DNA of 64,000 bases from an uncultured Eubacteriales bacterium (GTDB lineage: Bacteria; Bacillota; Clostridia; Lachnospirales; Lachnospiraceae): NCBI GenBank assembly GCA_900314525.1, contig OMVN01000004.1:62001-126000 (forward strand), read 5' to 3'. The stretch's first letter is position 1. Every line of letters starts with the position of its first letter. Both the position numbers and the translations under genes were made by a program. Below, in pieces: positions 1 to 64,000 of the stretch. A model generated the notes under the pieces. The model made no database searches and was not told the origin of the DNA. It was given only the letters and a program-made list of their open reading frames with translations.

Positions 1-476
1 GAGAGACAAAACTTGGAGGAGAACTTGCAGTATCAAATACAATTGATAAATATTTTATTGTCAGAATTGCCTGGGTATTCGGAGTTAATGGAAAGAATTT
101 CATTAAGACAATGTTAAATGTTGGTAAGACACATGATACAGTAAAGGTTGTAAATGATCAGATAGGAACACCAACTTATACTTACGACCTTGCAAGACTT
201 CTTGTTGATATGATTGAATCAGACAAGTATGGTTATTATCACGCAACTAATGAGGGCGGATACATTTCATGGTATGATTTTACATGTGAAATATATAAAC
301 AGGCTGGATACAGTACTAATGTTGTTCCAGTTACAACTGCTGAATACGGACTTTCAAAGGCAGCAAGACCATTTAACTCAAGACTTGATAAGAGCAAGCT
401 TGTAAAGAATGGTTTTGAGCCACTTCCAACATGGCAGGATGCACTCTCGAGATATTTAAAACAGATTGAATATTAA
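1..476 (+). CDS. rfbD: dTDP-4-dehydrorhamnose reductase, C-terminal part (cut by window start)
   Basis: The gene enters from the left edge already in frame, and about 157 C-terminal residues are visible. RfbD reduces dTDP-4-keto-rhamnose to dTDP-L-rhamnose, the last step of the cytoplasmic rhamnose donor pathway. The visible part carries family features: VRIAWVFG, then NDQIGTPTYTYDLA, the YHATNEGGYISW stretch, and the closing RPFNSRLDKSKL segment. The N-terminal nucleotide-binding motif and the YxxxK active site lie outside the window. It ends at TAA 474-476 and leads directly into a family 2 glycosyltransferase whose SDQDD motif is common in rhamnosyltransferases, so rhamnose is probably part of the polymer made here. 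The family call is firm; the length is unknown because the gene is cut. Confidence 0.93.
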   Translation, partial: ETKLGGELAVSNTIDKYFIVRIAWVFGVNGKNFIKTMLNVGKTHDTVKVVNDQIGTPTYTYDLARLLVDMIESDKYGYYHATNEGGYISWYDFTCEIYKQAGYSTNVVPVTTAEYGLSKAARPFNSRLDKSKLVKNGFEPLPTWQDALSRYLKQIEY

Positions 477-492
477 TAGTTTGGCGAAAAAT

Positions 493-1413
493 ATGAAAAA
501 AGTTTTAGTACTTATGAGCACATACAATGGAGAAAAATATCTAGGCCAGCAGATTGAATCAATACTTGCCCAAGAGAAGGTGGATGTACATCTTATGATT
601 AGAGATGATGGATCCACAGACAATACGCGTAATGTGCTTAAGCGGTATGAAAATAATGATAGAATTACAATTAAATACGGAAAAAATACAGGTGTAGGAG
701 TTTCTTTTTTGAAACTCCTATATGTGAATATGGATGCGGATTATTATGCATTTTCAGATCAGGATGATGTTTGGAAAAAGGATAAGCTGATTGCCGGTAT
801 CAGAAAACTTGAAGAAATTAATGGCCCTGCATTATATGCCTCAAATCAGACTGTCACCGATAAAGATTTAAAAATTATTGGAACAAGATACGATACGGAA
901 CCTAAATGTAATTTGGCAAGTGCTATTATGTCGTGTAAAATATGTGGATGTACAATGGTTATGAATTACCAATTAAAAAGATTACTGAGTCAAAAGAGAT
1001 GTAGACCATCAAAACAGATAGTGAGAGCTAGAAATCATGATGCATGGGTTCTGGCATTTGCAAATACAGCAGCCAAGTTTGTTTTTGATATGGATTCTCA
1101 TATACTATATAGGCAACACGAACAAAATGTGGTAGGAGCATATGAAAGTAACAAGATTGATAAAATACTATCATATTTTACGACAGCCAGGTTTCTTGAT
1201 AGGGAAAGCACCAGAAGAGTTATGGCCAGAGATCTTATCAGGGCAACTTATGAAATAAATATAAGCAACGAAAATAAAAACATATTAAAACTTTTTAGTA
1301 ATACTGATTCTGTGAAGGGTAAGATAGATATAATTCGAAACAGAGAAATAGCAGAAATGATTGGAAAAGGCAGAATTAAATTTGCAATAGAAGTTTTCAT
1401 GGGATTAGTCTGA
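493..1413 (+). CDS. Family 2 glycosyltransferase, rhamnosyltransferase-like
   Basis: A GT-A fold glycosyltransferase of about 306 residues. It opens with LVLMSTYNGEKYLGQQIESI, then RDDGSTDNT for nucleotide-sugar contact, then FSDQDDVW with the metal-binding acidic cluster. This pattern is common in rhamnosyltransferases of O-antigen and capsule loci. I start at ATG 493; an in-frame ATG at 466 overlaps rfbD and adds nine residues that do not look like the family. No strong ribosome binding site precedes either, which suggests translational coupling to rfbD. A close relative lies at 9098. Acceptor and linkage cannot be read from sequence. Confidence 0.85.
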   Translation: MKKVLVLMSTYNGEKYLGQQIESILAQEKVDVHLMIRDDGSTDNTRNVLKRYENNDRITIKYGKNTGVGVSFLKLLYVNMDADYYAFSDQDDVWKKDKLIAGIRKLEEINGPALYASNQTVTDKDLKIIGTRYDTEPKCNLASAIMSCKICGCTMVMNYQLKRLLSQKRCRPSKQIVRARNHDAWVLAFANTAAKFVFDMDSHILYRQHEQNVVGAYESNKIDKILSYFTTARFLDRESTRRVMARDLIRATYEINISNENKNILKLFSNTDSVKGKIDIIRNREIAEMIGKGRIKFAIEVFMGLV

Positions 1414-1426
1414 AAGGAGAAAGGGT

Positions 1427-2185
1427 ATGAACATAGCAGTAATTTTTGCTGGTGGAATGGGCACCAGAATGAACAGAAAAGACAATATACCAAAGCAGTT
1501 TCTTACAGTATGCGATAAACCAATTATTGTTCATACTATCGAAATTTTTCAGAACACAAAAGAGATAGATGCAATAGTGGTGTCTTGTATAGAAGACTGG
1601 ATTCCACATATGGAAGATTTGAAAAACAGTTATAATTTAGATAAGATAAAGAAAATTGTTAAGGGAGGAAGTACAGGACAACTCTCTATTTACAATGGGT
1701 TGGAGGCAGCGAAGGAAGTATCTGTTGAAATGAGACAGGGAAAATTTTTGGGTAATTCGGATCTAAACAAAGATATAGTACTCATTCATGATGGTGTAAG
1801 ACCAGTAATAGATTCAGACCTTATTGTCAGAAATATTGAAAATGTAAAGAAATACGGTTCGGCAATCACTTCATCGGAGGCAAAGGAGACATTTGTGCTG
1901 GTAGATGATGAGGGTGAAGTTAAGGAAATTCCAAGTAGGGCCCACTCAAAGATTGCAAAAGCACCACAGAGTTTTTACTTAGATGACATATTAGAAGTGG
2001 ATAGACAGGCAATAAGTGAAGGCATTACAAATGCTATTGATTCCTGCACATTAATGAGTATGTATGGAAGAGGACTATCGGTTGTAATGGGAGGATATGA
2101 TAATATAAAGATAACAACACCAGATGATTACTATATGTTTACTGCACTATATAAATCAAGGCTTAAAAATGAAAGCGGGGATTGA
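1427..2185 (+). CDS. IspD/TarI-family cytidylyltransferase
   Basis: A 252-residue nucleotidyltransferase of the IspD/TarI family, which joins CMP from CTP to a polyol or sugar phosphate. Visible motifs are FAGGMGTRM at the N-terminus, PKQFL with the CTP-contacting lysine, HDGVRPVID in the middle, and TNAIDSCTL near the end. A clear AAAGGAG ribosome binding site precedes ATG 1427. A housekeeping IspD would not normally sit among glycosyltransferases. Next to an SDR enzyme and LicD, the likely job is to make a CDP-activated residue, for example CDP-ribitol or another CDP-polyol, for LicD to transfer. Family is clear; the exact substrate is inferred. Confidence 0.85.
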   Translation: MNIAVIFAGGMGTRMNRKDNIPKQFLTVCDKPIIVHTIEIFQNTKEIDAIVVSCIEDWIPHMEDLKNSYNLDKIKKIVKGGSTGQLSIYNGLEAAKEVSVEMRQGKFLGNSDLNKDIVLIHDGVRPVIDSDLIVRNIENVKKYGSAITSSEAKETFVLVDDEGEVKEIPSRAHSKIAKAPQSFYLDDILEVDRQAISEGITNAIDSCTLMSMYGRGLSVVMGGYDNIKITTPDDYYMFTALYKSRLKNESGD

Positions 2186-2191
2186 ATAAAT

Positions 2192-3241
2192 ATGAGAGAT
2201 GCACAGCAGAAAATTATAAGAGAAGATATGGACAGAATATACAGAGTATTTACGGACTACCAGTTATTAGAGGGAAAGAGCGTTCTGATAACAGGTGCTA
2301 CGGGAATGCTCTCTTTTTATATTGTGAGATTTTTTGCATTTCTAAATGAAATGGGAATACATGTAAATATCTATGCATTAGTAAGAAACCAGATAAAGGC
2401 TCATGATAAGTATGAGGATATTGAGAATAAGGAGTATTTTAGGTACATAGTAGGAGATGTTTGCGACGAAATTAAAATTAAGGAAAATATAGACTATATC
2501 TTTCATATGGCGGGAAATGCCAGCCCTTCTGCAATAAGAAGCAACCCAGTTGATATTATAAGAACTAATACCATAGGAACTATAAATGTATCAGAATTTG
2601 CCAGAAAAAATAAAGGGTGCAAGGTGTTTTTTGCATCCACCAGGGAAGTCTATGGGAAAACAGATAGTCAAGCAGACATAAAAGAAGGAGATATGGGGAT
2701 TACGGATTGTCTTGAAGACAGAGCATGCTATCCAGAGAGCAAGAGGATGGCTGAGAATATTCTTAAAAGCTATTCGAGACAGTACGGAATCAAGTATGTA
2801 ATCGGAAGAATTGCACATGTGTATGGACCTGAAATGAATATTGTTGATGATGGTAGAATAATGTCTGATCTTATTTCTGATGTGGCATACAAAAGATCGA
2901 TAAAGCTTAAAAGTGATGGAATGATGGAGAGAGCATTCTGCTATCTTAGTGATGCAGTTGCTGCAATTATTCTGGTAACTATGAAAACTGAAAATGAAGT
3001 ATTTAATATAGCGAATGAGAGTGAACCAGTAAAGATAAGGGAACTTGCAACAATGCTCACAAAATTATATAATGAAAGAAGTGGAGAGGTAATATTCGAT
3101 ATTCCCAAGCAAAGAGATATGGCTTATAGTAAGGCTGGAAGAATAAAACTAAACTTGTCCAAAATAAAAGGACTAGGATTTAAACCATTAATTTCCTTAG
3201 AAGAGGGAATAAAAAGGACCGTAGATTATAATATTTTATAA
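2192..3241 (+). CDS. Extended SDR NAD-dependent epimerase/dehydratase/reductase
   Basis: A 349-residue extended short-chain dehydrogenase/reductase. The Rossmann motif is ITGATGMLSFYIV near residue 30, a variant of the usual TGGAGFIG. FHMAGNASP follows, then FASTREVYG and the catalytic YPESK (YxxxK), then GRIAHVYGPEM. It resembles UDP-glucuronate decarboxylases and dTDP-glucose dehydratases overall, but its neighbours are a cytidylyltransferase and LicD, so a CDP- or phospho-polyol-related substrate is at least as likely. Haemophilus capsule enzymes of the Acs1/Bcs1 type join a TarI-like and an SDR domain in one chain, a useful parallel. It starts seven bases after the cytidylyltransferase stop. 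Confidence 0.8.
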   Translation: MRDAQQKIIREDMDRIYRVFTDYQLLEGKSVLITGATGMLSFYIVRFFAFLNEMGIHVNIYALVRNQIKAHDKYEDIENKEYFRYIVGDVCDEIKIKENIDYIFHMAGNASPSAIRSNPVDIIRTNTIGTINVSEFARKNKGCKVFFASTREVYGKTDSQADIKEGDMGITDCLEDRACYPESKRMAENILKSYSRQYGIKYVIGRIAHVYGPEMNIVDDGRIMSDLISDVAYKRSIKLKSDGMMERAFCYLSDAVAAIILVTMKTENEVFNIANESEPVKIRELATMLTKLYNERSGEVIFDIPKQRDMAYSKAGRIKLNLSKIKGLGFKPLISLEEGIKRTVDYNIL

Positions 3242-3256
3242 GATGGAGATGAGAGC

Positions 3257-4198
3257 ATGCTATACAAAAATTTAGTAAATGACAACATGAATAAATCAGG
3301 GTTTACAAAGCTTCAGGGCGAAGAACTGATTAAACTCCAGGAGGCAATGATTGTCTGTTACAAAGAGATAAACATGGCATGCAGAAAACATGGCATAAAA
3401 TTAATACTTCAGGGAGGAAGCTTGCTGGGTTCAGTAAGACATGGAGGTTTTATTCCCTGGGATGATGATATGGATTTTGCCATGGTCAGATCTGATTATG
3501 AAAAATTTAAAAAGATTTTTGAAGATGAACTATCAGATAAATACATTCTAAGTGTTCCAAATAATGGTGGAAAATCATATGAGAGATTTATGCAGCTTTA
3601 TAGAAAAGATACAGTTATGGAAGATGAATTAGAGAGTGCAGGTCCTAATTATATAAAAATTGATGTTTTTCCACTTGATTATGCTCCAGACAATGCTGTT
3701 ATCCGAGAGATTAAGGGGATATTCTGCAATGCATTAATGTTTATTGCAGAATGTGTAAATGACAGGGAAAATGCAATGATTTTATCCCAAAATGACAACG
3801 AAGGGATTAAGAATATAGTGAATTTTTCACTTAAGGGAAGAGCTGTTTATGGAATTAGGGCTATTACTGGAAAAATATTTTCGTTCAAGTCTGGAAACAG
3901 ATGGTATGATTTGTGTGACAAGATGATAAGAAGCAGAAGAAAGACAGCATATTTAACAAGTGCTACAGGAAGCAGACATTACCTCGGTGAGGTGCTTAAG
4001 ACAGATGCATTCTTGCCAGTTACTATAGAAAAATTCCAGGGAATCAAAATGTATGCGCCTAACAAAACTAAGACATATTTGAGAAATCTTTACGGGGATT
4101 ATATGAAAATTCCACCAGAAGAAAAAAGACAGAGCCACTATATTAAGGCTATAGATGTAGATAGGATATTAGATTATGAGCGAACTGATACACAGTAA
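3257..4198 (+). CDS. LicD-family phosphotransferase
   Basis: A 313-residue LicD family protein. The hallmark block is at residues 51-80: LQGGSLLGSVRHGG, then PWDDDMDFAM with the Asp cluster D69-D71 and D73 of the nucleotidyltransferase fold. LicD enzymes move a phospho-substituent, classically phosphocholine, from a CDP donor to a glycan. Here the upstream IspD/TarI-like enzyme suggests a CDP-polyol donor; no choline kinase or CCT (LicA/LicC) is seen. The ribosome binding site is GGAGATGAGAG before ATG 3257. The 3' end overlaps the next gene by 23 bases, consistent with coupled translation. The family call is secure and the transferred group is not known. Confidence 0.9.
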   Translation: MLYKNLVNDNMNKSGFTKLQGEELIKLQEAMIVCYKEINMACRKHGIKLILQGGSLLGSVRHGGFIPWDDDMDFAMVRSDYEKFKKIFEDELSDKYILSVPNNGGKSYERFMQLYRKDTVMEDELESAGPNYIKIDVFPLDYAPDNAVIREIKGIFCNALMFIAECVNDRENAMILSQNDNEGIKNIVNFSLKGRAVYGIRAITGKIFSFKSGNRWYDLCDKMIRSRRKTAYLTSATGSRHYLGEVLKTDAFLPVTIEKFQGIKMYAPNKTKTYLRNLYGDYMKIPPEEKRQSHYIKAIDVDRILDYERTDTQ

Positions 4199-6032
4199 AG
4201 AATACAAAATAAGAGCATTACTATTAATACTTATAGATATTATAATAATTGTTTTCAGCTCTATTTTTGCATTGTATTTAAGATATGAATTCAGATTTAA
4301 TGACATAGATGAGAAGTTCATCGAGTCAATGATAAAATATGCACCAGTTAATATTCTGATAATACTGGGGTTGTTTTTTGCGTTCAGACTCTATTCAAGT
4401 ATCTGGAAATATGCAAGTGTCAGGGAAATGGTTAATATAATTTTAGCCTGTATTATGTATTTCCTTATAGAGATAATCGAAATTATATTTTTTGGACTTA
4501 AGGTACCAAGGAGCCATCCATTTATTTTTTCTGGAATGCTATTGATGGGAACTATAGGTGTTAGATTTGGTTACAGATTTATAAGAGCGTTTAAGCATTC
4601 ATCTCTTGAACGAGATGAGGGTAAGAAGAGGACAATGATAATAGGTGCAGGTCAGGCAGGTGCAATGCTTTTAAAAGAGATAGATACATCTTCCTATACG
4701 CACTACAAAGTAATCTGTCTCATTGATGATGACAAGAGAAAACACGGGAAATATTTATCTGGTGTAAAGATTGCAGGTGGAAGAGATAGAATAGCAGAAC
4801 TTGCAGCAAAATATAATATTGAACAGATTATAGTTGCAATGCCTTCTGCTGACAGAAAGGTAATAAGTGACATCCTTAAAATCTGTCAGGAAACTGACTG
4901 TAAGCTAAAGAAAATCCCAGGTATATATCAGCTTGTAAATGGCAATGTAAGTGTGGATGACATCAGAAATGTAGAGATAGAGGATTTGCTTGGCAGAGAA
5001 CAGATAAAGGTAGACCTGGAAAAAATAATGGATTATGTGAGCGGAAAAACTGTAATGGTCACAGGTGGAGGCGGCTCAATTGGAAGTGAGCTTTGTAGGC
5101 AGATTGCAGGGCACAGACCAGGAAAACTTATCATTGTGGATATTTATGAGAATAACGCATATGAAATTCAGCAGGAATTAATAAAGAAATACCCCGAACT
5201 TGACCTTGTTGTCCTGATAGCATCAGTGAGAAACACTCACAGAATAGATAAGATATTTGATGAATACAGACCAGATATTGTATATCACGCAGCTGCACAC
5301 AAACATGTTCCTCTTATGGAGGACAGTCCTAATGAGGCAATTAAGAATAACGTGTTTGGAACATATAAAACAGCTATGGCAGCAGGCAGGTATGGTGTCA
5401 GCAAATTTGTGCTCATATCAACAGACAAAGCAGTAAACCCAACAAATATTATGGGGGCATCAAAACGAATATGTGAGATGATAATTCAGATGCTTAATAA
5501 TGAGTTTGAAAATACAAACTTTGTGGCAGTCAGATTTGGAAACGTACTAGGGAGTAACGGTAGTGTGATACCATTGTTTAAAAAACAGATAAAAGAAGGC
5601 GGACCGGTAACAGTCACACATCCAGATATAATAAGGTATTTCATGACTATCCCAGAAGCTGTATCTCTTGTGCTCCAGGCAGGTGTTTATGCTAAGGGTG
5701 GTGAGATATTTGTACTGGACATGGGGGAACCGGTTAAAATTCTTGATTTGGCAAAGAATCTCATTAGACTTTCTGGATACAGTGAAGATGATATTGAGAT
5801 TACATTTACAGGATTAAGACCGGGTGAAAAACTCTATGAAGAACTTCTGATGAATGAGGAAGGACTTAAAAGTACCGAAAATAAACTTATTCATATAGGA
5901 CACCCAATTGAATTTGATGAGAACAGATTTAAGGATGACTTAAAGAAGTTAAAAGAGGCTTGTGAAGAGGACAATCCTGATATTAGAAAATACGTGAAGG
6001 AAATGGTAAGTACGTATAATTACAAAAGCTGA
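4176..6032 (+). CDS. capD: Membrane UDP-sugar 4,6-dehydratase (CapD/FlaA1/PglF type)
   Basis: A 618-residue protein with about four N-terminal membrane segments (residues 10 to 120), a first Rossmann-like domain (IIGAGQAGAML near 160) and a second SDR domain starting VTGGGGSIGSEL near 290. The active-site region is STDKAVNP (415-422) followed by MGASK (426-430), where Met replaces the usual SDR tyrosine. That is characteristic of this 4,6-dehydratase family. It would turn UDP-GlcNAc into a 4-keto-6-deoxy sugar at the inner membrane face. The next gene carries both a 4-ketosugar reductase-like domain and a sugar-phosphate transferase, the two steps that usually follow in UDP-QuiNAc or FucNAc pathways. 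Confidence 0.9.
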   Translation: MSELIHSKEYKIRALLLILIDIIIIVFSSIFALYLRYEFRFNDIDEKFIESMIKYAPVNILIILGLFFAFRLYSSIWKYASVREMVNIILACIMYFLIEIIEIIFFGLKVPRSHPFIFSGMLLMGTIGVRFGYRFIRAFKHSSLERDEGKKRTMIIGAGQAGAMLLKEIDTSSYTHYKVICLIDDDKRKHGKYLSGVKIAGGRDRIAELAAKYNIEQIIVAMPSADRKVISDILKICQETDCKLKKIPGIYQLVNGNVSVDDIRNVEIEDLLGREQIKVDLEKIMDYVSGKTVMVTGGGGSIGSELCRQIAGHRPGKLIIVDIYENNAYEIQQELIKKYPELDLVVLIASVRNTHRIDKIFDEYRPDIVYHAAAHKHVPLMEDSPNEAIKNNVFGTYKTAMAAGRYGVSKFVLISTDKAVNPTNIMGASKRICEMIIQMLNNEFENTNFVAVRFGNVLGSNGSVIPLFKKQIKEGGPVTVTHPDIIRYFMTIPEAVSLVLQAGVYAKGGEIFVLDMGEPVKILDLAKNLIRLSGYSEDDIEITFTGLRPGEKLYEELLMNEEGLKSTENKLIHIGHPIEFDENRFKDDLKKLKEACEEDNPDIRKYVKEMVSTYNYKS

Positions 6033-6087
6033 TGTTAAAATAGTATATGGCATTATTATTTAATTATAGAATGATGAGGATATAGAA

Positions 6088-9087
6088 ATGGCGAAAAAAA
6101 AGAAAATAATTGCCATAGCATCTGTGCTTGGCGCAACATATATTGTACTAGATATTATTGCTAAAAAAAAGAAGGCAGACAGTGTATATGAAAATGAACC
6201 AAGTCAGAAAAATCCAGTTGAGGGGAAAAAAGTCATTTTTGTTAAAGATGAGAGATGCAAGGAGAACGCTGACGGTATAAGGGGATATTTAGAAGAAATT
6301 GATGATGAACCAGAAATTGATGATTTATATGATAAGGTTATAAAACCAGTAATAGATAAGACATTAGCGTTTACTGGATTAGTAGTGTTGTCACCACTAT
6401 TGTTAACAATAGCAGTCGCGATTAAAATTGAAGATCCTGGTCCTGTTTTATTTACTCAGAAAAGGGTTGGAAAAAATAAAAAATTTTTTAAATTACATAA
6501 ATTCAGATCAATGAAGATGTGTACTCCTCATGATATACCTACACATATGCTTGAGAATCCAGAACAATACATAACTAAAGTTGGGGGATTTTTAAGAGCG
6601 CATAGTCTTGATGAGTTGCCACAAATATGGGATATATTTATTGGAAATATGAGTATTGTAGGTCCACGTCCAGCTCTCTGGAACCAGGATATGTTAACAG
6701 CATTAAGGGATAAGTATGATGCTAATAATATTACACCGGGACTTACAGGATGGGCACAGATTAACGGCAGGGATGAACTAGAGCTAGAAGATAAGGCAGA
6801 CCTTGATGGTGAATATGTAGCTAAAAGAGGACTAAAGATGGATGTAAAATGTTTTCTTTCATCTATTCACGTGCTGAAGAAAGATGACTCTGTTGTGGAA
6901 GGTGGAACAGGAGAACTGGAAAAGAAAATGGGACGCCATTATACACAAGGAAAATCAGATGGGGAGATAATTGGTGATATTGGTTTTAATACTCCGGTTA
7001 TTATTAATCATAATAAAAAAGTTAAGGTTCTTGTTACAGGAAAAGACTCTTATGTTGGAGATTCATTTATAAATTATGCTAGGGAGCACTATGGGGAGAA
7101 TTTAAATATAACAGTAATAGACATGATTGACGGCTCGTGGCGAAAAAAAGATTTCTCAGAATTTGATGTTGTATTTCATGTAGCTGGAATCGCACATGCT
7201 GATATTAATTATATAGATGAAGAAACAAGGGAAAAGTATTATAAGGTAAATACAGACCTTGCGATAGAAGTTGCAAATAAATGCAAAACTGAAGGCGTAA
7301 AAGAGTTCATATTTATGAGCAGTATGATTGTATATGGGGATTCAGCGCCTGTAGGGAAGAAGAAAATAATTACTAAAAATACAATTCCTAAACCAGCTAA
7401 TTTTTATGGGGACTCTAAGCTTCAGGCAGATGTAGGGGTAAGAGAACTTGCGGATGAAAAATTTAAGGTTGTATGTTTGCGTCCACCGATGATTTATGGA
7501 AAAGGTAGCAAGGGAAACTATCCTATTTTGGCCAAAATGGCAAAGATACTTCCAGTTTTTCCAAATATTTATAACCAGAGATCCATGCTTTATATAGATA
7601 ATTTGTGTGAATTTCTATGTAAAATGATATTAGCCGAAATAGATAAGCAGAGCATAGTTCTTATCCCACAAAATGGAGAGTATACAAGGACATCGGACAT
7701 GGTAAAGAGAATAGGAGATGTATCTGGAAACAGGATTATTTTAACTCGTGTATTTAATCCCTTTGTAAGAATTGCAGCAAGAGTACCAGGAAAAATAGGA
7801 GGCATAGTTAATAAGGCCTTTGGAAATAATTGTTATCAATTTTCCATAAGTGAATATCAGGGATTAGACTATATGGTAAATGATTTAAATGAAAGTATTG
7901 AGAAAACTGAGGGGAATAAAAGTGGTAAAACTATGTATGGAAACACAGATACAAAGCGGGTTTTAATGACAGCATCTGTAGCATCAATGATAGATCTTTT
8001 TAATGCCGATAATGTTTATATATTACAAAAATTAGGATACAAGGTAGATGTTGCAACAAATTTTGAATTTGGATCGATTACGAGCAGAGAACGTGTGGAC
8101 GAATTTAGAAATGAATTAGAAAGTCGTGGTATTAGGACATACCACGTACCTATACCTAGAGAAATATCTGATATTAAGAATATAGTAAAATCATATCGTA
8201 TTATGAAAAAGATTGTAAAAAATACTAACTATGATATTATACACACGCAATCTCCAATCGGTGGAGTTGTAACACGAATGGCATGTATGGATGCAAGAAA
8301 AAAGGGTGCAAGGGTAATATATACGGCACATGGCTTTCATTTTTATAAAGGATCAGATAAAAAATCATGGACAGTATTTTACCCAGTAGAAAAGTTTTTT
8401 TCACGTTATACCGATTTGATTATAACAATAAATCATGAAGATTACAGGAGAGCAAAACAATTTAATACATGCAAAGTTAAGTATGTTCCTGGAATAGGGG
8501 TTCATACAGATAGATTTGAGGATATTAAGATAAATAGAATTGAGAAAAGGGCAGAATTTGGATTTAATGATGAAGACTTTGTATTTATGAGCACAGGTCA
8601 GATTTCAGCCAGGAAAAATCATAAGGTAATTATAGAGGCATTGGCTATGATAGATAATCCCCATGTAAAATATCTAATTGTTGGATTTGGTGAACTAGAA
8701 GACGAACTAAAGAAAAAGGTTAATGATTTGGGACTTTCTGACAGAGTTGTTTTTGCTGGATACAGAAGTGATATAAATGAGCTTCTAGGGGCTGCAGATG
8801 CATTTGCATTTCCATCTATACAAGAAGGACTCCCGGTATCGTTAATGGAGGCAATGGCCAGTGGTCTGCCAATTGTGTGCAGCAAAATCAGAGGAAACAC
8901 TGATTTAATACGCAATGGCGAGGGTGGATATTTGTATAATCCTAATGATGTTATAGGATTTGCGAATGGAATGAAAAAAATTATTTCGGAATACGATGGA
9001 AAAATGTGTGAAATAAATCGTAACACCATGAAAAAATTTAATAACATTACAGTAAACAAAATCATGAAAAAAATTTATTCAGAATAG
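6088..9087 (+). CDS. Three-domain fusion: phosphoglycosyl transferase, SDR ketosugar reductase, family 4 glycosyltransferase
   Basis: A 999-residue protein with no internal stop. Residues 1-30 form a hydrophobic segment bounded by Lys clusters. Residues 80-285 are a monotopic initiating sugar transferase: LFTQKRVGKNKKFFKLHKFR, SLDELPQ (catalytic Asp-Glu), SIVGPRPA, GLTGWAQINGRDE. Residues 312-600 are an SDR domain: VTGKDSYVG, FMSSMIVYGD, YGDSK (Y440, K444). Residues 623-999 are a GT-B family 4 glycosyltransferase with TAHGFHFYKG and an ExxxxxxxE pair (E913, E921). With the 4,6-dehydratase upstream, the protein could reduce the keto sugar, load it on undecaprenyl phosphate and add the second sugar. 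An internal ATG at 7933 (residue 616), after GAGGGG, might also give a free glycosyltransferase. Confidence 0.88.
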   Translation: MAKKKKIIAIASVLGATYIVLDIIAKKKKADSVYENEPSQKNPVEGKKVIFVKDERCKENADGIRGYLEEIDDEPEIDDLYDKVIKPVIDKTLAFTGLVVLSPLLLTIAVAIKIEDPGPVLFTQKRVGKNKKFFKLHKFRSMKMCTPHDIPTHMLENPEQYITKVGGFLRAHSLDELPQIWDIFIGNMSIVGPRPALWNQDMLTALRDKYDANNITPGLTGWAQINGRDELELEDKADLDGEYVAKRGLKMDVKCFLSSIHVLKKDDSVVEGGTGELEKKMGRHYTQGKSDGEIIGDIGFNTPVIINHNKKVKVLVTGKDSYVGDSFINYAREHYGENLNITVIDMIDGSWRKKDFSEFDVVFHVAGIAHADINYIDEETREKYYKVNTDLAIEVANKCKTEGVKEFIFMSSMIVYGDSAPVGKKKIITKNTIPKPANFYGDSKLQADVGVRELADEKFKVVCLRPPMIYGKGSKGNYPILAKMAKILPVFPNIYNQRSMLYIDNLCEFLCKMILAEIDKQSIVLIPQNGEYTRTSDMVKRIGDVSGNRIILTRVFNPFVRIAARVPGKIGGIVNKAFGNNCYQFSISEYQGLDYMVNDLNESIEKTEGNKSGKTMYGNTDTKRVLMTASVASMIDLFNADNVYILQKLGYKVDVATNFEFGSITSRERVDEFRNELESRGIRTYHVPIPREISDIKNIVKSYRIMKKIVKNTNYDIIHTQSPIGGVVTRMACMDARKKGARVIYTAHGFHFYKGSDKKSWTVFYPVEKFFSRYTDLIITINHEDYRRAKQFNTCKVKYVPGIGVHTDRFEDIKINRIEKRAEFGFNDEDFVFMSTGQISARKNHKVIIEALAMIDNPHVKYLIVGFGELEDELKKKVNDLGLSDRVVFAGYRSDINELLGAADAFAFPSIQEGLPVSLMEAMASGLPIVCSKIRGNTDLIRNGEGGYLYNPNDVIGFANGMKKIISEYDGKMCEINRNTMKKFNNITVNKIMKKIYSE

Positions 9088-9097
9088 AGGATTAGAT

Positions 9098-10006
9098 ATG
9101 CAGTCGGTTTGCGTTATGATGTCAACATATAATGGGGAGAGATATTTAGAAGAACAAGTGCTTTCTATCTTGAATCAGAAGGGTATAGAAACGTACTTGA
9201 TAATAAGAGATGACGGATCTACAGACAATACATGCAGAATTTTAGATAAACTATGTTTACTAAATACAGACAGGATAAAAGTTTATAAAGGAAAGAATAT
9301 TGGGTATAATAAAAGTTTTCTCAAGTTATTGGGTTATGCAGAGGGATATGACTACTACGCATATGCCGATCAGGATGACTATTGGCTTCCAGATAAATGC
9401 CTAAGGGCTATAAATATTTTATCCAACAAAAATGCATGTTTATACGTTTCAGCATTGTCAATTACAAATCAAGAGTATGAACTGTTATATAATAAAGAGT
9501 TTAGAAAAAAATACAATACTATGGAAGGGGTATTTGCCAGATACAGATATCCTGGGTGTACTATGGTTTTCACAAATCAGGTAAGGGAGCAGGCAAAAAG
9601 CTTTTTGGATTTTAATTGCCCTGCAAAATGGTTTCCTACACATGATTTTATAACAACAGTAAGTGGATTTATTAGTGGAAAAGTTGTATTGGATAACCAA
9701 TCTAAGATACTCCATAGGCGATTCGAAAATAGTGTTTCTGCTGGTGGTAACGGAGTATTAAAGAGGATAAAGACGGAATGGAACATTATTGTAAATAGAA
9801 TCAATCAGCGTTCAATAGTTGCAAAATGGCTTTTGTCTTCAGAAGCACTAAATACATATAAATATAGGGAATTCCTGCAAAATATAGTTGATGCAAAACA
9901 TGGATTTAAGGCAAAAATAAAATTGATATTAAATCCAAAATTCCGTTCAGGCTCAATTTTATGTAATATTGAAACATTTATAAAAATTTTAATTAATAAT
10001 TACTAA
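9098..10006 (+). CDS. Family 2 glycosyltransferase
   Basis: A 302-residue GT-A glycosyltransferase, clearly a paralogue of the one at 493. Shared pattern: MMSTYNGERYLEEQVLSIL, then RDDGSTDNT, and YADQDDYW for the metal-binding cluster. It starts at ATG 9098, nine bases after the fusion gene, with an AGAGGAT ribosome binding site. The C-terminal third is basic and aromatic, fitting peripheral membrane attachment. It would add one sugar, possibly rhamnose, to the lipid-linked repeat in the cytoplasm; the donor is inferred only from similarity of the DQDD motif region. Confidence 0.85.
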   Translation: MQSVCVMMSTYNGERYLEEQVLSILNQKGIETYLIIRDDGSTDNTCRILDKLCLLNTDRIKVYKGKNIGYNKSFLKLLGYAEGYDYYAYADQDDYWLPDKCLRAINILSNKNACLYVSALSITNQEYELLYNKEFRKKYNTMEGVFARYRYPGCTMVFTNQVREQAKSFLDFNCPAKWFPTHDFITTVSGFISGKVVLDNQSKILHRRFENSVSAGGNGVLKRIKTEWNIIVNRINQRSIVAKWLLSSEALNTYKYREFLQNIVDAKHGFKAKIKLILNPKFRSGSILCNIETFIKILINNY

Positions 10007-10013
10007 GAAAAAA

Positions 10014-10022
10014 TGGTATAAT
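10014..10022 (+). promoter_or_regulatory. Extended -10 promoter candidate before vanZ
   Basis: TGGTATAAT lies 29 bases upstream of the VanZ start and matches an extended -10 (TG-N-TATAAT). No good -35 is seen 17 bases upstream, as is usual for this class. It could give a second transcription start inside the polysaccharide locus. Confidence 0.35.
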
Positions 10023-10050
10023 TGAATCAGCAGTTTATGGAGAATGACAG

Positions 10051-10539
10051 ATGAAACGTAAGCTTAGAATTTTAATTTCGGCAGCAGTACTAATCCTTTG
10101 GGCAATGTTTATATTTGGAATGTCCGGTGAGAGTGGTGAACATTCAGCAGGTATGAGCAAAGTTTTAGCGGATTTTGTTTATGGACTGCCATTTGTGAAA
10201 AACATATTCAAATTTGATATTTTACATTTCTTAATCAGGAAAACGGCACATTTTACAGAGTATGGAATATTAAATCTGCTTGTATTGAATCTTCTGTACA
10301 GCATTAAGAAATTTGACGGATTTTTCAGAATATATTTTATAAGCACAATACTATGCCTCGTATATGCAGCACTTGACGAGTACCACCAAACATTAGTGCC
10401 TGGAAGAGATGGTAATATAAGAGATGTAATTATAGATACCTGTGGATCAGCATTCTTTGGAATGATCTTTGGCAGGATAATATTTGGAAGGAAACAAAAG
10501 GAAGATGGAGAAGGTCAGCGTAATAATACCGGTGTATAA
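10051..10539 (+). CDS. VanZ-family membrane protein
   Basis: A 162-residue protein with about four membrane helices, the first at residues 7-25. Family motifs are visible: FGMSGESGEHSAGMS after helix 1, then LIRKTAHFTEYGIL, then ALDEYHQTLVPGRDGNIRDV. VanZ was first linked to low-level teicoplanin resistance, but its biochemical role is not settled and many homologues sit in surface polysaccharide loci, as here. The 3' end overlaps the start of the next glycosyltransferase by 35 bases, so the two are probably co-translated. Family call is firm; function is open. Confidence 0.85.
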   Translation: MKRKLRILISAAVLILWAMFIFGMSGESGEHSAGMSKVLADFVYGLPFVKNIFKFDILHFLIRKTAHFTEYGILNLLVLNLLYSIKKFDGFFRIYFISTILCLVYAALDEYHQTLVPGRDGNIRDVIIDTCGSAFFGMIFGRIIFGRKQKEDGEGQRNNTGV

Positions 10540-11416
10540 TAAATTTGATAAATTGTTCTCTGCTATTGATTCTGCGCTATCACAGGATTATCCTGAGCTG
10601 GAAATAATTGTCTCAGATGACGGTTCAAAAGATTTTCCATTCAGGAAGGTTGAGGAATATATTCTTGAAAAGAAACAGGACCATCTTTTTAATTACGAAA
10701 TAATTGCAAATAAAAAGAATATGGGTACTGTTAGAAACATGAATGGTGCTATAAAGGCATCTCATGGAGATATTTTAATAAATCTTGCTGGAGATGATAG
10801 ATTTTGTGAAAAGAATACAGTCAGCAAAATTGTTGATTATATGAACCAAAATAGTTTGGATAATCTTGTATGCAGGAGAAAAACAGTAGAAGACAATTTT
10901 ATTCCTAATGACAGGCAGGTAAAATTTTTAAAGAAATTTAATACTGCAAATAAACAGAAAAAAGCGATTGTTAATGGATATTTGCTGGCATCGGGAAGTG
11001 TTTTTTCTATTAGAAAGCAATTGATAGATAGACTGGACTTGTACGATGAAAGATATATTTTGATAGAAGATATGCCTTTTTTTTATAAAATGACACAGAA
11101 TAATATAAAAATAAATTTCAATTATGATATAACATCTGTTGTTTATTCAGAGGATGGAGTTTCTGGAGTGAAAAATAAAAAATTTCAAACAGATGAAAAA
11201 AATTTCCTTGTCAATATTATTAAATCAAAGGAAAATGATACTGATATAAAGAGGGTTGCTAAATATAGACTGATAAGAAAATATAGATACAATAATTTAA
11301 AAAAAATTAGTAAAATTAAATTTTATATAGATTATTTAGATATTATTATGTACCGAATGTTTGATTTTATTAACGATAGGGTAGGAGAAAAACTAGACAA
11401 AATAAAGAGGAGGTAG
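10505..11416 (+). CDS. Family 2 glycosyltransferase
   Basis: A 303-residue GT-A glycosyltransferase opening with VSVIIPVYNKFDKLFSAIDS, then VSDDGSKD and LAGDDRFCE for the nucleotide-sugar and metal sites. I choose ATG 10505 because the first residues then match the family and GGAAGGA lies 12 bases upstream; an in-frame TTG at 10484 would add seven residues. The last hundred residues are very Lys/Tyr-rich (YRLIRKYRYNNLKK), a common membrane-surface signature. It differs from the 493 and 9098 pair, so it likely uses a different donor or acceptor. It ends just before fdtA. Confidence 0.82.
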   Translation: MEKVSVIIPVYNKFDKLFSAIDSALSQDYPELEIIVSDDGSKDFPFRKVEEYILEKKQDHLFNYEIIANKKNMGTVRNMNGAIKASHGDILINLAGDDRFCEKNTVSKIVDYMNQNSLDNLVCRRKTVEDNFIPNDRQVKFLKKFNTANKQKKAIVNGYLLASGSVFSIRKQLIDRLDLYDERYILIEDMPFFYKMTQNNIKINFNYDITSVVYSEDGVSGVKNKKFQTDEKNFLVNIIKSKENDTDIKRVAKYRLIRKYRYNNLKKISKIKFYIDYLDIIMYRMFDFINDRVGEKLDKIKRR

Positions 11417-11418
11417 CT

Positions 11419-11832
11419 ATGCAGGTAGTAAAATATATGTTTCAGCCACATGGCGATGATAGAGGGCAGTTAATTGCACTGGAGGAATTCAATGATATTC
11501 CTTTCAGAATAAAGAGAGTATATTACATGTATGATACAAAGGAGGGTGTTAGAAGAGGTTTTCATGCACATAAATCTTTAGAGCAGATTCTTGTGTGTAT
11601 ACATGGAACATGTAAAGTGTTGTTAGATAACGGAAAAGAGAAGAAAATAGTACCACTTGAGAAACCTTACGAAGGTCTTTACATCTCAAATGATATCTGG
11701 AGAGAAATGTATGATTTCTCACCAGATGCTGTTTTACTGGTACTGGCATCTGAGATTTATGACAATAATGATTACATCAGAGATTATGACGAATTTTTAA
11801 AATTTGTAGGAGCAAAAAACAATGAACAGTAA
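11419..11832 (+). CDS. fdtA: dTDP-6-deoxy-hexulose 3,4-ketoisomerase (FdtA/QdtA-like cupin)
   Basis: A 137-residue single-domain cupin of the WxcM/FdtA/QdtA group. Key features are [12 protein letters not shown] near the start, [13 protein letters not shown] with the active-site histidines in the centre, and [19 protein letters not shown] at the end. FdtA-type enzymes move the keto group of dTDP-4-keto-6-deoxyglucose from C4 to C3. A GAGGAGG ribosome binding site precedes ATG 11419. It overlaps the aminotransferase gene by 11 bases, the standard pairing for dTDP-3-amino-3,6-dideoxy sugars. The substrate would come from RmlA/RmlB; rfbD at the left edge suggests those genes lie just outside. 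Fuc3N and Qui3N routes cannot be separated by eye. Confidence 0.87.
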
Positions 11833-12934
11833 TGTAACACATGTACCATTTGTCTCTTTTAAACCATTGGAGAAAGAGATGAAATCTGAAATAGAAAATG
11901 CATTTAACAGGGTGTTTGAAAATAGCTGGTATATTGGCGGGAATGAAGACAAAAAATTCGAAGAGGAATTTGCAAAATATTGTGAAACAAAATATTGTGT
12001 AGGTGTGGGAAATGGTCTTGATTCACTTATGATTTCTCTAAAAGCACTAGGGATTGGCAGTGGAGATGAGGTTATTGTTCCAGCTAACACATTTATAGCC
12101 ACAGCACTTGCAGTTACATATACAGGAGCAAAGGTTGTGCTTGTTGATCCTGACATTGAAACATACAATATTGATGTTAACAAAATAGAGGAAAAGATAA
12201 CCCAGAAAACTAAAGCAATTATTCCTGTGCATCTGTATGGCCAGCCATGTAAGATGGATGAAATTATGAAAATTGCGAATGACCATAAACTATATGTGAT
12301 AGAAGATTGTGCTCAGGCACATGGTGCAATTTACAAAGGTAAGAGAGTTGGTTCATTCGGGAATGCTGCTGGTTTTAGCTTTTATCCAGGAAAGAATTTA
12401 GGTGCTCTTGGGGATGCTGGTGCTTTAGTAACGAATGATGAAAAAATAGCCACAAAAGCCCGTGCAATAGGAAATTATGGCTCTGATTACAAATATCATC
12501 ATATTTATCAGGGAAATAATTCAAGACTTGATGAGATACAGGCAGCAATATTATGTGAGAAATTAAAATGTCTGGATGAAGTAAATAATAATAGAGCCAC
12601 GACAGCAAAAAAATATCTAGAAGGAATTTGTAACCCCAAAATAAGTCTTCCTAAGTTTATTGAAAATGTAAAACCAGTATGGCATGTTTTTGCTATAAGA
12701 TGCGAAGAAAGAGACAGACTCGAAAAATATCTAAATGAAAAGGGTATAGCAACAAATAAACATTATCCAATTCCAATTCATCTTCAGAAGTGCTATGAAG
12801 ATCTAGGTTATAATAAAGGGGACTTCCCTGCTGCAGAATATATAAGTGAAACAGAACTGAGTATTCCAATGTATTACGGAATGACAGACAAAGAGATAAA
12901 TTATGTGATAGAAAAGGTAAATGAGTTTAGCTAG
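11822..12934 (+). CDS. fdtB: DegT/DnrJ/EryC1-family sugar aminotransferase (FdtB-like)
   Basis: A 370-residue PLP-dependent sugar aminotransferase. Motifs: GVGNGLDSL for phosphate binding, [36 protein letters not shown] with the PLP Asp, and [17 protein letters not shown] where K191 is the expected Schiff-base lysine. [12 protein letters not shown] and the C-terminal [12 protein letters not shown] are also family-typical. It would transfer an amino group from glutamate to C3 of the keto sugar made by FdtA, giving dTDP-Fuc3N or dTDP-Qui3N. The following GNAT gene may N-acylate the product. Length and motifs are normal, with no sign of damage. Confidence 0.9.
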
Positions 12935-12978
12935 ACTGGTAGTGAAATATCAGGATATATATTTGAAAGGAATAGTTT

Positions 12979-13476
12979 ATGAGATTGCGAAAACTGGAAA
13001 TAAAAGACGCACCATATATGCTAGAATGGATGCATGATTCTGATGTCATTAGGTATATGAAAAAGGATTTTTCGGCAATGACAATAGAAGACTGTGCGTC
13101 GTTTATAAAAAGTTGCGGAGATGAGCATGAAAATATTCATAGAGCTATTGTAAATGATAATGATGAGTATTTGGGAACTGTAAGTCTGAAAAACATAAAT
13201 AATACAAGAAAAGATGCAGAATTTGCAATCACAATTCGTAAGTGTGCAATGGGGACAGGAGTGTCCTCATATGGGATAAAAAATATAATTAAGTACGGAT
13301 TTGAAAATATAGGATTAGAAAGTATTTACTGGTATGTTTCTAAAGAAAATATCAGGGCCATTAAGTTTTATGACAAGAATGGATATAAAAGGGCGACATT
13401 GGATAAATTGTTTAAGACATTTGAATATACAGATAAATTGATAAAGTCTTACGTATGGTATCAGGTATTAAAATAA
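12979..13476 (+). CDS. GNAT-family N-acetyltransferase
   Basis: A 165-residue RimJ/RimL-like GNAT protein: MRLRKLEIKDAPYMLEWMHD at the start, YLGTVSLKNI for the central strand, MGTGVSSYGIKNIIKYGFE for the acetyl-CoA pyrophosphate loop and helix, and NIRAIKFYDKNGYKR near the end. It has an AAAGGAA ribosome binding site. Just after FdtA and FdtB, the likely role is acylation of the 3-amino group of the dTDP-amino sugar. The known acylases FdtC and QdtC are left-handed beta-helix enzymes, so this would be a non-homologous replacement. Peptide or ribosomal-protein acetylation is the alternative. Confidence 0.8.
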   Translation: MRLRKLEIKDAPYMLEWMHDSDVIRYMKKDFSAMTIEDCASFIKSCGDEHENIHRAIVNDNDEYLGTVSLKNINNTRKDAEFAITIRKCAMGTGVSSYGIKNIIKYGFENIGLESIYWYVSKENIRAIKFYDKNGYKRATLDKLFKTFEYTDKLIKSYVWYQVLK

Positions 13477-13547
13477 AAAAGTATACTAATATTAGTGTAA
13501 CAATAATAAATAATAAAAATATTATATGAATTGCAGGTAAATAGAGT

Positions 13548-14996
13548 TTGAGTAAATTATGTATAAAAGAAAAATGGAATGAAATTCCACTGACAGTAAA
13601 AGTATCAATTTCATATGCTATCTGTAGTATACTTCAGAAATGCTTAGGTCTAATTACGTTGCCACTCTTTACAAGACTACTTACTACAGAACAATATGGT
13701 CAAGCGACGATTTATTCGTCATGGTCAGGGATACTAACAATTTTTTTAACATTACAATTGCCATATGGATCTTTTTCAAAAGCAATGGTAAAGTATGAAA
13801 ATAGGAGAGATGAGTATATTGCGTGTGCGCAGGGAATATGTATACTTCTCTCATGTTTTTTTTTAACAATGTATTTGCCATTTAGAAATTTATGGAATAA
13901 GTTGTTTGAACTTCCGACAGATATAATAGTTTTAATGGTATTTGATATAATAGCAGGTGCTGGAATTGCTTTTTGGAGTGGAAAAAAGAGATTTGAATTT
14001 AGATATAAGGAAGTAATAGTTGTTACATTGGCAATATCAATAATATCTCCTATTTTACAGTATTTTTTGGTGGTTAACACGGATGAAAAGGGATATGCAA
14101 GGATAATTGGAGGAGCTATTGTAACTATAGTATTTGGAGGGTATATTTTCATTTCAAGTTTAATTAAAGTGAAACATATTTTCAATGAGGAATTCTGGAG
14201 ATATGCATTGGGATTTAATGTTCCATTGTTGGTATATTATTTATCGCAAATAATATTTAATACTAGCGATAGAATAATGATTAGTCATATGGCTGGAAAA
14301 AGTAAGGCGGCAATCTATGGAGTTGCCTATAGTCTAGCTATTATGCTTAATTTTGTTTTGACTGCTATTAATAACTCATATGTGCCATGGTTTTATGGAA
14401 AGTTAAAGAATAGAAAACAGGATGATAATAAACAAATAGCAAACGCGATTTCAATATTAATGGCATCATTATTGCTTGGTGTTATATGGTTTTCCCCAGA
14501 AATAATTAGAATATTGGCAGGAAAGGCATATACAGGAGCAAAATGGATAGTGCCACCTGTTGCAATTAGTACTTTACTGTTATTTTATTCACAGTTATCA
14601 ATAAATTATGAATTTTATTTTGAAAGTAAAAAAAAACTAATTAAAGCATCTATATGTGCTGCAGTGACAAATATAATACTTAATGCGTTGATGATTCCTG
14701 TATTTGGATATTATGCAGCAGGGTATACGACACTTTTTAGTTATCTATTGTTTGCAGGGGCTAATTATTTTGCTATGAAGAAAATAATAAAAGAAAAGGG
14801 AATTAAAACTCACGGATTTGATGTGAAAACATTATTAATAATTCTCAGTGTATTTGTTGCATTAGCATTTGTGGGCATGTTTTTATATAATTATTTTATA
14901 ATAAGAGTATGTGTAGTATTGATAGCAGCATTTGTTATGGCATTAAATTATAGACAATTCGTGAAATATTGGAGGATACTAAAAGATGAAAAATAA
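13548..14996 (+). CDS. wzx: Wzx-type oligosaccharide flippase (MOP superfamily)
   Basis: A 482-residue membrane protein with roughly 12 to 14 hydrophobic segments, polysaccharide-exporter type. The N-terminus holds ICSILQKCLGLITLPLFTRL followed by LTTEQYGQATIYSSW, typical of these flippases. It would turn the undecaprenyl-linked repeat unit to the outer membrane face. The start is TTG 13548: no in-frame ATG lies near, and GCAGG lies about 13 bases upstream. It overlaps the next gene by 11 bases. From here to 21 kb the DNA looks more AT-rich (many ATA and AAT codons) than the flanks. No matching Wzy polymerase is recognised in the window. Confidence 0.87.
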   Translation: MSKLCIKEKWNEIPLTVKVSISYAICSILQKCLGLITLPLFTRLLTTEQYGQATIYSSWSGILTIFLTLQLPYGSFSKAMVKYENRRDEYIACAQGICILLSCFFLTMYLPFRNLWNKLFELPTDIIVLMVFDIIAGAGIAFWSGKKRFEFRYKEVIVVTLAISIISPILQYFLVVNTDEKGYARIIGGAIVTIVFGGYIFISSLIKVKHIFNEEFWRYALGFNVPLLVYYLSQIIFNTSDRIMISHMAGKSKAAIYGVAYSLAIMLNFVLTAINNSYVPWFYGKLKNRKQDDNKQIANAISILMASLLLGVIWFSPEIIRILAGKAYTGAKWIVPPVAISTLLLFYSQLSINYEFYFESKKKLIKASICAAVTNIILNALMIPVFGYYAAGYTTLFSYLLFAGANYFAMKKIIKEKGIKTHGFDVKTLLIILSVFVALAFVGMFLYNYFIIRVCVVLIAAFVMALNYRQFVKYWRILKDEK

Positions 14997-16326
14997 GGAT
15001 AATTCTTGCTTTAGGGGAGCCGTTGGAGATTATATAATAAATGATGTAAAAAGAATGATACGTATAATTTTGAAACCAATTATTAAAATAGTTAAATATT
15101 ACAAAATTAAATCCGATATTAAAAAGAAACAGACACATTACGATATAGTAATAAAAGATATTAAGAACTCTGGAAAAACAAAAATAGATTTTGCGGCATA
15201 TGTAATTTTTGATTCAACCTATGGAATTGATGGAGTTTTTCAACTAATGAGGAAAGATGAGAAGCATTGGAACCCCAAATTGGTGGTGATTCCAGATATT
15301 TCAAGAGGAAAACAGCATGCTGAACAGACGTATAACAAAACACGAGAATATTTTTCTAAACGTTATGGAGAAAGATATATTTTGGATGGATGGAATTATC
15401 AAACAGGAGAATATTTTGATTATATAGATAGATTTGATATTGTGTATTTTGCAAATCCGTATGATGCTATGGTACACAAATTTCATAAAATAGAATATGC
15501 AGCTTCAAAAAAAGTTTTACCAATATATGTTTCTTATGGTTATGATGTCGGTAAATATACAACATTAGACAGGTTAAAAAATAAAGAATTAAATATTGTA
15601 TGGAAATACTTTGCGGATACTACATATTCTTATGAAGATAATAAAAAATATCAAATCAATAAGGGCAGAAATGTCATACTTGCAGGATATTCTAAGATGG
15701 ATAAATTGCCCAAATGTTTGGTAAAGACAAAAGCAAGAAAGAAAATATTAATAACACCACATCATACAGTATGTGCAAAAATATTGCCGTTGTCAAATTT
15801 CTTAAAGTTTAATGAATTGATTTTAAAACTACCAAGTTTATTTCCTGAAATAGATTTTGTATTTAGACCTCATCCACTTTTATTTACAACATTGGTTAAC
15901 AATAAAATATGGAGTGAGGATAAAATAAGTGAATACATAGATAAGTTGAAATATAGTGGAATCGAATATTCTACGGGGGGAGATTATTTGGATTTATTCG
16001 CAGAGTGTGATGCAATAATAAATGATTGTGGTTCTTTTACTGTTGAGTGGTTATATACAGGAAAACCTGGATGCTTTGTCTATAATGAGAAACTTAAAAA
16101 AAAGCATCTTACAAAATTGATGAAAAAAGCGATTTCAAGCTATTCTATAGCAAAAACGGAGAAGGATATTATAGATTTTATACAAAATATATCAAAAATG
16201 GATATAGAACATGAATATAAAATGGAATCGTGGGTGAGGGAAAATATAGCATTGAATTATCATGAAGTTTCGAGATTTTTACTTAATGAGATAAATATTT
16301 TAGAGAAAAGGAATGAGGAAGCGTGA
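14986..16326 (+). CDS. CDP-glycerol glycerophosphotransferase-like protein (TagB/TagF family, divergent)
   Basis: A 446-residue protein whose C-terminal half resembles the GT-B-like TagB/TagF family. Visible blocks are LITPHHTVCAKILPLSNF, FVFRPHPLL (the RPHP motif of the family), and AIINDCGSFTVEWLYTGKPG, matching the family's DYSS-type block with Cys-Gly-Ser-Phe in place of Tyr-Ser-Ser. The N-terminal third is basic and not recognised. It sits four bases out of step with a TagD-like nucleotidyltransferase gene, which strongly suggests that a CDP-activated polyol phosphate made by one is transferred by the other. The alternative is another nucleotide-activated phosphate transferase. Confidence 0.7.
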   Translation: MKNKDNSCFRGAVGDYIINDVKRMIRIILKPIIKIVKYYKIKSDIKKKQTHYDIVIKDIKNSGKTKIDFAAYVIFDSTYGIDGVFQLMRKDEKHWNPKLVVIPDISRGKQHAEQTYNKTREYFSKRYGERYILDGWNYQTGEYFDYIDRFDIVYFANPYDAMVHKFHKIEYAASKKVLPIYVSYGYDVGKYTTLDRLKNKELNIVWKYFADTTYSYEDNKKYQINKGRNVILAGYSKMDKLPKCLVKTKARKKILITPHHTVCAKILPLSNFLKFNELILKLPSLFPEIDFVFRPHPLLFTTLVNNKIWSEDKISEYIDKLKYSGIEYSTGGDYLDLFAECDAIINDCGSFTVEWLYTGKPGCFVYNEKLKKKHLTKLMKKAISSYSIAKTEKDIIDFIQNISKMDIEHEYKMESWVRENIALNYHEVSRFLLNEINILEKRNEEA

Positions 16327-16724
16327 CTAAGATTTTGACATTTGGAGTTTTTGATTATTTTCATATAGGACATTTAAGATTATTTAAGCAATGCAAAGAA
16401 TATGCTGATTTCTTAATAGTTGCAGTTCAGAACGGAGAATATATTTTAAAATATAAACCAGAAGCTAAAATATTGTATACTACCGAACAAAGAGTTGAAA
16501 TTTTAAGTGCTTTAAAGATTGTAGATGAAGTTGTTGTGTATGATACGGTATCTCCAGAAACACTGAAAACAATAGATTTTGACATTCTGGCACTTGGTGA
16601 AGATCATATTGGAGAACGATTTACTGTTGTGGAGAATTGGTGTGTCGAAAATGGGAAAAAAATAGTAAGATTAAAAAGAACACAAGGAATCAGTTCATCA
16701 CAAATAAAGAAGGAGTTGAACTGA
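16323..16724 (+). CDS. tagD: Glycerol-3-phosphate cytidylyltransferase-like nucleotidyltransferase
   Basis: A 133-residue cytidylyltransferase-like protein with both family signatures: LTFGVFDYFHIGHLRLF (GxFDxxHxGH, nucleotide site) and LKRTQGISSSQIK (RTxGISSS) at the C-terminus. TagD makes CDP-glycerol from CTP and glycerol 3-phosphate. Length is normal. The start is GTG 16323, whose last bases overlap the previous stop (GTGA), with GAGGAAGC as ribosome binding site. Coupling to the TagB/TagF-like gene supports a glycerol-phosphate or related polyol-phosphate decoration. FAD synthetase or RfaE-type use is less likely given the neighbours. Confidence 0.85.
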   Translation: MTKILTFGVFDYFHIGHLRLFKQCKEYADFLIVAVQNGEYILKYKPEAKILYTTEQRVEILSALKIVDEVVVYDTVSPETLKTIDFDILALGEDHIGERFTVVENWCVENGKKIVRLKRTQGISSSQIKKELN

Positions 16725-16725
16725 G

Positions 16726-17532
16726 ATGAAAAACTTCAAAGATATAAAAAATAGAATTAGGAAAGTATACTGGAGAGTTATTTCTAAGAGGAATAAAAGA
16801 TTATTTAAAAGGGACAAGATTGCAATATATCAATACATGGATGAGATTTTCTGTAATGGAAAGGAGTCTTTTGATGCAGTTGTGAATAAATATTCGGGAA
16901 ATGTAAAAGAATATTGGAATTGTCAGAATATATATAGTCTTAGTGATTATTTCCCAGATAGACACACAAATTCAGGTAAGATGATATTTGACAATTTTTT
17001 AAAACTTTATAAGGAAAAACCTATACTTATGGATGTTGGGTGTGCTTCCGGTGAGTGGACATTAAGAATGGCAAGTGAATGTAAAGAGATAGATGGATTT
17101 GAATATTCACAAAATTTGGTTGATACGGCAAATGAAATTGGAAGAACAATAGAAAATGCACATTTTTATCAGGCAGATGCTAAAAATATGAAACTGGATA
17201 AGAAATATGACGGCGCATTAATACAGGGAATGTTAATGTATTTAGATGAGGAGAATGATATTTTTAAAGTATTAGAAAATGTATATAAAAATCTAAAACC
17301 GGGTGCATATTTATGTACTAGGGATACACTGAATCAAGAAAATAAAAAGGTAATTTTTTTGTATAATAAAAAGAATGGCTACAATAGTGTATATTGGAAT
17401 CAGAAAATATATTATGAACAATTTTTTAAAGCTGGTTTCATACTGAAGGAAGAGATACTTCTTGATGAGGTAAAAACCAGAAGATTAGACTTTATAGCTA
17501 GGGGAGCTATATGGCAGAAGCCAAATAAATAA
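16726..17532 (+). CDS. Class I SAM-dependent methyltransferase
   Basis: A 268-residue protein with a Rossmann methyltransferase core: PILMDVGCASGEWTL (motif I), DGFEYSQNLV with the acidic ribose contact, HFYQADAKNM and ALIQGMLMYLDEE (motif IV). The first 100 residues are basic and may bind the acceptor. Its place in the polysaccharide locus suggests methylation of a sugar or phosphate group, possibly a chain-terminating cap, but nothing in the sequence fixes the acceptor. It starts two bases after the TagD-like stop. Confidence 0.8.
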   Translation: MKNFKDIKNRIRKVYWRVISKRNKRLFKRDKIAIYQYMDEIFCNGKESFDAVVNKYSGNVKEYWNCQNIYSLSDYFPDRHTNSGKMIFDNFLKLYKEKPILMDVGCASGEWTLRMASECKEIDGFEYSQNLVDTANEIGRTIENAHFYQADAKNMKLDKKYDGALIQGMLMYLDEENDIFKVLENVYKNLKPGAYLCTRDTLNQENKKVIFLYNKKNGYNSVYWNQKIYYEQFFKAGFILKEEILLDEVKTRRLDFIARGAIWQKPNK

Positions 17533-17614
17533 TTAGATGATATTTATATAGAATATTACGGATAGAAAAAATATGCAGGAAAATATGTGTTATGACATTA
17601 GAAGAGGTATAAAT

Positions 17615-18586
17615 ATGATTGAAGGAAAAAATATTAAAAATTCCATTATCTTAGTATCATATAATGAAAAACAGTATCTTATAGACGCGTTAGAAAGTTG
17701 TATAAAACAAAATATATAATACAACTATGAAATAATAATAGGGGATGACGGATCTGATGATGGAAGTATTGACATAATAAAAGAGTATAAATCCAGATAT
17801 CCAGAGTTAATAAAATATTTTATTATGGATAGAGAACATATGGAGATAAATTCTGTAATTCCATCGATAAGGGTTTCAAATATAATTAAAAAAGGATTTT
17901 CAATTGCTGAGGGAGAATACGCAATGGTACTTTCGGCAGATGATGTTATTTCGGAAAATAAATTAAGAATACAGAGCGAGTACTTGGAAAAAAATACAGA
18001 TAAGATTGGGTGCTTTTGCCCTTTTAAAATGTTTTGGGATAATGGGGAGTCAAATAAGTGTAAGGTTATAAATGCTAGTAATAAAGTCTTATGGTCTACA
18101 AAATATATCCATATATCATGTTTCCTATTTAGATACAGAAATATAAATTTATTGGATAGATTTTGTGATGACACGGGGATGTACTATTCTATTATTAAAT
18201 CTGGATCGGTTGGTTGTATAAATAAAGTTATGTTTAAGTACAGACAAAGGGATAAGAGCATTATGCACAATATGGATAAATTACAACTTGATATAGTTGA
18301 AATCCTATTATTCCAGGATATATTAAATTCCAAAGAATATAAAAAAAGAGATAAGATAAGATTTGCAAGGCCTTTGTTGAGATTATTAAAAAACAGAAAA
18401 GATATTGGAAATCCATTATATGAAAAATACAGAATCAATTCATCACTATACAGTAATGATATATTAAATATGATATACAATTATGATAATATGGAATTTA
18501 GTAAAAAATTACATATATTGTCGCTGGTTTTCTTTTCAAATTTAGGCTTTTTCTATTTTAAATTCAAGGAGAAACTTCATGAATGA
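17615..18586 (+). pseudogene. Family 2 glycosyltransferase broken by one in-frame TAA
   Basis: A full glycosyltransferase reading frame runs from ATG 17615 (ribosome binding site AGAGGT) to 18586 except for a single TAA at 17717-17719, codon 35. Before the stop the frame reads SIILVSYNEKQYLIDALESC; directly after, in the same frame, it reads EIIIGDDGSDDGSI, the expected next block, then AMVLSADDVISENKLR. No frameshift is needed. Translation could restart at ATG 17825, giving 253 residues, but that protein lacks the nucleotide-sugar GDDGSDD motif and would probably be inactive. A recent nonsense mutation, a sequencing error or phase-variable silencing are all possible. The last 50 residues resemble the end of the following gene. 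Confidence 0.8.
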
Positions 18587-19622
18587 AAAAATTCGAAATT
18601 CAAATATTGAATTACTGAGAATATTAACTGCTATGGGAATTATGATCCTTCATTATAACAATACAACGATGGGAAGAGGCTTAACATTAGCAGAAAATTA
18701 TTCAATAAATCAGATGCTTTTAATATTATTGGAATCATTATTTATATGTGGAGTTAATCTATTTGTTCTTATATCTGGTTATTTTCTAAGTACATCAAAT
18801 CGGAGAGATTTATTAAAACCGATAAAATTAATTTGTGAAGTAATAATATTTAATTATATATTTTATTTTATTCAAGTTATAAGAGGTATACAGGAATTCA
18901 GTGTTGAACATTTTATAAGTAGAATATTACCGGTTAACTGGTACGTTATGATATATATAGGATTATATATTATCTCGCCGTATTTGAATTTGCTATTCAA
19001 TAAACTTGATATTAGAAGAAAAAAGCAGTTACTTATATTATCCATATTGACATTTTGTGTGTATCCAACATTAACTGATATGTTAGTTAGATATACCGGT
19101 AGGAGATACATGGGGTTAAGTACCATAGAATTTACAGGTAGCGGTTCAGGATATACAATAATAAACTTTGTAATTATTTATCTGATAGGATGCTATATTA
19201 GAAATAATAATACAAAATATAAATTTTCAAGACTCCTAAGATTAATGATATTAAATCTTATACTTATATTCTTATGGGCATTGTCGGAGAGATTGTGCCT
19301 GTATTCATGGGGGGATGTGTCATGGTCATATTGCAATCCACTGGTAATTTTTGAAGCAGTACTTATTTTTTTGATTTTTAAACAGATTAATATTATAAGA
19401 CTATTTAAAAACAGAAATAAAATAAATATTGAAAATGATGATAAATATTTAATAAATTCAGCAATGTATGAAAATGACATATTGGGAATGATATACAGAT
19501 TTGATGAATTAGACAAATATAAAAAAATAAAAATATTGTCTTTGATTATTAGTTCTGGAGTGTATTTAGAGTTGTTTAGGATATATAACAGATTATATTC
19601 ACATATTGCAAAATTAAGATAG
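18579..19622 (+). CDS. Acyltransferase 3-family membrane protein, C-terminus replaced by a glycosyltransferase-like tail
   Basis: A 347-residue protein. Residues 1-275 look like the acyltransferase 3 (OafA-type) family: RNSNIELLRILTAMGIMILH with the conserved His at 25, then about eight membrane helices. Such enzymes O-acetylate exported glycans. From about residue 283 the membrane pattern stops and the tail reads KYLINSAMYENDILGMIY and KIKILSLIIS. It matches the end of the upstream glycosyltransferase (KYRINSSLYSNDILNMIY, KLHILSLVFF). The last expected helices are missing, so the gene looks like a fusion at the cost of the acyltransferase end, and activity is doubtful. It overlaps the upstream frame by 8 bases. 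Confidence 0.65.
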   Translation: MNEKIRNSNIELLRILTAMGIMILHYNNTTMGRGLTLAENYSINQMLLILLESLFICGVNLFVLISGYFLSTSNRRDLLKPIKLICEVIIFNYIFYFIQVIRGIQEFSVEHFISRILPVNWYVMIYIGLYIISPYLNLLFNKLDIRRKKQLLILSILTFCVYPTLTDMLVRYTGRRYMGLSTIEFTGSGSGYTIINFVIIYLIGCYIRNNNTKYKFSRLLRLMILNLILIFLWALSERLCLYSWGDVSWSYCNPLVIFEAVLIFLIFKQINIIRLFKNRNKINIENDDKYLINSAMYENDILGMIYRFDELDKYKKIKILSLIISSGVYLELFRIYNRLYSHIAKLR

Positions 19623-19634
19623 GTGGTGGAAATA

Positions 19635-21149
19635 ATGAAAAAATATAGTGTATTATATAGTAAAATAAAGTATATTTTGATTATATCGTCTATAATTGGA
19701 CTAATAACACATGGATTTATTATTTATAATAAATTAGTATATCACGATGAAACATATAACACGTTTTCACTTGGAGGTACTTTAGTATCTGGAAGATGGG
19801 GACTGGCACTCTTTTCAAAATTGTATAAAATAATACTGTTAAAAGTATTTAGCGTATCAACACTATGGGGAATTTTTACTATTTTTATAATTGCAATAAC
19901 AGCATTTGTATTGGTGGAGATATTTAACATAGATAACAGAGTAATAATTTTCTGTATAACTGCAATAATGATCGTATTTCCAGTAGTTTCTGCGACATTT
20001 GCGTATATGTTTACATCGGTATGTTATTCAATTGCATTGTTATGCAATGTTTTTGGTGCTTATTTAATCCTGAAAACGAATAAACATTGGATAGGAGTTT
20101 TGATTATTACATTTGGAATATCCATATATCAAGCTTATTTTCCAGTTACATTAACAATTTTGACAATGTATTGTATTATTTGTTTTATGAGTAGTGATAA
20201 AAATGATTTTATTTTACAACTAAAAAAAGCGTTTTTTTCATATGCCATGGCAATTAGCGGGATGGTGTTATATCTTATTGTAAATAAGTTGGTATTCAAA
20301 ATTTTTAATTTAAAAGTCATAAATTATCAAAATATTAATGGAGCAATGAATGTTAGTATAACAGATATTCTTGATGGAATATCTAATTCCTACAAGTCAA
20401 TGATTAGTGTAATATCAGGTGACTATTCGGGAATATTTCAGCTGCCAGTATTAAGAATGATACTATTAATCTTATTTGTGGTAAGCATAATATCATTAAT
20501 AGTAATGATTATTAAAATGCAAAACAAAACATCAAGGAAGCTAGTCACTTTATTGGTATTAATATATCCATTATGCGTTAATTTTATTAATGTTATGGTT
20601 TGCAGTGGTGATACATATATACATGATTTGATGTTGTATTCTATTGCTTTTTATTATATTTTACCGCTAGTATTAATAGACAAAATTGGATATAAATGGA
20701 TAAAAAATCTAATAATAATACTTGTTTGTAGCAGTATTGTTTTGTTTATATATGTTGATAATGAAGCATATCAGAAAATGTATTGGATACAGAAACAGGG
20801 GGAATCATTCTGTAACAGACTGGTAGAAAGGATTGAGAGTACAGAAGAATATAAACAAGATATGCCAGTTATATTCGTAGGTAAAATGGTTTATAAAGAG
20901 GATAAAAGTACATTGACAATTATGAAACAGTTAGACAAGATTAAACTGACGGGATATACTTATAATCTCAATGATTATCTTAATGATTACTGTTTCAAGA
21001 AGTACTTGGAGATGAACTGTGGATTTTCCCCTAAATATGAATTTGGAACTAATGAGAATATAAAGTCTCAATTAAAAGATATGGGAAGGTATCCAGATTA
21101 TAATTCTACGAAAGTAATTAATGGAAAGTTATACGTAAAATTTCATTAA
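19635..21149 (+). CDS. GtrII-like membrane glucosyltransferase
   Basis: A protein of about 504 residues with roughly ten membrane helices. Early features LVYHDETYN and LVSGRWGLALFS (acidic pair, then SGRWG) recall the GtrII family, which glucosylates O-antigen from undecaprenyl-phosphate-glucose outside the membrane. The C-terminal 130 residues are soluble. No GtrA flippase or GtrB synthase is in the window, so the lipid donor would have to come from elsewhere. A Wzy-like polymerase role is also possible, because no other polymerase candidate is present. I start at ATG 19635, with AGGTGG eight bases upstream, rather than the GTG at 19623. Confidence 0.7.
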   Translation: MKKYSVLYSKIKYILIISSIIGLITHGFIIYNKLVYHDETYNTFSLGGTLVSGRWGLALFSKLYKIILLKVFSVSTLWGIFTIFIIAITAFVLVEIFNIDNRVIIFCITAIMIVFPVVSATFAYMFTSVCYSIALLCNVFGAYLILKTNKHWIGVLIITFGISIYQAYFPVTLTILTMYCIICFMSSDKNDFILQLKKAFFSYAMAISGMVLYLIVNKLVFKIFNLKVINYQNINGAMNVSITDILDGISNSYKSMISVISGDYSGIFQLPVLRMILLILFVVSIISLIVMIIKMQNKTSRKLVTLLVLIYPLCVNFINVMVCSGDTYIHDLMLYSIAFYYILPLVLIDKIGYKWIKNLIIILVCSSIVLFIYVDNEAYQKMYWIQKQGESFCNRLVERIESTEEYKQDMPVIFVGKMVYKEDKSTLTIMKQLDKIKLTGYTYNLNDYLNDYCFKKYLEMNCGFSPKYEFGTNENIKSQLKDMGRYPDYNSTKVINGKLYVKFH

Positions 21150-21179
21150 TCAGTAGCCCTTCCTGTCGAAAAGATTAAA

Positions 21180-21208
21180 TTGACAACAACCCTTAATTTA
21201 TGTATACT
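21180..21208 (+). promoter_or_regulatory. Sigma-A-type promoter for the SRP RNA
   Basis: TTGACA at 21180-21185, 17-base spacer, TATACT at 21203-21208. Transcription would start near 21215, about 35 bases before the conserved RNA begins, so either a 5' leader is trimmed or a second start is used; another TATAAT at 21232-21237 has no clear -35. Confidence 0.75.
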
Positions 21209-21251
21209 ATCTAGGAATACTTTTTAAGTAATATAATATAAGTCATAAAGT

Positions 21252-21516
21252 TTCCGTGCAGCCGGGAAGGTAGCGGTGTCCTGCACCTGCAATCCGCTAT
21301 AGCAGGGGTGATGCTTCGCCTCGGATATTTCTTGTAGGGCTGCCCTTTATAAGTGACGTTGAAGTTTAGGTCTTACACGGCGGGAATCTGTGAACCGTGT
21401 CAGGTCAGGAATGGAGCAGCACTAAGCAGAAGCTCCTGGGTGATGTGAGGTAGCCTGGACCGAGTTAACTGTAGAGGTAACGCTTATGGGCCATATACAA
21501 AGCGAGGCGCACGGAT
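21252..21516 (+). ncRNA. ffs: Signal recognition particle RNA, large bacterial type (scRNA)
   Basis: About 265 bases. The conserved helix 8 region is present: GTCAGGTCAGGAATGGAGCA, followed by GCACTAAGC, the Ffh-binding domain. The ends pair (TCCGTGC near 21253-21259 with GCACGGA at 21509-21515), closing the RNA. The 5' half (GCCGGGAAGGTAGCGGTGTC, then CCTGCACCTGCAA) looks like the Alu-type domain of the long Bacillus/Clostridia form, not the short 4.5S form. It binds Ffh to deliver nascent membrane and secreted proteins. Exact ends are approximate. Confidence 0.9.
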
Positions 21517-21534
21517 TTAATAATAAAAAATCGA

Positions 21535-21568
21535 AATCTGTCAGATTTAATCTGATGGATTTTTTTTT
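21535..21568 (+). terminator. Rho-independent terminator of the SRP RNA
   Basis: An 11-base-pair stem (AATCTGTCAGA with TCTGATGGATT, two G-U pairs), loop TTTAA, then eight or more T residues. It closes the SRP RNA unit before pfkA. Confidence 0.88.
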
Positions 21569-21575
21569 CAAAAGG

Positions 21576-21604
21576 TTGATGAAATTAATATTATTAAGTA
21601 AAAT
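21576..21604 (+). promoter_or_regulatory. Candidate promoter for the pfkA-dnaX-recR operon
   Basis: TTGATG at 21576-21581, 17-base spacer, TAAAAT at 21599-21604, placed between the SRP terminator and pfkA, so a new start is needed here. Two mismatches to consensus in total. Confidence 0.45.
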
Positions 21605-21672
21605 ATAGATATGAGAGTTTGCCAGTAGATTATAAGAAAATAATGATTAATGTGGTAGAGGAGGATTAGTGT

Positions 21673-22743
21673 ATGAGAATTGGAATGCTTACCAGCGGGG
21701 GAGACTGCCAGAGTCTTAATGCATCAATGAGGGGTGTTGCAAAGGCGTTGTATGAAAAACTTAAAGACGTTGAAATTGTAGGATTTCTTGAGGGATACAA
21801 GGGACTTATGTATGGAAATTACAGAAAATTAGAGCCTAGGGATTTTTCTGGAATTCTTACAGAGGGCGGCACTATTATTGGAACTTCAAGACAACCATTT
21901 AAACTTATGAGAGTTCCAGACAGCGAAGGCAGAGATAAAGTAAAACTTATGAAGGACACATATAAGAAACTTAAACTAGAATGCCTGGTTATTCTTGGTG
22001 GAAATGGAACACATAAGACAGCTAATCTTTTGAGAGAAGAAGGTCTTAATATTGTCACTCTTCCTAAGACAATTGATAATGATATTTACGGAACTGATAT
22101 AACATTTGGATTTCAGAGTGCAGTGAATATAGCATCAAATGCAATTGACTGTATCCATACAACTGCTGCCTCCCATGGAAGAGTATTTATAGTAGAGGTT
22201 ATGGGGCATAAGGTTGGATGGCTTACATTATATGCAGGAATTGCTAGCGGCGCAGATATTATCCTTATACCTGAGATTCCTTATGACATAAATAAAGTTG
22301 TAAATGCTATAGAGAAGAGAACAAAGGAAGGCAAGAGATTCTCAATACTTGCAGTTGCAGAGGGAGCAATCTCAAAAGAGGATGCAGCACTGCCTAAGAA
22401 GAAATTAAAAGAGAAGAGAGCAAATTCTAAATATCCATCTATTTCTTATGAGATTGGGGATAAGATAAATGAACTGACAGGACAGGAGATAAGGGTTACA
22501 ATACCAGGACATACTCAGAGGGGCGGAAGTCCATGTCCTTATGACAGAGCACTTTCTACCAGATTTGGTGCAGCAGCAGCTAATCTGATAATAAATAAAG
22601 AGTACGGATATATGGTGGGAATGAAAAATGGTGAAATAGTTAAGGTTCCACTTGCTGAGGTGGCAGGCAAATTAAAACTTGTTGATCCGAAAGCATCAAT
22701 AATTAAAGAGGCCAAGCTGATTGGAATAAGCTTTGGAGACTAG
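21673..22743 (+). CDS. pfkA: 6-phosphofructokinase, group III (mixed-substrate family)
   Basis: A 356-residue phosphofructokinase that phosphorylates fructose 6-phosphate in glycolysis. Motifs: LTSGGDCQSLNA, ILGGNGT (109-113), PKTIDND (131-137) with the catalytic Asp, VEVMGHKVGWL, and PGHTQRGGSP. The nucleotide site reads Gly-Gly-Asn-Gly-Thr: Gly at 112 is the ATP-type residue, whereas the Lys of PKTIDND is typical of group III enzymes, which include both ATP and PPi users. The usual Asp or Glu before that Gly is Asn here. ATP use is the better guess but not certain. A GAGGAGG ribosome binding site precedes ATG 21673, and dnaX starts 19 bases after the stop. Confidence 0.9.
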   Translation: MRIGMLTSGGDCQSLNASMRGVAKALYEKLKDVEIVGFLEGYKGLMYGNYRKLEPRDFSGILTEGGTIIGTSRQPFKLMRVPDSEGRDKVKLMKDTYKKLKLECLVILGGNGTHKTANLLREEGLNIVTLPKTIDNDIYGTDITFGFQSAVNIASNAIDCIHTTAASHGRVFIVEVMGHKVGWLTLYAGIASGADIILIPEIPYDINKVVNAIEKRTKEGKRFSILAVAEGAISKEDAALPKKKLKEKRANSKYPSISYEIGDKINELTGQEIRVTIPGHTQRGGSPCPYDRALSTRFGAAAANLIINKEYGYMVGMKNGEIVKVPLAEVAGKLKLVDPKASIIKEAKLIGISFGD

Positions 22744-22762
22744 ATAAAGAGGTAATAAAAAG

Positions 22763-24355
22763 ATGGCTTATACAGCACTATACAGAAAATTCAGACCGGA
22801 CAACTATGATGACGTAAAGGGTCAGGAACATATAACAACAACACTTAAGAATCAGATAACATCAGGGAGAGTGGGACATGCCTATCTCTTCTGCGGGACT
22901 AGAGGAACGGGTAAAACAACTGTTGCCAAAATATTTGCAAGATCTGTAAACTGTGAAAATCCGATTAATGGAAATCCATGTAATGAGTGTGCCGCATGCA
23001 AAGCAATTGCAGCGGGAAATTCCATGAATGTTATAGAACTTGATGCAGCTTCTAACAACGGTGTTGAAAATATCAGGCAGATTGTTGAGGAAGTACAATA
23101 CAGACCAACTACAGGCAGATACAAGGTCTATATAATTGATGAGGTTCATATGTTATCAATAAGTGCTTTTAATGCTCTGTTAAAGACATTAGAGGAACCG
23201 CCAGAATACGTTATATTTATCCTTGCAACAACAGAATCACATAAGATTCCTATAACTATCCTGTCAAGATGTCAGAGGTATGATTTCAAACATATTTCTG
23301 TGGATGTCATTGCGGACAGATTAAAAGAATTAGCAGATATTGAGAATATGCAGATTGAAGACAAGGCAATAAGATATATTGCAAAATGTGGCGATGGATC
23401 ATTAAGAGATGCGCTTAGTCTTCTCGATCAGTGTGAGGCATTCAGTATAGGAAAAGCTCTGACATATGATATGGCACTTGAAATATTAGGTGCGGTTGAT
23501 ACAGATGTTTTCAGTAATATGCTTCGCGCAGTTATTAGTGAAGATACTATATCATGTATGAAATTGTTAGAGGAAATGGTCAATTACGGTAGGGATTTAT
23601 CTCAGTTTGTAATAGATTTTACCTGGTATCTGAGAAATATGCTACTTATTAAGACATCTGAGGGTGCTGAAGAGATAGTGGATATGTCTTCTGAAAAATT
23701 AGAGTCCCTCAAAGAGGAAGCCAGACTTTTGGAGACAGATACAATTATGAGATATATAAGAATTCTGTCTAATCTTTCTAATCAGATAAAATATTCTTCT
23801 CAGAAAAGAGTACTAATTGAAATTGCACTCATAAAACTTATGCAGCCAGCCATGGAAGTTGATTATGAATCACTTAAGAACAGGGTTTCTAATATTGAAA
23901 AAAAATTAGAAAATGGTATACTAGTTAAGAATGTTTCTTCTGCAGAACGTACAAATAACAGTGATGATTCAGTCACTACAGAAAATGTGAAGAAATTAGA
24001 GGTGGCTCTCCCTGAGGAAGTTAAGGCAGTTGCAGACAACTGGGGCAGAATTACAGCAGGAATAACAGGGCACCTTGGAGTCTGTATTAAGAGAAACAGG
24101 CTATCTGTAGATGAGAATGGCACTTTGTGTATACTTTACCCATCTAACACAGATTATGAGATGGACAATAAAGAAGATAAAATTGAAGAAATAAAAAATG
24201 CCATAGCATCTGCTATAGGCAAAGACGTAAATGTTTCTCTCAAATTCATAGGTAATGATAATAATTATCAGGAAAAATACATGGAAGTTGGGATTAGCAG
24301 AATTAATTTTGAAGTCGAAGAATCAGATGACGATGATGATGAGGAGGATTTTTAG
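22763..24355 (+). CDS. dnaX: DNA polymerase III subunit gamma/tau
   Basis: A 530-residue clamp-loader ATPase. Walker A is GTRGTGKTT (45-53). A zinc site is formed by C64, C73, C76 and C79; Walker B is IIDEVH (124-129); LSRCQRYDF carries the SRC arginine finger. The C-terminal third is variable and ends in an acidic run of Glu and Asp. It loads the sliding clamp and links the polymerase cores at the replication fork. No frameshift site for a short gamma form was obvious. dnaX-ybaB-recR is the standard order in many bacteria, and the spacing to ybaB is three bases. Confidence 0.96.
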   Translation: MAYTALYRKFRPDNYDDVKGQEHITTTLKNQITSGRVGHAYLFCGTRGTGKTTVAKIFARSVNCENPINGNPCNECAACKAIAAGNSMNVIELDAASNNGVENIRQIVEEVQYRPTTGRYKVYIIDEVHMLSISAFNALLKTLEEPPEYVIFILATTESHKIPITILSRCQRYDFKHISVDVIADRLKELADIENMQIEDKAIRYIAKCGDGSLRDALSLLDQCEAFSIGKALTYDMALEILGAVDTDVFSNMLRAVISEDTISCMKLLEEMVNYGRDLSQFVIDFTWYLRNMLLIKTSEGAEEIVDMSSEKLESLKEEARLLETDTIMRYIRILSNLSNQIKYSSQKRVLIEIALIKLMQPAMEVDYESLKNRVSNIEKKLENGILVKNVSSAERTNNSDDSVTTENVKKLEVALPEEVKAVADNWGRITAGITGHLGVCIKRNRLSVDENGTLCILYPSNTDYEMDNKEDKIEEIKNAIASAIGKDVNVSLKFIGNDNNYQEKYMEVGISRINFEVEESDDDDDEEDF

Positions 24356-24358
24356 AAG

Positions 24359-24712
24359 ATGGCTAAAAGAGGAGGATTTCCAGGCGGAATGCCAGGAAAC
24401 ATGAACAATTTAATGAAACAGGCTCAGAAGATGCAGAAGCAGATGGAAGAGACTACAAAAGAATTAGAGAGCAAAGAAGTTACAGCTGCAGCTGGTGGTG
24501 GTGCAGTATCCGTAACTGTTTCAGGTAAAAAAGAAGTAACAAAAGTAGAGATAGATAAAGAAGTAGTAGATCCTGACGATGTTGAAATGTTAGAGGATTT
24601 AATTATGGCTGCAGTTAATGAGGCACTCAGAAAGATGGAAGACTTATCTAACCAGTCTATGTCTAAGATTACAGGCGGACTTGGCGGATTCGGAGGAGGT
24701 TTCCCATTCTAA
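24359..24712 (+). CDS. ybaB: YbaB/EbfC-family nucleoid-associated protein
   Basis: A 117-residue YbaB/EbfC protein. Gly-rich N-terminus ([20 protein letters not shown]), central alpha-beta core with [19 protein letters not shown], and a Gly-rich tail [12 protein letters not shown]. Family members form dimers that bind and bridge DNA. The GAGGAGG ribosome binding site lies in the end of dnaX. It sits between dnaX and recR as in most Firmicutes. Normal length. Confidence 0.95.
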
Positions 24713-24713
24713 T

Positions 24714-25310
24714 ATGGATTACTATAGCAGTCACATATCAAAGTTAATAGAAGAACTGTCAAGACTTCCGGGGGTTGGTCCTAAATCCGCCGGACGTCTT
24801 GCGTTTCATATACTTAATATGCCAGCAGAACAGGTTGATTCTCTGGCTAATGCAATAAGGAGTGCAAAGGAAAATGTAAAATACTGCAAGGAGTGTTTTA
24901 CACTGACAGATGATGAACTTTGTCCAATTTGCAAGAGTCCAAAGAGAGACCATCATACAATTATGGTGGTTGAGAATACAAGGGATCTGGCTGCATATGA
25001 GAAGACAGGTCAGTACAATGGCGTATACCATGTTCTTCACGGAGCAATATCTCCAATGCAGGGTATAGGTCCAAATGATATTAAATTAAAAGAACTTATG
25101 ATGAGATTACGAGGAGATGTAAGCGAGGTCATAATTTCCACAAATTCCACACTTGAAGGAGAGACTACAGCTACATATATAAGCAAGCTTATTAAACCGA
25201 CAGGAATAAAAGTAACAAAAATTGCAAGCGGAGTTCCTGTGGGAGGAGACTTAGAGTATGTAGATTCGGTAACGCTTCTTAAAGCTTTAGAGGGCAGAGT
25301 GGACATGTAG
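24714..25310 (+). CDS. recR: Recombination protein RecR
   Basis: A 198-residue RecR protein. Helix-hairpin-helix at [20 protein letters not shown], zinc finger [17 protein letters not shown], then a TOPRIM domain ([44 protein letters not shown]). RecR works with RecO and RecF to load RecA at gaps. I start at ATG 24714, which gives the family N-terminus; the frame extends further upstream but only over ybaB. GGAGGAGG lies about 15 bases upstream. The condensin-like genes follow 21 bases after the stop, linking repair and chromosome organisation in one transcript. Confidence 0.96.
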
Positions 25311-25331
25311 GAATAACGGAGTAAGTAGATA

Positions 25332-26870
25332 ATGCGCACAGAATATACATTAGTAAAAGATATTGTAAGTGGTCATAGTAAGCGTATGAACAACATAAAG
25401 AAATATTATCCATTTTTTAAGGTTTCGGAGATTTCTTTTCTTGGATTCAAGGAGGGAAAATACGAGAATCTTGATATGGGTTATATTTTGATGGCTGTTC
25501 TGCGCTTTTTTATTGAGCAGAATAATTTCAATGAGAAAGACGTCAAATACGAAGATTATCAGGAATTTATGCATGATTTGTACATAAGAGATTTTTCCAT
25601 GAATTTAGATAAAGATGAAGAAAAAGAACTTAGTCTCTATATTTTTGACAAGATAAGAAATGATGGAAGACCATTCTCATTTACATATTTTGACCCTGAA
25701 GACAAAAAGAAAAAAACAATACGAACAAGAATTATAGAGAATAAAATATCCGGTGATGATATTGTTTACCAGGTGTCTGCTGATGCTGTTTCTTTTTACC
25801 TTGATACAAAGGAGATAAAGGAGGAGAGTAACATAAGTGTTGCCCAGGTTCTACTTGGAAAGATGATAGAGAGCAGAAATTTTTCTGGTGGAACTGAAGT
25901 TATCCTTAAGATTAATAATGAGGTTATGAAACTCATAAACAAGAAGAATGAGATAATAAATGTTATGAGTTATGATGTTTTCCATGGAGTAAAGATGTAT
26001 GAGGACTTTATGGAAAATACTGTAAAGTGGTTTGAAAATGAGCAGAAACTTTTCAAGAAAAATAAAGAACTTGTAGACAAGGCCCTGAAAAATTGTGACA
26101 GTGATAAATCATATTATTCCGCAATGGAAGATATTTATCATTTAGAAGAGGAGTTAAACAAGGCGATGATCAGGCACAGCCAGCTCCTAAGCGCCAGTGT
26201 TGCCCTGCAGGATCAGGTGGATGGAATTATCCTGAAGAATAAACTAAGTAAAATTAGAGTGTCATTTGATTTTAACAAGACTATGTCGGAAATGATAAGC
26301 AGGGATGATATAAGAAATCTTAGATACCTTGTATGGCCACTGTTTAAATTTGGAGTCAGCAAGACTTTTTCATTATCTATGATAGACAATATGTTAGATT
26401 ATAAGACCGATGACAAAGAACAGAATGAGAAAATAAAAAAAGAAAAAGAAGATAAGAACTTTAAGTATGCGGATGAAATAGAAGACGAGAGAATCAGGCA
26501 CAATTATAATGCATTTCTCAAGATTATGTTTGAAATGCTTCTTGAAATGGAAGAGTTCTCCCTTAGAAAATATAATGAAAGATTAGTAAGTATGCTTGGA
26601 GACAGAGTACTTGAAAATGGAGATTATTTTTCATTTCTCGCACATCTCTCTCAAAAAGATGCCTATGATATGAAAAAGATTGCTATGAAACCAGACACAT
26701 TCCTGGAAGGAATTATGAAGGATTTCTATGTGAAAAACAAAGATGACAGTGACAGATATTCAGAGATTGCGTTTGATATTAAATTCACGGGAGATGTAAT
26801 TGAAATAAATGAAAATAGTATTACAGATATCTTATTTACCTCAGCCGTGATAAAAGGAGGCCTTAAATAG
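25332..26870 (+). CDS. JetA/MukF-like condensin kleisin subunit (DUF5716-type)
   Basis: A 512-residue protein. The stretch IVYQVSADAVSFYLDTKEIK followed by AQVLLGKMIESRNFSGGTEV has the pattern I know from JetA/DUF5716 proteins of Wadjet systems (winged-helix end, then the TKEI motif and the IExGNF-like helix). Two helical regions follow, rich in Lys and Glu, which fits the kleisin middle. In MukBEF logic this subunit bridges the ATPase heads and carries the MukE-like dimer. It is followed without a gap by the next gene and is transcribed with recR. Assignment rests on motif recall, not a search. Direct evidence is position: it starts the three-gene set ending in the SMC-like ATPase. Confidence 0.75.
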   Translation: MRTEYTLVKDIVSGHSKRMNNIKKYYPFFKVSEISFLGFKEGKYENLDMGYILMAVLRFFIEQNNFNEKDVKYEDYQEFMHDLYIRDFSMNLDKDEEKELSLYIFDKIRNDGRPFSFTYFDPEDKKKKTIRTRIIENKISGDDIVYQVSADAVSFYLDTKEIKEESNISVAQVLLGKMIESRNFSGGTEVILKINNEVMKLINKKNEIINVMSYDVFHGVKMYEDFMENTVKWFENEQKLFKKNKELVDKALKNCDSDKSYYSAMEDIYHLEEELNKAMIRHSQLLSASVALQDQVDGIILKNKLSKIRVSFDFNKTMSEMISRDDIRNLRYLVWPLFKFGVSKTFSLSMIDNMLDYKTDDKEQNEKIKKEKEDKNFKYADEIEDERIRHNYNAFLKIMFEMLLEMEEFSLRKYNERLVSMLGDRVLENGDYFSFLAHLSQKDAYDMKKIAMKPDTFLEGIMKDFYVKNKDDSDRYSEIAFDIKFTGDVIEINENSITDILFTSAVIKGGLK

Positions 26871-27575
26871 ATGGAAGAGAGAAATTTATCAAAATCGTTA
26901 GACATAGTTGCCAGACTGATAAATGGAGATGAGATAAGCAGAGATGATAAAAATGGAAGAGAATTGTATGAGGAGTACACCACAAATTCCCAGATATACG
27001 ATATTACTAACTCTATCTGCAAAAAATTGAATATTTCCGTTTATGAATATGAGAATAGTATTTTTGCAAGTGCAGGTGAAAATAACAGGGTTTTTGGCTA
27101 CTCTAATGATGAACTCAAAAAAGAAATAGGAGTAAGGCTGAACAAGGAATTATTTGTATGTTATTTTATTATTTATAATGTGATTACATGGTTTTACAAC
27201 GACACTGACAATCAGACATTTAACGAGTACGTGAAAATAGAAGACATAATAAAGACAGTGGATGCTGCTCTCTCAGGTGTGGTAAACGAATTGTCAGTTG
27301 TAACATTAAATGAGATAGAGGAAAACAGTTTTAAGGTAATTGCCCTCCTGTGGGAAGATTTGCCAGTAGTGACAAACGAGGAGACCAGCGCAAGAGCTGC
27401 AAGGGGCTCTAAATATGGATTTACCAAGATGACAATGAATTTCCTGATAAAACAGGACCTTATGGTTGAAAATGAGGGAAGGTATTACCCTAAGAAACGA
27501 TTCCACGCTCTTGTCAGAAATTATTTTGAGGAGTACAAGGGCAGATTATATGAAATTATGAAAGGAGAAGCATAA
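26871..27575 (+). CDS. JetB/MukE-like condensin subunit (DUF6063-type)
   Basis: A 234-residue mostly helical protein. The middle, LSGVVNELSVVTLNEIEENS, and the end, FTKMTMNFLIKQDLMVENEG then YYPKKRFHALVRNYFEEY, look like a winged-helix unit, as expected for MukE- or JetB-type proteins. I cannot name it from a catalytic motif because such proteins have none. The AAGGAGG site lies inside the end of the jetA-like gene, and the start codon directly follows its stop. The stop overlaps the next start (TAATG). The three genes are therefore translationally linked, supporting a stoichiometric complex. Confidence 0.65.
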   Translation: MEERNLSKSLDIVARLINGDEISRDDKNGRELYEEYTTNSQIYDITNSICKKLNISVYEYENSIFASAGENNRVFGYSNDELKKEIGVRLNKELFVCYFIIYNVITWFYNDTDNQTFNEYVKIEDIIKTVDAALSGVVNELSVVTLNEIEENSFKVIALLWEDLPVVTNEETSARAARGSKYGFTKMTMNFLIKQDLMVENEGRYYPKKRFHALVRNYFEEYKGRLYEIMKGEA

Positions 27576-30500
27576 TGCCACACATTAACAGAATCAGAGT
27601 CAACAATGTAAAATACAATTTTGGCACACAATTTTATGATGATTTTATGATGAGATTTTCCTGCAAGAATACAATTTATGATTTGGCAAATGGTGGTGGA
27701 AAAAGTGTTTTGATGCTTCTACTTTTTCAGAATCTTATCCCAAACTGTACTCTTGATGAGAAACAGCCAATTGAGAAACTTTTCAGGACAAATGAAGGAA
27801 GTACAACTATACATTCCCTTATTGAATGGAAATTAAGTGACGAATTCATAAAAGATAATTTTAAATATATGCTTACCGGATTCTGCGCGAGAAAGGCAAA
27901 GGACAATTCAGAAACAGACTTAAATGGTGAGATTAAGAAGAACGGACAGGCAATTGAATATTTTAATTATGTTATTTTTTACAGAAAATTTAATGACAAT
28001 GATATAAAAAATCTCCCTCTGAGCAAAGACGGAGAGAGAATTACATACACTGGACTCAAGAATTATCTTAAAGAACTGTCAAAGAATGACTTCAGCCTCC
28101 AGATTCATATATTTGAGAGAAAAGGCGATTACCAGAGATTTATAGCTGAGTATGGATTGTATGAGAGTGAATGGGAAATAATAAGGGGAATTAATAAGAC
28201 TGAGGGACACGTAAGAACTTATTTTGAGACAAATTACAAGAATACAAGGAAAGTTGTAGAGGACTTGTTTATTGAGGAAATAATAGAGAAATCATTTAAG
28301 AACAATTACTCAGGAACAGATGAAAATGATAAGCTGGCAGTTACACTCTTGAATATAAAGGACAAATTGATAGAACTGTCAAAGAAGAAAGATGAAATCA
28401 ATAATTATGATAGACAGATAAACATTATAGATGGTTTTGCACAGAGGGTATTGTCTGTGAAGCAGATGTACAAAAATATGGAAGATACATTTGTGACAAT
28501 ACAGAAAATATATAATACTGTGGCAGACAATTCAGACAATTTTGAGGGAATAAGGGAAAGAAAAAATGAGGCCCTTGAAGAATTATTATTACAGAAAAAG
28601 TCATTCAGAAGAAAATCAGATACTGCAAAAATTCTTGTGGATAAAAAAGAATTGTTAGACATTGAGAAAGATTTAGAAATATCACAGGAAGAATTAAATA
28701 AGATAGAGGATGACATAGCCGCATTAAATGAATCATTAAATATGATGGAAGGAACTAATCATTATCTTGAATATATAGATGCAAAAAATGAGTATGATAA
28801 ATTAGTTCTTGTAATGGACAATATTTTGAAAAATAATGGGGAAATTCTCACAAGACTTAAAGAAGCAGTTTGTGTAAAAAAACTGGTAGATAATGAGATT
28901 AAAAACAGTATTGAGACAGAACTAAATCGCAGAAAAAATGAATCTCTAGAAGAAAATAAAAATATAGAGAATCTTGAAAATAGATTAATGGCAGAAGAAA
29001 AATCTATTGCAGTAAGGGAATATGAAATTGCAGAGAAAAATGACAGACTTAAATTCCTTGATGAAGAAATGATCAGATTAAAGAATGAGACTTCAATTCT
29101 TCTACCTGCTCAGGCTGAAACTGAGTATAAGAAACAGCTAAATGAATTAGAAGAGTTAAAAATCAAGATATCAGAGAAGAAATCAGAGTGCGAAAGTTTA
29201 AACGAAGAGCATTACAGGTTACAGTTTGTTTATGAAAATCAAGCGGATAAAACACGCAGATTAAAAGAAAGATTAGATGAGATAAAGGAAAAGTCTAAAA
29301 AGGCAGATAATAATCAGGACAAACTCATCAAGTTAAGAGAAGTATACCAGGAAAGTGATAATCACAGACTTGAGGAAAAAATCCAGAAAGCTTACAGAAA
29401 CACTGTACTCAGACTAGACAAGGAAAAAAAGGAAATAGAAGAGAAGAATAAGTTACTGTCAAATCTTGAGAGAGGAATCCCGTTGTTTGAATCTGCAGAT
29501 ACAAAGGCAGTTGTTGATTATATAAAGAGATATCATACAAGTACAGCGGAATATGGAGCAGAACTAATTTCTGGAATGACAGAGGAAAACAGAATAGATG
29601 TTATAAGAAACAATCCTATCCTTCTATATTCAGTTATTGTATATGAAAAAGCTCAGGAAATACTTAGTGATACAGATATGATAAAAAATCTGGAATTAAA
29701 ATCAATGGTTCCTGTAATAAATGCCGAGAACATAGAGGATTTTCAGGAAGAAATAACTAAGAACCAGCTTAAAGATACAGGAAATGTATTATGTCTTACC
29801 GGAAATCCAGGAGAATTTAAAGATGATTTTATTAATAGGGAATATGAAAAACTTAAGAAGGTTATTGAAGATAAGACAGTATATTTAGATAGAATATCGG
29901 AGAATGAAAAGGTTATGGCAGGGGACCTCTCTTTTGTAAAGATGATGAATGAAGGATTCTTTAATGATGGAGATACAGATCCAGCAAAGCAGTTTGAAAT
30001 TTTGTCAGAGGAATTAAAAATAGCTGAAGAAGAATTATTGAAATTTAAAATAGATGCAGATAAATTCGACGATGATAAAGTGGCTTTAGAAAATGAAATT
30101 AAGGATTTGGAGTCTCTTGCAACTGAAAAAACTGATATCTTGAAAAAATTAATATGTATAAAAGAGGATATAGAGCAATATAGAGGATTACAGAGGGATA
30201 AAGATATTTTATCAGAAGCAGTTAATACAGATAAAAAAGCTTTGTCAGAGCAAAATATTATATTAGATAATATTAAGACTAAGCATGATGAAAATGCAAA
30301 AAGAATAGAGAATTTAAGTGATGAACTGGAAGAAATTGATAAGGAATGGCAGGAAAAATATGAGACATATTTTGATACCAGCATATATGACACCATTGTT
30401 CATGAAGATGATAATAAATCACTTACAGAGATTAAGGAGCAGTTTGTCGGCAAGGAAAGTTTGGATATTACACTTTCCGCTCTGTTACAGGCATTAAGAG

Positions 30501-32062
30501 GTAAAAATTCATCAGTTTCGGATAAGGAGAAGCTTCTTGGAACATATCAGATGAGTATGCAGAGGAGTTTGATGAGATTAGATTATCTTGGAATTCCCAA
30601 AGATAAGTTTGATATACTTTATGAGAAGAAGGAACTGTTTCCTGTAAAACATCAGAAGATGCAGGAAATTAAAACAAAAGAAGATGAGTTAAAGAGCCAG
30701 AGAAAAGTGTGTCTCAGACTTATAGATGAAAAGAAATCAAAAAGAGATAAATTACAGGGAAAGATAAATCATCTTATTGAAACGGCTAAATCGGAGTATG
30801 GTGAATTTGATGAAAACATCGTTGATAGTTCTGAAATAACATCTTTCATAACAGAAAATGAAAAACTTTCTAATGCATTAAATGACAGAATAGCTGTTTT
30901 AAATGCAGAAATTAAGGACTTGAATGATAAGAAAGTAATTAATGGAATATTATTAAAGAACTGCGACAGACTTATGAAGAAATCATCTATAAAAGTTGCG
31001 GAAAAAACTGTCAGATTTGAAGAGATAAGTGCAGATGAATTGGAAAATAAGTATAATGATGCATCTGAAAAAATTGATAAATTTGTAAAAGACAAATATA
31101 GCCGATTAGAGAGTTTCGAGAGGGAATTGCAGATGTTATGTGATACCCTGAAAATGTTAGGTGCAGAGGGACTTTCGAGTGAGTTCAGAGGAAACATACG
31201 AATGCCACAGTCTATGGATGATGTAGAAGTTCTTATTGATTCGCTTATGGAAACAAATAAACTCATTTCACTTGAAAAGGACAGAGTACAAAAAGGACTC
31301 ACGGATATAAAACTGACTAAAGAGAATTTTGAGAATCAGTGTATCCAGACATGTATAAACATAAAGACTGATCTTGAAAGACTTGGAAGACTATCTAGAA
31401 TTACAATTGATGGTGAAAATGTATCAATGGTAAAATTAAAGATTCCATATGTTGATGAGGAATTGTATAAAGACAGGATGTCAGATTATATAGATACAAT
31501 AGCAAAAGATGTGGATGGTTTAGAGGACAAGGAGAGCAGACTTAAGTTCATAAGAAATAATCTGAGTTGGAAGAAGCTGTTTTCAGTAATCGTGACAGAT
31601 ATGAACAGAATTAAGCTGAGCCTGTACAAGAGAGAAAGAATTGCCGCTCAGTCCAGATATCTTCCATACGAAGAGGCGGTAGGAAGTACAGGACAGTCAC
31701 AGGGTATATATATTCAGTTCCTGATTTCAGTAATAAATTACATTTCAAGCATAAATTCAAAGAATGCAAACTCAATGGGAATCAGAAAAGTAATATTTAT
31801 AGATAACCCGTTTGGAGCAGCAAAAGACAGCTATATATGGGAGCCAATATTTAAACTTATGAAGGTAAATAATGTACAGCTTGTGGTACCTGCAAGAGGT
31901 GCAACTCCTGCGATTACAGGCAAATTCGATGTCAATTATATACTTGGACAGAAGATGATAGGGGGAAAACAGCAGACAGTAGTTGTTAATTACTTCAGTA
32001 ATGTGAAAACAGATGAACTTGATTATACAACTTTATCATTTGAACAGACAGCATTGTTTTGA
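27575..32062 (+). CDS. JetC/MukB-like SMC ATPase
   Basis: A 1495-residue SMC-type protein. The N-terminal head has LANGGGKSV, with K43 and S44 as Walker A residues; the first Gly of the usual motif is Leu37. Residues about 340 to 1330 are coiled coil rich in Glu, Lys and Leu with a break around 640-780, a probable hinge. The C-terminal head holds an ABC-signature-like GSTGQSQG (1370-1377) and Walker B VIFIDNPFGAA, with D1410 but Asn1411 where Glu is normal. It should trap or extrude DNA loops with its two partners. No JetD nuclease follows, so this looks like a chromosome-organising or nuclease-free Wadjet relative. Confidence 0.82.
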   Translation: MPHINRIRVNNVKYNFGTQFYDDFMMRFSCKNTIYDLANGGGKSVLMLLLFQNLIPNCTLDEKQPIEKLFRTNEGSTTIHSLIEWKLSDEFIKDNFKYMLTGFCARKAKDNSETDLNGEIKKNGQAIEYFNYVIFYRKFNDNDIKNLPLSKDGERITYTGLKNYLKELSKNDFSLQIHIFERKGDYQRFIAEYGLYESEWEIIRGINKTEGHVRTYFETNYKNTRKVVEDLFIEEIIEKSFKNNYSGTDENDKLAVTLLNIKDKLIELSKKKDEINNYDRQINIIDGFAQRVLSVKQMYKNMEDTFVTIQKIYNTVADNSDNFEGIRERKNEALEELLLQKKSFRRKSDTAKILVDKKELLDIEKDLEISQEELNKIEDDIAALNESLNMMEGTNHYLEYIDAKNEYDKLVLVMDNILKNNGEILTRLKEAVCVKKLVDNEIKNSIETELNRRKNESLEENKNIENLENRLMAEEKSIAVREYEIAEKNDRLKFLDEEMIRLKNETSILLPAQAETEYKKQLNELEELKIKISEKKSECESLNEEHYRLQFVYENQADKTRRLKERLDEIKEKSKKADNNQDKLIKLREVYQESDNHRLEEKIQKAYRNTVLRLDKEKKEIEEKNKLLSNLERGIPLFESADTKAVVDYIKRYHTSTAEYGAELISGMTEENRIDVIRNNPILLYSVIVYEKAQEILSDTDMIKNLELKSMVPVINAENIEDFQEEITKNQLKDTGNVLCLTGNPGEFKDDFINREYEKLKKVIEDKTVYLDRISENEKVMAGDLSFVKMMNEGFFNDGDTDPAKQFEILSEELKIAEEELLKFKIDADKFDDDKVALENEIKDLESLATEKTDILKKLICIKEDIEQYRGLQRDKDILSEAVNTDKKALSEQNIILDNIKTKHDENAKRIENLSDELEEIDKEWQEKYETYFDTSIYDTIVHEDDNKSLTEIKEQFVGKESLDITLSALLQALRGKNSSVSDKEKLLGTYQMSMQRSLMRLDYLGIPKDKFDILYEKKELFPVKHQKMQEIKTKEDELKSQRKVCLRLIDEKKSKRDKLQGKINHLIETAKSEYGEFDENIVDSSEITSFITENEKLSNALNDRIAVLNAEIKDLNDKKVINGILLKNCDRLMKKSSIKVAEKTVRFEEISADELENKYNDASEKIDKFVKDKYSRLESFERELQMLCDTLKMLGAEGLSSEFRGNIRMPQSMDDVEVLIDSLMETNKLISLEKDRVQKGLTDIKLTKENFENQCIQTCINIKTDLERLGRLSRITIDGENVSMVKLKIPYVDEELYKDRMSDYIDTIAKDVDGLEDKESRLKFIRNNLSWKKLFSVIVTDMNRIKLSLYKRERIAAQSRYLPYEEAVGSTGQSQGIYIQFLISVINYISSINSKNANSMGIRKVIFIDNPFGAAKDSYIWEPIFKLMKVNNVQLVVPARGATPAITGKFDVNYILGQKMIGGKQQTVVVNYFSNVKTDELDYTTLSFEQTALF

Positions 32063-32087
32063 CAATAAAGGGCCTGTGTGATAGACT
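32059..32087 (+). promoter_or_regulatory. Candidate promoter overlapping the end of the SMC gene
   Basis: TTGACA (perfect -35) at 32059-32064 overlaps the SMC stop codon; after 17 bases comes TAGACT (4 of 6 for -10) at 32082-32087, 48 bases upstream of the next start. It could give separate expression of the TPR/P-loop gene. Confidence 0.42.
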
Positions 32088-32134
32088 ATTATACGGATTA
32101 GTATCTTTAATTAAATGATAATATCGGAAAGGAA

Positions 32135-35100
32135 ATGGAGAAAGTGGATAAGTACGATTACAACGTAAAATCTGACGAGATTAAGAAACTTTATAATCAT
32201 AAGGATTTCGCCGATGCAGCTGCTATTGCAGATGAAATTGACTGGTACAAGGTCAAAGATAAGGCAATGTTAAGCAGAGTTGCTGATATATACGAGAATA
32301 CAAAACAATATGAAAAGGCAAAGGAGATATTACTCATTGCATATGAGCGTTCACCATTAGGAAGACAGTTAGCATATAAGCTTACAATTCTTTCTTTGAG
32401 AACTCAGAGTTTTGATGATGCAGATGAGTTTTATCAGGATTTTGTGGAAATGTCTCCAACTGATGATTTGCAGTATCTCCTCAAATATAGAATTGCAAGA
32501 GCAAAGGGACAGGATAAGTCTGTTCTTATCGAGATTCTTGAGACATATTTAAAAGATGAAAAAGATGAGAGATGGCAGTATGAACTTGCCAAATTATACC
32601 ACGCAGATGGACAGGACGAAAAATGTATTGAAATGTGTAATGAGATAGAAGTGTGGTTTGGCGAGGGCAAATATGTAACAAAGGCAAGAAAACTAAGAAG
32701 CCTTATTACAGGTGTTATGGAAGAATATAACCAGAGATATATACCTGAGAACTTCAATAAAGTTGTTGTGGAGAAATCCAGCCAGACTGAGCCTGCACAA
32801 ATCACAGAAAGTGCAGAGCAGAATACTGAATCAGCTGCTAAGGGAATAGACATAGAAGAATTTTTCCCAACAGAAGAAAAAGTAGATGATTCAGATGAGG
32901 ACGTATTAGAAGATGAGGATGTCTACGCAGAAGAAAGTGGAGAGTCAGAGGAAGAAGATACATCTGATGATGAGTCAGAGAGTAATTCAGAAGAATCACA
33001 GGAAAGCCAATTAGACGAGATTGAGACACTTGCCGAGTCAATAGTAGAAGAGCAGGAAGCAGAAGAAACAATGGAAAATGCATCGGAAGCAGAAGAAAAG
33101 TTGTCAGATAATGTAGCTTCAATTCCAGATTACAATATTAAAGATATTAAAGTGGACGTGAAAAAGGATCCAGAAAGAACTTTTGGAGACCTCAAGGATA
33201 AATATAAATCATCTGCAGAAATAAAAGCAAGATGGAGCAACTTTACTAGAAAGATTGAGACAGAAGATTTAGAGAGAGCACAGAAAGTATTAGATGCTGC
33301 TATGCAGGCGGCAATTGATGCACAGAAGTCAGCAGATATCGCTAAAGCTTTTGCTTATGAGGTAAAGGTAAGAGTAGATTATCTCAGAGGAATTACACCA
33401 GATGTAAGAGCAAAAAATGAAATAGATGAGCTTAAGGAAAAATTAGAAGAGCAGGACAACAAACTTGTAAACAAAGAACATGAGAAGATAGATGGCCTGA
33501 ATGAAGAAAAAGTGGCAGAGATATTTGAGAATAAGGATGCCATTGCTGAAAATCCAGAAGCAGAAGAAAATAACGAAGAAAAGACAGTATCAGATAATGA
33601 AGCTGTTTCAGAGGAAAAATCTGAAAACGAAGAAAATTTTGAAAATGAGGTTAATCCTGATGAAATCAAGGTTCCAATCGTAGAAGATTCTGATGATCCT
33701 TCAAAGACAGCAAACATCCAGGAAGCTTTGAGAAGAAGCATGGAGAAATTAAGAAATGATGCTAAATCTGAAAAAAGTAAAAAAGTCAAAGATGGCACAG
33801 TAGATTTATTTGCTGAAGAAGAGCCAGTAAAAGATGCTGATGAAGAGAGCACTGAGGAAAATAAAGAGGCTGAACAGGATATAGAAACTGCACCAACAAA
33901 ACGTATTGACAGTGAAGAAGTAAACAGACTTCTAGAAGAAGCAAAAGAAGAGAAGTATCATACAGTTCCATTGTCACCACTTCTTGATCAGGAAACAGAT
34001 GGTCAGATAAGCATGTTAGAACCTGAAAAAGAAGAAACTCAGGCAGATGGACAGATGTCAATAAATGAAGTTATAGACATTCTGAATAATGGTGGATTCG
34101 AAGAAGAACAGCCAGAGGAACCAGAAAAAGAAGTAGAAGAAATCGCTGATGTAGAAGAAGTAACACCAGCAGAGGAAGTTACTGAAACAGAAGAAGTAAC
34201 ACCAGTAGAGGAAGTTACTGAAACAGAAGAAGTAACACCAGTTGAGGAAGTTACTGAAACAGAAGAAGTAACACCAGTAGAAGAAATTACACCAATAGAA
34301 GAGATTACATCGTCAGAGGATACAAAGAATGAGGCTGCAGCAATAATTAATGGAATCGCAGATATGACAGAGATGACAGAAGAGAAAGCTGATAATGAAA
34401 AAGAACCAGAAGAGAATTTGTTATCAACTACAGCAGATTTAGCCGAAAGTGTTCAGGCAGTAATGAACCAGGTTGAAGAAGATGCAGAAGTATCAGAAGA
34501 ATCTGAAGAGGAAGATGCAGAAGATATAGAATCAGAAGTACCTGCAGAGGATGAAGCTGAAGAATCAGATTCAAAAGAGCAGGAAAATACAGAGGAACAG
34601 CAGGAAGAAGTGACAGACGAGGTAATGAAAGAAGATACTGATAAAAAAGAGAATACAGAAGAAAGTGGCAAGAAACATGTTCCTGAAGAATATGCAGAGA
34701 TATTTAAGGATTTTGCAAGCTTTAGCGCTATGGAAGATATAATTTCAGATACACTTTCAAATCTTGTAAACAATTTTGTTAAGGATGGTACTTCATCAAC
34801 TAACAATGTTATTGTAACTGGATCAGCTAAGACAGGAAAGACAACTCTTGGACTTTCACTCATCAGAGCAGCAAACAGAGGACGAGGAGAGGAAAGACAG
34901 GGAAGAAAGGTTGCCAAGATTAAAGCTACTGCAATTAACAAACGAGGAATGGCAGCTATTATGACAAATGTAATTGGAGCTGACATGATAATTGAACAGG
35001 CTGGAAATCTTATGCCAAATTCAATAATTGATCTTATGACAATCTTAAAGAATTATACAGAAGAAATGATTGTTGTATTAGAGGATGACAAAGCTGCAAT

Positions 35101-35431
35101 TGACAGAATGTTAATCAGCCATCCAGATTTAAAGAAATTCTTTACAAACAGAATAGATATTGTTGAGATGGAAATAGAGGATATGGTAAGAATTGCAAAA
35201 CAGTATGCAATGGATAATTTCTATGAAATAGATGCCATGGGAGAACTTTCACTCTATGCAAAATTAGACGACATAAGTGGAAAGAATCCAGATATGACAG
35301 TAGAAGATATAGAGGAAGTTATTGATGATGCCATAGAAAATGCAAAGAGATTTTCAATTGGAAAAATCTTTGGAAGAAGAAAAAAAGGAAAAGGCGAATA
35401 TATGACTCTTACAGAACAGGATTTTCTGTAG
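32135..35431 (+). CDS. Giant TPR - acidic linker - P-loop ATPase protein
   Basis: A 1098-residue protein I do not recognise by name. Residues 1-190 are helical repeats of TPR type (AIADEIDWYKVKDKAMLSRV; YENTKQYEKAKEILLIAYER). Residues 210-330 and 470-860 are very acidic and probably disordered; they include four 12-residue repeats of the form EEVTPVEEVTET. A helical insert lies at 340-470. The C-terminus (865-1098) is a P-loop domain: Walker A GSAKTGKT (896-903), Walker B IVVLEDD (979-985), FTNRIDIVEME, then an AAA-type lid, like the CbbX/SpoVK group. It lies 72 bases after the SMC-like gene with a possible own promoter and may act with that complex; this is inference from position. Confidence 0.75.
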   Translation: MEKVDKYDYNVKSDEIKKLYNHKDFADAAAIADEIDWYKVKDKAMLSRVADIYENTKQYEKAKEILLIAYERSPLGRQLAYKLTILSLRTQSFDDADEFYQDFVEMSPTDDLQYLLKYRIARAKGQDKSVLIEILETYLKDEKDERWQYELAKLYHADGQDEKCIEMCNEIEVWFGEGKYVTKARKLRSLITGVMEEYNQRYIPENFNKVVVEKSSQTEPAQITESAEQNTESAAKGIDIEEFFPTEEKVDDSDEDVLEDEDVYAEESGESEEEDTSDDESESNSEESQESQLDEIETLAESIVEEQEAEETMENASEAEEKLSDNVASIPDYNIKDIKVDVKKDPERTFGDLKDKYKSSAEIKARWSNFTRKIETEDLERAQKVLDAAMQAAIDAQKSADIAKAFAYEVKVRVDYLRGITPDVRAKNEIDELKEKLEEQDNKLVNKEHEKIDGLNEEKVAEIFENKDAIAENPEAEENNEEKTVSDNEAVSEEKSENEENFENEVNPDEIKVPIVEDSDDPSKTANIQEALRRSMEKLRNDAKSEKSKKVKDGTVDLFAEEEPVKDADEESTEENKEAEQDIETAPTKRIDSEEVNRLLEEAKEEKYHTVPLSPLLDQETDGQISMLEPEKEETQADGQMSINEVIDILNNGGFEEEQPEEPEKEVEEIADVEEVTPAEEVTETEEVTPVEEVTETEEVTPVEEVTETEEVTPVEEITPIEEITSSEDTKNEAAAIINGIADMTEMTEEKADNEKEPEENLLSTTADLAESVQAVMNQVEEDAEVSEESEEEDAEDIESEVPAEDEAEESDSKEQENTEEQQEEVTDEVMKEDTDKKENTEESGKKHVPEEYAEIFKDFASFSAMEDIISDTLSNLVNNFVKDGTSSTNNVIVTGSAKTGKTTLGLSLIRAANRGRGEERQGRKVAKIKATAINKRGMAAIMTNVIGADMIIEQAGNLMPNSIIDLMTILKNYTEEMIVVLEDDKAAIDRMLISHPDLKKFFTNRIDIVEMEIEDMVRIAKQYAMDNFYEIDAMGELSLYAKLDDISGKNPDMTVEDIEEVIDDAIENAKRFSIGKIFGRRKKGKGEYMTLTEQDFL
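34154..34297 (+). repeat. Four tandem 36-base coding repeats
   Basis: Four head-to-tail units of 36 bases at 34154, 34190, 34226 and 34262, each encoding a 12-residue acidic unit (EEVTPVEEVTET and variants). Units two and three differ at one base; unit four diverges at its end. The frame is kept whatever the copy number, so length variation between strains is likely. Confidence 0.9.
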
Positions 35432-35498
35432 AGGTGACATAATACCAAAGCAACTTATTAACCAGATATGAGTCCAATATGGCGAAGTGGAGGAAAAA

Positions 35499-36335
35499 AT
35501 GGACATTTTAGAGTTAAAAAAACAGGCAAATGAAATCAGAAAAGGGATTGTCACAGCTGTACACAGCGCAAAATCAGGACATCCTGGCGGATCATTATCT
35601 GTAGCAGATATTTTTACATATCTGTATTTTGAAGAGATGAATATTGATCCAAAAGATCCAAAGAAACAAGATAGGGACAGATTTGTTCTTTCTAAAGGAC
35701 ATGTAGCACCTGCTCTTTATTCTACACTAGCACACAGAGGATATTTTCCTGTATCAGATTTAACAACACTCAGAAAAGTGGGTTCATATCTTCAGGGACA
35801 TCCTGATATGAAGGGCACAAAGGGTGTAGATATGTCATCTGGTTCACTTGGACAAGGAATCTCTGTTGCTGCTGGAATGGCATTATCAGCAAAAATGTCA
35901 AATGAAGATTACAGAGTATATACTATCTTAGGTGATGGCGAGATACAGGAAGGTCAGGTATGGGAGGCTGCAATGTTTGCAGGATTCAGAAAACTTGATA
36001 ATCTTGTAGTTATTGTTGATAACAATAATTTACAGATTGACGGAAGTATCGATAAGGTTTGCTCACCATATCCGATTGATGAGAAGTTCAAGGCATTCAA
36101 TTTCCATGTAATCAATATTGATGCACATGATTTTGAACAGATAAAGAATGCATTTGATGAGGCAAGAAATACAAAGGGAATGCCTACAGCAATTATTGCA
36201 AAGAGCGTAAAGGGTAAAGGCGTATCGTTTATGGAGAATGAAGCTAAATGGCACGGAAGTGCACCTAACGATGAGCAGTATGAAATAGCAATGAAAGATT
36301 TAGAGAAAGCAGGTGAAGCATTATGTCAGAAGTAA
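35499..36335 (+). CDS. Transketolase, N-terminal (TPP-binding) subunit
   Basis: A 278-residue transketolase N-terminal half. Motifs: SGHPGGSLSVADI (TPP phosphate region), RFVLSKGHVAPALYS, and ILGDGEIQEGQVWEA, the GDG-N-type TPP and Mg motif, closing with VDNNNLQIDG. It moves two-carbon units in the non-oxidative pentose phosphate pathway together with the C-terminal subunit encoded next. I start at ATG 35499, which has GGAGGA five bases upstream; an in-frame GTG at 35487 is less likely. It overlaps the partner gene by 13 bases. Split transketolase is common in Clostridia and archaea. Confidence 0.93.
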   Translation: MDILELKKQANEIRKGIVTAVHSAKSGHPGGSLSVADIFTYLYFEEMNIDPKDPKKQDRDRFVLSKGHVAPALYSTLAHRGYFPVSDLTTLRKVGSYLQGHPDMKGTKGVDMSSGSLGQGISVAAGMALSAKMSNEDYRVYTILGDGEIQEGQVWEAAMFAGFRKLDNLVVIVDNNNLQIDGSIDKVCSPYPIDEKFKAFNFHVINIDAHDFEQIKNAFDEARNTKGMPTAIIAKSVKGKGVSFMENEAKWHGSAPNDEQYEIAMKDLEKAGEALCQK

Positions 36336-37264
36336 TTAAGAAAGCAACTAGAGAAGGTTACGGAGCAGGTCTTGTAGAAGTTGGAAAAGAACATGAAAAT
36401 CTGGTTGTTTTAGATGCTGATCTTGCAGAGGCAACTAAGACAAATATGTTTAAAAAGGAATTTCCTGACAGACATATAGACTGTGGTATTGCAGAATCTA
36501 ATATGATGGGAGTTGCAGCTGGTCTAGCAGCAACAGGAAAAGTTCCATTTGCAAGTTCATTTGCAATGTTCTCTGCAGGCAGAGCATTTGAACAGATCAG
36601 AAATTCGATTGGATATCCACATTTAAATGTTAAAATTGGAGCAACTCATGCTGGAATTTCAGTAGGAGAAGATGGAGCAACACATCAGTGTAATGAAGAT
36701 ATTGCCTTGATGAGAACAATACCTGGAATGGTAATCATTAATCCATCTGATTACGTTGAGGCGATAGCAGCTGTTAAGGCAGCATATGAATATGTTGGAC
36801 CATGTTATTTAAGATTTGGAAGACTTGCAGTTCCAGTTATAAATGATACACCTGATTATAAATTTGAAATCGGAAAAGCAGTCACATTAAGAGAGGGAAA
36901 GGATGTTACAATTATTGCAACAGGACTTACTGTTTCAACATCTCTTGAAGCAGCTGAACTTCTTGAAAAAGATGGAATATCAGCAAAAGTAATTAACATG
37001 CACACAATCAAACCTATTGATAAGGAAGCAATTATTAATGCAGCAAAAGAGACAGGAAAAGTTGTCACAGTTGAAGAACATTCAGTTATAGGTGGTCTTG
37101 GAAGTGCAGTATGTTCAGTGCTCAGTGAAAATTATCCTACACTTGTAAAGAAAATCGGAGTATATGATAGATATGGCGAGTCCGGTCCTGCAACTGAACT
37201 TGTTAAGAAATATGGTCTTGACGGCGAAGGTATTTACAATTCAGTAAAAGAATTTTTAGCATAA
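36323..37264 (+). CDS. Transketolase, C-terminal subunit
   Basis: A 313-residue partner with the pyrimidine-binding and C-terminal transketolase domains. Landmarks: LVVLDADLAEATKT, DCGIAESNMMGVAAGLAATG with the catalytic Glu that activates TPP, SSFAMFSAGRAFEQIRNSIG, and VTVEEHSVIGGLGSAVCSVL. It works as a heterodimer pair with the preceding gene. The start lies inside the upstream gene, a coupled arrangement that fits equal dosage. A strong terminator follows four bases after the stop, so this is the end of the long transcript that began at pfkA or at a later promoter. Confidence 0.94.
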   Translation: MSEVIKKATREGYGAGLVEVGKEHENLVVLDADLAEATKTNMFKKEFPDRHIDCGIAESNMMGVAAGLAATGKVPFASSFAMFSAGRAFEQIRNSIGYPHLNVKIGATHAGISVGEDGATHQCNEDIALMRTIPGMVIINPSDYVEAIAAVKAAYEYVGPCYLRFGRLAVPVINDTPDYKFEIGKAVTLREGKDVTIIATGLTVSTSLEAAELLEKDGISAKVINMHTIKPIDKEAIINAAKETGKVVTVEEHSVIGGLGSAVCSVLSENYPTLVKKIGVYDRYGESGPATELVKKYGLDGEGIYNSVKEFLA

Positions 37265-37267
37265 TAA

Positions 37268-37297
37268 ATAGCCACCAGAAAATGGTGGCTATATTTA
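37268..37297 (+). terminator. Rho-independent terminator after transketolase
   Basis: Perfect 10-base-pair stem ATAGCCACCA / TGGTGGCTAT around loop GAAAA, followed by a short AT-rich tail (ATTTATATAATTTT). Confidence 0.82.
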
Positions 37298-37324
37298 TAT
37301 AATTTTGAATATGGAGGAAATAAT

Positions 37325-38380
37325 ATGCATAGATTTCATCTGCCATACCACCTCATTGTTGATGAGGGAATCTTTGGCAAAATTCCTCAGGTTATGAGTG
37401 ATGTTTTAGATAATCCTGAGAATATGAAGACAATAATAGTTACAGAGGGGAACTTAAAGAGTATATTTGGGGAGATTCTGGAAAATATTTGTGGACAGTT
37501 CTCTGATAGCGAAATGTATCTGATAAATGGAGCAACTTACGATAATGCTGTTTCACTGGCAAAATATATAACAATGAATGATATTAAACTGGTTATTGGC
37601 TTTGGAGGAGGAACAGTTCTTGATCTTGCGAAGTTTGCAGCATTTGTAAGTAAATCAAATCTTATATCTCTGCCAACAACACTCAGTAATGATAGTCTGG
37701 CGTCTCCTGTTGCTGTGCTTGGAACAGAAGGCAAAGCGAGAAAGACGTTTAAGTGTACAATACCTGATGCAATTTTAGTTGATGTAAACGTAATAATGAG
37801 TGCACCAACAAGACAGCTGTTATCGGGAATTGGAGATACAATAAGTAAGTACACTGCACTCAATGACTGGAAGATAGCTTTTTCAAAAGATAAAGAGCAT
37901 GTAGACGATTTTGCATACATGATATCTAAAATGGCATTTAATTCAATATGCTATAATGATGAAAAAGAGTTAAAATCGAAGGATTTTATAAAGAGACTTA
38001 CACAGGCCCTTGTAATGGGAGGACTGGCCATGGAAATTGCAGGCTCATCAAGACCAAGCAGTGGTTCAGAACATCTCTTCTGTCATGCACTGGAAGAAAA
38101 TTTCAGCGAGCAGGTAAATGTTCCTCATGGAATCGCTGTGGCAATAGGAAGTTATGGAGCATGTGTTTTCCAGGATAGAAATATAGGTAAAATAAAGAGA
38201 CTTATTAAAGAGTATGGAGTATTCAAAACACCTTCTGAGTATGGAATAACAAAAGAGATATTTATTGGGGCATGGCAGCAGGCAGCTGCTACACGTGCAG
38301 ACAGATACACTATATTAAATGAGACGGATTTATCGGATGAGAGACTTGGCAATCTCTACGATGAAATGGAAAATATGTAA
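37325..38380 (+). CDS. egsA: sn-Glycerol-1-phosphate dehydrogenase (AraM/EgsA type)
   Basis: A 351-residue member of the iron-containing alcohol/glycerol dehydrogenase superfamily. VIGFGGGTVLDLAKFAA is the NAD(P)-binding block; SLPTTLSNDSLASPVAV follows; metal ligands are expected in SGIGDTISKYTA (Asp), SGSEHLFCHAL (His) and VPHGIAVAIG (His). SRPSSGSEH is typical of AraM/G1PDH. It reduces dihydroxyacetone phosphate to glycerol 1-phosphate, the enantiomer used in archaeal lipids and in some Gram-positive glycerolipids. The ribosome binding site is TGGAGG. It lies alone between two terminators, so it is probably monocistronic. It could instead be a related polyol-phosphate dehydrogenase. Confidence 0.85.
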   Translation: MHRFHLPYHLIVDEGIFGKIPQVMSDVLDNPENMKTIIVTEGNLKSIFGEILENICGQFSDSEMYLINGATYDNAVSLAKYITMNDIKLVIGFGGGTVLDLAKFAAFVSKSNLISLPTTLSNDSLASPVAVLGTEGKARKTFKCTIPDAILVDVNVIMSAPTRQLLSGIGDTISKYTALNDWKIAFSKDKEHVDDFAYMISKMAFNSICYNDEKELKSKDFIKRLTQALVMGGLAMEIAGSSRPSSGSEHLFCHALEENFSEQVNVPHGIAVAIGSYGACVFQDRNIGKIKRLIKEYGVFKTPSEYGITKEIFIGAWQQAAATRADRYTILNETDLSDERLGNLYDEMENM

Positions 38381-38387
38381 ATAAAAT

Positions 38388-38436
38388 AGACCTGATGAAA
38401 TAGGATATGAAAAAATCCATTTTCATCAGGTCTTTT
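38388..38436. terminator. Bidirectional terminator between convergent genes
   Basis: 13-base-pair stem AGACCTGATGAAA / TTTCATCAGGTCT flanked by T-rich tails on both strands, serving egsA on + and the sigma-like gene on -. The loop region also carries a smaller GGAT/ATCC pairing. Confidence 0.85.
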
Positions 38437-38447
38437 GATATTCAAAT

Positions 38448-39275
38448 TTACTCCGCGTTATCGGCATTCAGTGCATTTAATGACATTTTCATTACAGAGT
38501 AAACTTCATCCTCGCTGATTGACTGATATTTTGCCAGTTCTTCAACAGTTGGAGAACGTCCTAAATCTTTGCTCAGTACTACAGATGCGCGGTCTAACTG
38601 GTTTGCAAGATCTGTGACGTGAGATCCTAATCTACTCTGGGCGTTTTGCTCAAGTACAGCATCATTTAATGCGTTTCTTATGGCTTCTCTTATATGATCA
38701 TGAAAACACTCAAGTGACAGTTCGCCGTCATAAGTTAAGATACCTTCTAATACACCAAGACTTCCCTCTTGAATAAGATCTCCATATGGTACAGAACTGT
38801 TTGAAAATTCATCACAAATTTCAGGAACAAGATGAAGATTAGAAACAGTGAGAGAATCACTGGCAGTCTTATCATTATGGTCATCTAACAATAATTTTAG
38901 TAATTTTAATTCTTCGTTTTCATCTAAGATATCACTTTGATTTATAGAATCAAGATTCATTTTCTCAAGTTTTTTAGTCTCGGGATTGCTATTCTCTGCC
39001 TTTTTAATATCATCTGCCGAGTCATCTGATTCTGATGAATCTATAGAAACAGGAACATCTAAAAATTCTTTGCCATCACCTTTAAATCCATCAACATCTA
39101 TGTTCTTTGAGGCTAGGAATGAATATACAAGTTCATATTGTGATTTATCAATAACAATATCTTTGATGGCTGCATCAATATCTTCTTTTTTTAATTTGCC
39201 GTCATTTATATTGGCAGATTCCACAAGGAAACTAAGGGCTTCATGAAGCTCTGCCTTTTTTTCGTTCTGGTTCAA
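38448..39275 (-). CDS. Sigma-70-like protein without region 4
   Basis: A 275-residue protein. Residues 10-60 resemble sigma region 1.1 (KEDIDAAIKDIVIDKSQYEL). Residues 166-179, DLIQEGSLGVLEGI, match region 2.2, the core-polymerase contact. The following segment, where region 2.3/2.4 should melt and read the -10, is only weakly similar (HDHIREAIRNALNDAVLEQ). Residues 215-265 (LGRSPTVEELAKYQSISEDE) match region 3. There is no region 4, so no -35 reading. Residues 70-105 are acidic and low-complexity. It probably contacts RNA polymerase but may not act as a normal sigma factor. Start is TTG 39275 with AAAGGA upstream; its promoter is on the minus strand. Confidence 0.75.
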   Translation of the reverse strand: MNQNEKKAELHEALSFLVESANINDGKLKKEDIDAAIKDIVIDKSQYELVYSFLASKNIDVDGFKGDGKEFLDVPVSIDSSESDDSADDIKKAENSNPETKKLEKMNLDSINQSDILDENEELKLLKLLLDDHNDKTASDSLTVSNLHLVPEICDEFSNSSVPYGDLIQEGSLGVLEGILTYDGELSLECFHDHIREAIRNALNDAVLEQNAQSRLGSHVTDLANQLDRASVVLSKDLGRSPTVEELAKYQSISEDEVYSVMKMSLNALNADNAE

Positions 39276-39313
39276 CTATTCACACATCCTTTCAATGCAT
39301 TAAATTATGCTTC

Positions 39314-39343
39314 ATTGTAGTATAAAAAAATCCAACCTGTCAA
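39314..39343 (-). promoter_or_regulatory. Sigma-A-type promoter of the sigma-like gene
   Basis: Read on the minus strand: TTGACA (39343-39338), 18-base spacer, TACAAT (39319-39314), about 40 bases before the TTG start. Perfect -35 and five of six at -10. Confidence 0.65.
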
Positions 39344-39378
39344 TACTTATAAAACAAAAAAACAGGAGGTCAGGGGTA

Positions 39379-40161
39379 ATGAAAAGATTTTTATATGTTA
39401 TAGCTGTGACAATTATGGTTGTCACGGTATGGAATCTTTATGAAAATGTGGGAGCAAAAACAAAGAAAATAACAAGAGCAGAGGTGGCAAGTGTTTCAGA
39501 TGATGTGTTTAAAAACTATGGAATATATGACAGCGAGTGTGACATAGACTGTTATTGTTATTATGGAAACATGTATATGTCGGAGGAAACAATACATGAA
39601 CAGTTAGAAAAAATAGCTAGATATATTGGAATTAACGGGGAGTATGACTATGAGAGGAAAGAAGCTGAAAATGGATATAAAACTATAATCAGCAAAACAG
39701 CAGACAAGTCTGGATTTGCGGTAACAATGAGTACTGTAGAGAATATATCTGATAAAAATGCAGCACAGAGCCAGTACATTACAGTGAATCTGAAACTTAT
39801 GAATTCCATATCCAGTGGAATATACTATAAAACAAGAATTGTGAATGCACTGAAAAAATTTGTGGATAGTGATAAAAATCCTGACGTAAATATGTGTATA
39901 AAAGGAAATATTTATGGAAATCTAGATGATAAGAAGAAGGAAGAAATTGCTTTAAGTGTATTTGAAAATGCAGGTGCAAAAAAGATATTTGAACATACAG
40001 AAGATGGAATATACAGTTTATACGGATATTCTGGTGAGATGGATAAATATATATCTGTTGGGAACAAAAAAATAAATATAAATGTAGTATTTTCTTATGA
40101 CGAAACAAATAATGTAACTCAGATAATGATTGGTTCACCAGTGGTAAACTATGATTATTAG
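39379..40161 (+). CDS. YwmB-like secreted protein
   Basis: A 260-residue protein. ATG 39379 has AGGAGG nine bases upstream and gives a normal signal sequence (MKRFLYVIAVTIMVVTVWNL); the frame continues further upstream, but that would bury the signal. The mature part lacks catalytic motifs and looks like the YwmB/DUF1779 group, which has a TATA-box-binding-protein-like fold and is found near sporulation and cell-wall genes in Firmicutes. That call is from overall pattern and position before spmA-spmB, not from a diagnostic motif. It would act outside the membrane; its role is unknown. Confidence 0.55.
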   Translation: MKRFLYVIAVTIMVVTVWNLYENVGAKTKKITRAEVASVSDDVFKNYGIYDSECDIDCYCYYGNMYMSEETIHEQLEKIARYIGINGEYDYERKEAENGYKTIISKTADKSGFAVTMSTVENISDKNAAQSQYITVNLKLMNSISSGIYYKTRIVNALKKFVDSDKNPDVNMCIKGNIYGNLDDKKKEEIALSVFENAGAKKIFEHTEDGIYSLYGYSGEMDKYISVGNKKININVVFSYDETNNVTQIMIGSPVVNYDY

Positions 40162-40211
40162 ATGTCATATAAATAAATGATAAGAATACACTAATAGAAA
40201 AAGGGATTTTT

Positions 40212-40838
40212 ATGCTTAATATAATATGGGCATTAATGATTATCACTGGAATAATTTATGGAATTCTGACTGGAAATTTAATGAATATTTCCAATGGTTT
40301 TGTTGATTATTCAAAAGAAGCAGTCAGCATGTGTATAACAATGCTTGGGATTATTGGATTTTGGGGCGGAATTATGAATGTTGGAAAAAATGCAGGAATA
40401 ATAAACAGTCTTACAAGGATGATTTCGCCACTTATCAGGTTTTTGTTCCCAAATATCCCAAGGGGGCATAAAAGCCTAGAATACATAACAATGAATATAA
40501 TTGCCAATGTGCTGGGACTTGGATGGGCTGCTACACCACCTGGATTAAAAGCTATGGAAGAACTTGGAAATCTGGAAAAGGAGAGAAAAACAAAAGGGTA
40601 TGAGAACAAATCAAGATACGTAAGGAGGGCAAGTGATGAGATGTGTACATTTCTTATTATTAATATCTCCTCGCTTCAACTCATTCCTATAAATATAATA
40701 GCATACAGAAGTCAGTACGGAAGTGCAAATCCTTCACTTATAGTTGCACCTGCAATAATAGCCACATTAGCAAGCACAGTTGCAGGAATTATATATTGTA
40801 AATTTGCCCAGAGAAAAAAATCAGGAGGTAAGAAATGA
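40212..40838 (+). CDS. spmA: Spore maturation protein A
   Basis: A 208-residue membrane protein with about four or five helices and the family stretches MLGIIGFWGGIMNVGKNAG, NVLGLGWAATPPGLKAM and FLIINISSLQLIPINIIAYR. SpmA and SpmB resemble the two halves of nucleoside-transport-type proteins; in Bacillus they are needed for spore core dehydration, but many non-sporing Clostridia keep them, so a wider transport role is possible. It overlaps spmB by four bases (ATGA). The ribosome binding site is weak (AAAGGG). Confidence 0.93.
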   Translation: MLNIIWALMIITGIIYGILTGNLMNISNGFVDYSKEAVSMCITMLGIIGFWGGIMNVGKNAGIINSLTRMISPLIRFLFPNIPRGHKSLEYITMNIIANVLGLGWAATPPGLKAMEELGNLEKERKTKGYENKSRYVRRASDEMCTFLIINISSLQLIPINIIAYRSQYGSANPSLIVAPAIIATLASTVAGIIYCKFAQRKKSGGKK

Positions 40839-41362
40839 GGATTCTGATTTACATATCAAATCTGATGATACCCTTTACAGTATTTTATTTTGTGACGATG
40901 GGGATTATAAAGAAGAGAAATGTCTATTATGATTTTATAGAAGGTGCAAAGGACGGGATAAAAACAGTATTTACTGTTATGCCTACGCTGATAGGACTTA
41001 TGATTGGAGTATCAGTGCTTCAGACATCTGGGTTTATGGATTATTTAGTCAGTATAATAGGCGAATTTACGGATAAAGCAGGTCTTCCTGGAGCAGTAAT
41101 GCCAGCCGTTATAGTGAGAATGTTTTCTTCCTCGGCGGCTACTGGACTAGTTCTGGATATATTTAAAAATTATGGAGCAGATTCATACTTAGGGATATTG
41201 TCCGCAATTATGATGAGCAGTACAGAAACTATTTTTTATACAATGTCTGTTTATTTTATGGTGGTAAAAGTAAAAGAAACCAGGTGGACACTTGGAGGTG
41301 CAATGATAAGTACAATTGCAGGAATTGCGGCAAGTGTGCTGTTGGCAAATATACTGACATAA
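40835..41362 (+). CDS. spmB: Spore maturation protein B
   Basis: A 175-residue partner of SpmA. Family stretches are FIEGAKDGIKTVFTVMPTLI, GLPGAVMPAVIVRMFSSSAA and SAIMMSSTETIFYTMSVYF. About four membrane helices. Start ATG 40835 has AGGAGG in the end of spmA, so translation is coupled. Same functional uncertainty as SpmA in a species that may not sporulate. Confidence 0.94.
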   Translation: MRILIYISNLMIPFTVFYFVTMGIIKKRNVYYDFIEGAKDGIKTVFTVMPTLIGLMIGVSVLQTSGFMDYLVSIIGEFTDKAGLPGAVMPAVIVRMFSSSAATGLVLDIFKNYGADSYLGILSAIMMSSTETIFYTMSVYFMVVKVKETRWTLGGAMISTIAGIAASVLLANILT

Positions 41363-41371
41363 AATTTTTAT

Positions 41372-41400
41372 TTGCCATGGTAGACTTATTGTATTATAAT
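41372..41400 (+). promoter_or_regulatory. Sigma-A-type promoter before asnS
   Basis: TTGCCA at 41372-41377, 17-base spacer, TATAAT at 41395-41400, 40 bases upstream of the asnS start. One mismatch to consensus; it starts within ten bases of the spmB stop. No T-box leader fits in the remaining space. Confidence 0.72.
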
Positions 41401-41440
41401 AAAGCAGATTAAAACTATTTTTAGAAAAAGAGGTATTACA

Positions 41441-42832
41441 ATGGATTTAACAGTAGTTAAAGATCTGTATAGAAATACAGATAAATATTTAGGTAAAGAA
41501 ATAACTGTCGGAGGATGGGTAAGAAGTATCAGAGATTCAAAGACATTTGGATTCATCGTACTCAATGATGGTACATTCTTCGAAACTTTACAGATTGTAT
41601 ATAATGACAAAATGGAAAATTTTGCTGAAATTTCAAAACTTAATGTAGGTGCTGCCATAATTGTAAAGGGACAGCTGGTTGCTACACCACAGGCAAAACA
41701 GCCATTTGAAATTCAGGCAGAGGAAATCAGCGTTGAAGGTGCATCAGCTCCTGATTATCCACTTCAGAAGAAGAGACACACAATGGAGTATTTAAGAACA
41801 ATTACTCATTTAAGACCTAGAACAAATACATTTCAGGCAGTATTCAGAGTACGTTCTCTTATTGCGTTTGCCATTCATAAATTTTTCCAGGACAGAGGGT
41901 TTGTTTATGTACATACACCACTTATCACAAGCAGTGATGCAGAGGGTGCAGGTGAAATGTTCAGAGTTACTACACTTGATATGGACAACATTCCAAGAAC
42001 AGATGACGGAAAAGTTGACTATTCAGAGGATTTCTTCAATAAATCCACTAACCTTACAGTGTCGGGACAGTTAAACGGAGAGACATTTGCTCAGGCATTC
42101 AGGAATATCTACACATTCGGACCTACATTCAGAGCAGAGAATTCAAATACAACAAGACATGCTGCAGAGTTCTGGATGATTGAGCCAGAGATAGCATTTG
42201 CGGACTTAGAGGATGATATGGATTTGGCAGAGTCTATGCTTAAATATATTATCAGTTATGTTATGGAAAATGCACCAGAAGAAATGGAATTCTTCAATAA
42301 ATTTGTTGATAAGGGATTAAAAGACAGATTAAATCATGTCCTTAATTCAGACTTTGGAAGAGTTACATATACAGAGGCAGTAAAACTCCTTGAGGAGCAC
42401 AATGACAAGTTTGATTACAAAGTTTCATGGGGATGCGATCTTCAGACAGAACATGAGAGATATTTAACAGAAGAAATATTTAAGAGACCAGTTTTCGTAA
42501 CAGATTATCCAAAGGAAATCAAGGCATTTTATATGAAGTTAAATGAAGACCAGAAGACAGTAGCTGCTATGGATTGTCTCGTTCCTGGTATTGGAGAAAT
42601 CATTGGCGGAAGCCAGAGAGAAGATGACTATGAACTTCTTCTTGGTAGAATGGAAGAACTTGGTATGAGAAAAGAAGATTATGATTTCTATCTTGATCTC
42701 AGAAAATATGGTTCTACAAGACATGCCGGTTTTGGTCTTGGATTTGAAAGATGTGTAATGTATCTGACAGGAATGGGCAACATAAGAGATGTATTACCAT
42801 TCCCAAGAACAGTTAATAACTGTGAATTATAA
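41441..42832 (+). CDS. asnS: Asparaginyl-tRNA synthetase
   Basis: A 463-residue class II synthetase of normal length. The N-terminal OB-fold anticodon domain holds [20 protein letters not shown]. Catalytic motifs: [20 protein letters not shown] (motif 1 region), [20 protein letters not shown] (motif 2) and [20 protein letters not shown] (motif 3). The AGAENSNTxRH-type block favours Asn over Asp. It charges tRNA-Asn in the cytoplasm, so Asn-tRNA is made directly and need not depend on Asp-tRNA amidation. It has its own promoter and no amino-acid-responsive leader. Confidence 0.96.
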
Positions 42833-42870
42833 CAGATTCATGACATCCAAAATAAAGGATGGTAAATAGT

Positions 42871-45294
42871 ATGGCTAATTCAGATAATAGAAAGAGACAG
42901 CGTAGACCTGTGGAAAATTCTGCTAAAAGACCAGCTAGTTCAAAAGGTGGAAGAAGGAGAAAAGGCAGAAGAAAGAAAATAAGCAGGAGAAGAAAGATAA
43001 TAAGAAGAGTAATCCTGTGTACATTTCTCCTTATCATGCTTGTGGCTATTATTTTTGGACTTAAATATGTTGTGAAATTCCGTCAGTACGAAAAAGAAGC
43101 TAAGAGACTTGTAAAAGAGGGAGGAATTAACGCATTTAAGCAGAATCAGACAAGTACAATATATGATAAAGATGGAAATGTAATTACCGAACTGTCTGGA
43201 TCACATGATTCCTACTATATAGAATCAAGTGATATTCCAAAATATGTAAAGGATGCATTTATTGATACTGAGGATAGAAATTTTTATTCTCATTCTGGTG
43301 TGGACTTAAAAGCAATTATGAGAGCATTTTATGAACTTGTTAGAAATCAGGGAAAGGTTACACAGGGTGGTAGTACAATCACTCAGCAGCTGGCCAGAAA
43401 TGTTTTCCTCTCACATGAAGTTTCTATGGAGAGAAAAATAAAGGAAATGTTCATTGCAAGGGAAATAGAAAAGAAATACAGTAAAAAACAGATTTTGGAA
43501 TTTTATATTAATAATATATACTTTGCAAACGGATTTTATGGTATAGAGGCAGCATCAAAGGGATATTTCAGCAAATCAGTTGGTGAACTTAGTCTTGGCG
43601 AGATAGCTTACATATGTTCAATACCAAATAATCCTACTATGTATGATCCATTTGTAAATCACCAGTCTACAGCTAATAGAAAAAACAGAATATTAAAACA
43701 AATGTATAAACTTGGTGATATAACAAAGGAAGAATATGATCAAGCAGTTGCTGAAGTAATTCAGCTGAACCCTCAGGTTACCACAAATGCTAATAATTAC
43801 ATTGAAACATATGCAGTTTACTGTGCTGTGCAGTCACTGATGGCAAAAAATGGATTTAAGTTTGAATACGATTTTCCTTCAGATGCAGAGAGAGACGAAT
43901 ACAACGAGAAATATCAGGAGGCATATGATCAGTTATCCAGTGATCTCTATACAGGTGGTTATGATATTTACACAAGTATTGATATGGATAAACAGACAAA
44001 ACTTCAGGAGGCAATTGATACAAATCTTTCAGGGTCCAAAAAAGGAGTACCTGATTACTATGATAACTTAGATGATAATGGAATATATAAATTTCAGGGC
44101 TCTGCTACATGTATAGATAATGAAACTGGAAAGATAGTGGCAGTTGTAGGTGGAAGATCACAGCAGCTGACAGGAAAGACACTTAACAGAGCTTATCAGA
44201 GCTACAGACAGCCTGGAAGTACAATAAAGCCAATTCTGGTTTATACTCAGGCATTTGAAGATGGATATATTCCTAGATCAACAGTTAAAGATGAGCCTAT
44301 AGATAAAGGACCAGTTAACTCGCCAAATGTATATGATGGAAATATAACTATAAGATATGCTGTAGAAAAATCCAAAAATACAGTTGCCTGGAATCTGTTT
44401 GAGGAACTAGGGGTGTCTGAATGTATTTCGTACCTCAAGAAAATGAATTTCCACAAGATAGTTGAAAAGGATTACAACGCATCAATGGCTATTGGAGGAA
44501 TGACATACGGAGTTTCCACTGTTGAGATGGCATCTGCTTATTGTGCTATAGAAAACGATGGTGAATTCAGATCTCCAACATGTATAAACAAGATAGTTGA
44601 TGTCAACGGTAATACCGTGGTAGACAATGTTAAATATAAATCATCAAAGAGCAGTACAGTTGAAGTAAAGAAGATTTACAAAACAAATGCAACAAGAATG
44701 ATGACAGATGTCTTAAAAGGAGTACTAGTCGATGGTACGGGAAAGAAGTACAATGTAGATGATGCAATATGTGCTGCCAAGACAGGTACTACTAATGATA
44801 ACAAAGACGTATGGCTTTGCGGATATAGCAGATATTATACAACAGCTGTCTGGGTTGGATATGATATGCCAATGGAAATAGATGACGGTGTGGGAAATAC
44901 ACTGGCTGGATATACTTGGCAGGATTTTATGACAACTATTCATAAAAAATTAAAGGAAAAAGAGTTTGAGGATTTCGATACAGATGTGGATGGCAAGAAT
45001 GTATATGCTGAAACAGAAGATGAGTCAACAACTGCTGAGGGAGAGACAACTACTCCAACAGGCGAAACTACTTCAGGAGAGACAAAAACCAAAACCACAG
45101 CTGAAACAACACAGGCAAGCACAGAGAGTACAAGTAAAGTTTCTCATGTAGATGAGACAACAGCACCACCTGAGGAAAAAGAAACTGAGCCACAGGTAAA
45201 AGACACAACAGCGGCTACAGAGGAGACAGTAAAAGAGCAGACCACAACATCACAGCCGGAAACACAGGCTGCAGATGCGGAGCCTGCACAATAA
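42871..45294 (+). CDS. Class A penicillin-binding protein (PBP1a-like)
   Basis: About 807 residues. A very basic cytoplasmic tail (GGRRRKGRRKKISRRRK) precedes one membrane helix. The glycosyltransferase domain has IDTEDRNFYSHSGVD with catalytic E134 and QGGSTITQQLARN. The transpeptidase has QPGSTIKP (S450, K453), SKNT (S501, N503) and KTGTT (from K637). The last 100 residues are a Thr/Glu-rich tail, probably disordered and outside the cell. It polymerises and cross-links peptidoglycan. I start at ATG 42871, which has AAAGGA 11 bases upstream; an ATG at 42859 overlaps that site. Confidence 0.93.
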   Translation: MANSDNRKRQRRPVENSAKRPASSKGGRRRKGRRKKISRRRKIIRRVILCTFLLIMLVAIIFGLKYVVKFRQYEKEAKRLVKEGGINAFKQNQTSTIYDKDGNVITELSGSHDSYYIESSDIPKYVKDAFIDTEDRNFYSHSGVDLKAIMRAFYELVRNQGKVTQGGSTITQQLARNVFLSHEVSMERKIKEMFIAREIEKKYSKKQILEFYINNIYFANGFYGIEAASKGYFSKSVGELSLGEIAYICSIPNNPTMYDPFVNHQSTANRKNRILKQMYKLGDITKEEYDQAVAEVIQLNPQVTTNANNYIETYAVYCAVQSLMAKNGFKFEYDFPSDAERDEYNEKYQEAYDQLSSDLYTGGYDIYTSIDMDKQTKLQEAIDTNLSGSKKGVPDYYDNLDDNGIYKFQGSATCIDNETGKIVAVVGGRSQQLTGKTLNRAYQSYRQPGSTIKPILVYTQAFEDGYIPRSTVKDEPIDKGPVNSPNVYDGNITIRYAVEKSKNTVAWNLFEELGVSECISYLKKMNFHKIVEKDYNASMAIGGMTYGVSTVEMASAYCAIENDGEFRSPTCINKIVDVNGNTVVDNVKYKSSKSSTVEVKKIYKTNATRMMTDVLKGVLVDGTGKKYNVDDAICAAKTGTTNDNKDVWLCGYSRYYTTAVWVGYDMPMEIDDGVGNTLAGYTWQDFMTTIHKKLKEKEFEDFDTDVDGKNVYAETEDESTTAEGETTTPTGETTSGETKTKTTAETTQASTESTSKVSHVDETTAPPEEKETEPQVKDTTAATEETVKEQTTTSQPETQAADAEPAQ

Positions 45295-45303
45295 AATATA
45301 CCG

Positions 45304-45332
45304 TTGACAAGAAATATAAATCTTTGTATAAT
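45304..45332 (+). promoter_or_regulatory. Consensus sigma-A promoter for the ileS T-box transcript
   Basis: TTGACA at 45304-45309, exactly 17 bases, TATAAT at 45327-45332: both hexamers perfect. Transcription should start near 45339, giving a leader of about 540 bases before ileS. Confidence 0.9.
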
Positions 45333-45344
45333 CAAAGGCAAATA

Positions 45345-45598
45345 GCAAAAGTGAAGATGGAGATAGTCATTGATTGTGAAAATCCCAGAGAGTCTGTGTT
45401 AGGTGGAAGCAGATATTAGTAGCGGCAATGTTTAATCACTCCGGAGCTGTGACCAGAAAGTGCTAAGCATGAGTAAGCGTCAACGTATTTCCTACGTTAC
45501 AGGGAACGCTTTTTAGTGAATATTCACAGAAAGTCTGTAACAGGTGGTATAAACGAACTTTAAGAGCCTCGTCCTATTACAGGGCAGGCTCTTTTTTT
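45345..45598 (+). promoter_or_regulatory. T-box leader (isoleucine) with terminator
   Basis: A T-box riboswitch that reads uncharged tRNA. AGAGAG at about 45387 fits the stem I bulge; the likely specifier is ATC (Ile) at 45435-45437 in the AATCACTCCGGAGC loop. The antiterminator element near 45539 is CAGGTGGTATAAACG, in which TGGT pairs with the ACCA end of tRNA-Ile. The terminator at 45563-45598 has stem AGAGCCTCGTCC with GGGCAGGCTCT, then seven T. When tRNA-Ile is uncharged, the antiterminator forms and ileS is transcribed. The AGGTGG element departs from the usual GGGTGGTACCGCG. Confidence 0.87.
45563..45598 (+). terminator. T-box-controlled terminator
   Basis: Stem AGAGCCTCGTCC / GGGCAGGCTCT with loop TATTACA, followed by a run of T to 45598. 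It competes with the T-box antiterminator. Confidence 0.87.
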
Positions 45599-45600
45599 AT

Positions 45601-45854
45601 GTCGTAAGGGGGACCATGGAAGCCGGTGGATTCCTTACGACAAGGCGACGCATTTGCCTAAGGCAAATGTGTTGTATAGTATGAGAAGTCTAAAGGGGGA
45701 CCATGGAAGCCGGTGGATTCCTTACGACAGAAAGTAGAACAACAAAATTGCATAGGCAATTTTGTCGCTAGGTCGTAAGGGATCCGCCACTAGCGTGGCC
45801 CTCCTTACGACAGAAAGGTAAGGGATCCGCCACTAGCGTGGCCCTCCTTACGAC
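45601..45854. repeat. Composite array of palindromic repeats between T-box and ileS
   Basis: Four copies of a 40-41 base palindrome with arms GTCGTAAGG / CCTTACGAC lie at 45601-45641, 45688-45728, 45772-45811 and 45815-45854. The first two point one way and the last two are inverted relative to them (their inner parts match as reverse complements with changes). Two copies of a second hairpin lie between them: 45644-45675 (around ATTTGCCTAAGGCAAAT) and 45739-45770 (around AATTGCATAGGCAATT), also inverted to each other. Order is A, H, A, then H', A', A'. In RNA each folds into a strong hairpin. They resemble REP/BIME-type intergenic repeats or small non-autonomous elements. Confidence 0.85.
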
Positions 45855-45878
45855 AGAAAGTAAGAAAGGAAGAAAGAT

Positions 45879-48800
45879 ATGTATCAGAAAGTTTCATCAG
45901 AACTCAACTTTGTTGACAGAGAAAAAGAGACATTAAAGTTTTGGCAGGAAAACAAAATATTTGAAAAAAGTATGGAAAGCAGAAAGCAGGGAGAGACATA
46001 TACATTTTATGATGGACCTCCAACAGCAAATGGTAAGCCACATATTGGACACGTGCTTACTCGTGTAATCAAGGATATGATACCTAGATATCAGACAATG
46101 AAAGGAAAATATGTTCCTAGAAAAGCAGGATGGGATACTCACGGTCTTCCAGTAGAACTTGAAGTAGAGAAAAAACTTGGATTAAACGGTAAAGAGCAGA
46201 TCGAAGAATATGGTATGGAGCCATTCATCAAACAGTGTAAAGAGTCTGTATGGAAATACAAGGGTATGTGGGAGGATTTTTCAGGTACAGTTGGTTTCTG
46301 GGCTGATATGGATAATCCATATGTAACATACGATGACAACTTCATCGAGTCTGAGTGGTGGGCACTGAAAGAGATTTGGGATAAGAAATTATTATACAAA
46401 GGTTTCAAGGTAGTTCCTTACTGTCCTAGATGTGGTACTCCACTTTCTTCACAGGAAGTTGCTCAGGGTTACAAGACAGTAAAAGAGCGTTCTGCAATAG
46501 TTCGTTTCAAGGTAGCAGATGAAGATGCTTACTTCCTTGCATGGACAACAACACCTTGGACATTACCAAGTAACACAGCTCTTTGTGTAAATCCAGAAGA
46601 GACATACTGCAAAGTAAAAGCAGGTGACGGATACACATATTACATGGCAAAAGCATTACTTGACAAAGTATTAGGCAAATTTGCTGATGAGGAGAACGGT
46701 GTGAAAGCATACGAAATCCTTGAAGAGTATGTTGGTAAAGATTTAGAGTATAAAGAGTATGTACCTCTTTATGACTGTGCAAAAGAGAGAGCTGAGAAAC
46801 AGCACAAGAAAGCTCATTTTGTAACAGTTGATGATTATGTAACAATGACAGATGGTACAGGTATTGTTCATATTGCTCCTGCATTTGGTGAGGATGATGG
46901 TAGAATCGGAAGAAATTATGAACTTCCATTTATCCAGTTCGTAGATGAGAAGGGTGAGATGACAAAAGAGACACCTTACGCTGGGTTATTTGTAAAGAAA
47001 GCAGATAAAGAAGTATTAGTTGATCTTGAAAAAGATGGAAAGTTATTTGATGCTCCTAAATTTGAGCATGATTATCCACACTGCTGGAGATGTGATACTC
47101 CACTTATTTATTACGCTAGAGAATCTTGGTTCATCAAGATGTCTGCGGTAAAAGATGACCTTGTTGCAAACAACAAGACAGTAAACTGGATTCCTAAGTC
47201 AATCGGTGAGGGAAGATTTGGTAACTGGCTTGAGAACGTTCAGGACTGGGGAATTTCAAGAAACAGATACTGGGGAACACCACTCAATATCTGGGAGTGT
47301 GATGACTGTGACCACCAGTTAAGTATTGGCTCAAGAGAAGAACTTGCTAGATTAAGCGGCAATGAAGCAGCTAAAACTGTTGAGTTACACAGACCATACA
47401 TCGATGAGATTACAATTCCTTGTCCATGTTGTGGAAAGACAATGAAGAGAGTTCCAGAAGTTATTGACTGCTGGTTTGACAGTGGAGCAATGCCATTCGC
47501 TCAGCACCACTATCCATTTGAAAATAAGGAAATCTTTGAGCAGCAGTTCCCTGCAAAATTCATTTCAGAGGCTGTTGACCAGACAAGAGGATGGTTCTAC
47601 TCATTAATGGCAGAATCTACATTACTCTTCAACAAAGCTCCTTATGAAAACGTTATCGTTCTTGGACATGTTCAAGATGAGAACGGTCAGAAGATGTCTA
47701 AATCAAAAGGAAATGCAGTTGATCCATTTGACGCATTGGAGTCACACGGAGCGGATGCAATCAGATGGTACTTCTATACAAACAGCGCTCCATGGCTTCC
47801 AAATAGATTCCATGCAAAAGCTGTTACAGAGGGACAGAGAAAATTCATGGGTACATTATGGAACACATATGCATTCTATGTACTCTATGCAAACATAGAC
47901 GAGTTTGACCCAACAAAATATTCGTTAGATTATGATAAATTATCGGTAATGGATAAATGGTTATTATCAAAACTCAACTCTACAGTAGGTGAGGTTGATG
48001 ACAACTTAGGAAGATACAGAATTCCAGAAGCAGCCAAGGCATTAGATACATTTGTAGATGAAATGAGTAACTGGTATGTAAGAAGATCCAGAGAACGTTT
48101 CTGGGCTAAGGGAATGGAGCAGGATAAGATTAACGCTTATATGACACTCTATACTGCGCTCGTTACAATTTCAAAGGCAGCAGCTCCAATGATTCCATTT
48201 ATGACAGAGGAGATTTACCAGAATCTCGTGATATCAGTAGACAAGACAGCCAAAGAGAGTATCCATCTTTGTGACTTCCCTGTTGTAGATCAGAAGATGA
48301 TTGACAAGGAGTTAGAGGACAATATGGAGAACCTTCTTGACGTAGTTGTTATGGGACGTGCAGCTAGAAATACATCTAATATCAAGAACAGACAGCCAAT
48401 TGGACAGATGTATGTAAAAGCTGGATTCACATTACCAGATTTCTTTGTAGAAATTATTGCAGATGAGTTAAATGTAAAGAATGTAACATTTACAGATGAT
48501 GTAAGAGATTTCTCTTCATATAGCTTCAAACCACAGTTAAAGACTGTTGGACCAAAGTTTGGAAAACAGGTTGGAGAAATCAGAAATGCACTTTCAGCAG
48601 TTGATGGAAATGAAGCTATGGATGAAGTAAATGAAACTGGAAGTTTAAAACTTGCGCTTGCATCAGGTGAAGTTGTGCTTGATAAAGAAGATCTGCTTAT
48701 CGAAGTTGCCCAGAAAGAAGGATATGTAACTGAAGCGGATAATAATCTTACAGTTGTATTAGATACAAATCTTACTGAAGAACTTTTAGAAGAGGGATTT

Positions 48801-49040
48801 GTAAGAGAGATAATCAGTAAGATTCAGACAATGAGAAAAGAAGCTGGATTCGAGGTAATGGATAAGATTATTATCTATGCAAAGGGTAATGACAAGGTAA
48901 TAGATATAATCAACAGAAACAAAGATTCCATATTCAATGATGTCCTTGCAAAAGATGTTGTAACAGGCCAGACAAGTGGCTACGAAAAAGAGTGGGATAT
49001 CAACGGTGAAAAAGTAACATTAGCAGTAGAAAAAAATTAA
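45879..49040 (+). CDS. ileS: Isoleucyl-tRNA synthetase, eukaryote-like (IleS2) type
   Basis: A 1053-residue class I synthetase, longer than the common 920-residue bacterial IleS. HIGH motif at 55-58 in ANGKPHIGHVLTRVIKD, KMSKS at 605-609, GWDTHGLPVE and a large CP1 editing domain (VTMTDGTGIVHIAPAFGEDD). The opening with FYDGPPTANGKPHIGH, and then RKAGWDTHGLPVELEVEKKL, matches the eukaryote-like IleS2 group, which is typically insensitive to mupirocin. C-terminal 200 residues form the anticodon-binding extension. It charges tRNA-Ile and is controlled by the T-box upstream. Ribosome binding site AAAGGAAG, just after the repeat array. Confidence 0.95.
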   Translation: MYQKVSSELNFVDREKETLKFWQENKIFEKSMESRKQGETYTFYDGPPTANGKPHIGHVLTRVIKDMIPRYQTMKGKYVPRKAGWDTHGLPVELEVEKKLGLNGKEQIEEYGMEPFIKQCKESVWKYKGMWEDFSGTVGFWADMDNPYVTYDDNFIESEWWALKEIWDKKLLYKGFKVVPYCPRCGTPLSSQEVAQGYKTVKERSAIVRFKVADEDAYFLAWTTTPWTLPSNTALCVNPEETYCKVKAGDGYTYYMAKALLDKVLGKFADEENGVKAYEILEEYVGKDLEYKEYVPLYDCAKERAEKQHKKAHFVTVDDYVTMTDGTGIVHIAPAFGEDDGRIGRNYELPFIQFVDEKGEMTKETPYAGLFVKKADKEVLVDLEKDGKLFDAPKFEHDYPHCWRCDTPLIYYARESWFIKMSAVKDDLVANNKTVNWIPKSIGEGRFGNWLENVQDWGISRNRYWGTPLNIWECDDCDHQLSIGSREELARLSGNEAAKTVELHRPYIDEITIPCPCCGKTMKRVPEVIDCWFDSGAMPFAQHHYPFENKEIFEQQFPAKFISEAVDQTRGWFYSLMAESTLLFNKAPYENVIVLGHVQDENGQKMSKSKGNAVDPFDALESHGADAIRWYFYTNSAPWLPNRFHAKAVTEGQRKFMGTLWNTYAFYVLYANIDEFDPTKYSLDYDKLSVMDKWLLSKLNSTVGEVDDNLGRYRIPEAAKALDTFVDEMSNWYVRRSRERFWAKGMEQDKINAYMTLYTALVTISKAAAPMIPFMTEEIYQNLVISVDKTAKESIHLCDFPVVDQKMIDKELEDNMENLLDVVVMGRAARNTSNIKNRQPIGQMYVKAGFTLPDFFVEIIADELNVKNVTFTDDVRDFSSYSFKPQLKTVGPKFGKQVGEIRNALSAVDGNEAMDEVNETGSLKLALASGEVVLDKEDLLIEVAQKEGYVTEADNNLTVVLDTNLTEELLEEGFVREIISKIQTMRKEAGFEVMDKIIIYAKGNDKVIDIINRNKDSIFNDVLAKDVVTGQTSGYEKEWDINGEKVTLAVEKN

Positions 49041-49056
49041 ATAAAGGGCGGTAGTC

Positions 49057-50595
49057 ATGAAGATAAAAAAGACACTTATTACTCTTCTGACTCTTTGCCT
49101 TATTATGAGCACCCTTATTGGGTGCTCAAGTAGTAATAAGACACAGAGCGGAAAAAAGAGAACAAAATTTACATTAGGATTTGATGCAGAATTTCCACCA
49201 TATGGATACAGAGATGAGGAGACTGGCGAATACGTTGGTTTTGACATAGATCTTGCAAAAGAAGTATGTAAGAGAAAAGGATGGGAATTAATATTACAGC
49301 CAATAGACTGGGATTCAAAAGATATGGAACTTAAGACAGGTTCTATAGATTGTATCTGGAATGGATTTACAATTAACGGAAGAGAAAATGGATACACATG
49401 GTCTAAAGGATATCTTGATAATAAACAGGTTGTTGTTGTAAATAGTGATTCTGGTATTACAAAACTCTCAGATCTTGAGGGGAAAATTGTAGTAGTACAG
49501 GCAGATTCATCTGCACTCGCTGCATTTACAGGTGATGACGCAACTAAGGAAAATAAGGAGCTCTGCAAGAAGTTTAAAGAACTTCAGCAGGTATCTGACT
49601 ATAACAGTGCGTTCTTAAATCTTGAGTCAGGTTCTGTTAATGCTATATGTCTGGATATTGGTGTTGCATATAGCCAGATTAATAACAGAGGAAATCAGTT
49701 TAGGATGCTCGATGAATCCGTATCAAGTGAACAGTATGGAATTGGATTTAAACTTGGAAATACTAAACTCCGTGATGAGGTTCAGGAAACATTAGATGAA
49801 ATGAATGAAGACGGAACTTTTGCTGAAATTGCAAAAAAATGGGATGATTACGGAATCAGCGAGATGGTGTGCATTGGTCAAGAAGGAACTGACAAGGCAT
49901 ACAAGTTAAATACAGAAAATGTCAAACCAGATGAGAGTGTTTGGGAGAAATTTGTAGATGTAACAAAGAGTCTATCAAAAGGAATGGCGGCAACACTTTT
50001 AATATTTATACTTACACTGATATTCTCGCTTCCTCTTGGACTTCTTATCACATTTATCAGAATGTCTAAGTTTGGAATATTAAGAGGAATAGCAAAAGTG
50101 TATATTTCAATTTTGCGTGGTACACCACTTATGTTACAGCTTTTGGTAGTATTTTTTGGACCATACTATGTATTTGGAATGAGTGTATCATCTAACTTCA
50201 GATTTTATGCAGTTATTATTGGATTCTCATTAAACTATGCCGCTTATTTTGCAGAAATTTTCAGATCAGGAATAGAGGGAATACCAGTAGGACAGAGAGA
50301 AGCAGCAGATGTACTTGGTTATTCAAGGACTCAGACATTTAGGAAAATTATATTCCCTCAGATGGTTAGAAGAGTTATTCCACCTGTTACAAATGAGGTA
50401 ATTACACTTGTAAAAGATACATCTTTAGCATTTGCGCTTGCATATACAGAAATGTTTACACTTGCAAAACAGGTTGCTGCAGCTAATGCATCAGTAATGC
50501 CATTGTTCGTTGCAGGAATTTTCTACTATATATTCAACTTTGTAGTGGCAGTTGTTATGAACTATATTGAAAAGAAAATGAAATATGAAGATTAA
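49057..50595 (+). CDS. Amino-acid ABC transporter, fused lipoprotein binding protein and permease
   Basis: A 512-residue fusion. Residues 1-23 form a lipoprotein signal with lipobox LIGC (Cys23). Residues 35-270 are a type 3 solute-binding domain (FTLGFDAEFPPYGYRDEETG; YVGFDIDLAKEVCKRKGWEL). Residues 300-510 are a HisM/GlnP-type permease with five or so helices and the EAA loop (REAADVLGYSRTQTFRKIIF). The arrangement recalls GlnP of lactic acid bacteria. With the ATPase next door it would import a polar amino acid such as glutamine, cystine or arginine; the substrate cannot be read. It starts 16 bases after ileS, though it may also be transcribed with it. Confidence 0.92.
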   Translation: MKIKKTLITLLTLCLIMSTLIGCSSSNKTQSGKKRTKFTLGFDAEFPPYGYRDEETGEYVGFDIDLAKEVCKRKGWELILQPIDWDSKDMELKTGSIDCIWNGFTINGRENGYTWSKGYLDNKQVVVVNSDSGITKLSDLEGKIVVVQADSSALAAFTGDDATKENKELCKKFKELQQVSDYNSAFLNLESGSVNAICLDIGVAYSQINNRGNQFRMLDESVSSEQYGIGFKLGNTKLRDEVQETLDEMNEDGTFAEIAKKWDDYGISEMVCIGQEGTDKAYKLNTENVKPDESVWEKFVDVTKSLSKGMAATLLIFILTLIFSLPLGLLITFIRMSKFGILRGIAKVYISILRGTPLMLQLLVVFFGPYYVFGMSVSSNFRFYAVIIGFSLNYAAYFAEIFRSGIEGIPVGQREAADVLGYSRTQTFRKIIFPQMVRRVIPPVTNEVITLVKDTSLAFALAYTEMFTLAKQVAAANASVMPLFVAGIFYYIFNFVVAVVMNYIEKKMKYED

Positions 50596-50607
50596 GGGAG
50601 TAATGAT

Positions 50608-51372
50608 ATGCAGGATAAATTACTGGAAATAAAAAATATAAAAAAGAGTTTCGGAGATAATGAAGTATTAAAAGATATTTCCCTTGAGGTAAAAAGAGGA
50701 GAAGTTGTATCTATACTTGGACCATCAGGATCAGGGAAGTCAACACTTTTAAGATGTGCAACTCTGTTAGAAAAAATGGATGATGGGGAACTTATCTATG
50801 ATGGCAAAAATGTAACAAAAAGTGAAAACGGAAAGGCTGTATATGTCTCGAAGAAAGAGATAAAGGAAATAAAGAATATATTTGGTCTTGTATTTCAGAA
50901 TTTCAATCTCTTCCCTCATTACACAGTTTTAAAAAATATAACTGACGCCCCAGTAAGTGTTCAAAAGAGAGCAAAGGAAGAAGTTTTAGCGGAGGCAAAA
51001 GAATTACTTGAGAAAGTAGGCCTTTCAGATAAGCATAATGCATATCCATCCCAGTTATCTGGCGGACAGTGTCAGAGGGTTGCTATTGCAAGAGCTCTTG
51101 CGATGAATCCAGAAATTCTTTTCTTTGATGAGCCAACATCAGCACTTGATCCTGAAATTACTGCTGGTATCTTAAAGATACTCAGAGAACTTGCAAATGA
51201 CCAGATGACAATGGTAATTGTTACTCATGAAATTGAGTTTGCAAGAAAGGTTTCAGATAAGGTAATATTTATGGACAATGGTGTGATTGTGGAAGAGGGA
51301 AGACCAGAAGATGTAATCGATAATCCTTCAAATGAGAGAACTATTCAGTTCTTACAGAAAATGGAAAAATAA
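50608..51372 (+). CDS. Amino-acid ABC transporter ATP-binding protein
   Basis: A 254-residue GlnQ-type ATPase. Walker A GPSGSGKST, Q-loop VFQNFNLFPHYTV, signature LSGGQCQRVAIARAL, Walker B ILFFDEPTSALDP and H-loop VIVTHEIEFA. The signature has Cys in place of the usual second Gln of LSGGQQQRV, a mild variant. It pairs with the fused binding-permease gene 13 bases upstream and powers import at the membrane. The operon ends here: a new promoter for glgP follows within about 25 bases. Confidence 0.93.
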   Translation: MQDKLLEIKNIKKSFGDNEVLKDISLEVKRGEVVSILGPSGSGKSTLLRCATLLEKMDDGELIYDGKNVTKSENGKAVYVSKKEIKEIKNIFGLVFQNFNLFPHYTVLKNITDAPVSVQKRAKEEVLAEAKELLEKVGLSDKHNAYPSQLSGGQCQRVAIARALAMNPEILFFDEPTSALDPEITAGILKILRELANDQMTMVIVTHEIEFARKVSDKVIFMDNGVIVEEGRPEDVIDNPSNERTIQFLQKMEK

Positions 51373-51395
51373 TAGTGTATAATTTAAAATTTCTG

Positions 51396-51424
51396 TTGAA
51401 TTATCTTTAATATGCGATTAAAAT
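51396..51424 (+). promoter_or_regulatory. Candidate promoter for glgP
   Basis: TTGAAT at 51396-51401, 17-base spacer, TAAAAT at 51419-51424, with TATAAT directly after at 51425. Lies 57 bases before the chosen glgP start and argues against a start at 51412. Confidence 0.55.
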
Positions 51425-51480
51425 ATAATGGTATGTTTGTTTTTTTGCAGGCATACCAGATACAGCTAATGGAGGAAGAA

Positions 51481-53937
51481 ATGAATACATTTTCAAAAGC
51501 AGAATTTAAAAAAGAAGTAAATGATTATGTAAAAGTTTTGTCTAGAAAAACTTTAGACGAAGCATCACAGCTTGATAAATATCAGGGCGTTGCATATGCA
51601 TTGAAAGACTACATTATGGATCAGTGGATTGCAACACATAAAGAGTATGAGAAAAAGGATGCAAAGACAGTATATTACTTATCAATGGAATTTTTGATGG
51701 GTCGTGCACTTGGAAATATTATAATTAACCTGTCGGCAAGACAAGAAATCAAAGAAGCAATTGAAGAATTAGGACTTGATCTTAACACATTAGAAGATCA
51801 GGAGCCGGATGCAGCCCTTGGTAACGGTGGACTTGGAAGACTTGCAGCCTGTTTCTTAGACTCTCTTGCCACACTTGGATATCCTGCATATGGATGCGGT
51901 ATCAGATACAAGTATGGTATGTTTGAGCAGAGAATTGAAGATGGATATCAGATAGAAGTACCTGATAACTGGCTTAAAAATGGAAATCCTTTTGAGGTAA
52001 GAAGAGATGAGTATGCCTGTGAAGTAAGATTTGGCGGATACATCAGAGTAGAGAAGGATTCATTAGGAAGAGATAATTTCATTCAGGAGGGATACCAGGT
52101 AGTAAGAGCAGTACCTTATGATATGCCAATAGTCGGATATGGAAATAATGTTGTAAATACTCTTAGAATCTGGGATGCAGAACCTGTAGCAGAATTTATG
52201 CTGGATTCATTCAATAAGGGTGATTATGTGAAGGCTACTGAGCAGGAAAATCTTGCGAAGACTATTGTTGAAGTCTTATATCCAGCAGATGATCACTATG
52301 CAGGAAAAGAACTCAGATTAAAACAGCAGTATTTCTTTGTTTCTGCCAGCATTCAGACAGCAATCAAGAAATATTTAGATAAACATAAGGATATAAGAAA
52401 ACTTCATGAGAAAGTTGTTTTTCAGTTAAATGATACACATCCTACAATTACTGTAGCAGAGCTTATGAGATTACTCATGGATGAGCACAAACTTGAGTGG
52501 GATGAGGCATGGGAAGTAACAACAAAGTGTTGTGCATATACAAATCATACAATTATGAGTGAAGCACTCGAGAAATGGCCAATTGACTTATTCTCTAAAC
52601 TTCTTCCTAGATGCTATCAGATTATTGAGGAGATTAATAGAAGGTTTATTCTTCAGATACAGGCCAAATATCCTAATAATGATGAGAAAATCAGAAAGAT
52701 GGCAATACTTTATGATGGACAGGTTAAGATGGCGCATCTCGCTATCTGTGCTGGATTCTCAGTAAACGGAGTTGCAAGACTTCATACAGAAATTCTTAAG
52801 AATCAGGAATTAAGAGATTTTTATCAGATGTGGCCTGAAAAATTCAATAACAAGACAAACGGTATTACACAGAGAAGATTTTTACTTCATGCAAATCCGC
52901 TTCTTGCAGACTGGGTTTCATCAAAAGCAGGTGAAGGCTGGATAACAGATCTTCCACAGATAAAGAAAATTGAGAAATACGCAGATGACGAAAAAGCAAG
53001 AAATGAATTTATGGAAATTAAATACCAGAATAAGGTAAGACTTGCAAAATATATCAAAGAGCATAATGGAATAGATGTTGATCCAAATTCAATTTTTGAT
53101 GTTCAGGTTAAGAGACTTCATGAATATAAACGTCAGCTTCTTAATATTTTACATGTAATGTATTTATATAACCAGATAAAAGCTAATCCAGCTATGGATT
53201 TCTATCCAAGAACATTTATCTTTGGTGCAAAGGCAGCTGCAGGATACAGAAGAGCAAAACTTACAATAAAACTCATTAACAATGTAGCAAATGTAATAAA
53301 TAATGATCCATCAATTAATGGAAAGATTAAGGTTGTATTTATTGAAAACTACAGAGTTTCCAATGCAGAAATTATATTTGCAGCTTCAGATGTAAGTGAG
53401 CAGATTTCTACAGCAAGCAAGGAAGCTTCAGGAACAGGAAATATGAAGTTTATGCTTAATGGTGCTCTTACACTTGGAACTATGGATGGTGCAAATGTTG
53501 AGATGGTTGAGGAAGTTGGAAATAGTAATATCTTTATATTTGGACTTACATCAGATGAAGTAATCAATTACGAGCAGCATGGCGGATATAATCCAATGGA
53601 TATTTATAACAGTGATGGAGATATAAGAAGAGTATTAGATCAGCTTGTAGATGGAACATATTCAGGAGATAATCATGAATTATTCAGAGAAATCTACGAT
53701 TCACTGTTAAATACAAACTGCTCATCACGTGCAGATACATTCTTTATTCTCAAAGATTTCAGATCATATGCTGAGGCACAGAAGAGGGTCGAAGAGGCAT
53801 ATAAAGATAGAGATAACTGGGCTAAGAAAGCAATAATAAATGTTGCAAATGTAGGCAAGTTCTCATCTGACAGAACAATAGAAGATTATGTAAAAGATAT
53901 TTGGAAATTAGACAAAGTCAAAGTGACAATGGATTAA
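51481..53937 (+). CDS. glgP: Glycogen/starch phosphorylase
   Basis: An 818-residue phosphorylase that releases glucose 1-phosphate from alpha-1,4-glucan ends. Landmarks: YYLSMEFLMGRALGNIIINL, ALGNGGLGRLAACFLDSLAT, VQVKRLHEYKRQLLNI, and EASGTGNMKFMLNG with K656 as the PLP lysine. I start at ATG 51481, preceded by GGAGGA; the frame opens earlier, but over the promoter. Full length with no damage. Together with glgC and glgD at 57 kb it supports glycogen storage. A strong terminator follows 20 bases after the stop, so the gene looks monocistronic. Confidence 0.95.
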   Translation: MNTFSKAEFKKEVNDYVKVLSRKTLDEASQLDKYQGVAYALKDYIMDQWIATHKEYEKKDAKTVYYLSMEFLMGRALGNIIINLSARQEIKEAIEELGLDLNTLEDQEPDAALGNGGLGRLAACFLDSLATLGYPAYGCGIRYKYGMFEQRIEDGYQIEVPDNWLKNGNPFEVRRDEYACEVRFGGYIRVEKDSLGRDNFIQEGYQVVRAVPYDMPIVGYGNNVVNTLRIWDAEPVAEFMLDSFNKGDYVKATEQENLAKTIVEVLYPADDHYAGKELRLKQQYFFVSASIQTAIKKYLDKHKDIRKLHEKVVFQLNDTHPTITVAELMRLLMDEHKLEWDEAWEVTTKCCAYTNHTIMSEALEKWPIDLFSKLLPRCYQIIEEINRRFILQIQAKYPNNDEKIRKMAILYDGQVKMAHLAICAGFSVNGVARLHTEILKNQELRDFYQMWPEKFNNKTNGITQRRFLLHANPLLADWVSSKAGEGWITDLPQIKKIEKYADDEKARNEFMEIKYQNKVRLAKYIKEHNGIDVDPNSIFDVQVKRLHEYKRQLLNILHVMYLYNQIKANPAMDFYPRTFIFGAKAAAGYRRAKLTIKLINNVANVINNDPSINGKIKVVFIENYRVSNAEIIFAASDVSEQISTASKEASGTGNMKFMLNGALTLGTMDGANVEMVEEVGNSNIFIFGLTSDEVINYEQHGGYNPMDIYNSDGDIRRVLDQLVDGTYSGDNHELFREIYDSLLNTNCSSRADTFFILKDFRSYAEAQKRVEEAYKDRDNWAKKAIINVANVGKFSSDRTIEDYVKDIWKLDKVKVTMD

Positions 53938-53956
53938 TTTTAAAGAATTGTATAGG

Positions 53957-53997
53957 AATCCCATAAATCAGATAAACTGATTTGTGGGATTTTTTTA
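53957..53997 (+). terminator. Rho-independent terminator after glgP
   Basis: 15-base-pair stem AATCCCATAAATCAG / CTGATTTGTGGGATT with a four-base loop, followed by TTTTTT. Confidence 0.9.
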
Positions 53998-54054
53998 GTA
54001 ATAAAAATATAAAAACAAGCATAATATGAAATGAAAAATATATAGGAGCATATT

Positions 54055-55002
54055 ATGGTGGGTAAATATTTAAAGAAAAATAAAAATCATATAATTATTA
54101 GTCTGTTATTAGCAGTGTTTTGTGTAATGGTGCCCTATATTGTCACAAGAATTAATATGAATGACAGCAGATTAAAGATATATAATCCAATGAAAAGTGG
54201 AAAATATGTAATTGTACCGGAAGAAGGAAAAATGGATATTGAAAAATTTATACCATTGTCACTTTATGGAATAATTCCAGATGGGGAAATAGAAAGTTTC
54301 GATGATGAGACACTTAAAGTTATGATTGTAATTATTAGAACATACATAAATTATAAAATAAATGAGATGGGGAAAAATAAAAATTTTATATATGCGGATT
54401 CGCTTATGATGCCATATACCTCTTATGAGGAGCTTGAAAAAAAATGGGGCGGTAATTATGAAATGAAGTACAACAAAATTATCAAGCTCATTAATGAAAC
54501 CGACATGGAAAATATATATTATAATAATGTCCCAATATACCCGTATTATCATGAAATAAGTTCGGGAATGACAAACTCTGGGGAATATGAATATTTAAAA
54601 AGTGTAGATTCAGTTGATGATATAAAAGCTGATAAATATTTGAAAATTATGTATTTTACACCAGATAATATAAAGGAAAAATTAAATAGGTATAATAAGG
54701 AAATAAATACAGATGACATAAATGGAAAAATTTCCGTAAATAAAAAGGAAAACAGTGAGTATGTAGAAAGTGTAAATGTAGGAGAAGTTAAAATTGATGT
54801 GGAGGACTGGGAAAAAATCTTTAAGATACCATCTGAAGCATTTGACTTTGAGACATTCTCCGAAGGATACAAGGTTACGGTAAAAGGTAAAGGGTCTGGG
54901 ATTGGCCTAAGTATTTTTGGCGCTGGTAATATGGCAAAAAATGGCAAAAATTATAAAGAAATTTTAATGCATTATTATTCAGGGGTTGAAATTAAGCAAT
55001 AG
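54055..55002 (+). CDS. spoIID: SpoIID-like protein, divergent or decayed
   Basis: A 315-residue protein with one N-terminal membrane helix (ISLLLAVFCVMVPYIV). Order of blocks follows SpoIID, a lytic transglycosylase of engulfment: TLKVMIVIIRTYINYKI (family: LKAQAVAARTY), then PYYHEISSGMT (YHASSGGxT) and KGKGSGIGLSIFGAGNMAKN with HYYSGVEI (GWGHGVGMSQYGA and YYTGV). Key departures: the GHG-VGMSQ segment has lost its His, and the usual glutamate region reads GIIPDGEIES. So the fold may be kept while activity is doubtful. The neighbour is SpoIIQ-like, as in sporing Clostridia, but no spoIIID follows. Ribosome binding site TAGGAG before ATG 54055. Confidence 0.62.
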   Translation: MVGKYLKKNKNHIIISLLLAVFCVMVPYIVTRINMNDSRLKIYNPMKSGKYVIVPEEGKMDIEKFIPLSLYGIIPDGEIESFDDETLKVMIVIIRTYINYKINEMGKNKNFIYADSLMMPYTSYEELEKKWGGNYEMKYNKIIKLINETDMENIYYNNVPIYPYYHEISSGMTNSGEYEYLKSVDSVDDIKADKYLKIMYFTPDNIKEKLNRYNKEINTDDINGKISVNKKENSEYVESVNVGEVKIDVEDWEKIFKIPSEAFDFETFSEGYKVTVKGKGSGIGLSIFGAGNMAKNGKNYKEILMHYYSGVEIKQ

Positions 55003-55070
55003 AGAATAATAAAAATAATTCTGGAAAGAATACTACTATACTATGTAAAATTAATGGAAGGAATGGTGTA

Positions 55071-55892
55071 GTGGTGAAAAACAGTTATGATTTCGACAGA
55101 AAAAGCAGGAAAACATCAGGAACTGTGATTACAGCTTTTGCAGGTCTCGTATGTGTACTGGCGATTTCACTGGGAGTTGTGGCACTAAAGACAAATAAAG
55201 AAAAACCGAACAAACAGACAAAGGATGTTGTTGACTTGAATAATGTAAGACGCGAAAAAGAATCAGAAACAAAAAATGATTATCAGGAGAAAAGAGAAAA
55301 TAGCAGGACGGATGAAGAAAATCGGGACAGTGAGGAAATTACTTCGGTTTCAGATAATGAAGATACCACTCAGACAGAAAAAAATACAGAAATGGAATCT
55401 AACTCAGAAAATATAGAGCAGCAGACCATAAAAGAGCCAGAGACTAAATCGGTAGATGCACTGGTGGCGGATTACAAATTTGCAGAAAACGGCACAATAA
55501 ACTGGCCTGTGAAAGGAGAAATTCTCCTGGATTACAGTATGGACAAGACTATATATTTCCCAACACTTGATTCATATAAATGTAATCCTGCGATTGTGAT
55601 ACAGAGTCAGGATGGTATGCAAGTAAACGCTGGAGTTAAGGGTGTCGTTGAGGAAGTATCTACAGGTGATGAGGTTGGTAATTATATTGTACTGGGTCTT
55701 GGAGACGGATATGAAATTACTTATGGACAACTGCAGGATATACAAGTTCAAGTTGGGGACGAAGTCAAAAATGATACTGTAATTGGAACGGTAGCAGCAC
55801 CAACAAGATATTATTCAAATGAGGGTACAAATCTTTACATGGAAGTGACTAAAGATGGAAATCCTGTTGATCCCCTGGAATTTATGAAATAA
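55071..55892 (+). CDS. spoIIQ: SpoIIQ-like protein with an M23 fold lacking metal ligands
   Basis: A 273-residue single-pass protein: helix near residues 20-38, then an acidic Glu/Asn/Ser-rich linker (40-125) and a C-terminal LytM/M23-like beta domain from NWPVKGEILLDYSMD. In active M23 enzymes His residues sit at GxHxGxD, YxHL and LHFEV. Here those places read NPAIVIQSQDG, YGQLQDI and LYMEVTKDG, so no zinc ligands remain. SpoIIQ is a channel partner of SpoIIIAH in sporulation, and pseudo-peptidase forms are known. Start is GTG 55071 after GGAAGGA. It forms a pair with the upstream SpoIID-like gene and ends at a shared terminator. Confidence 0.62.
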   Translation: MVKNSYDFDRKSRKTSGTVITAFAGLVCVLAISLGVVALKTNKEKPNKQTKDVVDLNNVRREKESETKNDYQEKRENSRTDEENRDSEEITSVSDNEDTTQTEKNTEMESNSENIEQQTIKEPETKSVDALVADYKFAENGTINWPVKGEILLDYSMDKTIYFPTLDSYKCNPAIVIQSQDGMQVNAGVKGVVEEVSTGDEVGNYIVLGLGDGYEITYGQLQDIQVQVGDEVKNDTVIGTVAAPTRYYSNEGTNLYMEVTKDGNPVDPLEFMK

Positions 55893-55903
55893 TCACTAAT
55901 ATA

Positions 55904-55943
55904 AAAAAGACGTTTAGGTGTAATTTGCACTTAAACGTCTTTT
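55904..55943. terminator. Bidirectional terminator between spoIIQ-like and rubrerythrin genes
   Basis: 17-base-pair stem from AAAAAGACGTTTAGGTG to GCACTTAAACGTCTTTT with loop TAATTT; A and T runs serve both strands. Confidence 0.88.
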
Positions 55944-55961
55944 GACTATATCAACTAATTA

Positions 55962-56504
55962 TTAGCCGAAATATCTCTGAAGTAATCCAGCGAAAGCTTT
56001 TCCGTGTCTTGCTTCATCTCTTGCCATTTCATGAACTGTGTCATGGATAGCATCAAGATTAGCAGCTTTAGCTCTCTTAGCAAGATCTGTCTTGCCTGCT
56101 GTTGCTCCATTTTCAGCTTCAACTCTGAGCTCAAGATTCTTCTTTGTTGAGTTTGTTAGAACTTCACCAAGTAATTCAGCGAATTTTGCAGCATGCTCAG
56201 CTTCTTCGAAAGCAGCTTTTTCGTAGTACATACCAATTTCAGGATATCCTTCTCTGTAAGCTACTCTTGACATTGCAAGATACATACCAACTTCTGAACA
56301 TTCGCCGTTGAAGTTTGCTCTTAAATCTTCTTTGATATCTTCACTGACATCACCTGCAACTCCTAATACATGTTCAGCAGCCCATGTTAATTCACCTTCC
56401 TGTTTAACGAATTTTTCAGCTGGTGCTTTACATACTGGACACTGCTCAGGTGCAGCTTCTCCTTCAAAAACATAACCACATACGGAACATACAAATTTTG
56501 CCAT
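55962..56504 (-). CDS. rbr: Reverse rubrerythrin
   Basis: A 180-residue rubrerythrin with the domain order reversed. The rubredoxin-like Fe-Cys4 site comes first (C6, C9, C22, C25 in VCSVCGY and CPVCKA). The ferritin-like di-iron domain follows, with [21 protein letters not shown] and [12 protein letters not shown] supplying Glu and His ligands. It reduces hydrogen peroxide, and possibly oxygen, with NADH-derived electrons in anaerobes. The ribosome binding site is AAAAGGAG. A minus-strand promoter and an inverted repeat lie upstream, next to a PerR-type gene, so peroxide control is likely. Confidence 0.93.
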
Positions 56505-56546
56505 AATAAAAATCTCCTTTTAATTAAAATATATATTTTATTAAAA

Positions 56547-56594
56547 TCAATAATTGTTATTGATTTAATAGTAACAAATTTACTTTGCAGTCAA
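56547..56594 (-). promoter_or_regulatory. Promoter and candidate PerR-type operator of the rubrerythrin gene
   Basis: On the minus strand: TTGACT (56594-56589), 18-base spacer, TATTAA (56570-56565). A 17-base perfect palindrome TCAATAATTGTTATTGA lies just downstream (56547-56563), where a repressor would block the polymerase. Confidence 0.55.
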
Positions 56595-56600
56595 TAAAGA

Positions 56601-57008
56601 TCAATCCTCTTCTTTTGATAAACAGTCCTTACACAGCCCATAAAAATATATATTGTGTCCGGTTATTCTGCCATCAAAATTATTTCCGGCCAAACTGTCA
56701 ACAAAATCAAGATTATCCATTTTTAAATCGAAAATCTTCCCACATTCATTGCAGATAAAATGATTGTGTGGGGAAATATCTCCGTCAAAGTGCTCAGAAA
56801 CCGCACCATAGGATATCTTTTTTATTTCACCTAATTCAACTAATAACGAAAGATTCCTGTAAACAGTACCTAAACTGATATTTGGAAAATCAATCTTAAT
56901 ATCATTATAAATAGTATCGGCTGTAGGATGAGTTTTGTGAGTCTTGAGATAATTGACGATAGCATCACGCTGTTTGCTTCTGTTGATATTTCTAGTTACT
57001 GCGGGCAT
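56601..57008 (-). CDS. perR: PerR-type Fur-family repressor
   Basis: A 135-residue Fur-family regulator. Winged helix: KTHPTADTIYNDIKIDFPNI then LGTVYRNLSLLVELGEI. The metal region HNHFICNECGKIFDLKMDNL supplies two His, structural Cys pairs (CNEC and CKDC near the end) and the Asp of FDL, the position that is Asp in PerR and Glu in Fur. That favours PerR, a peroxide sensor. The start is ATG 57008 with AGGAGG eight bases upstream; GTG 57011 is an alternative. It lies directly upstream of the reverse rubrerythrin, its likely target, and has a box in its own promoter, suggesting self-control. Confidence 0.87.
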   Translation of the reverse strand: MPAVTRNINRSKQRDAIVNYLKTHKTHPTADTIYNDIKIDFPNISLGTVYRNLSLLVELGEIKKISYGAVSEHFDGDISPHNHFICNECGKIFDLKMDNLDFVDSLAGNNFDGRITGHNIYFYGLCKDCLSKEED

Positions 57009-57033
57009 CACATAAACCTCCTAAAAAATAAAA

Positions 57034-57088
57034 TGATAACTATTATCATTATTATAATAACTATACAATATTATCATGAAATATACAA
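57034..57088 (-). promoter_or_regulatory. perR promoter with Fur/PerR-type box
   Basis: Minus strand: TTGTAT (57088-57083), 17-base spacer, TATAGT (57065-57060). A 15-base near-palindrome TGATAACTATTATCA lies at 57034-57048, one base off the Bacillus Fur box TGATAATNATTATCA and also similar to a PerR box. Confidence 0.6.
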
Positions 57089-57219
57089 TTAAAAAATTAA
57101 AAAAAAAATATTAATATAAATATGCACAAAACGATACGACAAAAATTGTACAAATATTACATTAAAATTAACAAAATTCGCCATTAGTAAAAAATAATTT
57201 AATAAATATGCAAAATGAG

Positions 57220-57248
57220 TTCACACTTTTTCCAATATATGTTATAAT
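57220..57248 (+). promoter_or_regulatory. Sigma-A-type promoter for glgC-glgD
   Basis: TTCACA at 57220-57225, 17-base spacer, TATAAT at 57243-57248, 34 bases before the glgC start. The rest of the 270-base gap to perR is very AT-rich with no further gene seen. Confidence 0.72.
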
Positions 57249-57281
57249 TATTGCATAAAAAATTTACAGCGAGGTGATAGC

Positions 57282-58556
57282 ATGATTAAAAAAGAAATGA
57301 TTGCCATGCTACTAGCAGGTGGTCAGGGAAGCAGACTTGGAGTACTCACACAGAAGATGGCTAAACCGGCAGTATCTTTTGGCGGTAAGTATAGAATCAT
57401 TGACTTCCCATTAAGTAACTGTATTAATTCTGGTATAGATACTGTAGGTGTACTTACACAGTATCAGCCACTTAGATTGAACGCACATATAGGAATTGGT
57501 ATTCCTTGGGATTTGGATAGGAATATCGGCGGAGTAACAGTTCTTCCTCCATATGAGAGAAGCGATAATAGTGAATGGTATTCAGGAACAGCGAATGCTA
57601 TTTATCAGAACTTAGATTATATTGATTCATACAATCCAGATTATGTCCTCATTTTATCAGGAGATCATATTTATAAGATGGATTATGAGGTTATGTTAGA
57701 TTATCATAAGGCTAATAAGGCAGATGTCACAATTGCAACAATGTCAGTACCTTATGAAGAAGCAAGCAGATTTGGAATTGTTCTTACAGATGAAGATAGA
57801 AAAATCACTGAATTTGAGGAGAAGCCAGAACATCCAAGAGGCAATCTTGCATCTATGGGTATTTATATTTTCAGTTGGCCGGTACTCAGGGAGGCATTAG
57901 TTAAAATGTCTGATGTCAGCAACTGTGATTTTGGTAAACATATTATTCCATATTGCCATGAGAAAGGTATGAGATTATTTGCATACGAGTTTAATGGTTA
58001 CTGGAAGGATGTAGGAACACTTACATCATACTGGGAAGCAAATATGGAACTTATAAGTCTAATACCAGTATTTAATCTCTATGAAGAATTTTGGAAGATA
58101 TATACAAACACAGATATTCTGCCACCACAATATATCTCAGAGAATGCCCAGGTTGATCACAGTATAATCAGTGAGGGTGCTGAAATATACGGTGAAGTTT
58201 ACAGTTCAGTTATTGGTGCAGGTGTAGTTATTGAATCAGGAGCAGTTGTAAGGGATTCAATTATTATGAAAAATGCCGTGATTGGCAAGAATACAAAAGT
58301 TGAGAGATCAATAATTGCTGAAAGTGTTAAAATCGGCGATAATGTCACAGTTAATTGTGGAGAAGACAAGCCAAGCAAGTACGATGCTAAGATTTACAGT
58401 GGCGGACTTGTAACAATTGGAGAGAATTCATACATCCCTAATAATGTAGCAATAGGTAAAAATGTAGCGATTCTTGGAACAACAGTTCCAGAGGATTATC
58501 CAAATGGATTTCTTGACAGCGGTGAATATATTATTAAGGCAGGTGACGCGAGATGA
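57282..58556 (+). CDS. glgC: Glucose-1-phosphate adenylyltransferase, catalytic subunit
   Basis: A 424-residue ADP-glucose pyrophosphorylase. N-terminal nucleotidyltransferase: [20 protein letters not shown] with the catalytic loop, [25 protein letters not shown] and [30 protein letters not shown] follows. C-terminal left-handed beta-helix repeats start around residue 290. It makes ADP-glucose for glycogen synthase. The ribosome binding site is GAGGTGAT. It overlaps glgD by four bases (ATGA), so the two are co-translated and probably form a mixed tetramer. Confidence 0.96.
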
Positions 58557-59674
58557 GAGCAATAGGAATTATATTAGCCGGTGGTAACAACAATAAGATG
58601 AGAGAGCTTTCATACAAGCGTGCGATTGCAGCTATGCCAATGGCAGGAAGCTATAGAAGTATTGATTTTACACTCAGTAATATGTCAAATTCTCACATTC
58701 AGAAAGTCGCAGTTATTACACAGTATAATGCACTTTCATTAAATGAGCATCTAAGCTCATCAAAATGGTGGGATTTTGGACGAAAACAAGGTGGGCTTTA
58801 TGTGTTTACACCTTCGATAACCGCGCAGAATGGTTTCTGGTATCAGGGCACAGCAGATGCAATTTACCAGAATATAAGTTTTCTTAAGAAAAGTCATGAA
58901 CCATATGTTGTAATTGCATCAGGTGATGGAATTTACAAACTTGACTACAACAAGGTTTTAGAGTATCACATTGATAAGAAAGCAGACATTACAGTAGTTT
59001 GCAAGGACTTTCCTGATAATTCGGATGTATCCAGATTCGGATGCGTGAAGATGAATGAAGAATCAAGAGTAGTTGATTTTGAAGAAAAACCTCTTGTATC
59101 ATCTTCTACAACGGTTTCAACAGGTATATATGTAATCAGAAGAAGACTTTTAATTGAATTGATTGAGAAATGTGCAGCAGAGGATAGATACGATATAGTA
59201 AATGACATAATTCTTCGATACAAAAATGTAAAGAAGATTTATGGATATAAATTAACAACATATTGGAGCAATATATCAACAGTAGATGCATATTTCAAGA
59301 CAAATATGGATTTCTTAAAACCTGCAGTAAGAGATTATTTCTTTAAACAGTATCCTGATGTATATTCAAAAGTGGATGATTTGCCACCAGCAAAATATAA
59401 CCCGGGATCAAATGTTAAAAACAGTCTTGTCAGCAGTGGATGTATAATTAATGGTACAGTTGAGAATTCAGTATTATTTAAGAAAGCATATATTGGAAAT
59501 AATTGTGTAATCAAAAATTCTATAATTCTTAATAACGTTTATATTGGGGATAACGCATATATTGAGAATTGTATTATTGAGAGCCATGACACAATTCGAG
59601 CAAATACATCTTACAAGGGTGAAAATGGAGAAGTAAGGGTTGTTGTGGAGAAAAACGACAGGTATGGAATCTAA
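58553..59674 (+). CDS. glgD: GlgD, regulatory-type ADP-glucose pyrophosphorylase subunit
   Basis: A 373-residue GlgC homologue with a shorter, altered N-terminus ([20 protein letters not shown] in place of GGxGxRL and KMAKP), consistent with loss of much of the catalytic loop. [29 protein letters not shown] and [17 protein letters not shown] remain, as do the C-terminal beta-helix repeats ([20 protein letters not shown]). In Firmicutes GlgD is usually weakly active alone and raises the activity of GlgC. The overlap with glgC fits a shared complex. glgA and glgB are not in the window. Confidence 0.93.
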
Positions 59675-59729
59675 AGACTAGAAAATGGGGTAAATACCTA
59701 AAAAACTTATTGGGAAAGGTGATAGGATT

Positions 59730-59996
59730 ATGGAAATAACAGATGTAAGAGTCAGAAAAGTAGCAAAAGAAGGAAAAATGAAAGCGGTAGTGTCGATAAC
59801 AATCGATAACGAATTTGTAGTCCATGATATAAAGGTTATTGAGGGTGAAAAGGGATTATTTATCGCAATGCCAAGTAGAAAGGCATCAGATGGAGAGTAT
59901 AGAGATATTGCTCATCCAATTAATTCAGACACAAGATCTAAGATTCAGACATTAATACTTAAAAAGTATGAAGAAGCTGAAGATGAGCAGGAATAA
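59730..59996 (+). CDS. spoVG: SpoVG family RNA-binding regulator
   Basis: An 88-residue SpoVG protein: [72 protein letters not shown]. SpoVG proteins bind nucleic acid and tune cell division, virulence and sporulation genes; they are widespread outside spore-formers. Normal length. The ribosome binding site is AAAGGTGAT before ATG 59730. It lies 55 bases after glgD and may share that transcript. Confidence 0.95.
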
Positions 59997-60023
59997 ATCT
60001 GATATTTAAGGAAATGTTTACAT

Positions 60024-60070
60024 TAAGCCGCTGTGCAGATATCTAATCTGTACGGTGGCTTGCTTTGATT
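60024..60070 (+). terminator. Probable terminator after spoVG
   Basis: 16-base-pair stem AAGCCGCTGTGCAGAT / ATCTGTACGGTGGCTT with three G-U pairs, loop ATCTA, then a T-rich but interrupted tail (TGCTTTGATTTT). Confidence 0.6.
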
Positions 60071-60180
60071 TTAGAGACAACGAAATTGAGTGTTTTACAG
60101 GTAATACTGGTTCTTGCTTGTAATTATAAAAATGTTTTGTTAAAATAGTGATATTATTTTGGTAAAGAAAGGCAGTAAAA

Positions 60181-60741
60181 ATGATAGTAATAGCGGGATT
60201 GGGAAATCCAACATCTAAATATAAAGGAACAAGACATAACGTGGGATTTGATGCGATAGATAAAATTGCTGACGAATTTTCGATAAATGTGGACACTTTA
60301 AAATTTAAATCATTATGTGGAAAGGGAATAATTGGAGGAGAAAAAGTTCTATTGATGAAACCACAGACATTTATGAATAATAGTGGTGAGGCAATCAGAG
60401 AGGCCATGAATTTCTACAAATTTAATCCAGAAGATGAACTTATAATTATTTATGATGATATAAATCTTGATGTTGGAAGATTGAGAATCAGAGCAAAGGG
60501 AAGTGCTGGCGGTCATAATGGAATAAAGAGTATTATAAGCCACGCAGGCACAGATAAATTCAAGAGGATCAGAATTGGTGTAGGTGAAAAGCCAGTGGCA
60601 ATGGATTTGGCAGATTATGTATTATCAAGGTTTGATAAAACAGACAGGGTCAAAATTGAAGATGCGTTTGATGATGTATGTGACGCAGTAAAGATTGCGA
60701 TTGAAGAAGATATTAATAAGGCAATGAATAAGTATAATTAG
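60181..60741 (+). CDS. pth: Peptidyl-tRNA hydrolase
   Basis: A 186-residue bacterial Pth. IAGLGNPTSKYKGTRHNVGF carries the conserved Asn and the catalytic His; LMKPQTFMNNSGEAI, IYDDINLDVGRLRIRAKGSA and GGHNGIKSIISHAGT are further conserved blocks, with the Asp next to the catalytic His. It frees tRNA from peptidyl-tRNA that dropped off ribosomes. The ribosome binding site is AAAGGCAG. pth followed by mfd (12 bases apart) is the usual Firmicute order. Confidence 0.96.
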   Translation: MIVIAGLGNPTSKYKGTRHNVGFDAIDKIADEFSINVDTLKFKSLCGKGIIGGEKVLLMKPQTFMNNSGEAIREAMNFYKFNPEDELIIIYDDINLDVGRLRIRAKGSAGGHNGIKSIISHAGTDKFKRIRIGVGEKPVAMDLADYVLSRFDKTDRVKIEDAFDDVCDAVKIAIEEDINKAMNKYN

Positions 60742-60753
60742 GGCAGGTATAAA

Positions 60754-63700
60754 ATGAAGGCATTTGAAGCTCCTCTTTGCGGAAGCACTGAATTTAAAGA
60801 GATAGAGAAAAGAATCAGCAAAAATGAAAAAGTCTGCATTACCGGGTGCATGGATTCAGGCCAGGTCAATGTTATGAGTGAAATCACTCTTGGACATAAA
60901 TATGGTGTCATCGTTACTTTCTCGGACCAAAGGGCAAGAGAAATCTACGATGACTATTTGTTGTACGACAAAGATGCATTATATTATCCAGCCAAAGATT
61001 TTATTTTCTACGATGCAGATGTTCATGGAAGACTAACATTTAATGAGAGACTGGATACTATAAGGAAAATAATAAAAAATGAGCATGGAGTAATAATTAC
61101 CAGTGTTGATAGTCTTATGGATAAACTGGTTCCTTTGGATAAAATTAAAAATAATATAATTGTCTTGAATTCAGGGGACCAGATCGATTTAGATGATGTA
61201 AAAAACAAACTTTCAAATATGGATTACGAGAGGGTAAGCCAAGTTGATATGCCAGGACAATATGCAATAAGAGGTGAAATATTAGATATCTATCCGCTTT
61301 CAGAGGAAACACCTGTTAGAATTGACCTGTGGGATGATGAAATTGATTCCATCAGATATTTTGATGCGGAGAGTCAGAGATCAATAGAAGATACAGATAA
61401 GATAATAATTTATCCGGCAGCAGAATATATTCTTGAAAAAAATGAGATTGCAGAAGGTATAGAGAAGATTAAGAAGGATCTAAATACCAATGAGGAGAAA
61501 TTAAGAAAACAGTTTAGTACAGAACAAGCTCATAGACTTAAAGTTACTGTTAATGAGTTCTTGGAACGAATTGGATTAGGCATCGGCGCAGCATCAATAG
61601 ACAGCTATATTGATTATTTCTATGATGAACTGTCTTCGCTCTCAGATTATCTAGGAGGGGAGGACGTTGTATATGTACTTGACGAGCCGGCAAGAATAAG
61701 AGAGCGAGCAGAGGCTCTAGAGAATGAATTCAGAGAGAGTATGGTCCACAGAATAGAAGGTGGATATATGCTTCCAGGTCAGGCAAATGTAATGACTTCA
61801 TGGGATGAGGTCTTAGCAGGAATCTCAAATCAGAAGATGGTTGTATTAACAAAACTTATACAGAAAGTCAAAGGGATAAATATAGATTACAGATGGGACA
61901 TAGGCATGAAGACTATAATGTCCTATAACAAAAGTTTTGAACTGCTGATTAAAGATCTTAAAAACTACAAAAAACATGGTTACAGAATACTTCTCCTTAC
62001 TAATTCCAAAACAAAGGGTGATCGAATTGCAGCTGACATAAGTGAGTATGATATACCTGCATTCTTCAGTGATAATCTTGAAAGGGAAATAAAGCCTGGA
62101 GAGATTATGGTTTCCTATGGAAATATACACAAGGGCTATGAACTTCCAGATTTTAAATTTGTAGTAATAACTCAGTCTGATATTTTTGGAAAAGAGAATT
62201 CCAGAAAACGCAAATCGAAAAAGAAATACACAGGAAAGAGAATAGCTGATTTTTCAGAACTTCATGTGGGAGATTATGTTGTTCACGAAAATCATGGACT
62301 TGGAATTTATCGCGGTATTGAGAAAATAGAAGTAGATAAAGTCGTAAAAGATTACATTAAGATAGAATATGCAGGTGAAAGTAATTTATATATACCGGCT
62401 ACCGGACTTGATGTAATCCAGAAATATTCAAGTTCTGATGCCAAGGCACCAAAGATAAATAAACTTGGTGGACAGGAGTGGACTCAGACAAAGACTAGGG
62501 TTAAGGGTGCTGTAAAAGATATAGCAAAAGAACTAATAAAAATTTATTCTGCCAGACAGAATCAGAAAGGTTATTCGTTTAGTAAGGACAGTGTATGGCA
62601 GACTGAATTTGAAGAGCAATTCCCATTTGAAGAGACTAACGATCAGCTTTCTGCTATAGAAGATACAAAAAGAGATATGGAAAACGACAAAATAATGGAC
62701 CGATTAATCTGTGGCGATGTTGGATACGGCAAGACGGAAATTGCCATTAGAGCTGCATTTAAGGCAATACAGGATGGCAAACAGGTTGCGGTTTTAGTAC
62801 CTACAACAATTCTCGCCCAGCAGCACTACAACACATTTAATCAGAGAATGAAGGATTATCCGGTAAGAATTGATCTACTGTCGAGATTTAGAACACCTAA
62901 AATGGTTTCTGATACAAAAAAAGGCCTAAAAACAGGTGAGGTAGACATAGTAGTTGGAACTCATAAAATATTGTCAAAAGATGTAGTGTTCAAAGACCTT
63001 GGGCTTTTAATTGTGGATGAGGAGCAGAGATTTGGAGTTACTCACAAGGAAAAAATAAAACAGCTAAAAAATGATGTGGATGTACTTACACTTAGTGCTA
63101 CACCTATTCCAAGAACTCTTCATATGAGTCTTGCTGGAATAAGAGATATGAGTGTATTGGAAGAACCTCCTGTTGAGAGAATACCAATCCAGACCTACGT
63201 AATGGAATATAATGATGAAATGGTAAGAGAGGCAATACTCAGAGAATTAAACAGAAATGGACAAGTTTATTATGTGTACAACAGGGTAAATAATATTTCT
63301 GAGATTGCATCCCATATACAAAAATTAATTCCAGATGCTAATGTTACTTTTGCCCATGGCAGAATGGGAGAGAGAGCATTGGAGAAGATAATGTACGACT
63401 TTATCGAGGGTGAAATAGATGTACTTGTGTCAACTACAATTATTGAGACGGGACTGGATATTTCAAATGTAAACACAATAATTATTCATGACGCAGATAA
63501 TTTTGGTCTTTCGCAGTTATATCAGCTGAGAGGAAGAGTTGGAAGATCTAATAGGACATCCTATGCATTTCTGCTTTATAAGAGGGATAAAATGTTAAAG
63601 GAAGTGGCTGAGAAAAGACTTTCTGCGATTAAAGAATTTACAGAACTCGGAAGCGGGTTCAAGATTTCTATGAGGGATTTGGAAATCAGAGGCGCAGGTA

Positions 63701-64000
63701 ATGTGTTAGGAGCAGAACAGCATGGGCATATGGCACTTGTAGGATATGATTTATATTGCAAACTGCTAAATGAGGCAGTGGAGGCAATGAAGGGTGAAAA
63801 AGTATATGATGATTTTGAGACAAAGATAGACCTGAATATTGATGCTTTTATTCCACCAGATTATATAAAAAGTGAAATGCAGAAAATCAATGTTTATAAG
63901 CAGATTGCCAGCATAGAGGATGAACAGGATTACAGTGATGTGCTTGATGAACTTATAGACAGGTTTGGAGAACCTAAGAAGAATGTGATAAATCTTTTAC
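60754..64000 (+). CDS. mfd: Transcription-repair coupling factor Mfd (cut by window end)
   Basis: An open frame from ATG 60754 to the last base, about 1082 residues of an expected 1150 to 1180. The N-terminal part has the UvrB-like damage-recognition module (VDMPGQYAIRGEILDIYPLS). The RNA polymerase-interacting domain starts near 500 (LHVGDYVVHENHGLGIYRGI). The RecG-like translocase has GDVGYGKT (654-661), DEEQRFGV (755-762) and LSATPIPRTLHMSLAG. The last visible part (IDAFIPPDYIKSEMQKINVY) is the start of the C-terminal autoinhibitory domain. Mfd removes stalled RNA polymerase and recruits UvrA. No stop is seen. Confidence 0.95.
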   Translation, partial: MKAFEAPLCGSTEFKEIEKRISKNEKVCITGCMDSGQVNVMSEITLGHKYGVIVTFSDQRAREIYDDYLLYDKDALYYPAKDFIFYDADVHGRLTFNERLDTIRKIIKNEHGVIITSVDSLMDKLVPLDKIKNNIIVLNSGDQIDLDDVKNKLSNMDYERVSQVDMPGQYAIRGEILDIYPLSEETPVRIDLWDDEIDSIRYFDAESQRSIEDTDKIIIYPAAEYILEKNEIAEGIEKIKKDLNTNEEKLRKQFSTEQAHRLKVTVNEFLERIGLGIGAASIDSYIDYFYDELSSLSDYLGGEDVVYVLDEPARIRERAEALENEFRESMVHRIEGGYMLPGQANVMTSWDEVLAGISNQKMVVLTKLIQKVKGINIDYRWDIGMKTIMSYNKSFELLIKDLKNYKKHGYRILLLTNSKTKGDRIAADISEYDIPAFFSDNLEREIKPGEIMVSYGNIHKGYELPDFKFVVITQSDIFGKENSRKRKSKKKYTGKRIADFSELHVGDYVVHENHGLGIYRGIEKIEVDKVVKDYIKIEYAGESNLYIPATGLDVIQKYSSSDAKAPKINKLGGQEWTQTKTRVKGAVKDIAKELIKIYSARQNQKGYSFSKDSVWQTEFEEQFPFEETNDQLSAIEDTKRDMENDKIMDRLICGDVGYGKTEIAIRAAFKAIQDGKQVAVLVPTTILAQQHYNTFNQRMKDYPVRIDLLSRFRTPKMVSDTKKGLKTGEVDIVVGTHKILSKDVVFKDLGLLIVDEEQRFGVTHKEKIKQLKNDVDVLTLSATPIPRTLHMSLAGIRDMSVLEEPPVERIPIQTYVMEYNDEMVREAILRELNRNGQVYYVYNRVNNISEIASHIQKLIPDANVTFAHGRMGERALEKIMYDFIEGEIDVLVSTTIIETGLDISNVNTIIIHDADNFGLSQLYQLRGRVGRSNRTSYAFLLYKRDKMLKEVAEKRLSAIKEFTELGSGFKISMRDLEIRGAGNVLGAEQHGHMALVGYDLYCKLLNEAVEAMKGEKVYDDFETKIDLNIDAFIPPDYIKSEMQKINVYKQIASIEDEQDYSDVLDELIDRFGEPKKNVINLL

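Follow-up and report, generated by a model that had tools for sequence, protein, structure and literature searches.

A JetD-less JetABC set derived from type III Wadjet and probably kept as a second condensin in Lachnospiraceae

How SMC complexes pass between the upkeep of chromosomes and immunity has yet to be settled. In passages of a 2023 review, MukBEF and MksBEF are suspected to be former defence systems, with their relationships called unresolved, and MksBEF of Pseudomonas aeruginosa provides a precedent for a JetD-less chromosomal complex (PMC10586767). According to the same passages, most work on Wadjet has been devoted to type I, and types II and III still await characterisation (PMC10586767).

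Here we describe a set of three genes, jetA, jetB and jetC, in a window of 64,000 nucleotides (the whole stretch of DNA that was analysed) from an uncultured Eubacteriales bacterium of the Lachnospiraceae. The ORF coordinates bore out the predicted row of the three genes immediately 3' of recR, including the direct abutment and the one-base overlap (Table 1), and scans for promoters and terminators gave matches at chance level only. Comparing the set with described systems showed that it is close to type III Wadjet (JetDABC), with which it shares the JetA3, JetB3 and JetC3 families, the A-B-C order and a DNPF Walker B motif. However, it is without JetD and follows the host phylogeny, unlike 11 JetD-bearing type III sets of the same bacterial family. 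With type I Wadjet (JetABCD), of which the window genome holds a complete copy, it has the overall subunit plan in common, but type I is characterised by JetD, a DUF5716 JetA, a DUF4194 JetB and a DE Walker B, and no sequence similarity was found between its JetA and JetB and those of the window. Like MksBEF of P. aeruginosa, the set combines a kleisin, a KITE protein and an SMC protein without a nuclease; its proteins, however, match type III models and, as far as one type I JetA and JetB show, are without sequence similarity to type I, which would point to a different Wadjet lineage. Finally, while MukBEF apparently replaced Smc-ScpAB in enterobacteria, as stated in passages of the review (PMC10586767), ScpA is kept in 31 of 32 carriers of the set described here.

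Table 1 Features of the JetABC locus, with positions given in the window.
Feature	Position	Strand	Remarks
recR	24711..25310	+	Upstream neighbour, 21 bp gap to JetA; context, outside the complex
JetABC set	25332..32062	+	recR immediately 5'
JetA3, MukF-like kleisin subunit	25332..26870	+	512 aa
JetB3, KITE subunit, DUF6063	26871..27575	+	234 aa; abuts JetA directly
JetC3, SMC ATPase	27575..32062	+	1495 aa; one-base overlap with JetB; PADLOC PDLC00581, 1600 bits
TPR - acidic - degenerate SpoVK/CbbX-like P-loop protein	32135..35431	+	1098 aa; recurrent downstream neighbour of JetC, family-wide gene

PADLOC matched the three window proteins to type III models only, namely JetA3 (651.5 bits, E 2.5e-196), JetB3 (335.4 bits, E 4.1e-101) and JetC3 (1600.3 bits, E 0). 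The window JetB also matched Pfam PF19539 (DUF6063); JetA matched nothing in Pfam up to E 1, and NCBIfam gave no name to JetA, JetB or JetC at E 0.01. The original prediction had called JetA DUF5716-like, which was wrong, as PADLOC ties DUF5716 to JetA1 models such as that of the genome's other Wadjet. In structure comparisons, MukF kleisins ranked first for the predicted JetA fold and KITE proteins for the predicted JetB fold, the latter matching both JetB and MukE. This likeness to MukBEF agrees with the kleisin and MukE-type folds expected for the first two proteins. Profile searches of the PDB with JetA and JetC returned weak, mostly coiled-coil matches, and a profile comparison of the window JetA with the JetA of a JetD-bearing type III set (L161) reached 99 percent probability.

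Alignment of JetC revealed an intact Walker A motif (NGGGKS), a C-loop reading STGQSQG, and DNPF as Walker B. Among the aligned rows, type III JetC proteins carry DN instead of DE in Walker B, in JetD-bearing and JetD-less rows alike. The glutamate that is absent from this motif is catalytic in SMC ATPases, which counsels caution in inferring that the complex extrudes loops. Because the STGQSQG C-loop is common to JetC of the JetD-less clade described below and JetC of the JetD-bearing Clostridium vincentii, this change seems to be older than the loss of JetD. Comparing JetA and JetB of C. vincentii with those of the clade for loss of a docking motif revealed nothing clear.

PF19539 was matched in 47 of 200 family genomes, and a JetD-less set like that of the window, counted using its neighbours, was present in 31 of the 200; in two genomes (G002 and G197) the contigs end in JetB. 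That this family is Lachnospiraceae follows from loci identical to titled records, for example L039 = L082 and L057 = L142. A scan of named genomes yielded 380 relatives, of which the best 80 were fetched, with similarity of JetC as the sole criterion. The titles of these were mostly Lachnospiraceae or other Clostridiales/Eubacteriales, together with three Bacteroides, and JetD was found among these best 80 of 380 in C. vincentii (L154) only. After removal of nine duplicates, the JetD-bearing loci and one divergent locus (G092/L049, with JetB at a contig end), which was left out of clade counts, 99 clade loci were obtained, 93 with JetA and 93 with JetB adjacent. Cultured members of the clade include Frisingicoccus caecimuris DSM 28559 (L102) and Diplocloster modestus (L094). 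JetD was absent from all 77 clade loci in which JetA is present and 1.5 kb or more of upstream sequence is available, and tblastn with 14 JetD queries at E 0.01 detected no JetD fragments in the 99 clade loci (100 sequences were run, the window being included twice). All 15 JetD-bearing loci serving as positive controls were matched, several of which had also supplied queries. In line with the predicted absence of JetD from the set, tblastn of the window at E 0.01 found no JetD-like stretch either. The zero count was not produced by label exclusion, since the labelled JetD rows all fall outside the clade in the tree, L154 being its sister. These sequence comparisons place the window set in a JetD-less type III clade, of which we found no earlier report in open-licence PMC papers. 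Because JetD was looked for and is absent, the set is not a Wadjet by membership. This carries a warning for defence annotation: the fits to PADLOC models are strong, yet the genes are probably not a plasmid-cutting system.

Relatives outside the family indicate the direction of this change. At class level, 10 JetC relatives outside the family were found among 391 genomes at E 1e-20, and JetD lies directly upstream of JetA in all ten loci (the JetD of L158 is cut by a contig end, and the JetA of L166 was named by position). At phylum level, 20 JetC relatives outside the class were found among 398 genomes at E 1e-50. These were scored for JetC and JetD alone, and a type III JetD is present in every one, in 18 cases on the contig of JetC and a few kb upstream, in the other two on another contig. 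Taken together, JetD is present in each of the 30 relatives from outside the family and lies within a few kb upstream in 28. The C. vincentii locus has the gene order JetD-JetA-JetB-JetC and groups with the clade as its sister (SH-aLRT 100 in one tree and 0.92 in another), and the 39 JetD-less rows tested are set apart together by a single branch (SH-aLRT 92.9). Since outgroups and sister have JetD and the JetD-less rows group together, a single ancestral loss fits best; going by these trees, JetD was most likely lost once, before the carrier Lachnospiraceae diversified. C. vincentii, the closest JetD-bearing sister found among the best 80 of 380 relatives and the outgroups, would then provide one half of a before-and-after pair.

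To compare the descent of the set with that of its hosts, trees of JetA, JetB and JetC were set against a dnaX+recR tree for 27 genomes, two of which come from one genus; the divergent G092 was left out of this comparison, and G174 had no recR match. Mantel correlations with dnaX+recR were 0.613 for JetA, 0.642 for JetB and 0.725 for JetC. JetA shared 12, and JetB and JetC 13 each, of 24 splits with the host tree, as compared to means of 0.17-0.19 and a maximum of 4 after label shuffling (0.17 and a maximum of 3 for JetC). None of 13 strongly supported JetC splits conflicted with the host tree, and no strong conflict was seen for JetA or JetB. When G092 was added, in a tree set that left out G002 and G197 (contigs ending in JetB) as well as G160 and G161 (JetB absent from the ORF calls), JetC gave an r of 0.57 with 14 of 25 splits in common, and JetB an r of 0.38. 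In 12 of the 27 genomes recR and JetABC are linked, for which reason the remaining 15, whose JetABC lies elsewhere, were tested apart, giving an r of 0.70 and 6 of 12 common splits. In contrast, the control of 11 JetD-bearing type III sets of the family, from which G135 was dropped and in which JetC has about 500 residues in five sets, gave r values of 0.089 for JetB and 0.075 for JetC (p above 0.35), and none of eight JetB splits was common with the host tree. None of 5000 random draws of 11 clade members was as low as 0.075, the minimum being 0.46. Carriers stand on both sides of the midpoint root in a 48-genome host tree without outgroup, suggesting early presence followed by many losses. 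The JetD-less set thus appears to be chromosomally inherited and to follow the host phylogeny, unlike the 11 JetD-bearing type III sets of Lachnospiraceae. Matches to plasmids and phages, tried as a test of mobility, were uninformative: among plasmids the window JetC had a single distant hit, with 22 percent identity across 19 percent of its length, among phages it had none and among viral contigs no relative, and the JetD-bearing control, searched against plasmids, hit the same single plasmid record.

The one carrier without ScpA is the divergent G092; JetABC would therefore be an additional condensin in the others. We consider it probable that JetABC is a nuclease-free SMC complex which derives from type III Wadjet and is kept as a second condensin, most likely with a chromosomal role. 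An ancestral JetDABC system would have lost JetD and kept the JetABC core, with JetA as the kleisin, JetB as the KITE protein and JetC as the SMC ATPase of the complex. We infer that, in the manner of MksBEF and MukBEF, this complex is loaded onto DNA and extrudes loops, and that its substrate is the chromosome and its role folding, segregation or repair without DNA cutting. It would be retained beside Smc-ScpAB, with which MksBEF also coexists, and passed on with the chromosome. Because the cutting part is lost and the set appears chromosomally inherited, JetABC probably organises rather than destroys DNA. Most likely, the window complex works like MksBEF. The original prediction of a nuclease-free Wadjet relative for chromosome work is hence upheld as to the missing JetD and the kleisin and KITE folds, while its chromosomal part stays at the level of what these features suggest.

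Defence without cutting is a different reading, in which JetABC would entrap or compact small circular DNA and thereby silence or mis-segregate it, much as extrachromosomal viral DNA is restricted by human Smc5/6. Sensing need not have vanished together with JetD, and the patchy retention of the set, in 31 of 200 genomes, would suit an optional defence. However, its congruence with the host tree and locus contexts that follow the JetC tree, in contrast to the JetD-bearing type III sets of the family, make such a function unlikely. Returning to a chromosomal condensin, our best reading is that an MksBEF-like complex arose independently from type III Wadjet. The evidence leans, if with less assurance than for the second condensin itself, towards nuclease-free chromosomal condensins having evolved from Wadjet on two or more occasions, by the MksBEF/MukBEF route and through loss of the type III JetD in an ancestor of Lachnospiraceae, which would have left a vertically inherited accessory condensin. 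JetD-bearing outgroups, a JetD-bearing sister and a host-inherited JetD-less clade make this change traceable on the tree and testable via two related complexes.

The linkage to recR, part of the original prediction, holds at the window, but a survey of the neighbourhoods found recR upstream in only 29 of 77 clade loci. ORF and profile matches agreed that the fourth gene encodes a TPR/P-loop protein and not JetD, its C-terminal end being a weakly SpoVK/CbbX-like P-loop domain below model cut-offs. This gene lies within 3 kb after JetC in 21 of 23 recR-linked loci with at least 3 kb downstream. Among 42 loci away from recR with both flanks, the TPR gene is found within 3 kb in 19 and a radical SAM gene within 1 kb in 16. 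When all 78 clade loci whose downstream sequence extends for 3 kb or more are considered, 46 have the TPR gene within this distance, under several different upstream contexts. This recurrence, together with the sole PADLOC match of the protein, which is to SspF and weak (15.5 bits, E 0.0012), would speak for a replaced effector, that is, for the TPR/P-loop gene or another neighbour killing or cutting in place of JetD. However, the radical SAM gene takes the downstream place in 21 of the 78 loci, the matches of the TPR protein in Pfam, PADLOC and NCBIfam include no nuclease family, and at E 0.001 the gene has matches in 197 of the 200 genomes of the family (of which the weakest may represent other proteins), as compared to 31 with the JetD-less set. 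Moreover, in five genomes without JetABC at the site (L167-L170 and L179) the TPR gene comes straight after recR, representing the empty site, and other genomes have the TPR gene at a different place. Since it is family-wide and found after recR without JetABC, the TPR gene is best seen as a neighbour with its own job. It was rejected as a replacement effector, and the proposal that the set is a defence system with such an effector is very improbable. The TPR/P-loop protein is perhaps a loader or regulator of JetABC.

JetD might also be borrowed in trans from another Wadjet of the same genome. The window genome has a single JetD_C match, located on another contig, and some JetD_C match is found in 10 of 32 carrier genomes at E 0.01. 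However, the other 22 carriers are without a match at this threshold, and the JetD of the window genome belongs to a complete type I Wadjet (JetA1-JetB1-JetC1-JetD1), to whose JetA and JetB, one of each, the window JetA and JetB showed no similarity in profile comparison with hhalign. Similarly, 31 of 33 carrier genomes had no match above 29 bits to the type III JetD profile, in line with the expectation that no jetD is co-inherited with the set. The two strong matches (over 390 bits; G151 and G174) are on contigs other than those of the JetD-less set, near a second, high-scoring type III JetB. Weak matches (16-29 bits) occurred in seven other carriers, one of them being the type I JetD of the window genome. 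From these matches JetD does not appear to be supplied to the window JetABC from elsewhere in the genome, rendering provision in trans highly improbable. The type I Wadjet of the window genome adjoins genes labelled from their sequence as recombinase-like.

That JetABC is the decaying remnant of a Wadjet after nuclease loss is scarcely credible, for although JetD is gone and most family genomes are without the set, clade members have retained long reading frames and their nucleotide-binding motifs. Moreover, dN/dS values of 0.018-0.121 for JetA, JetB and JetC in ten pairs, wherever dS was computable (some ratios are rough because dS is above 1.5 in several pairs), indicate purifying selection on all three genes.

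In SMC ATPases, the glutamate at Walker B is catalytic. Alignment of the motifs showed DNPF at this site in the JetC of the window and in the other type III rows shown (loci L067-L075, the JetD-bearing Clostridium vincentii sister L154, and L157-L164), whereas type I JetC has DE at the corresponding position. In the aligned type III rows, asparagine thus replaces the canonical catalytic glutamate, irrespective of whether JetD is present. In one JetD-bearing type III set (L073, genome G176, 1069-13871), JetD is separated from JetA by three ORFs, the largest of them encoding 2433 aa.

The genome of the window also carries a complete type I Wadjet on another contig, adjoined by ORFs that appear recombinase-like from their sequence.

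Features of the window and of a second contig of its genome
Feature	Location	Strand	Note
JetC Walker B	window 31802-31813	+	reads DNPF
TPR/P-loop gene	window 32135-35431	+	TPR, acidic, degenerate SpoVK/CbbX-like P-loop
Type I Wadjet	L002 (contig C56) 4550-11158		JetA1, JetB1, JetC1, JetD1

The TPR/P-loop gene downstream of JetC was matched in 197 of 200 Lachnospiraceae genomes at an E-value of 0.001, the weakest of these matches perhaps being other proteins, and no Pfam or NCBIfam model scored over its cut-off. At the empty sites L167-L170 and L179, JetABC is absent and the TPR gene lies 19 to 50 bp after recR. A radical SAM gene downstream of JetC forms a second recurrent JetABC context (L043, L057, L060 and others). 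At L043, genes for malic enzyme, a MoxR-type AAA protein and a DUF58 protein come after the radical SAM gene.
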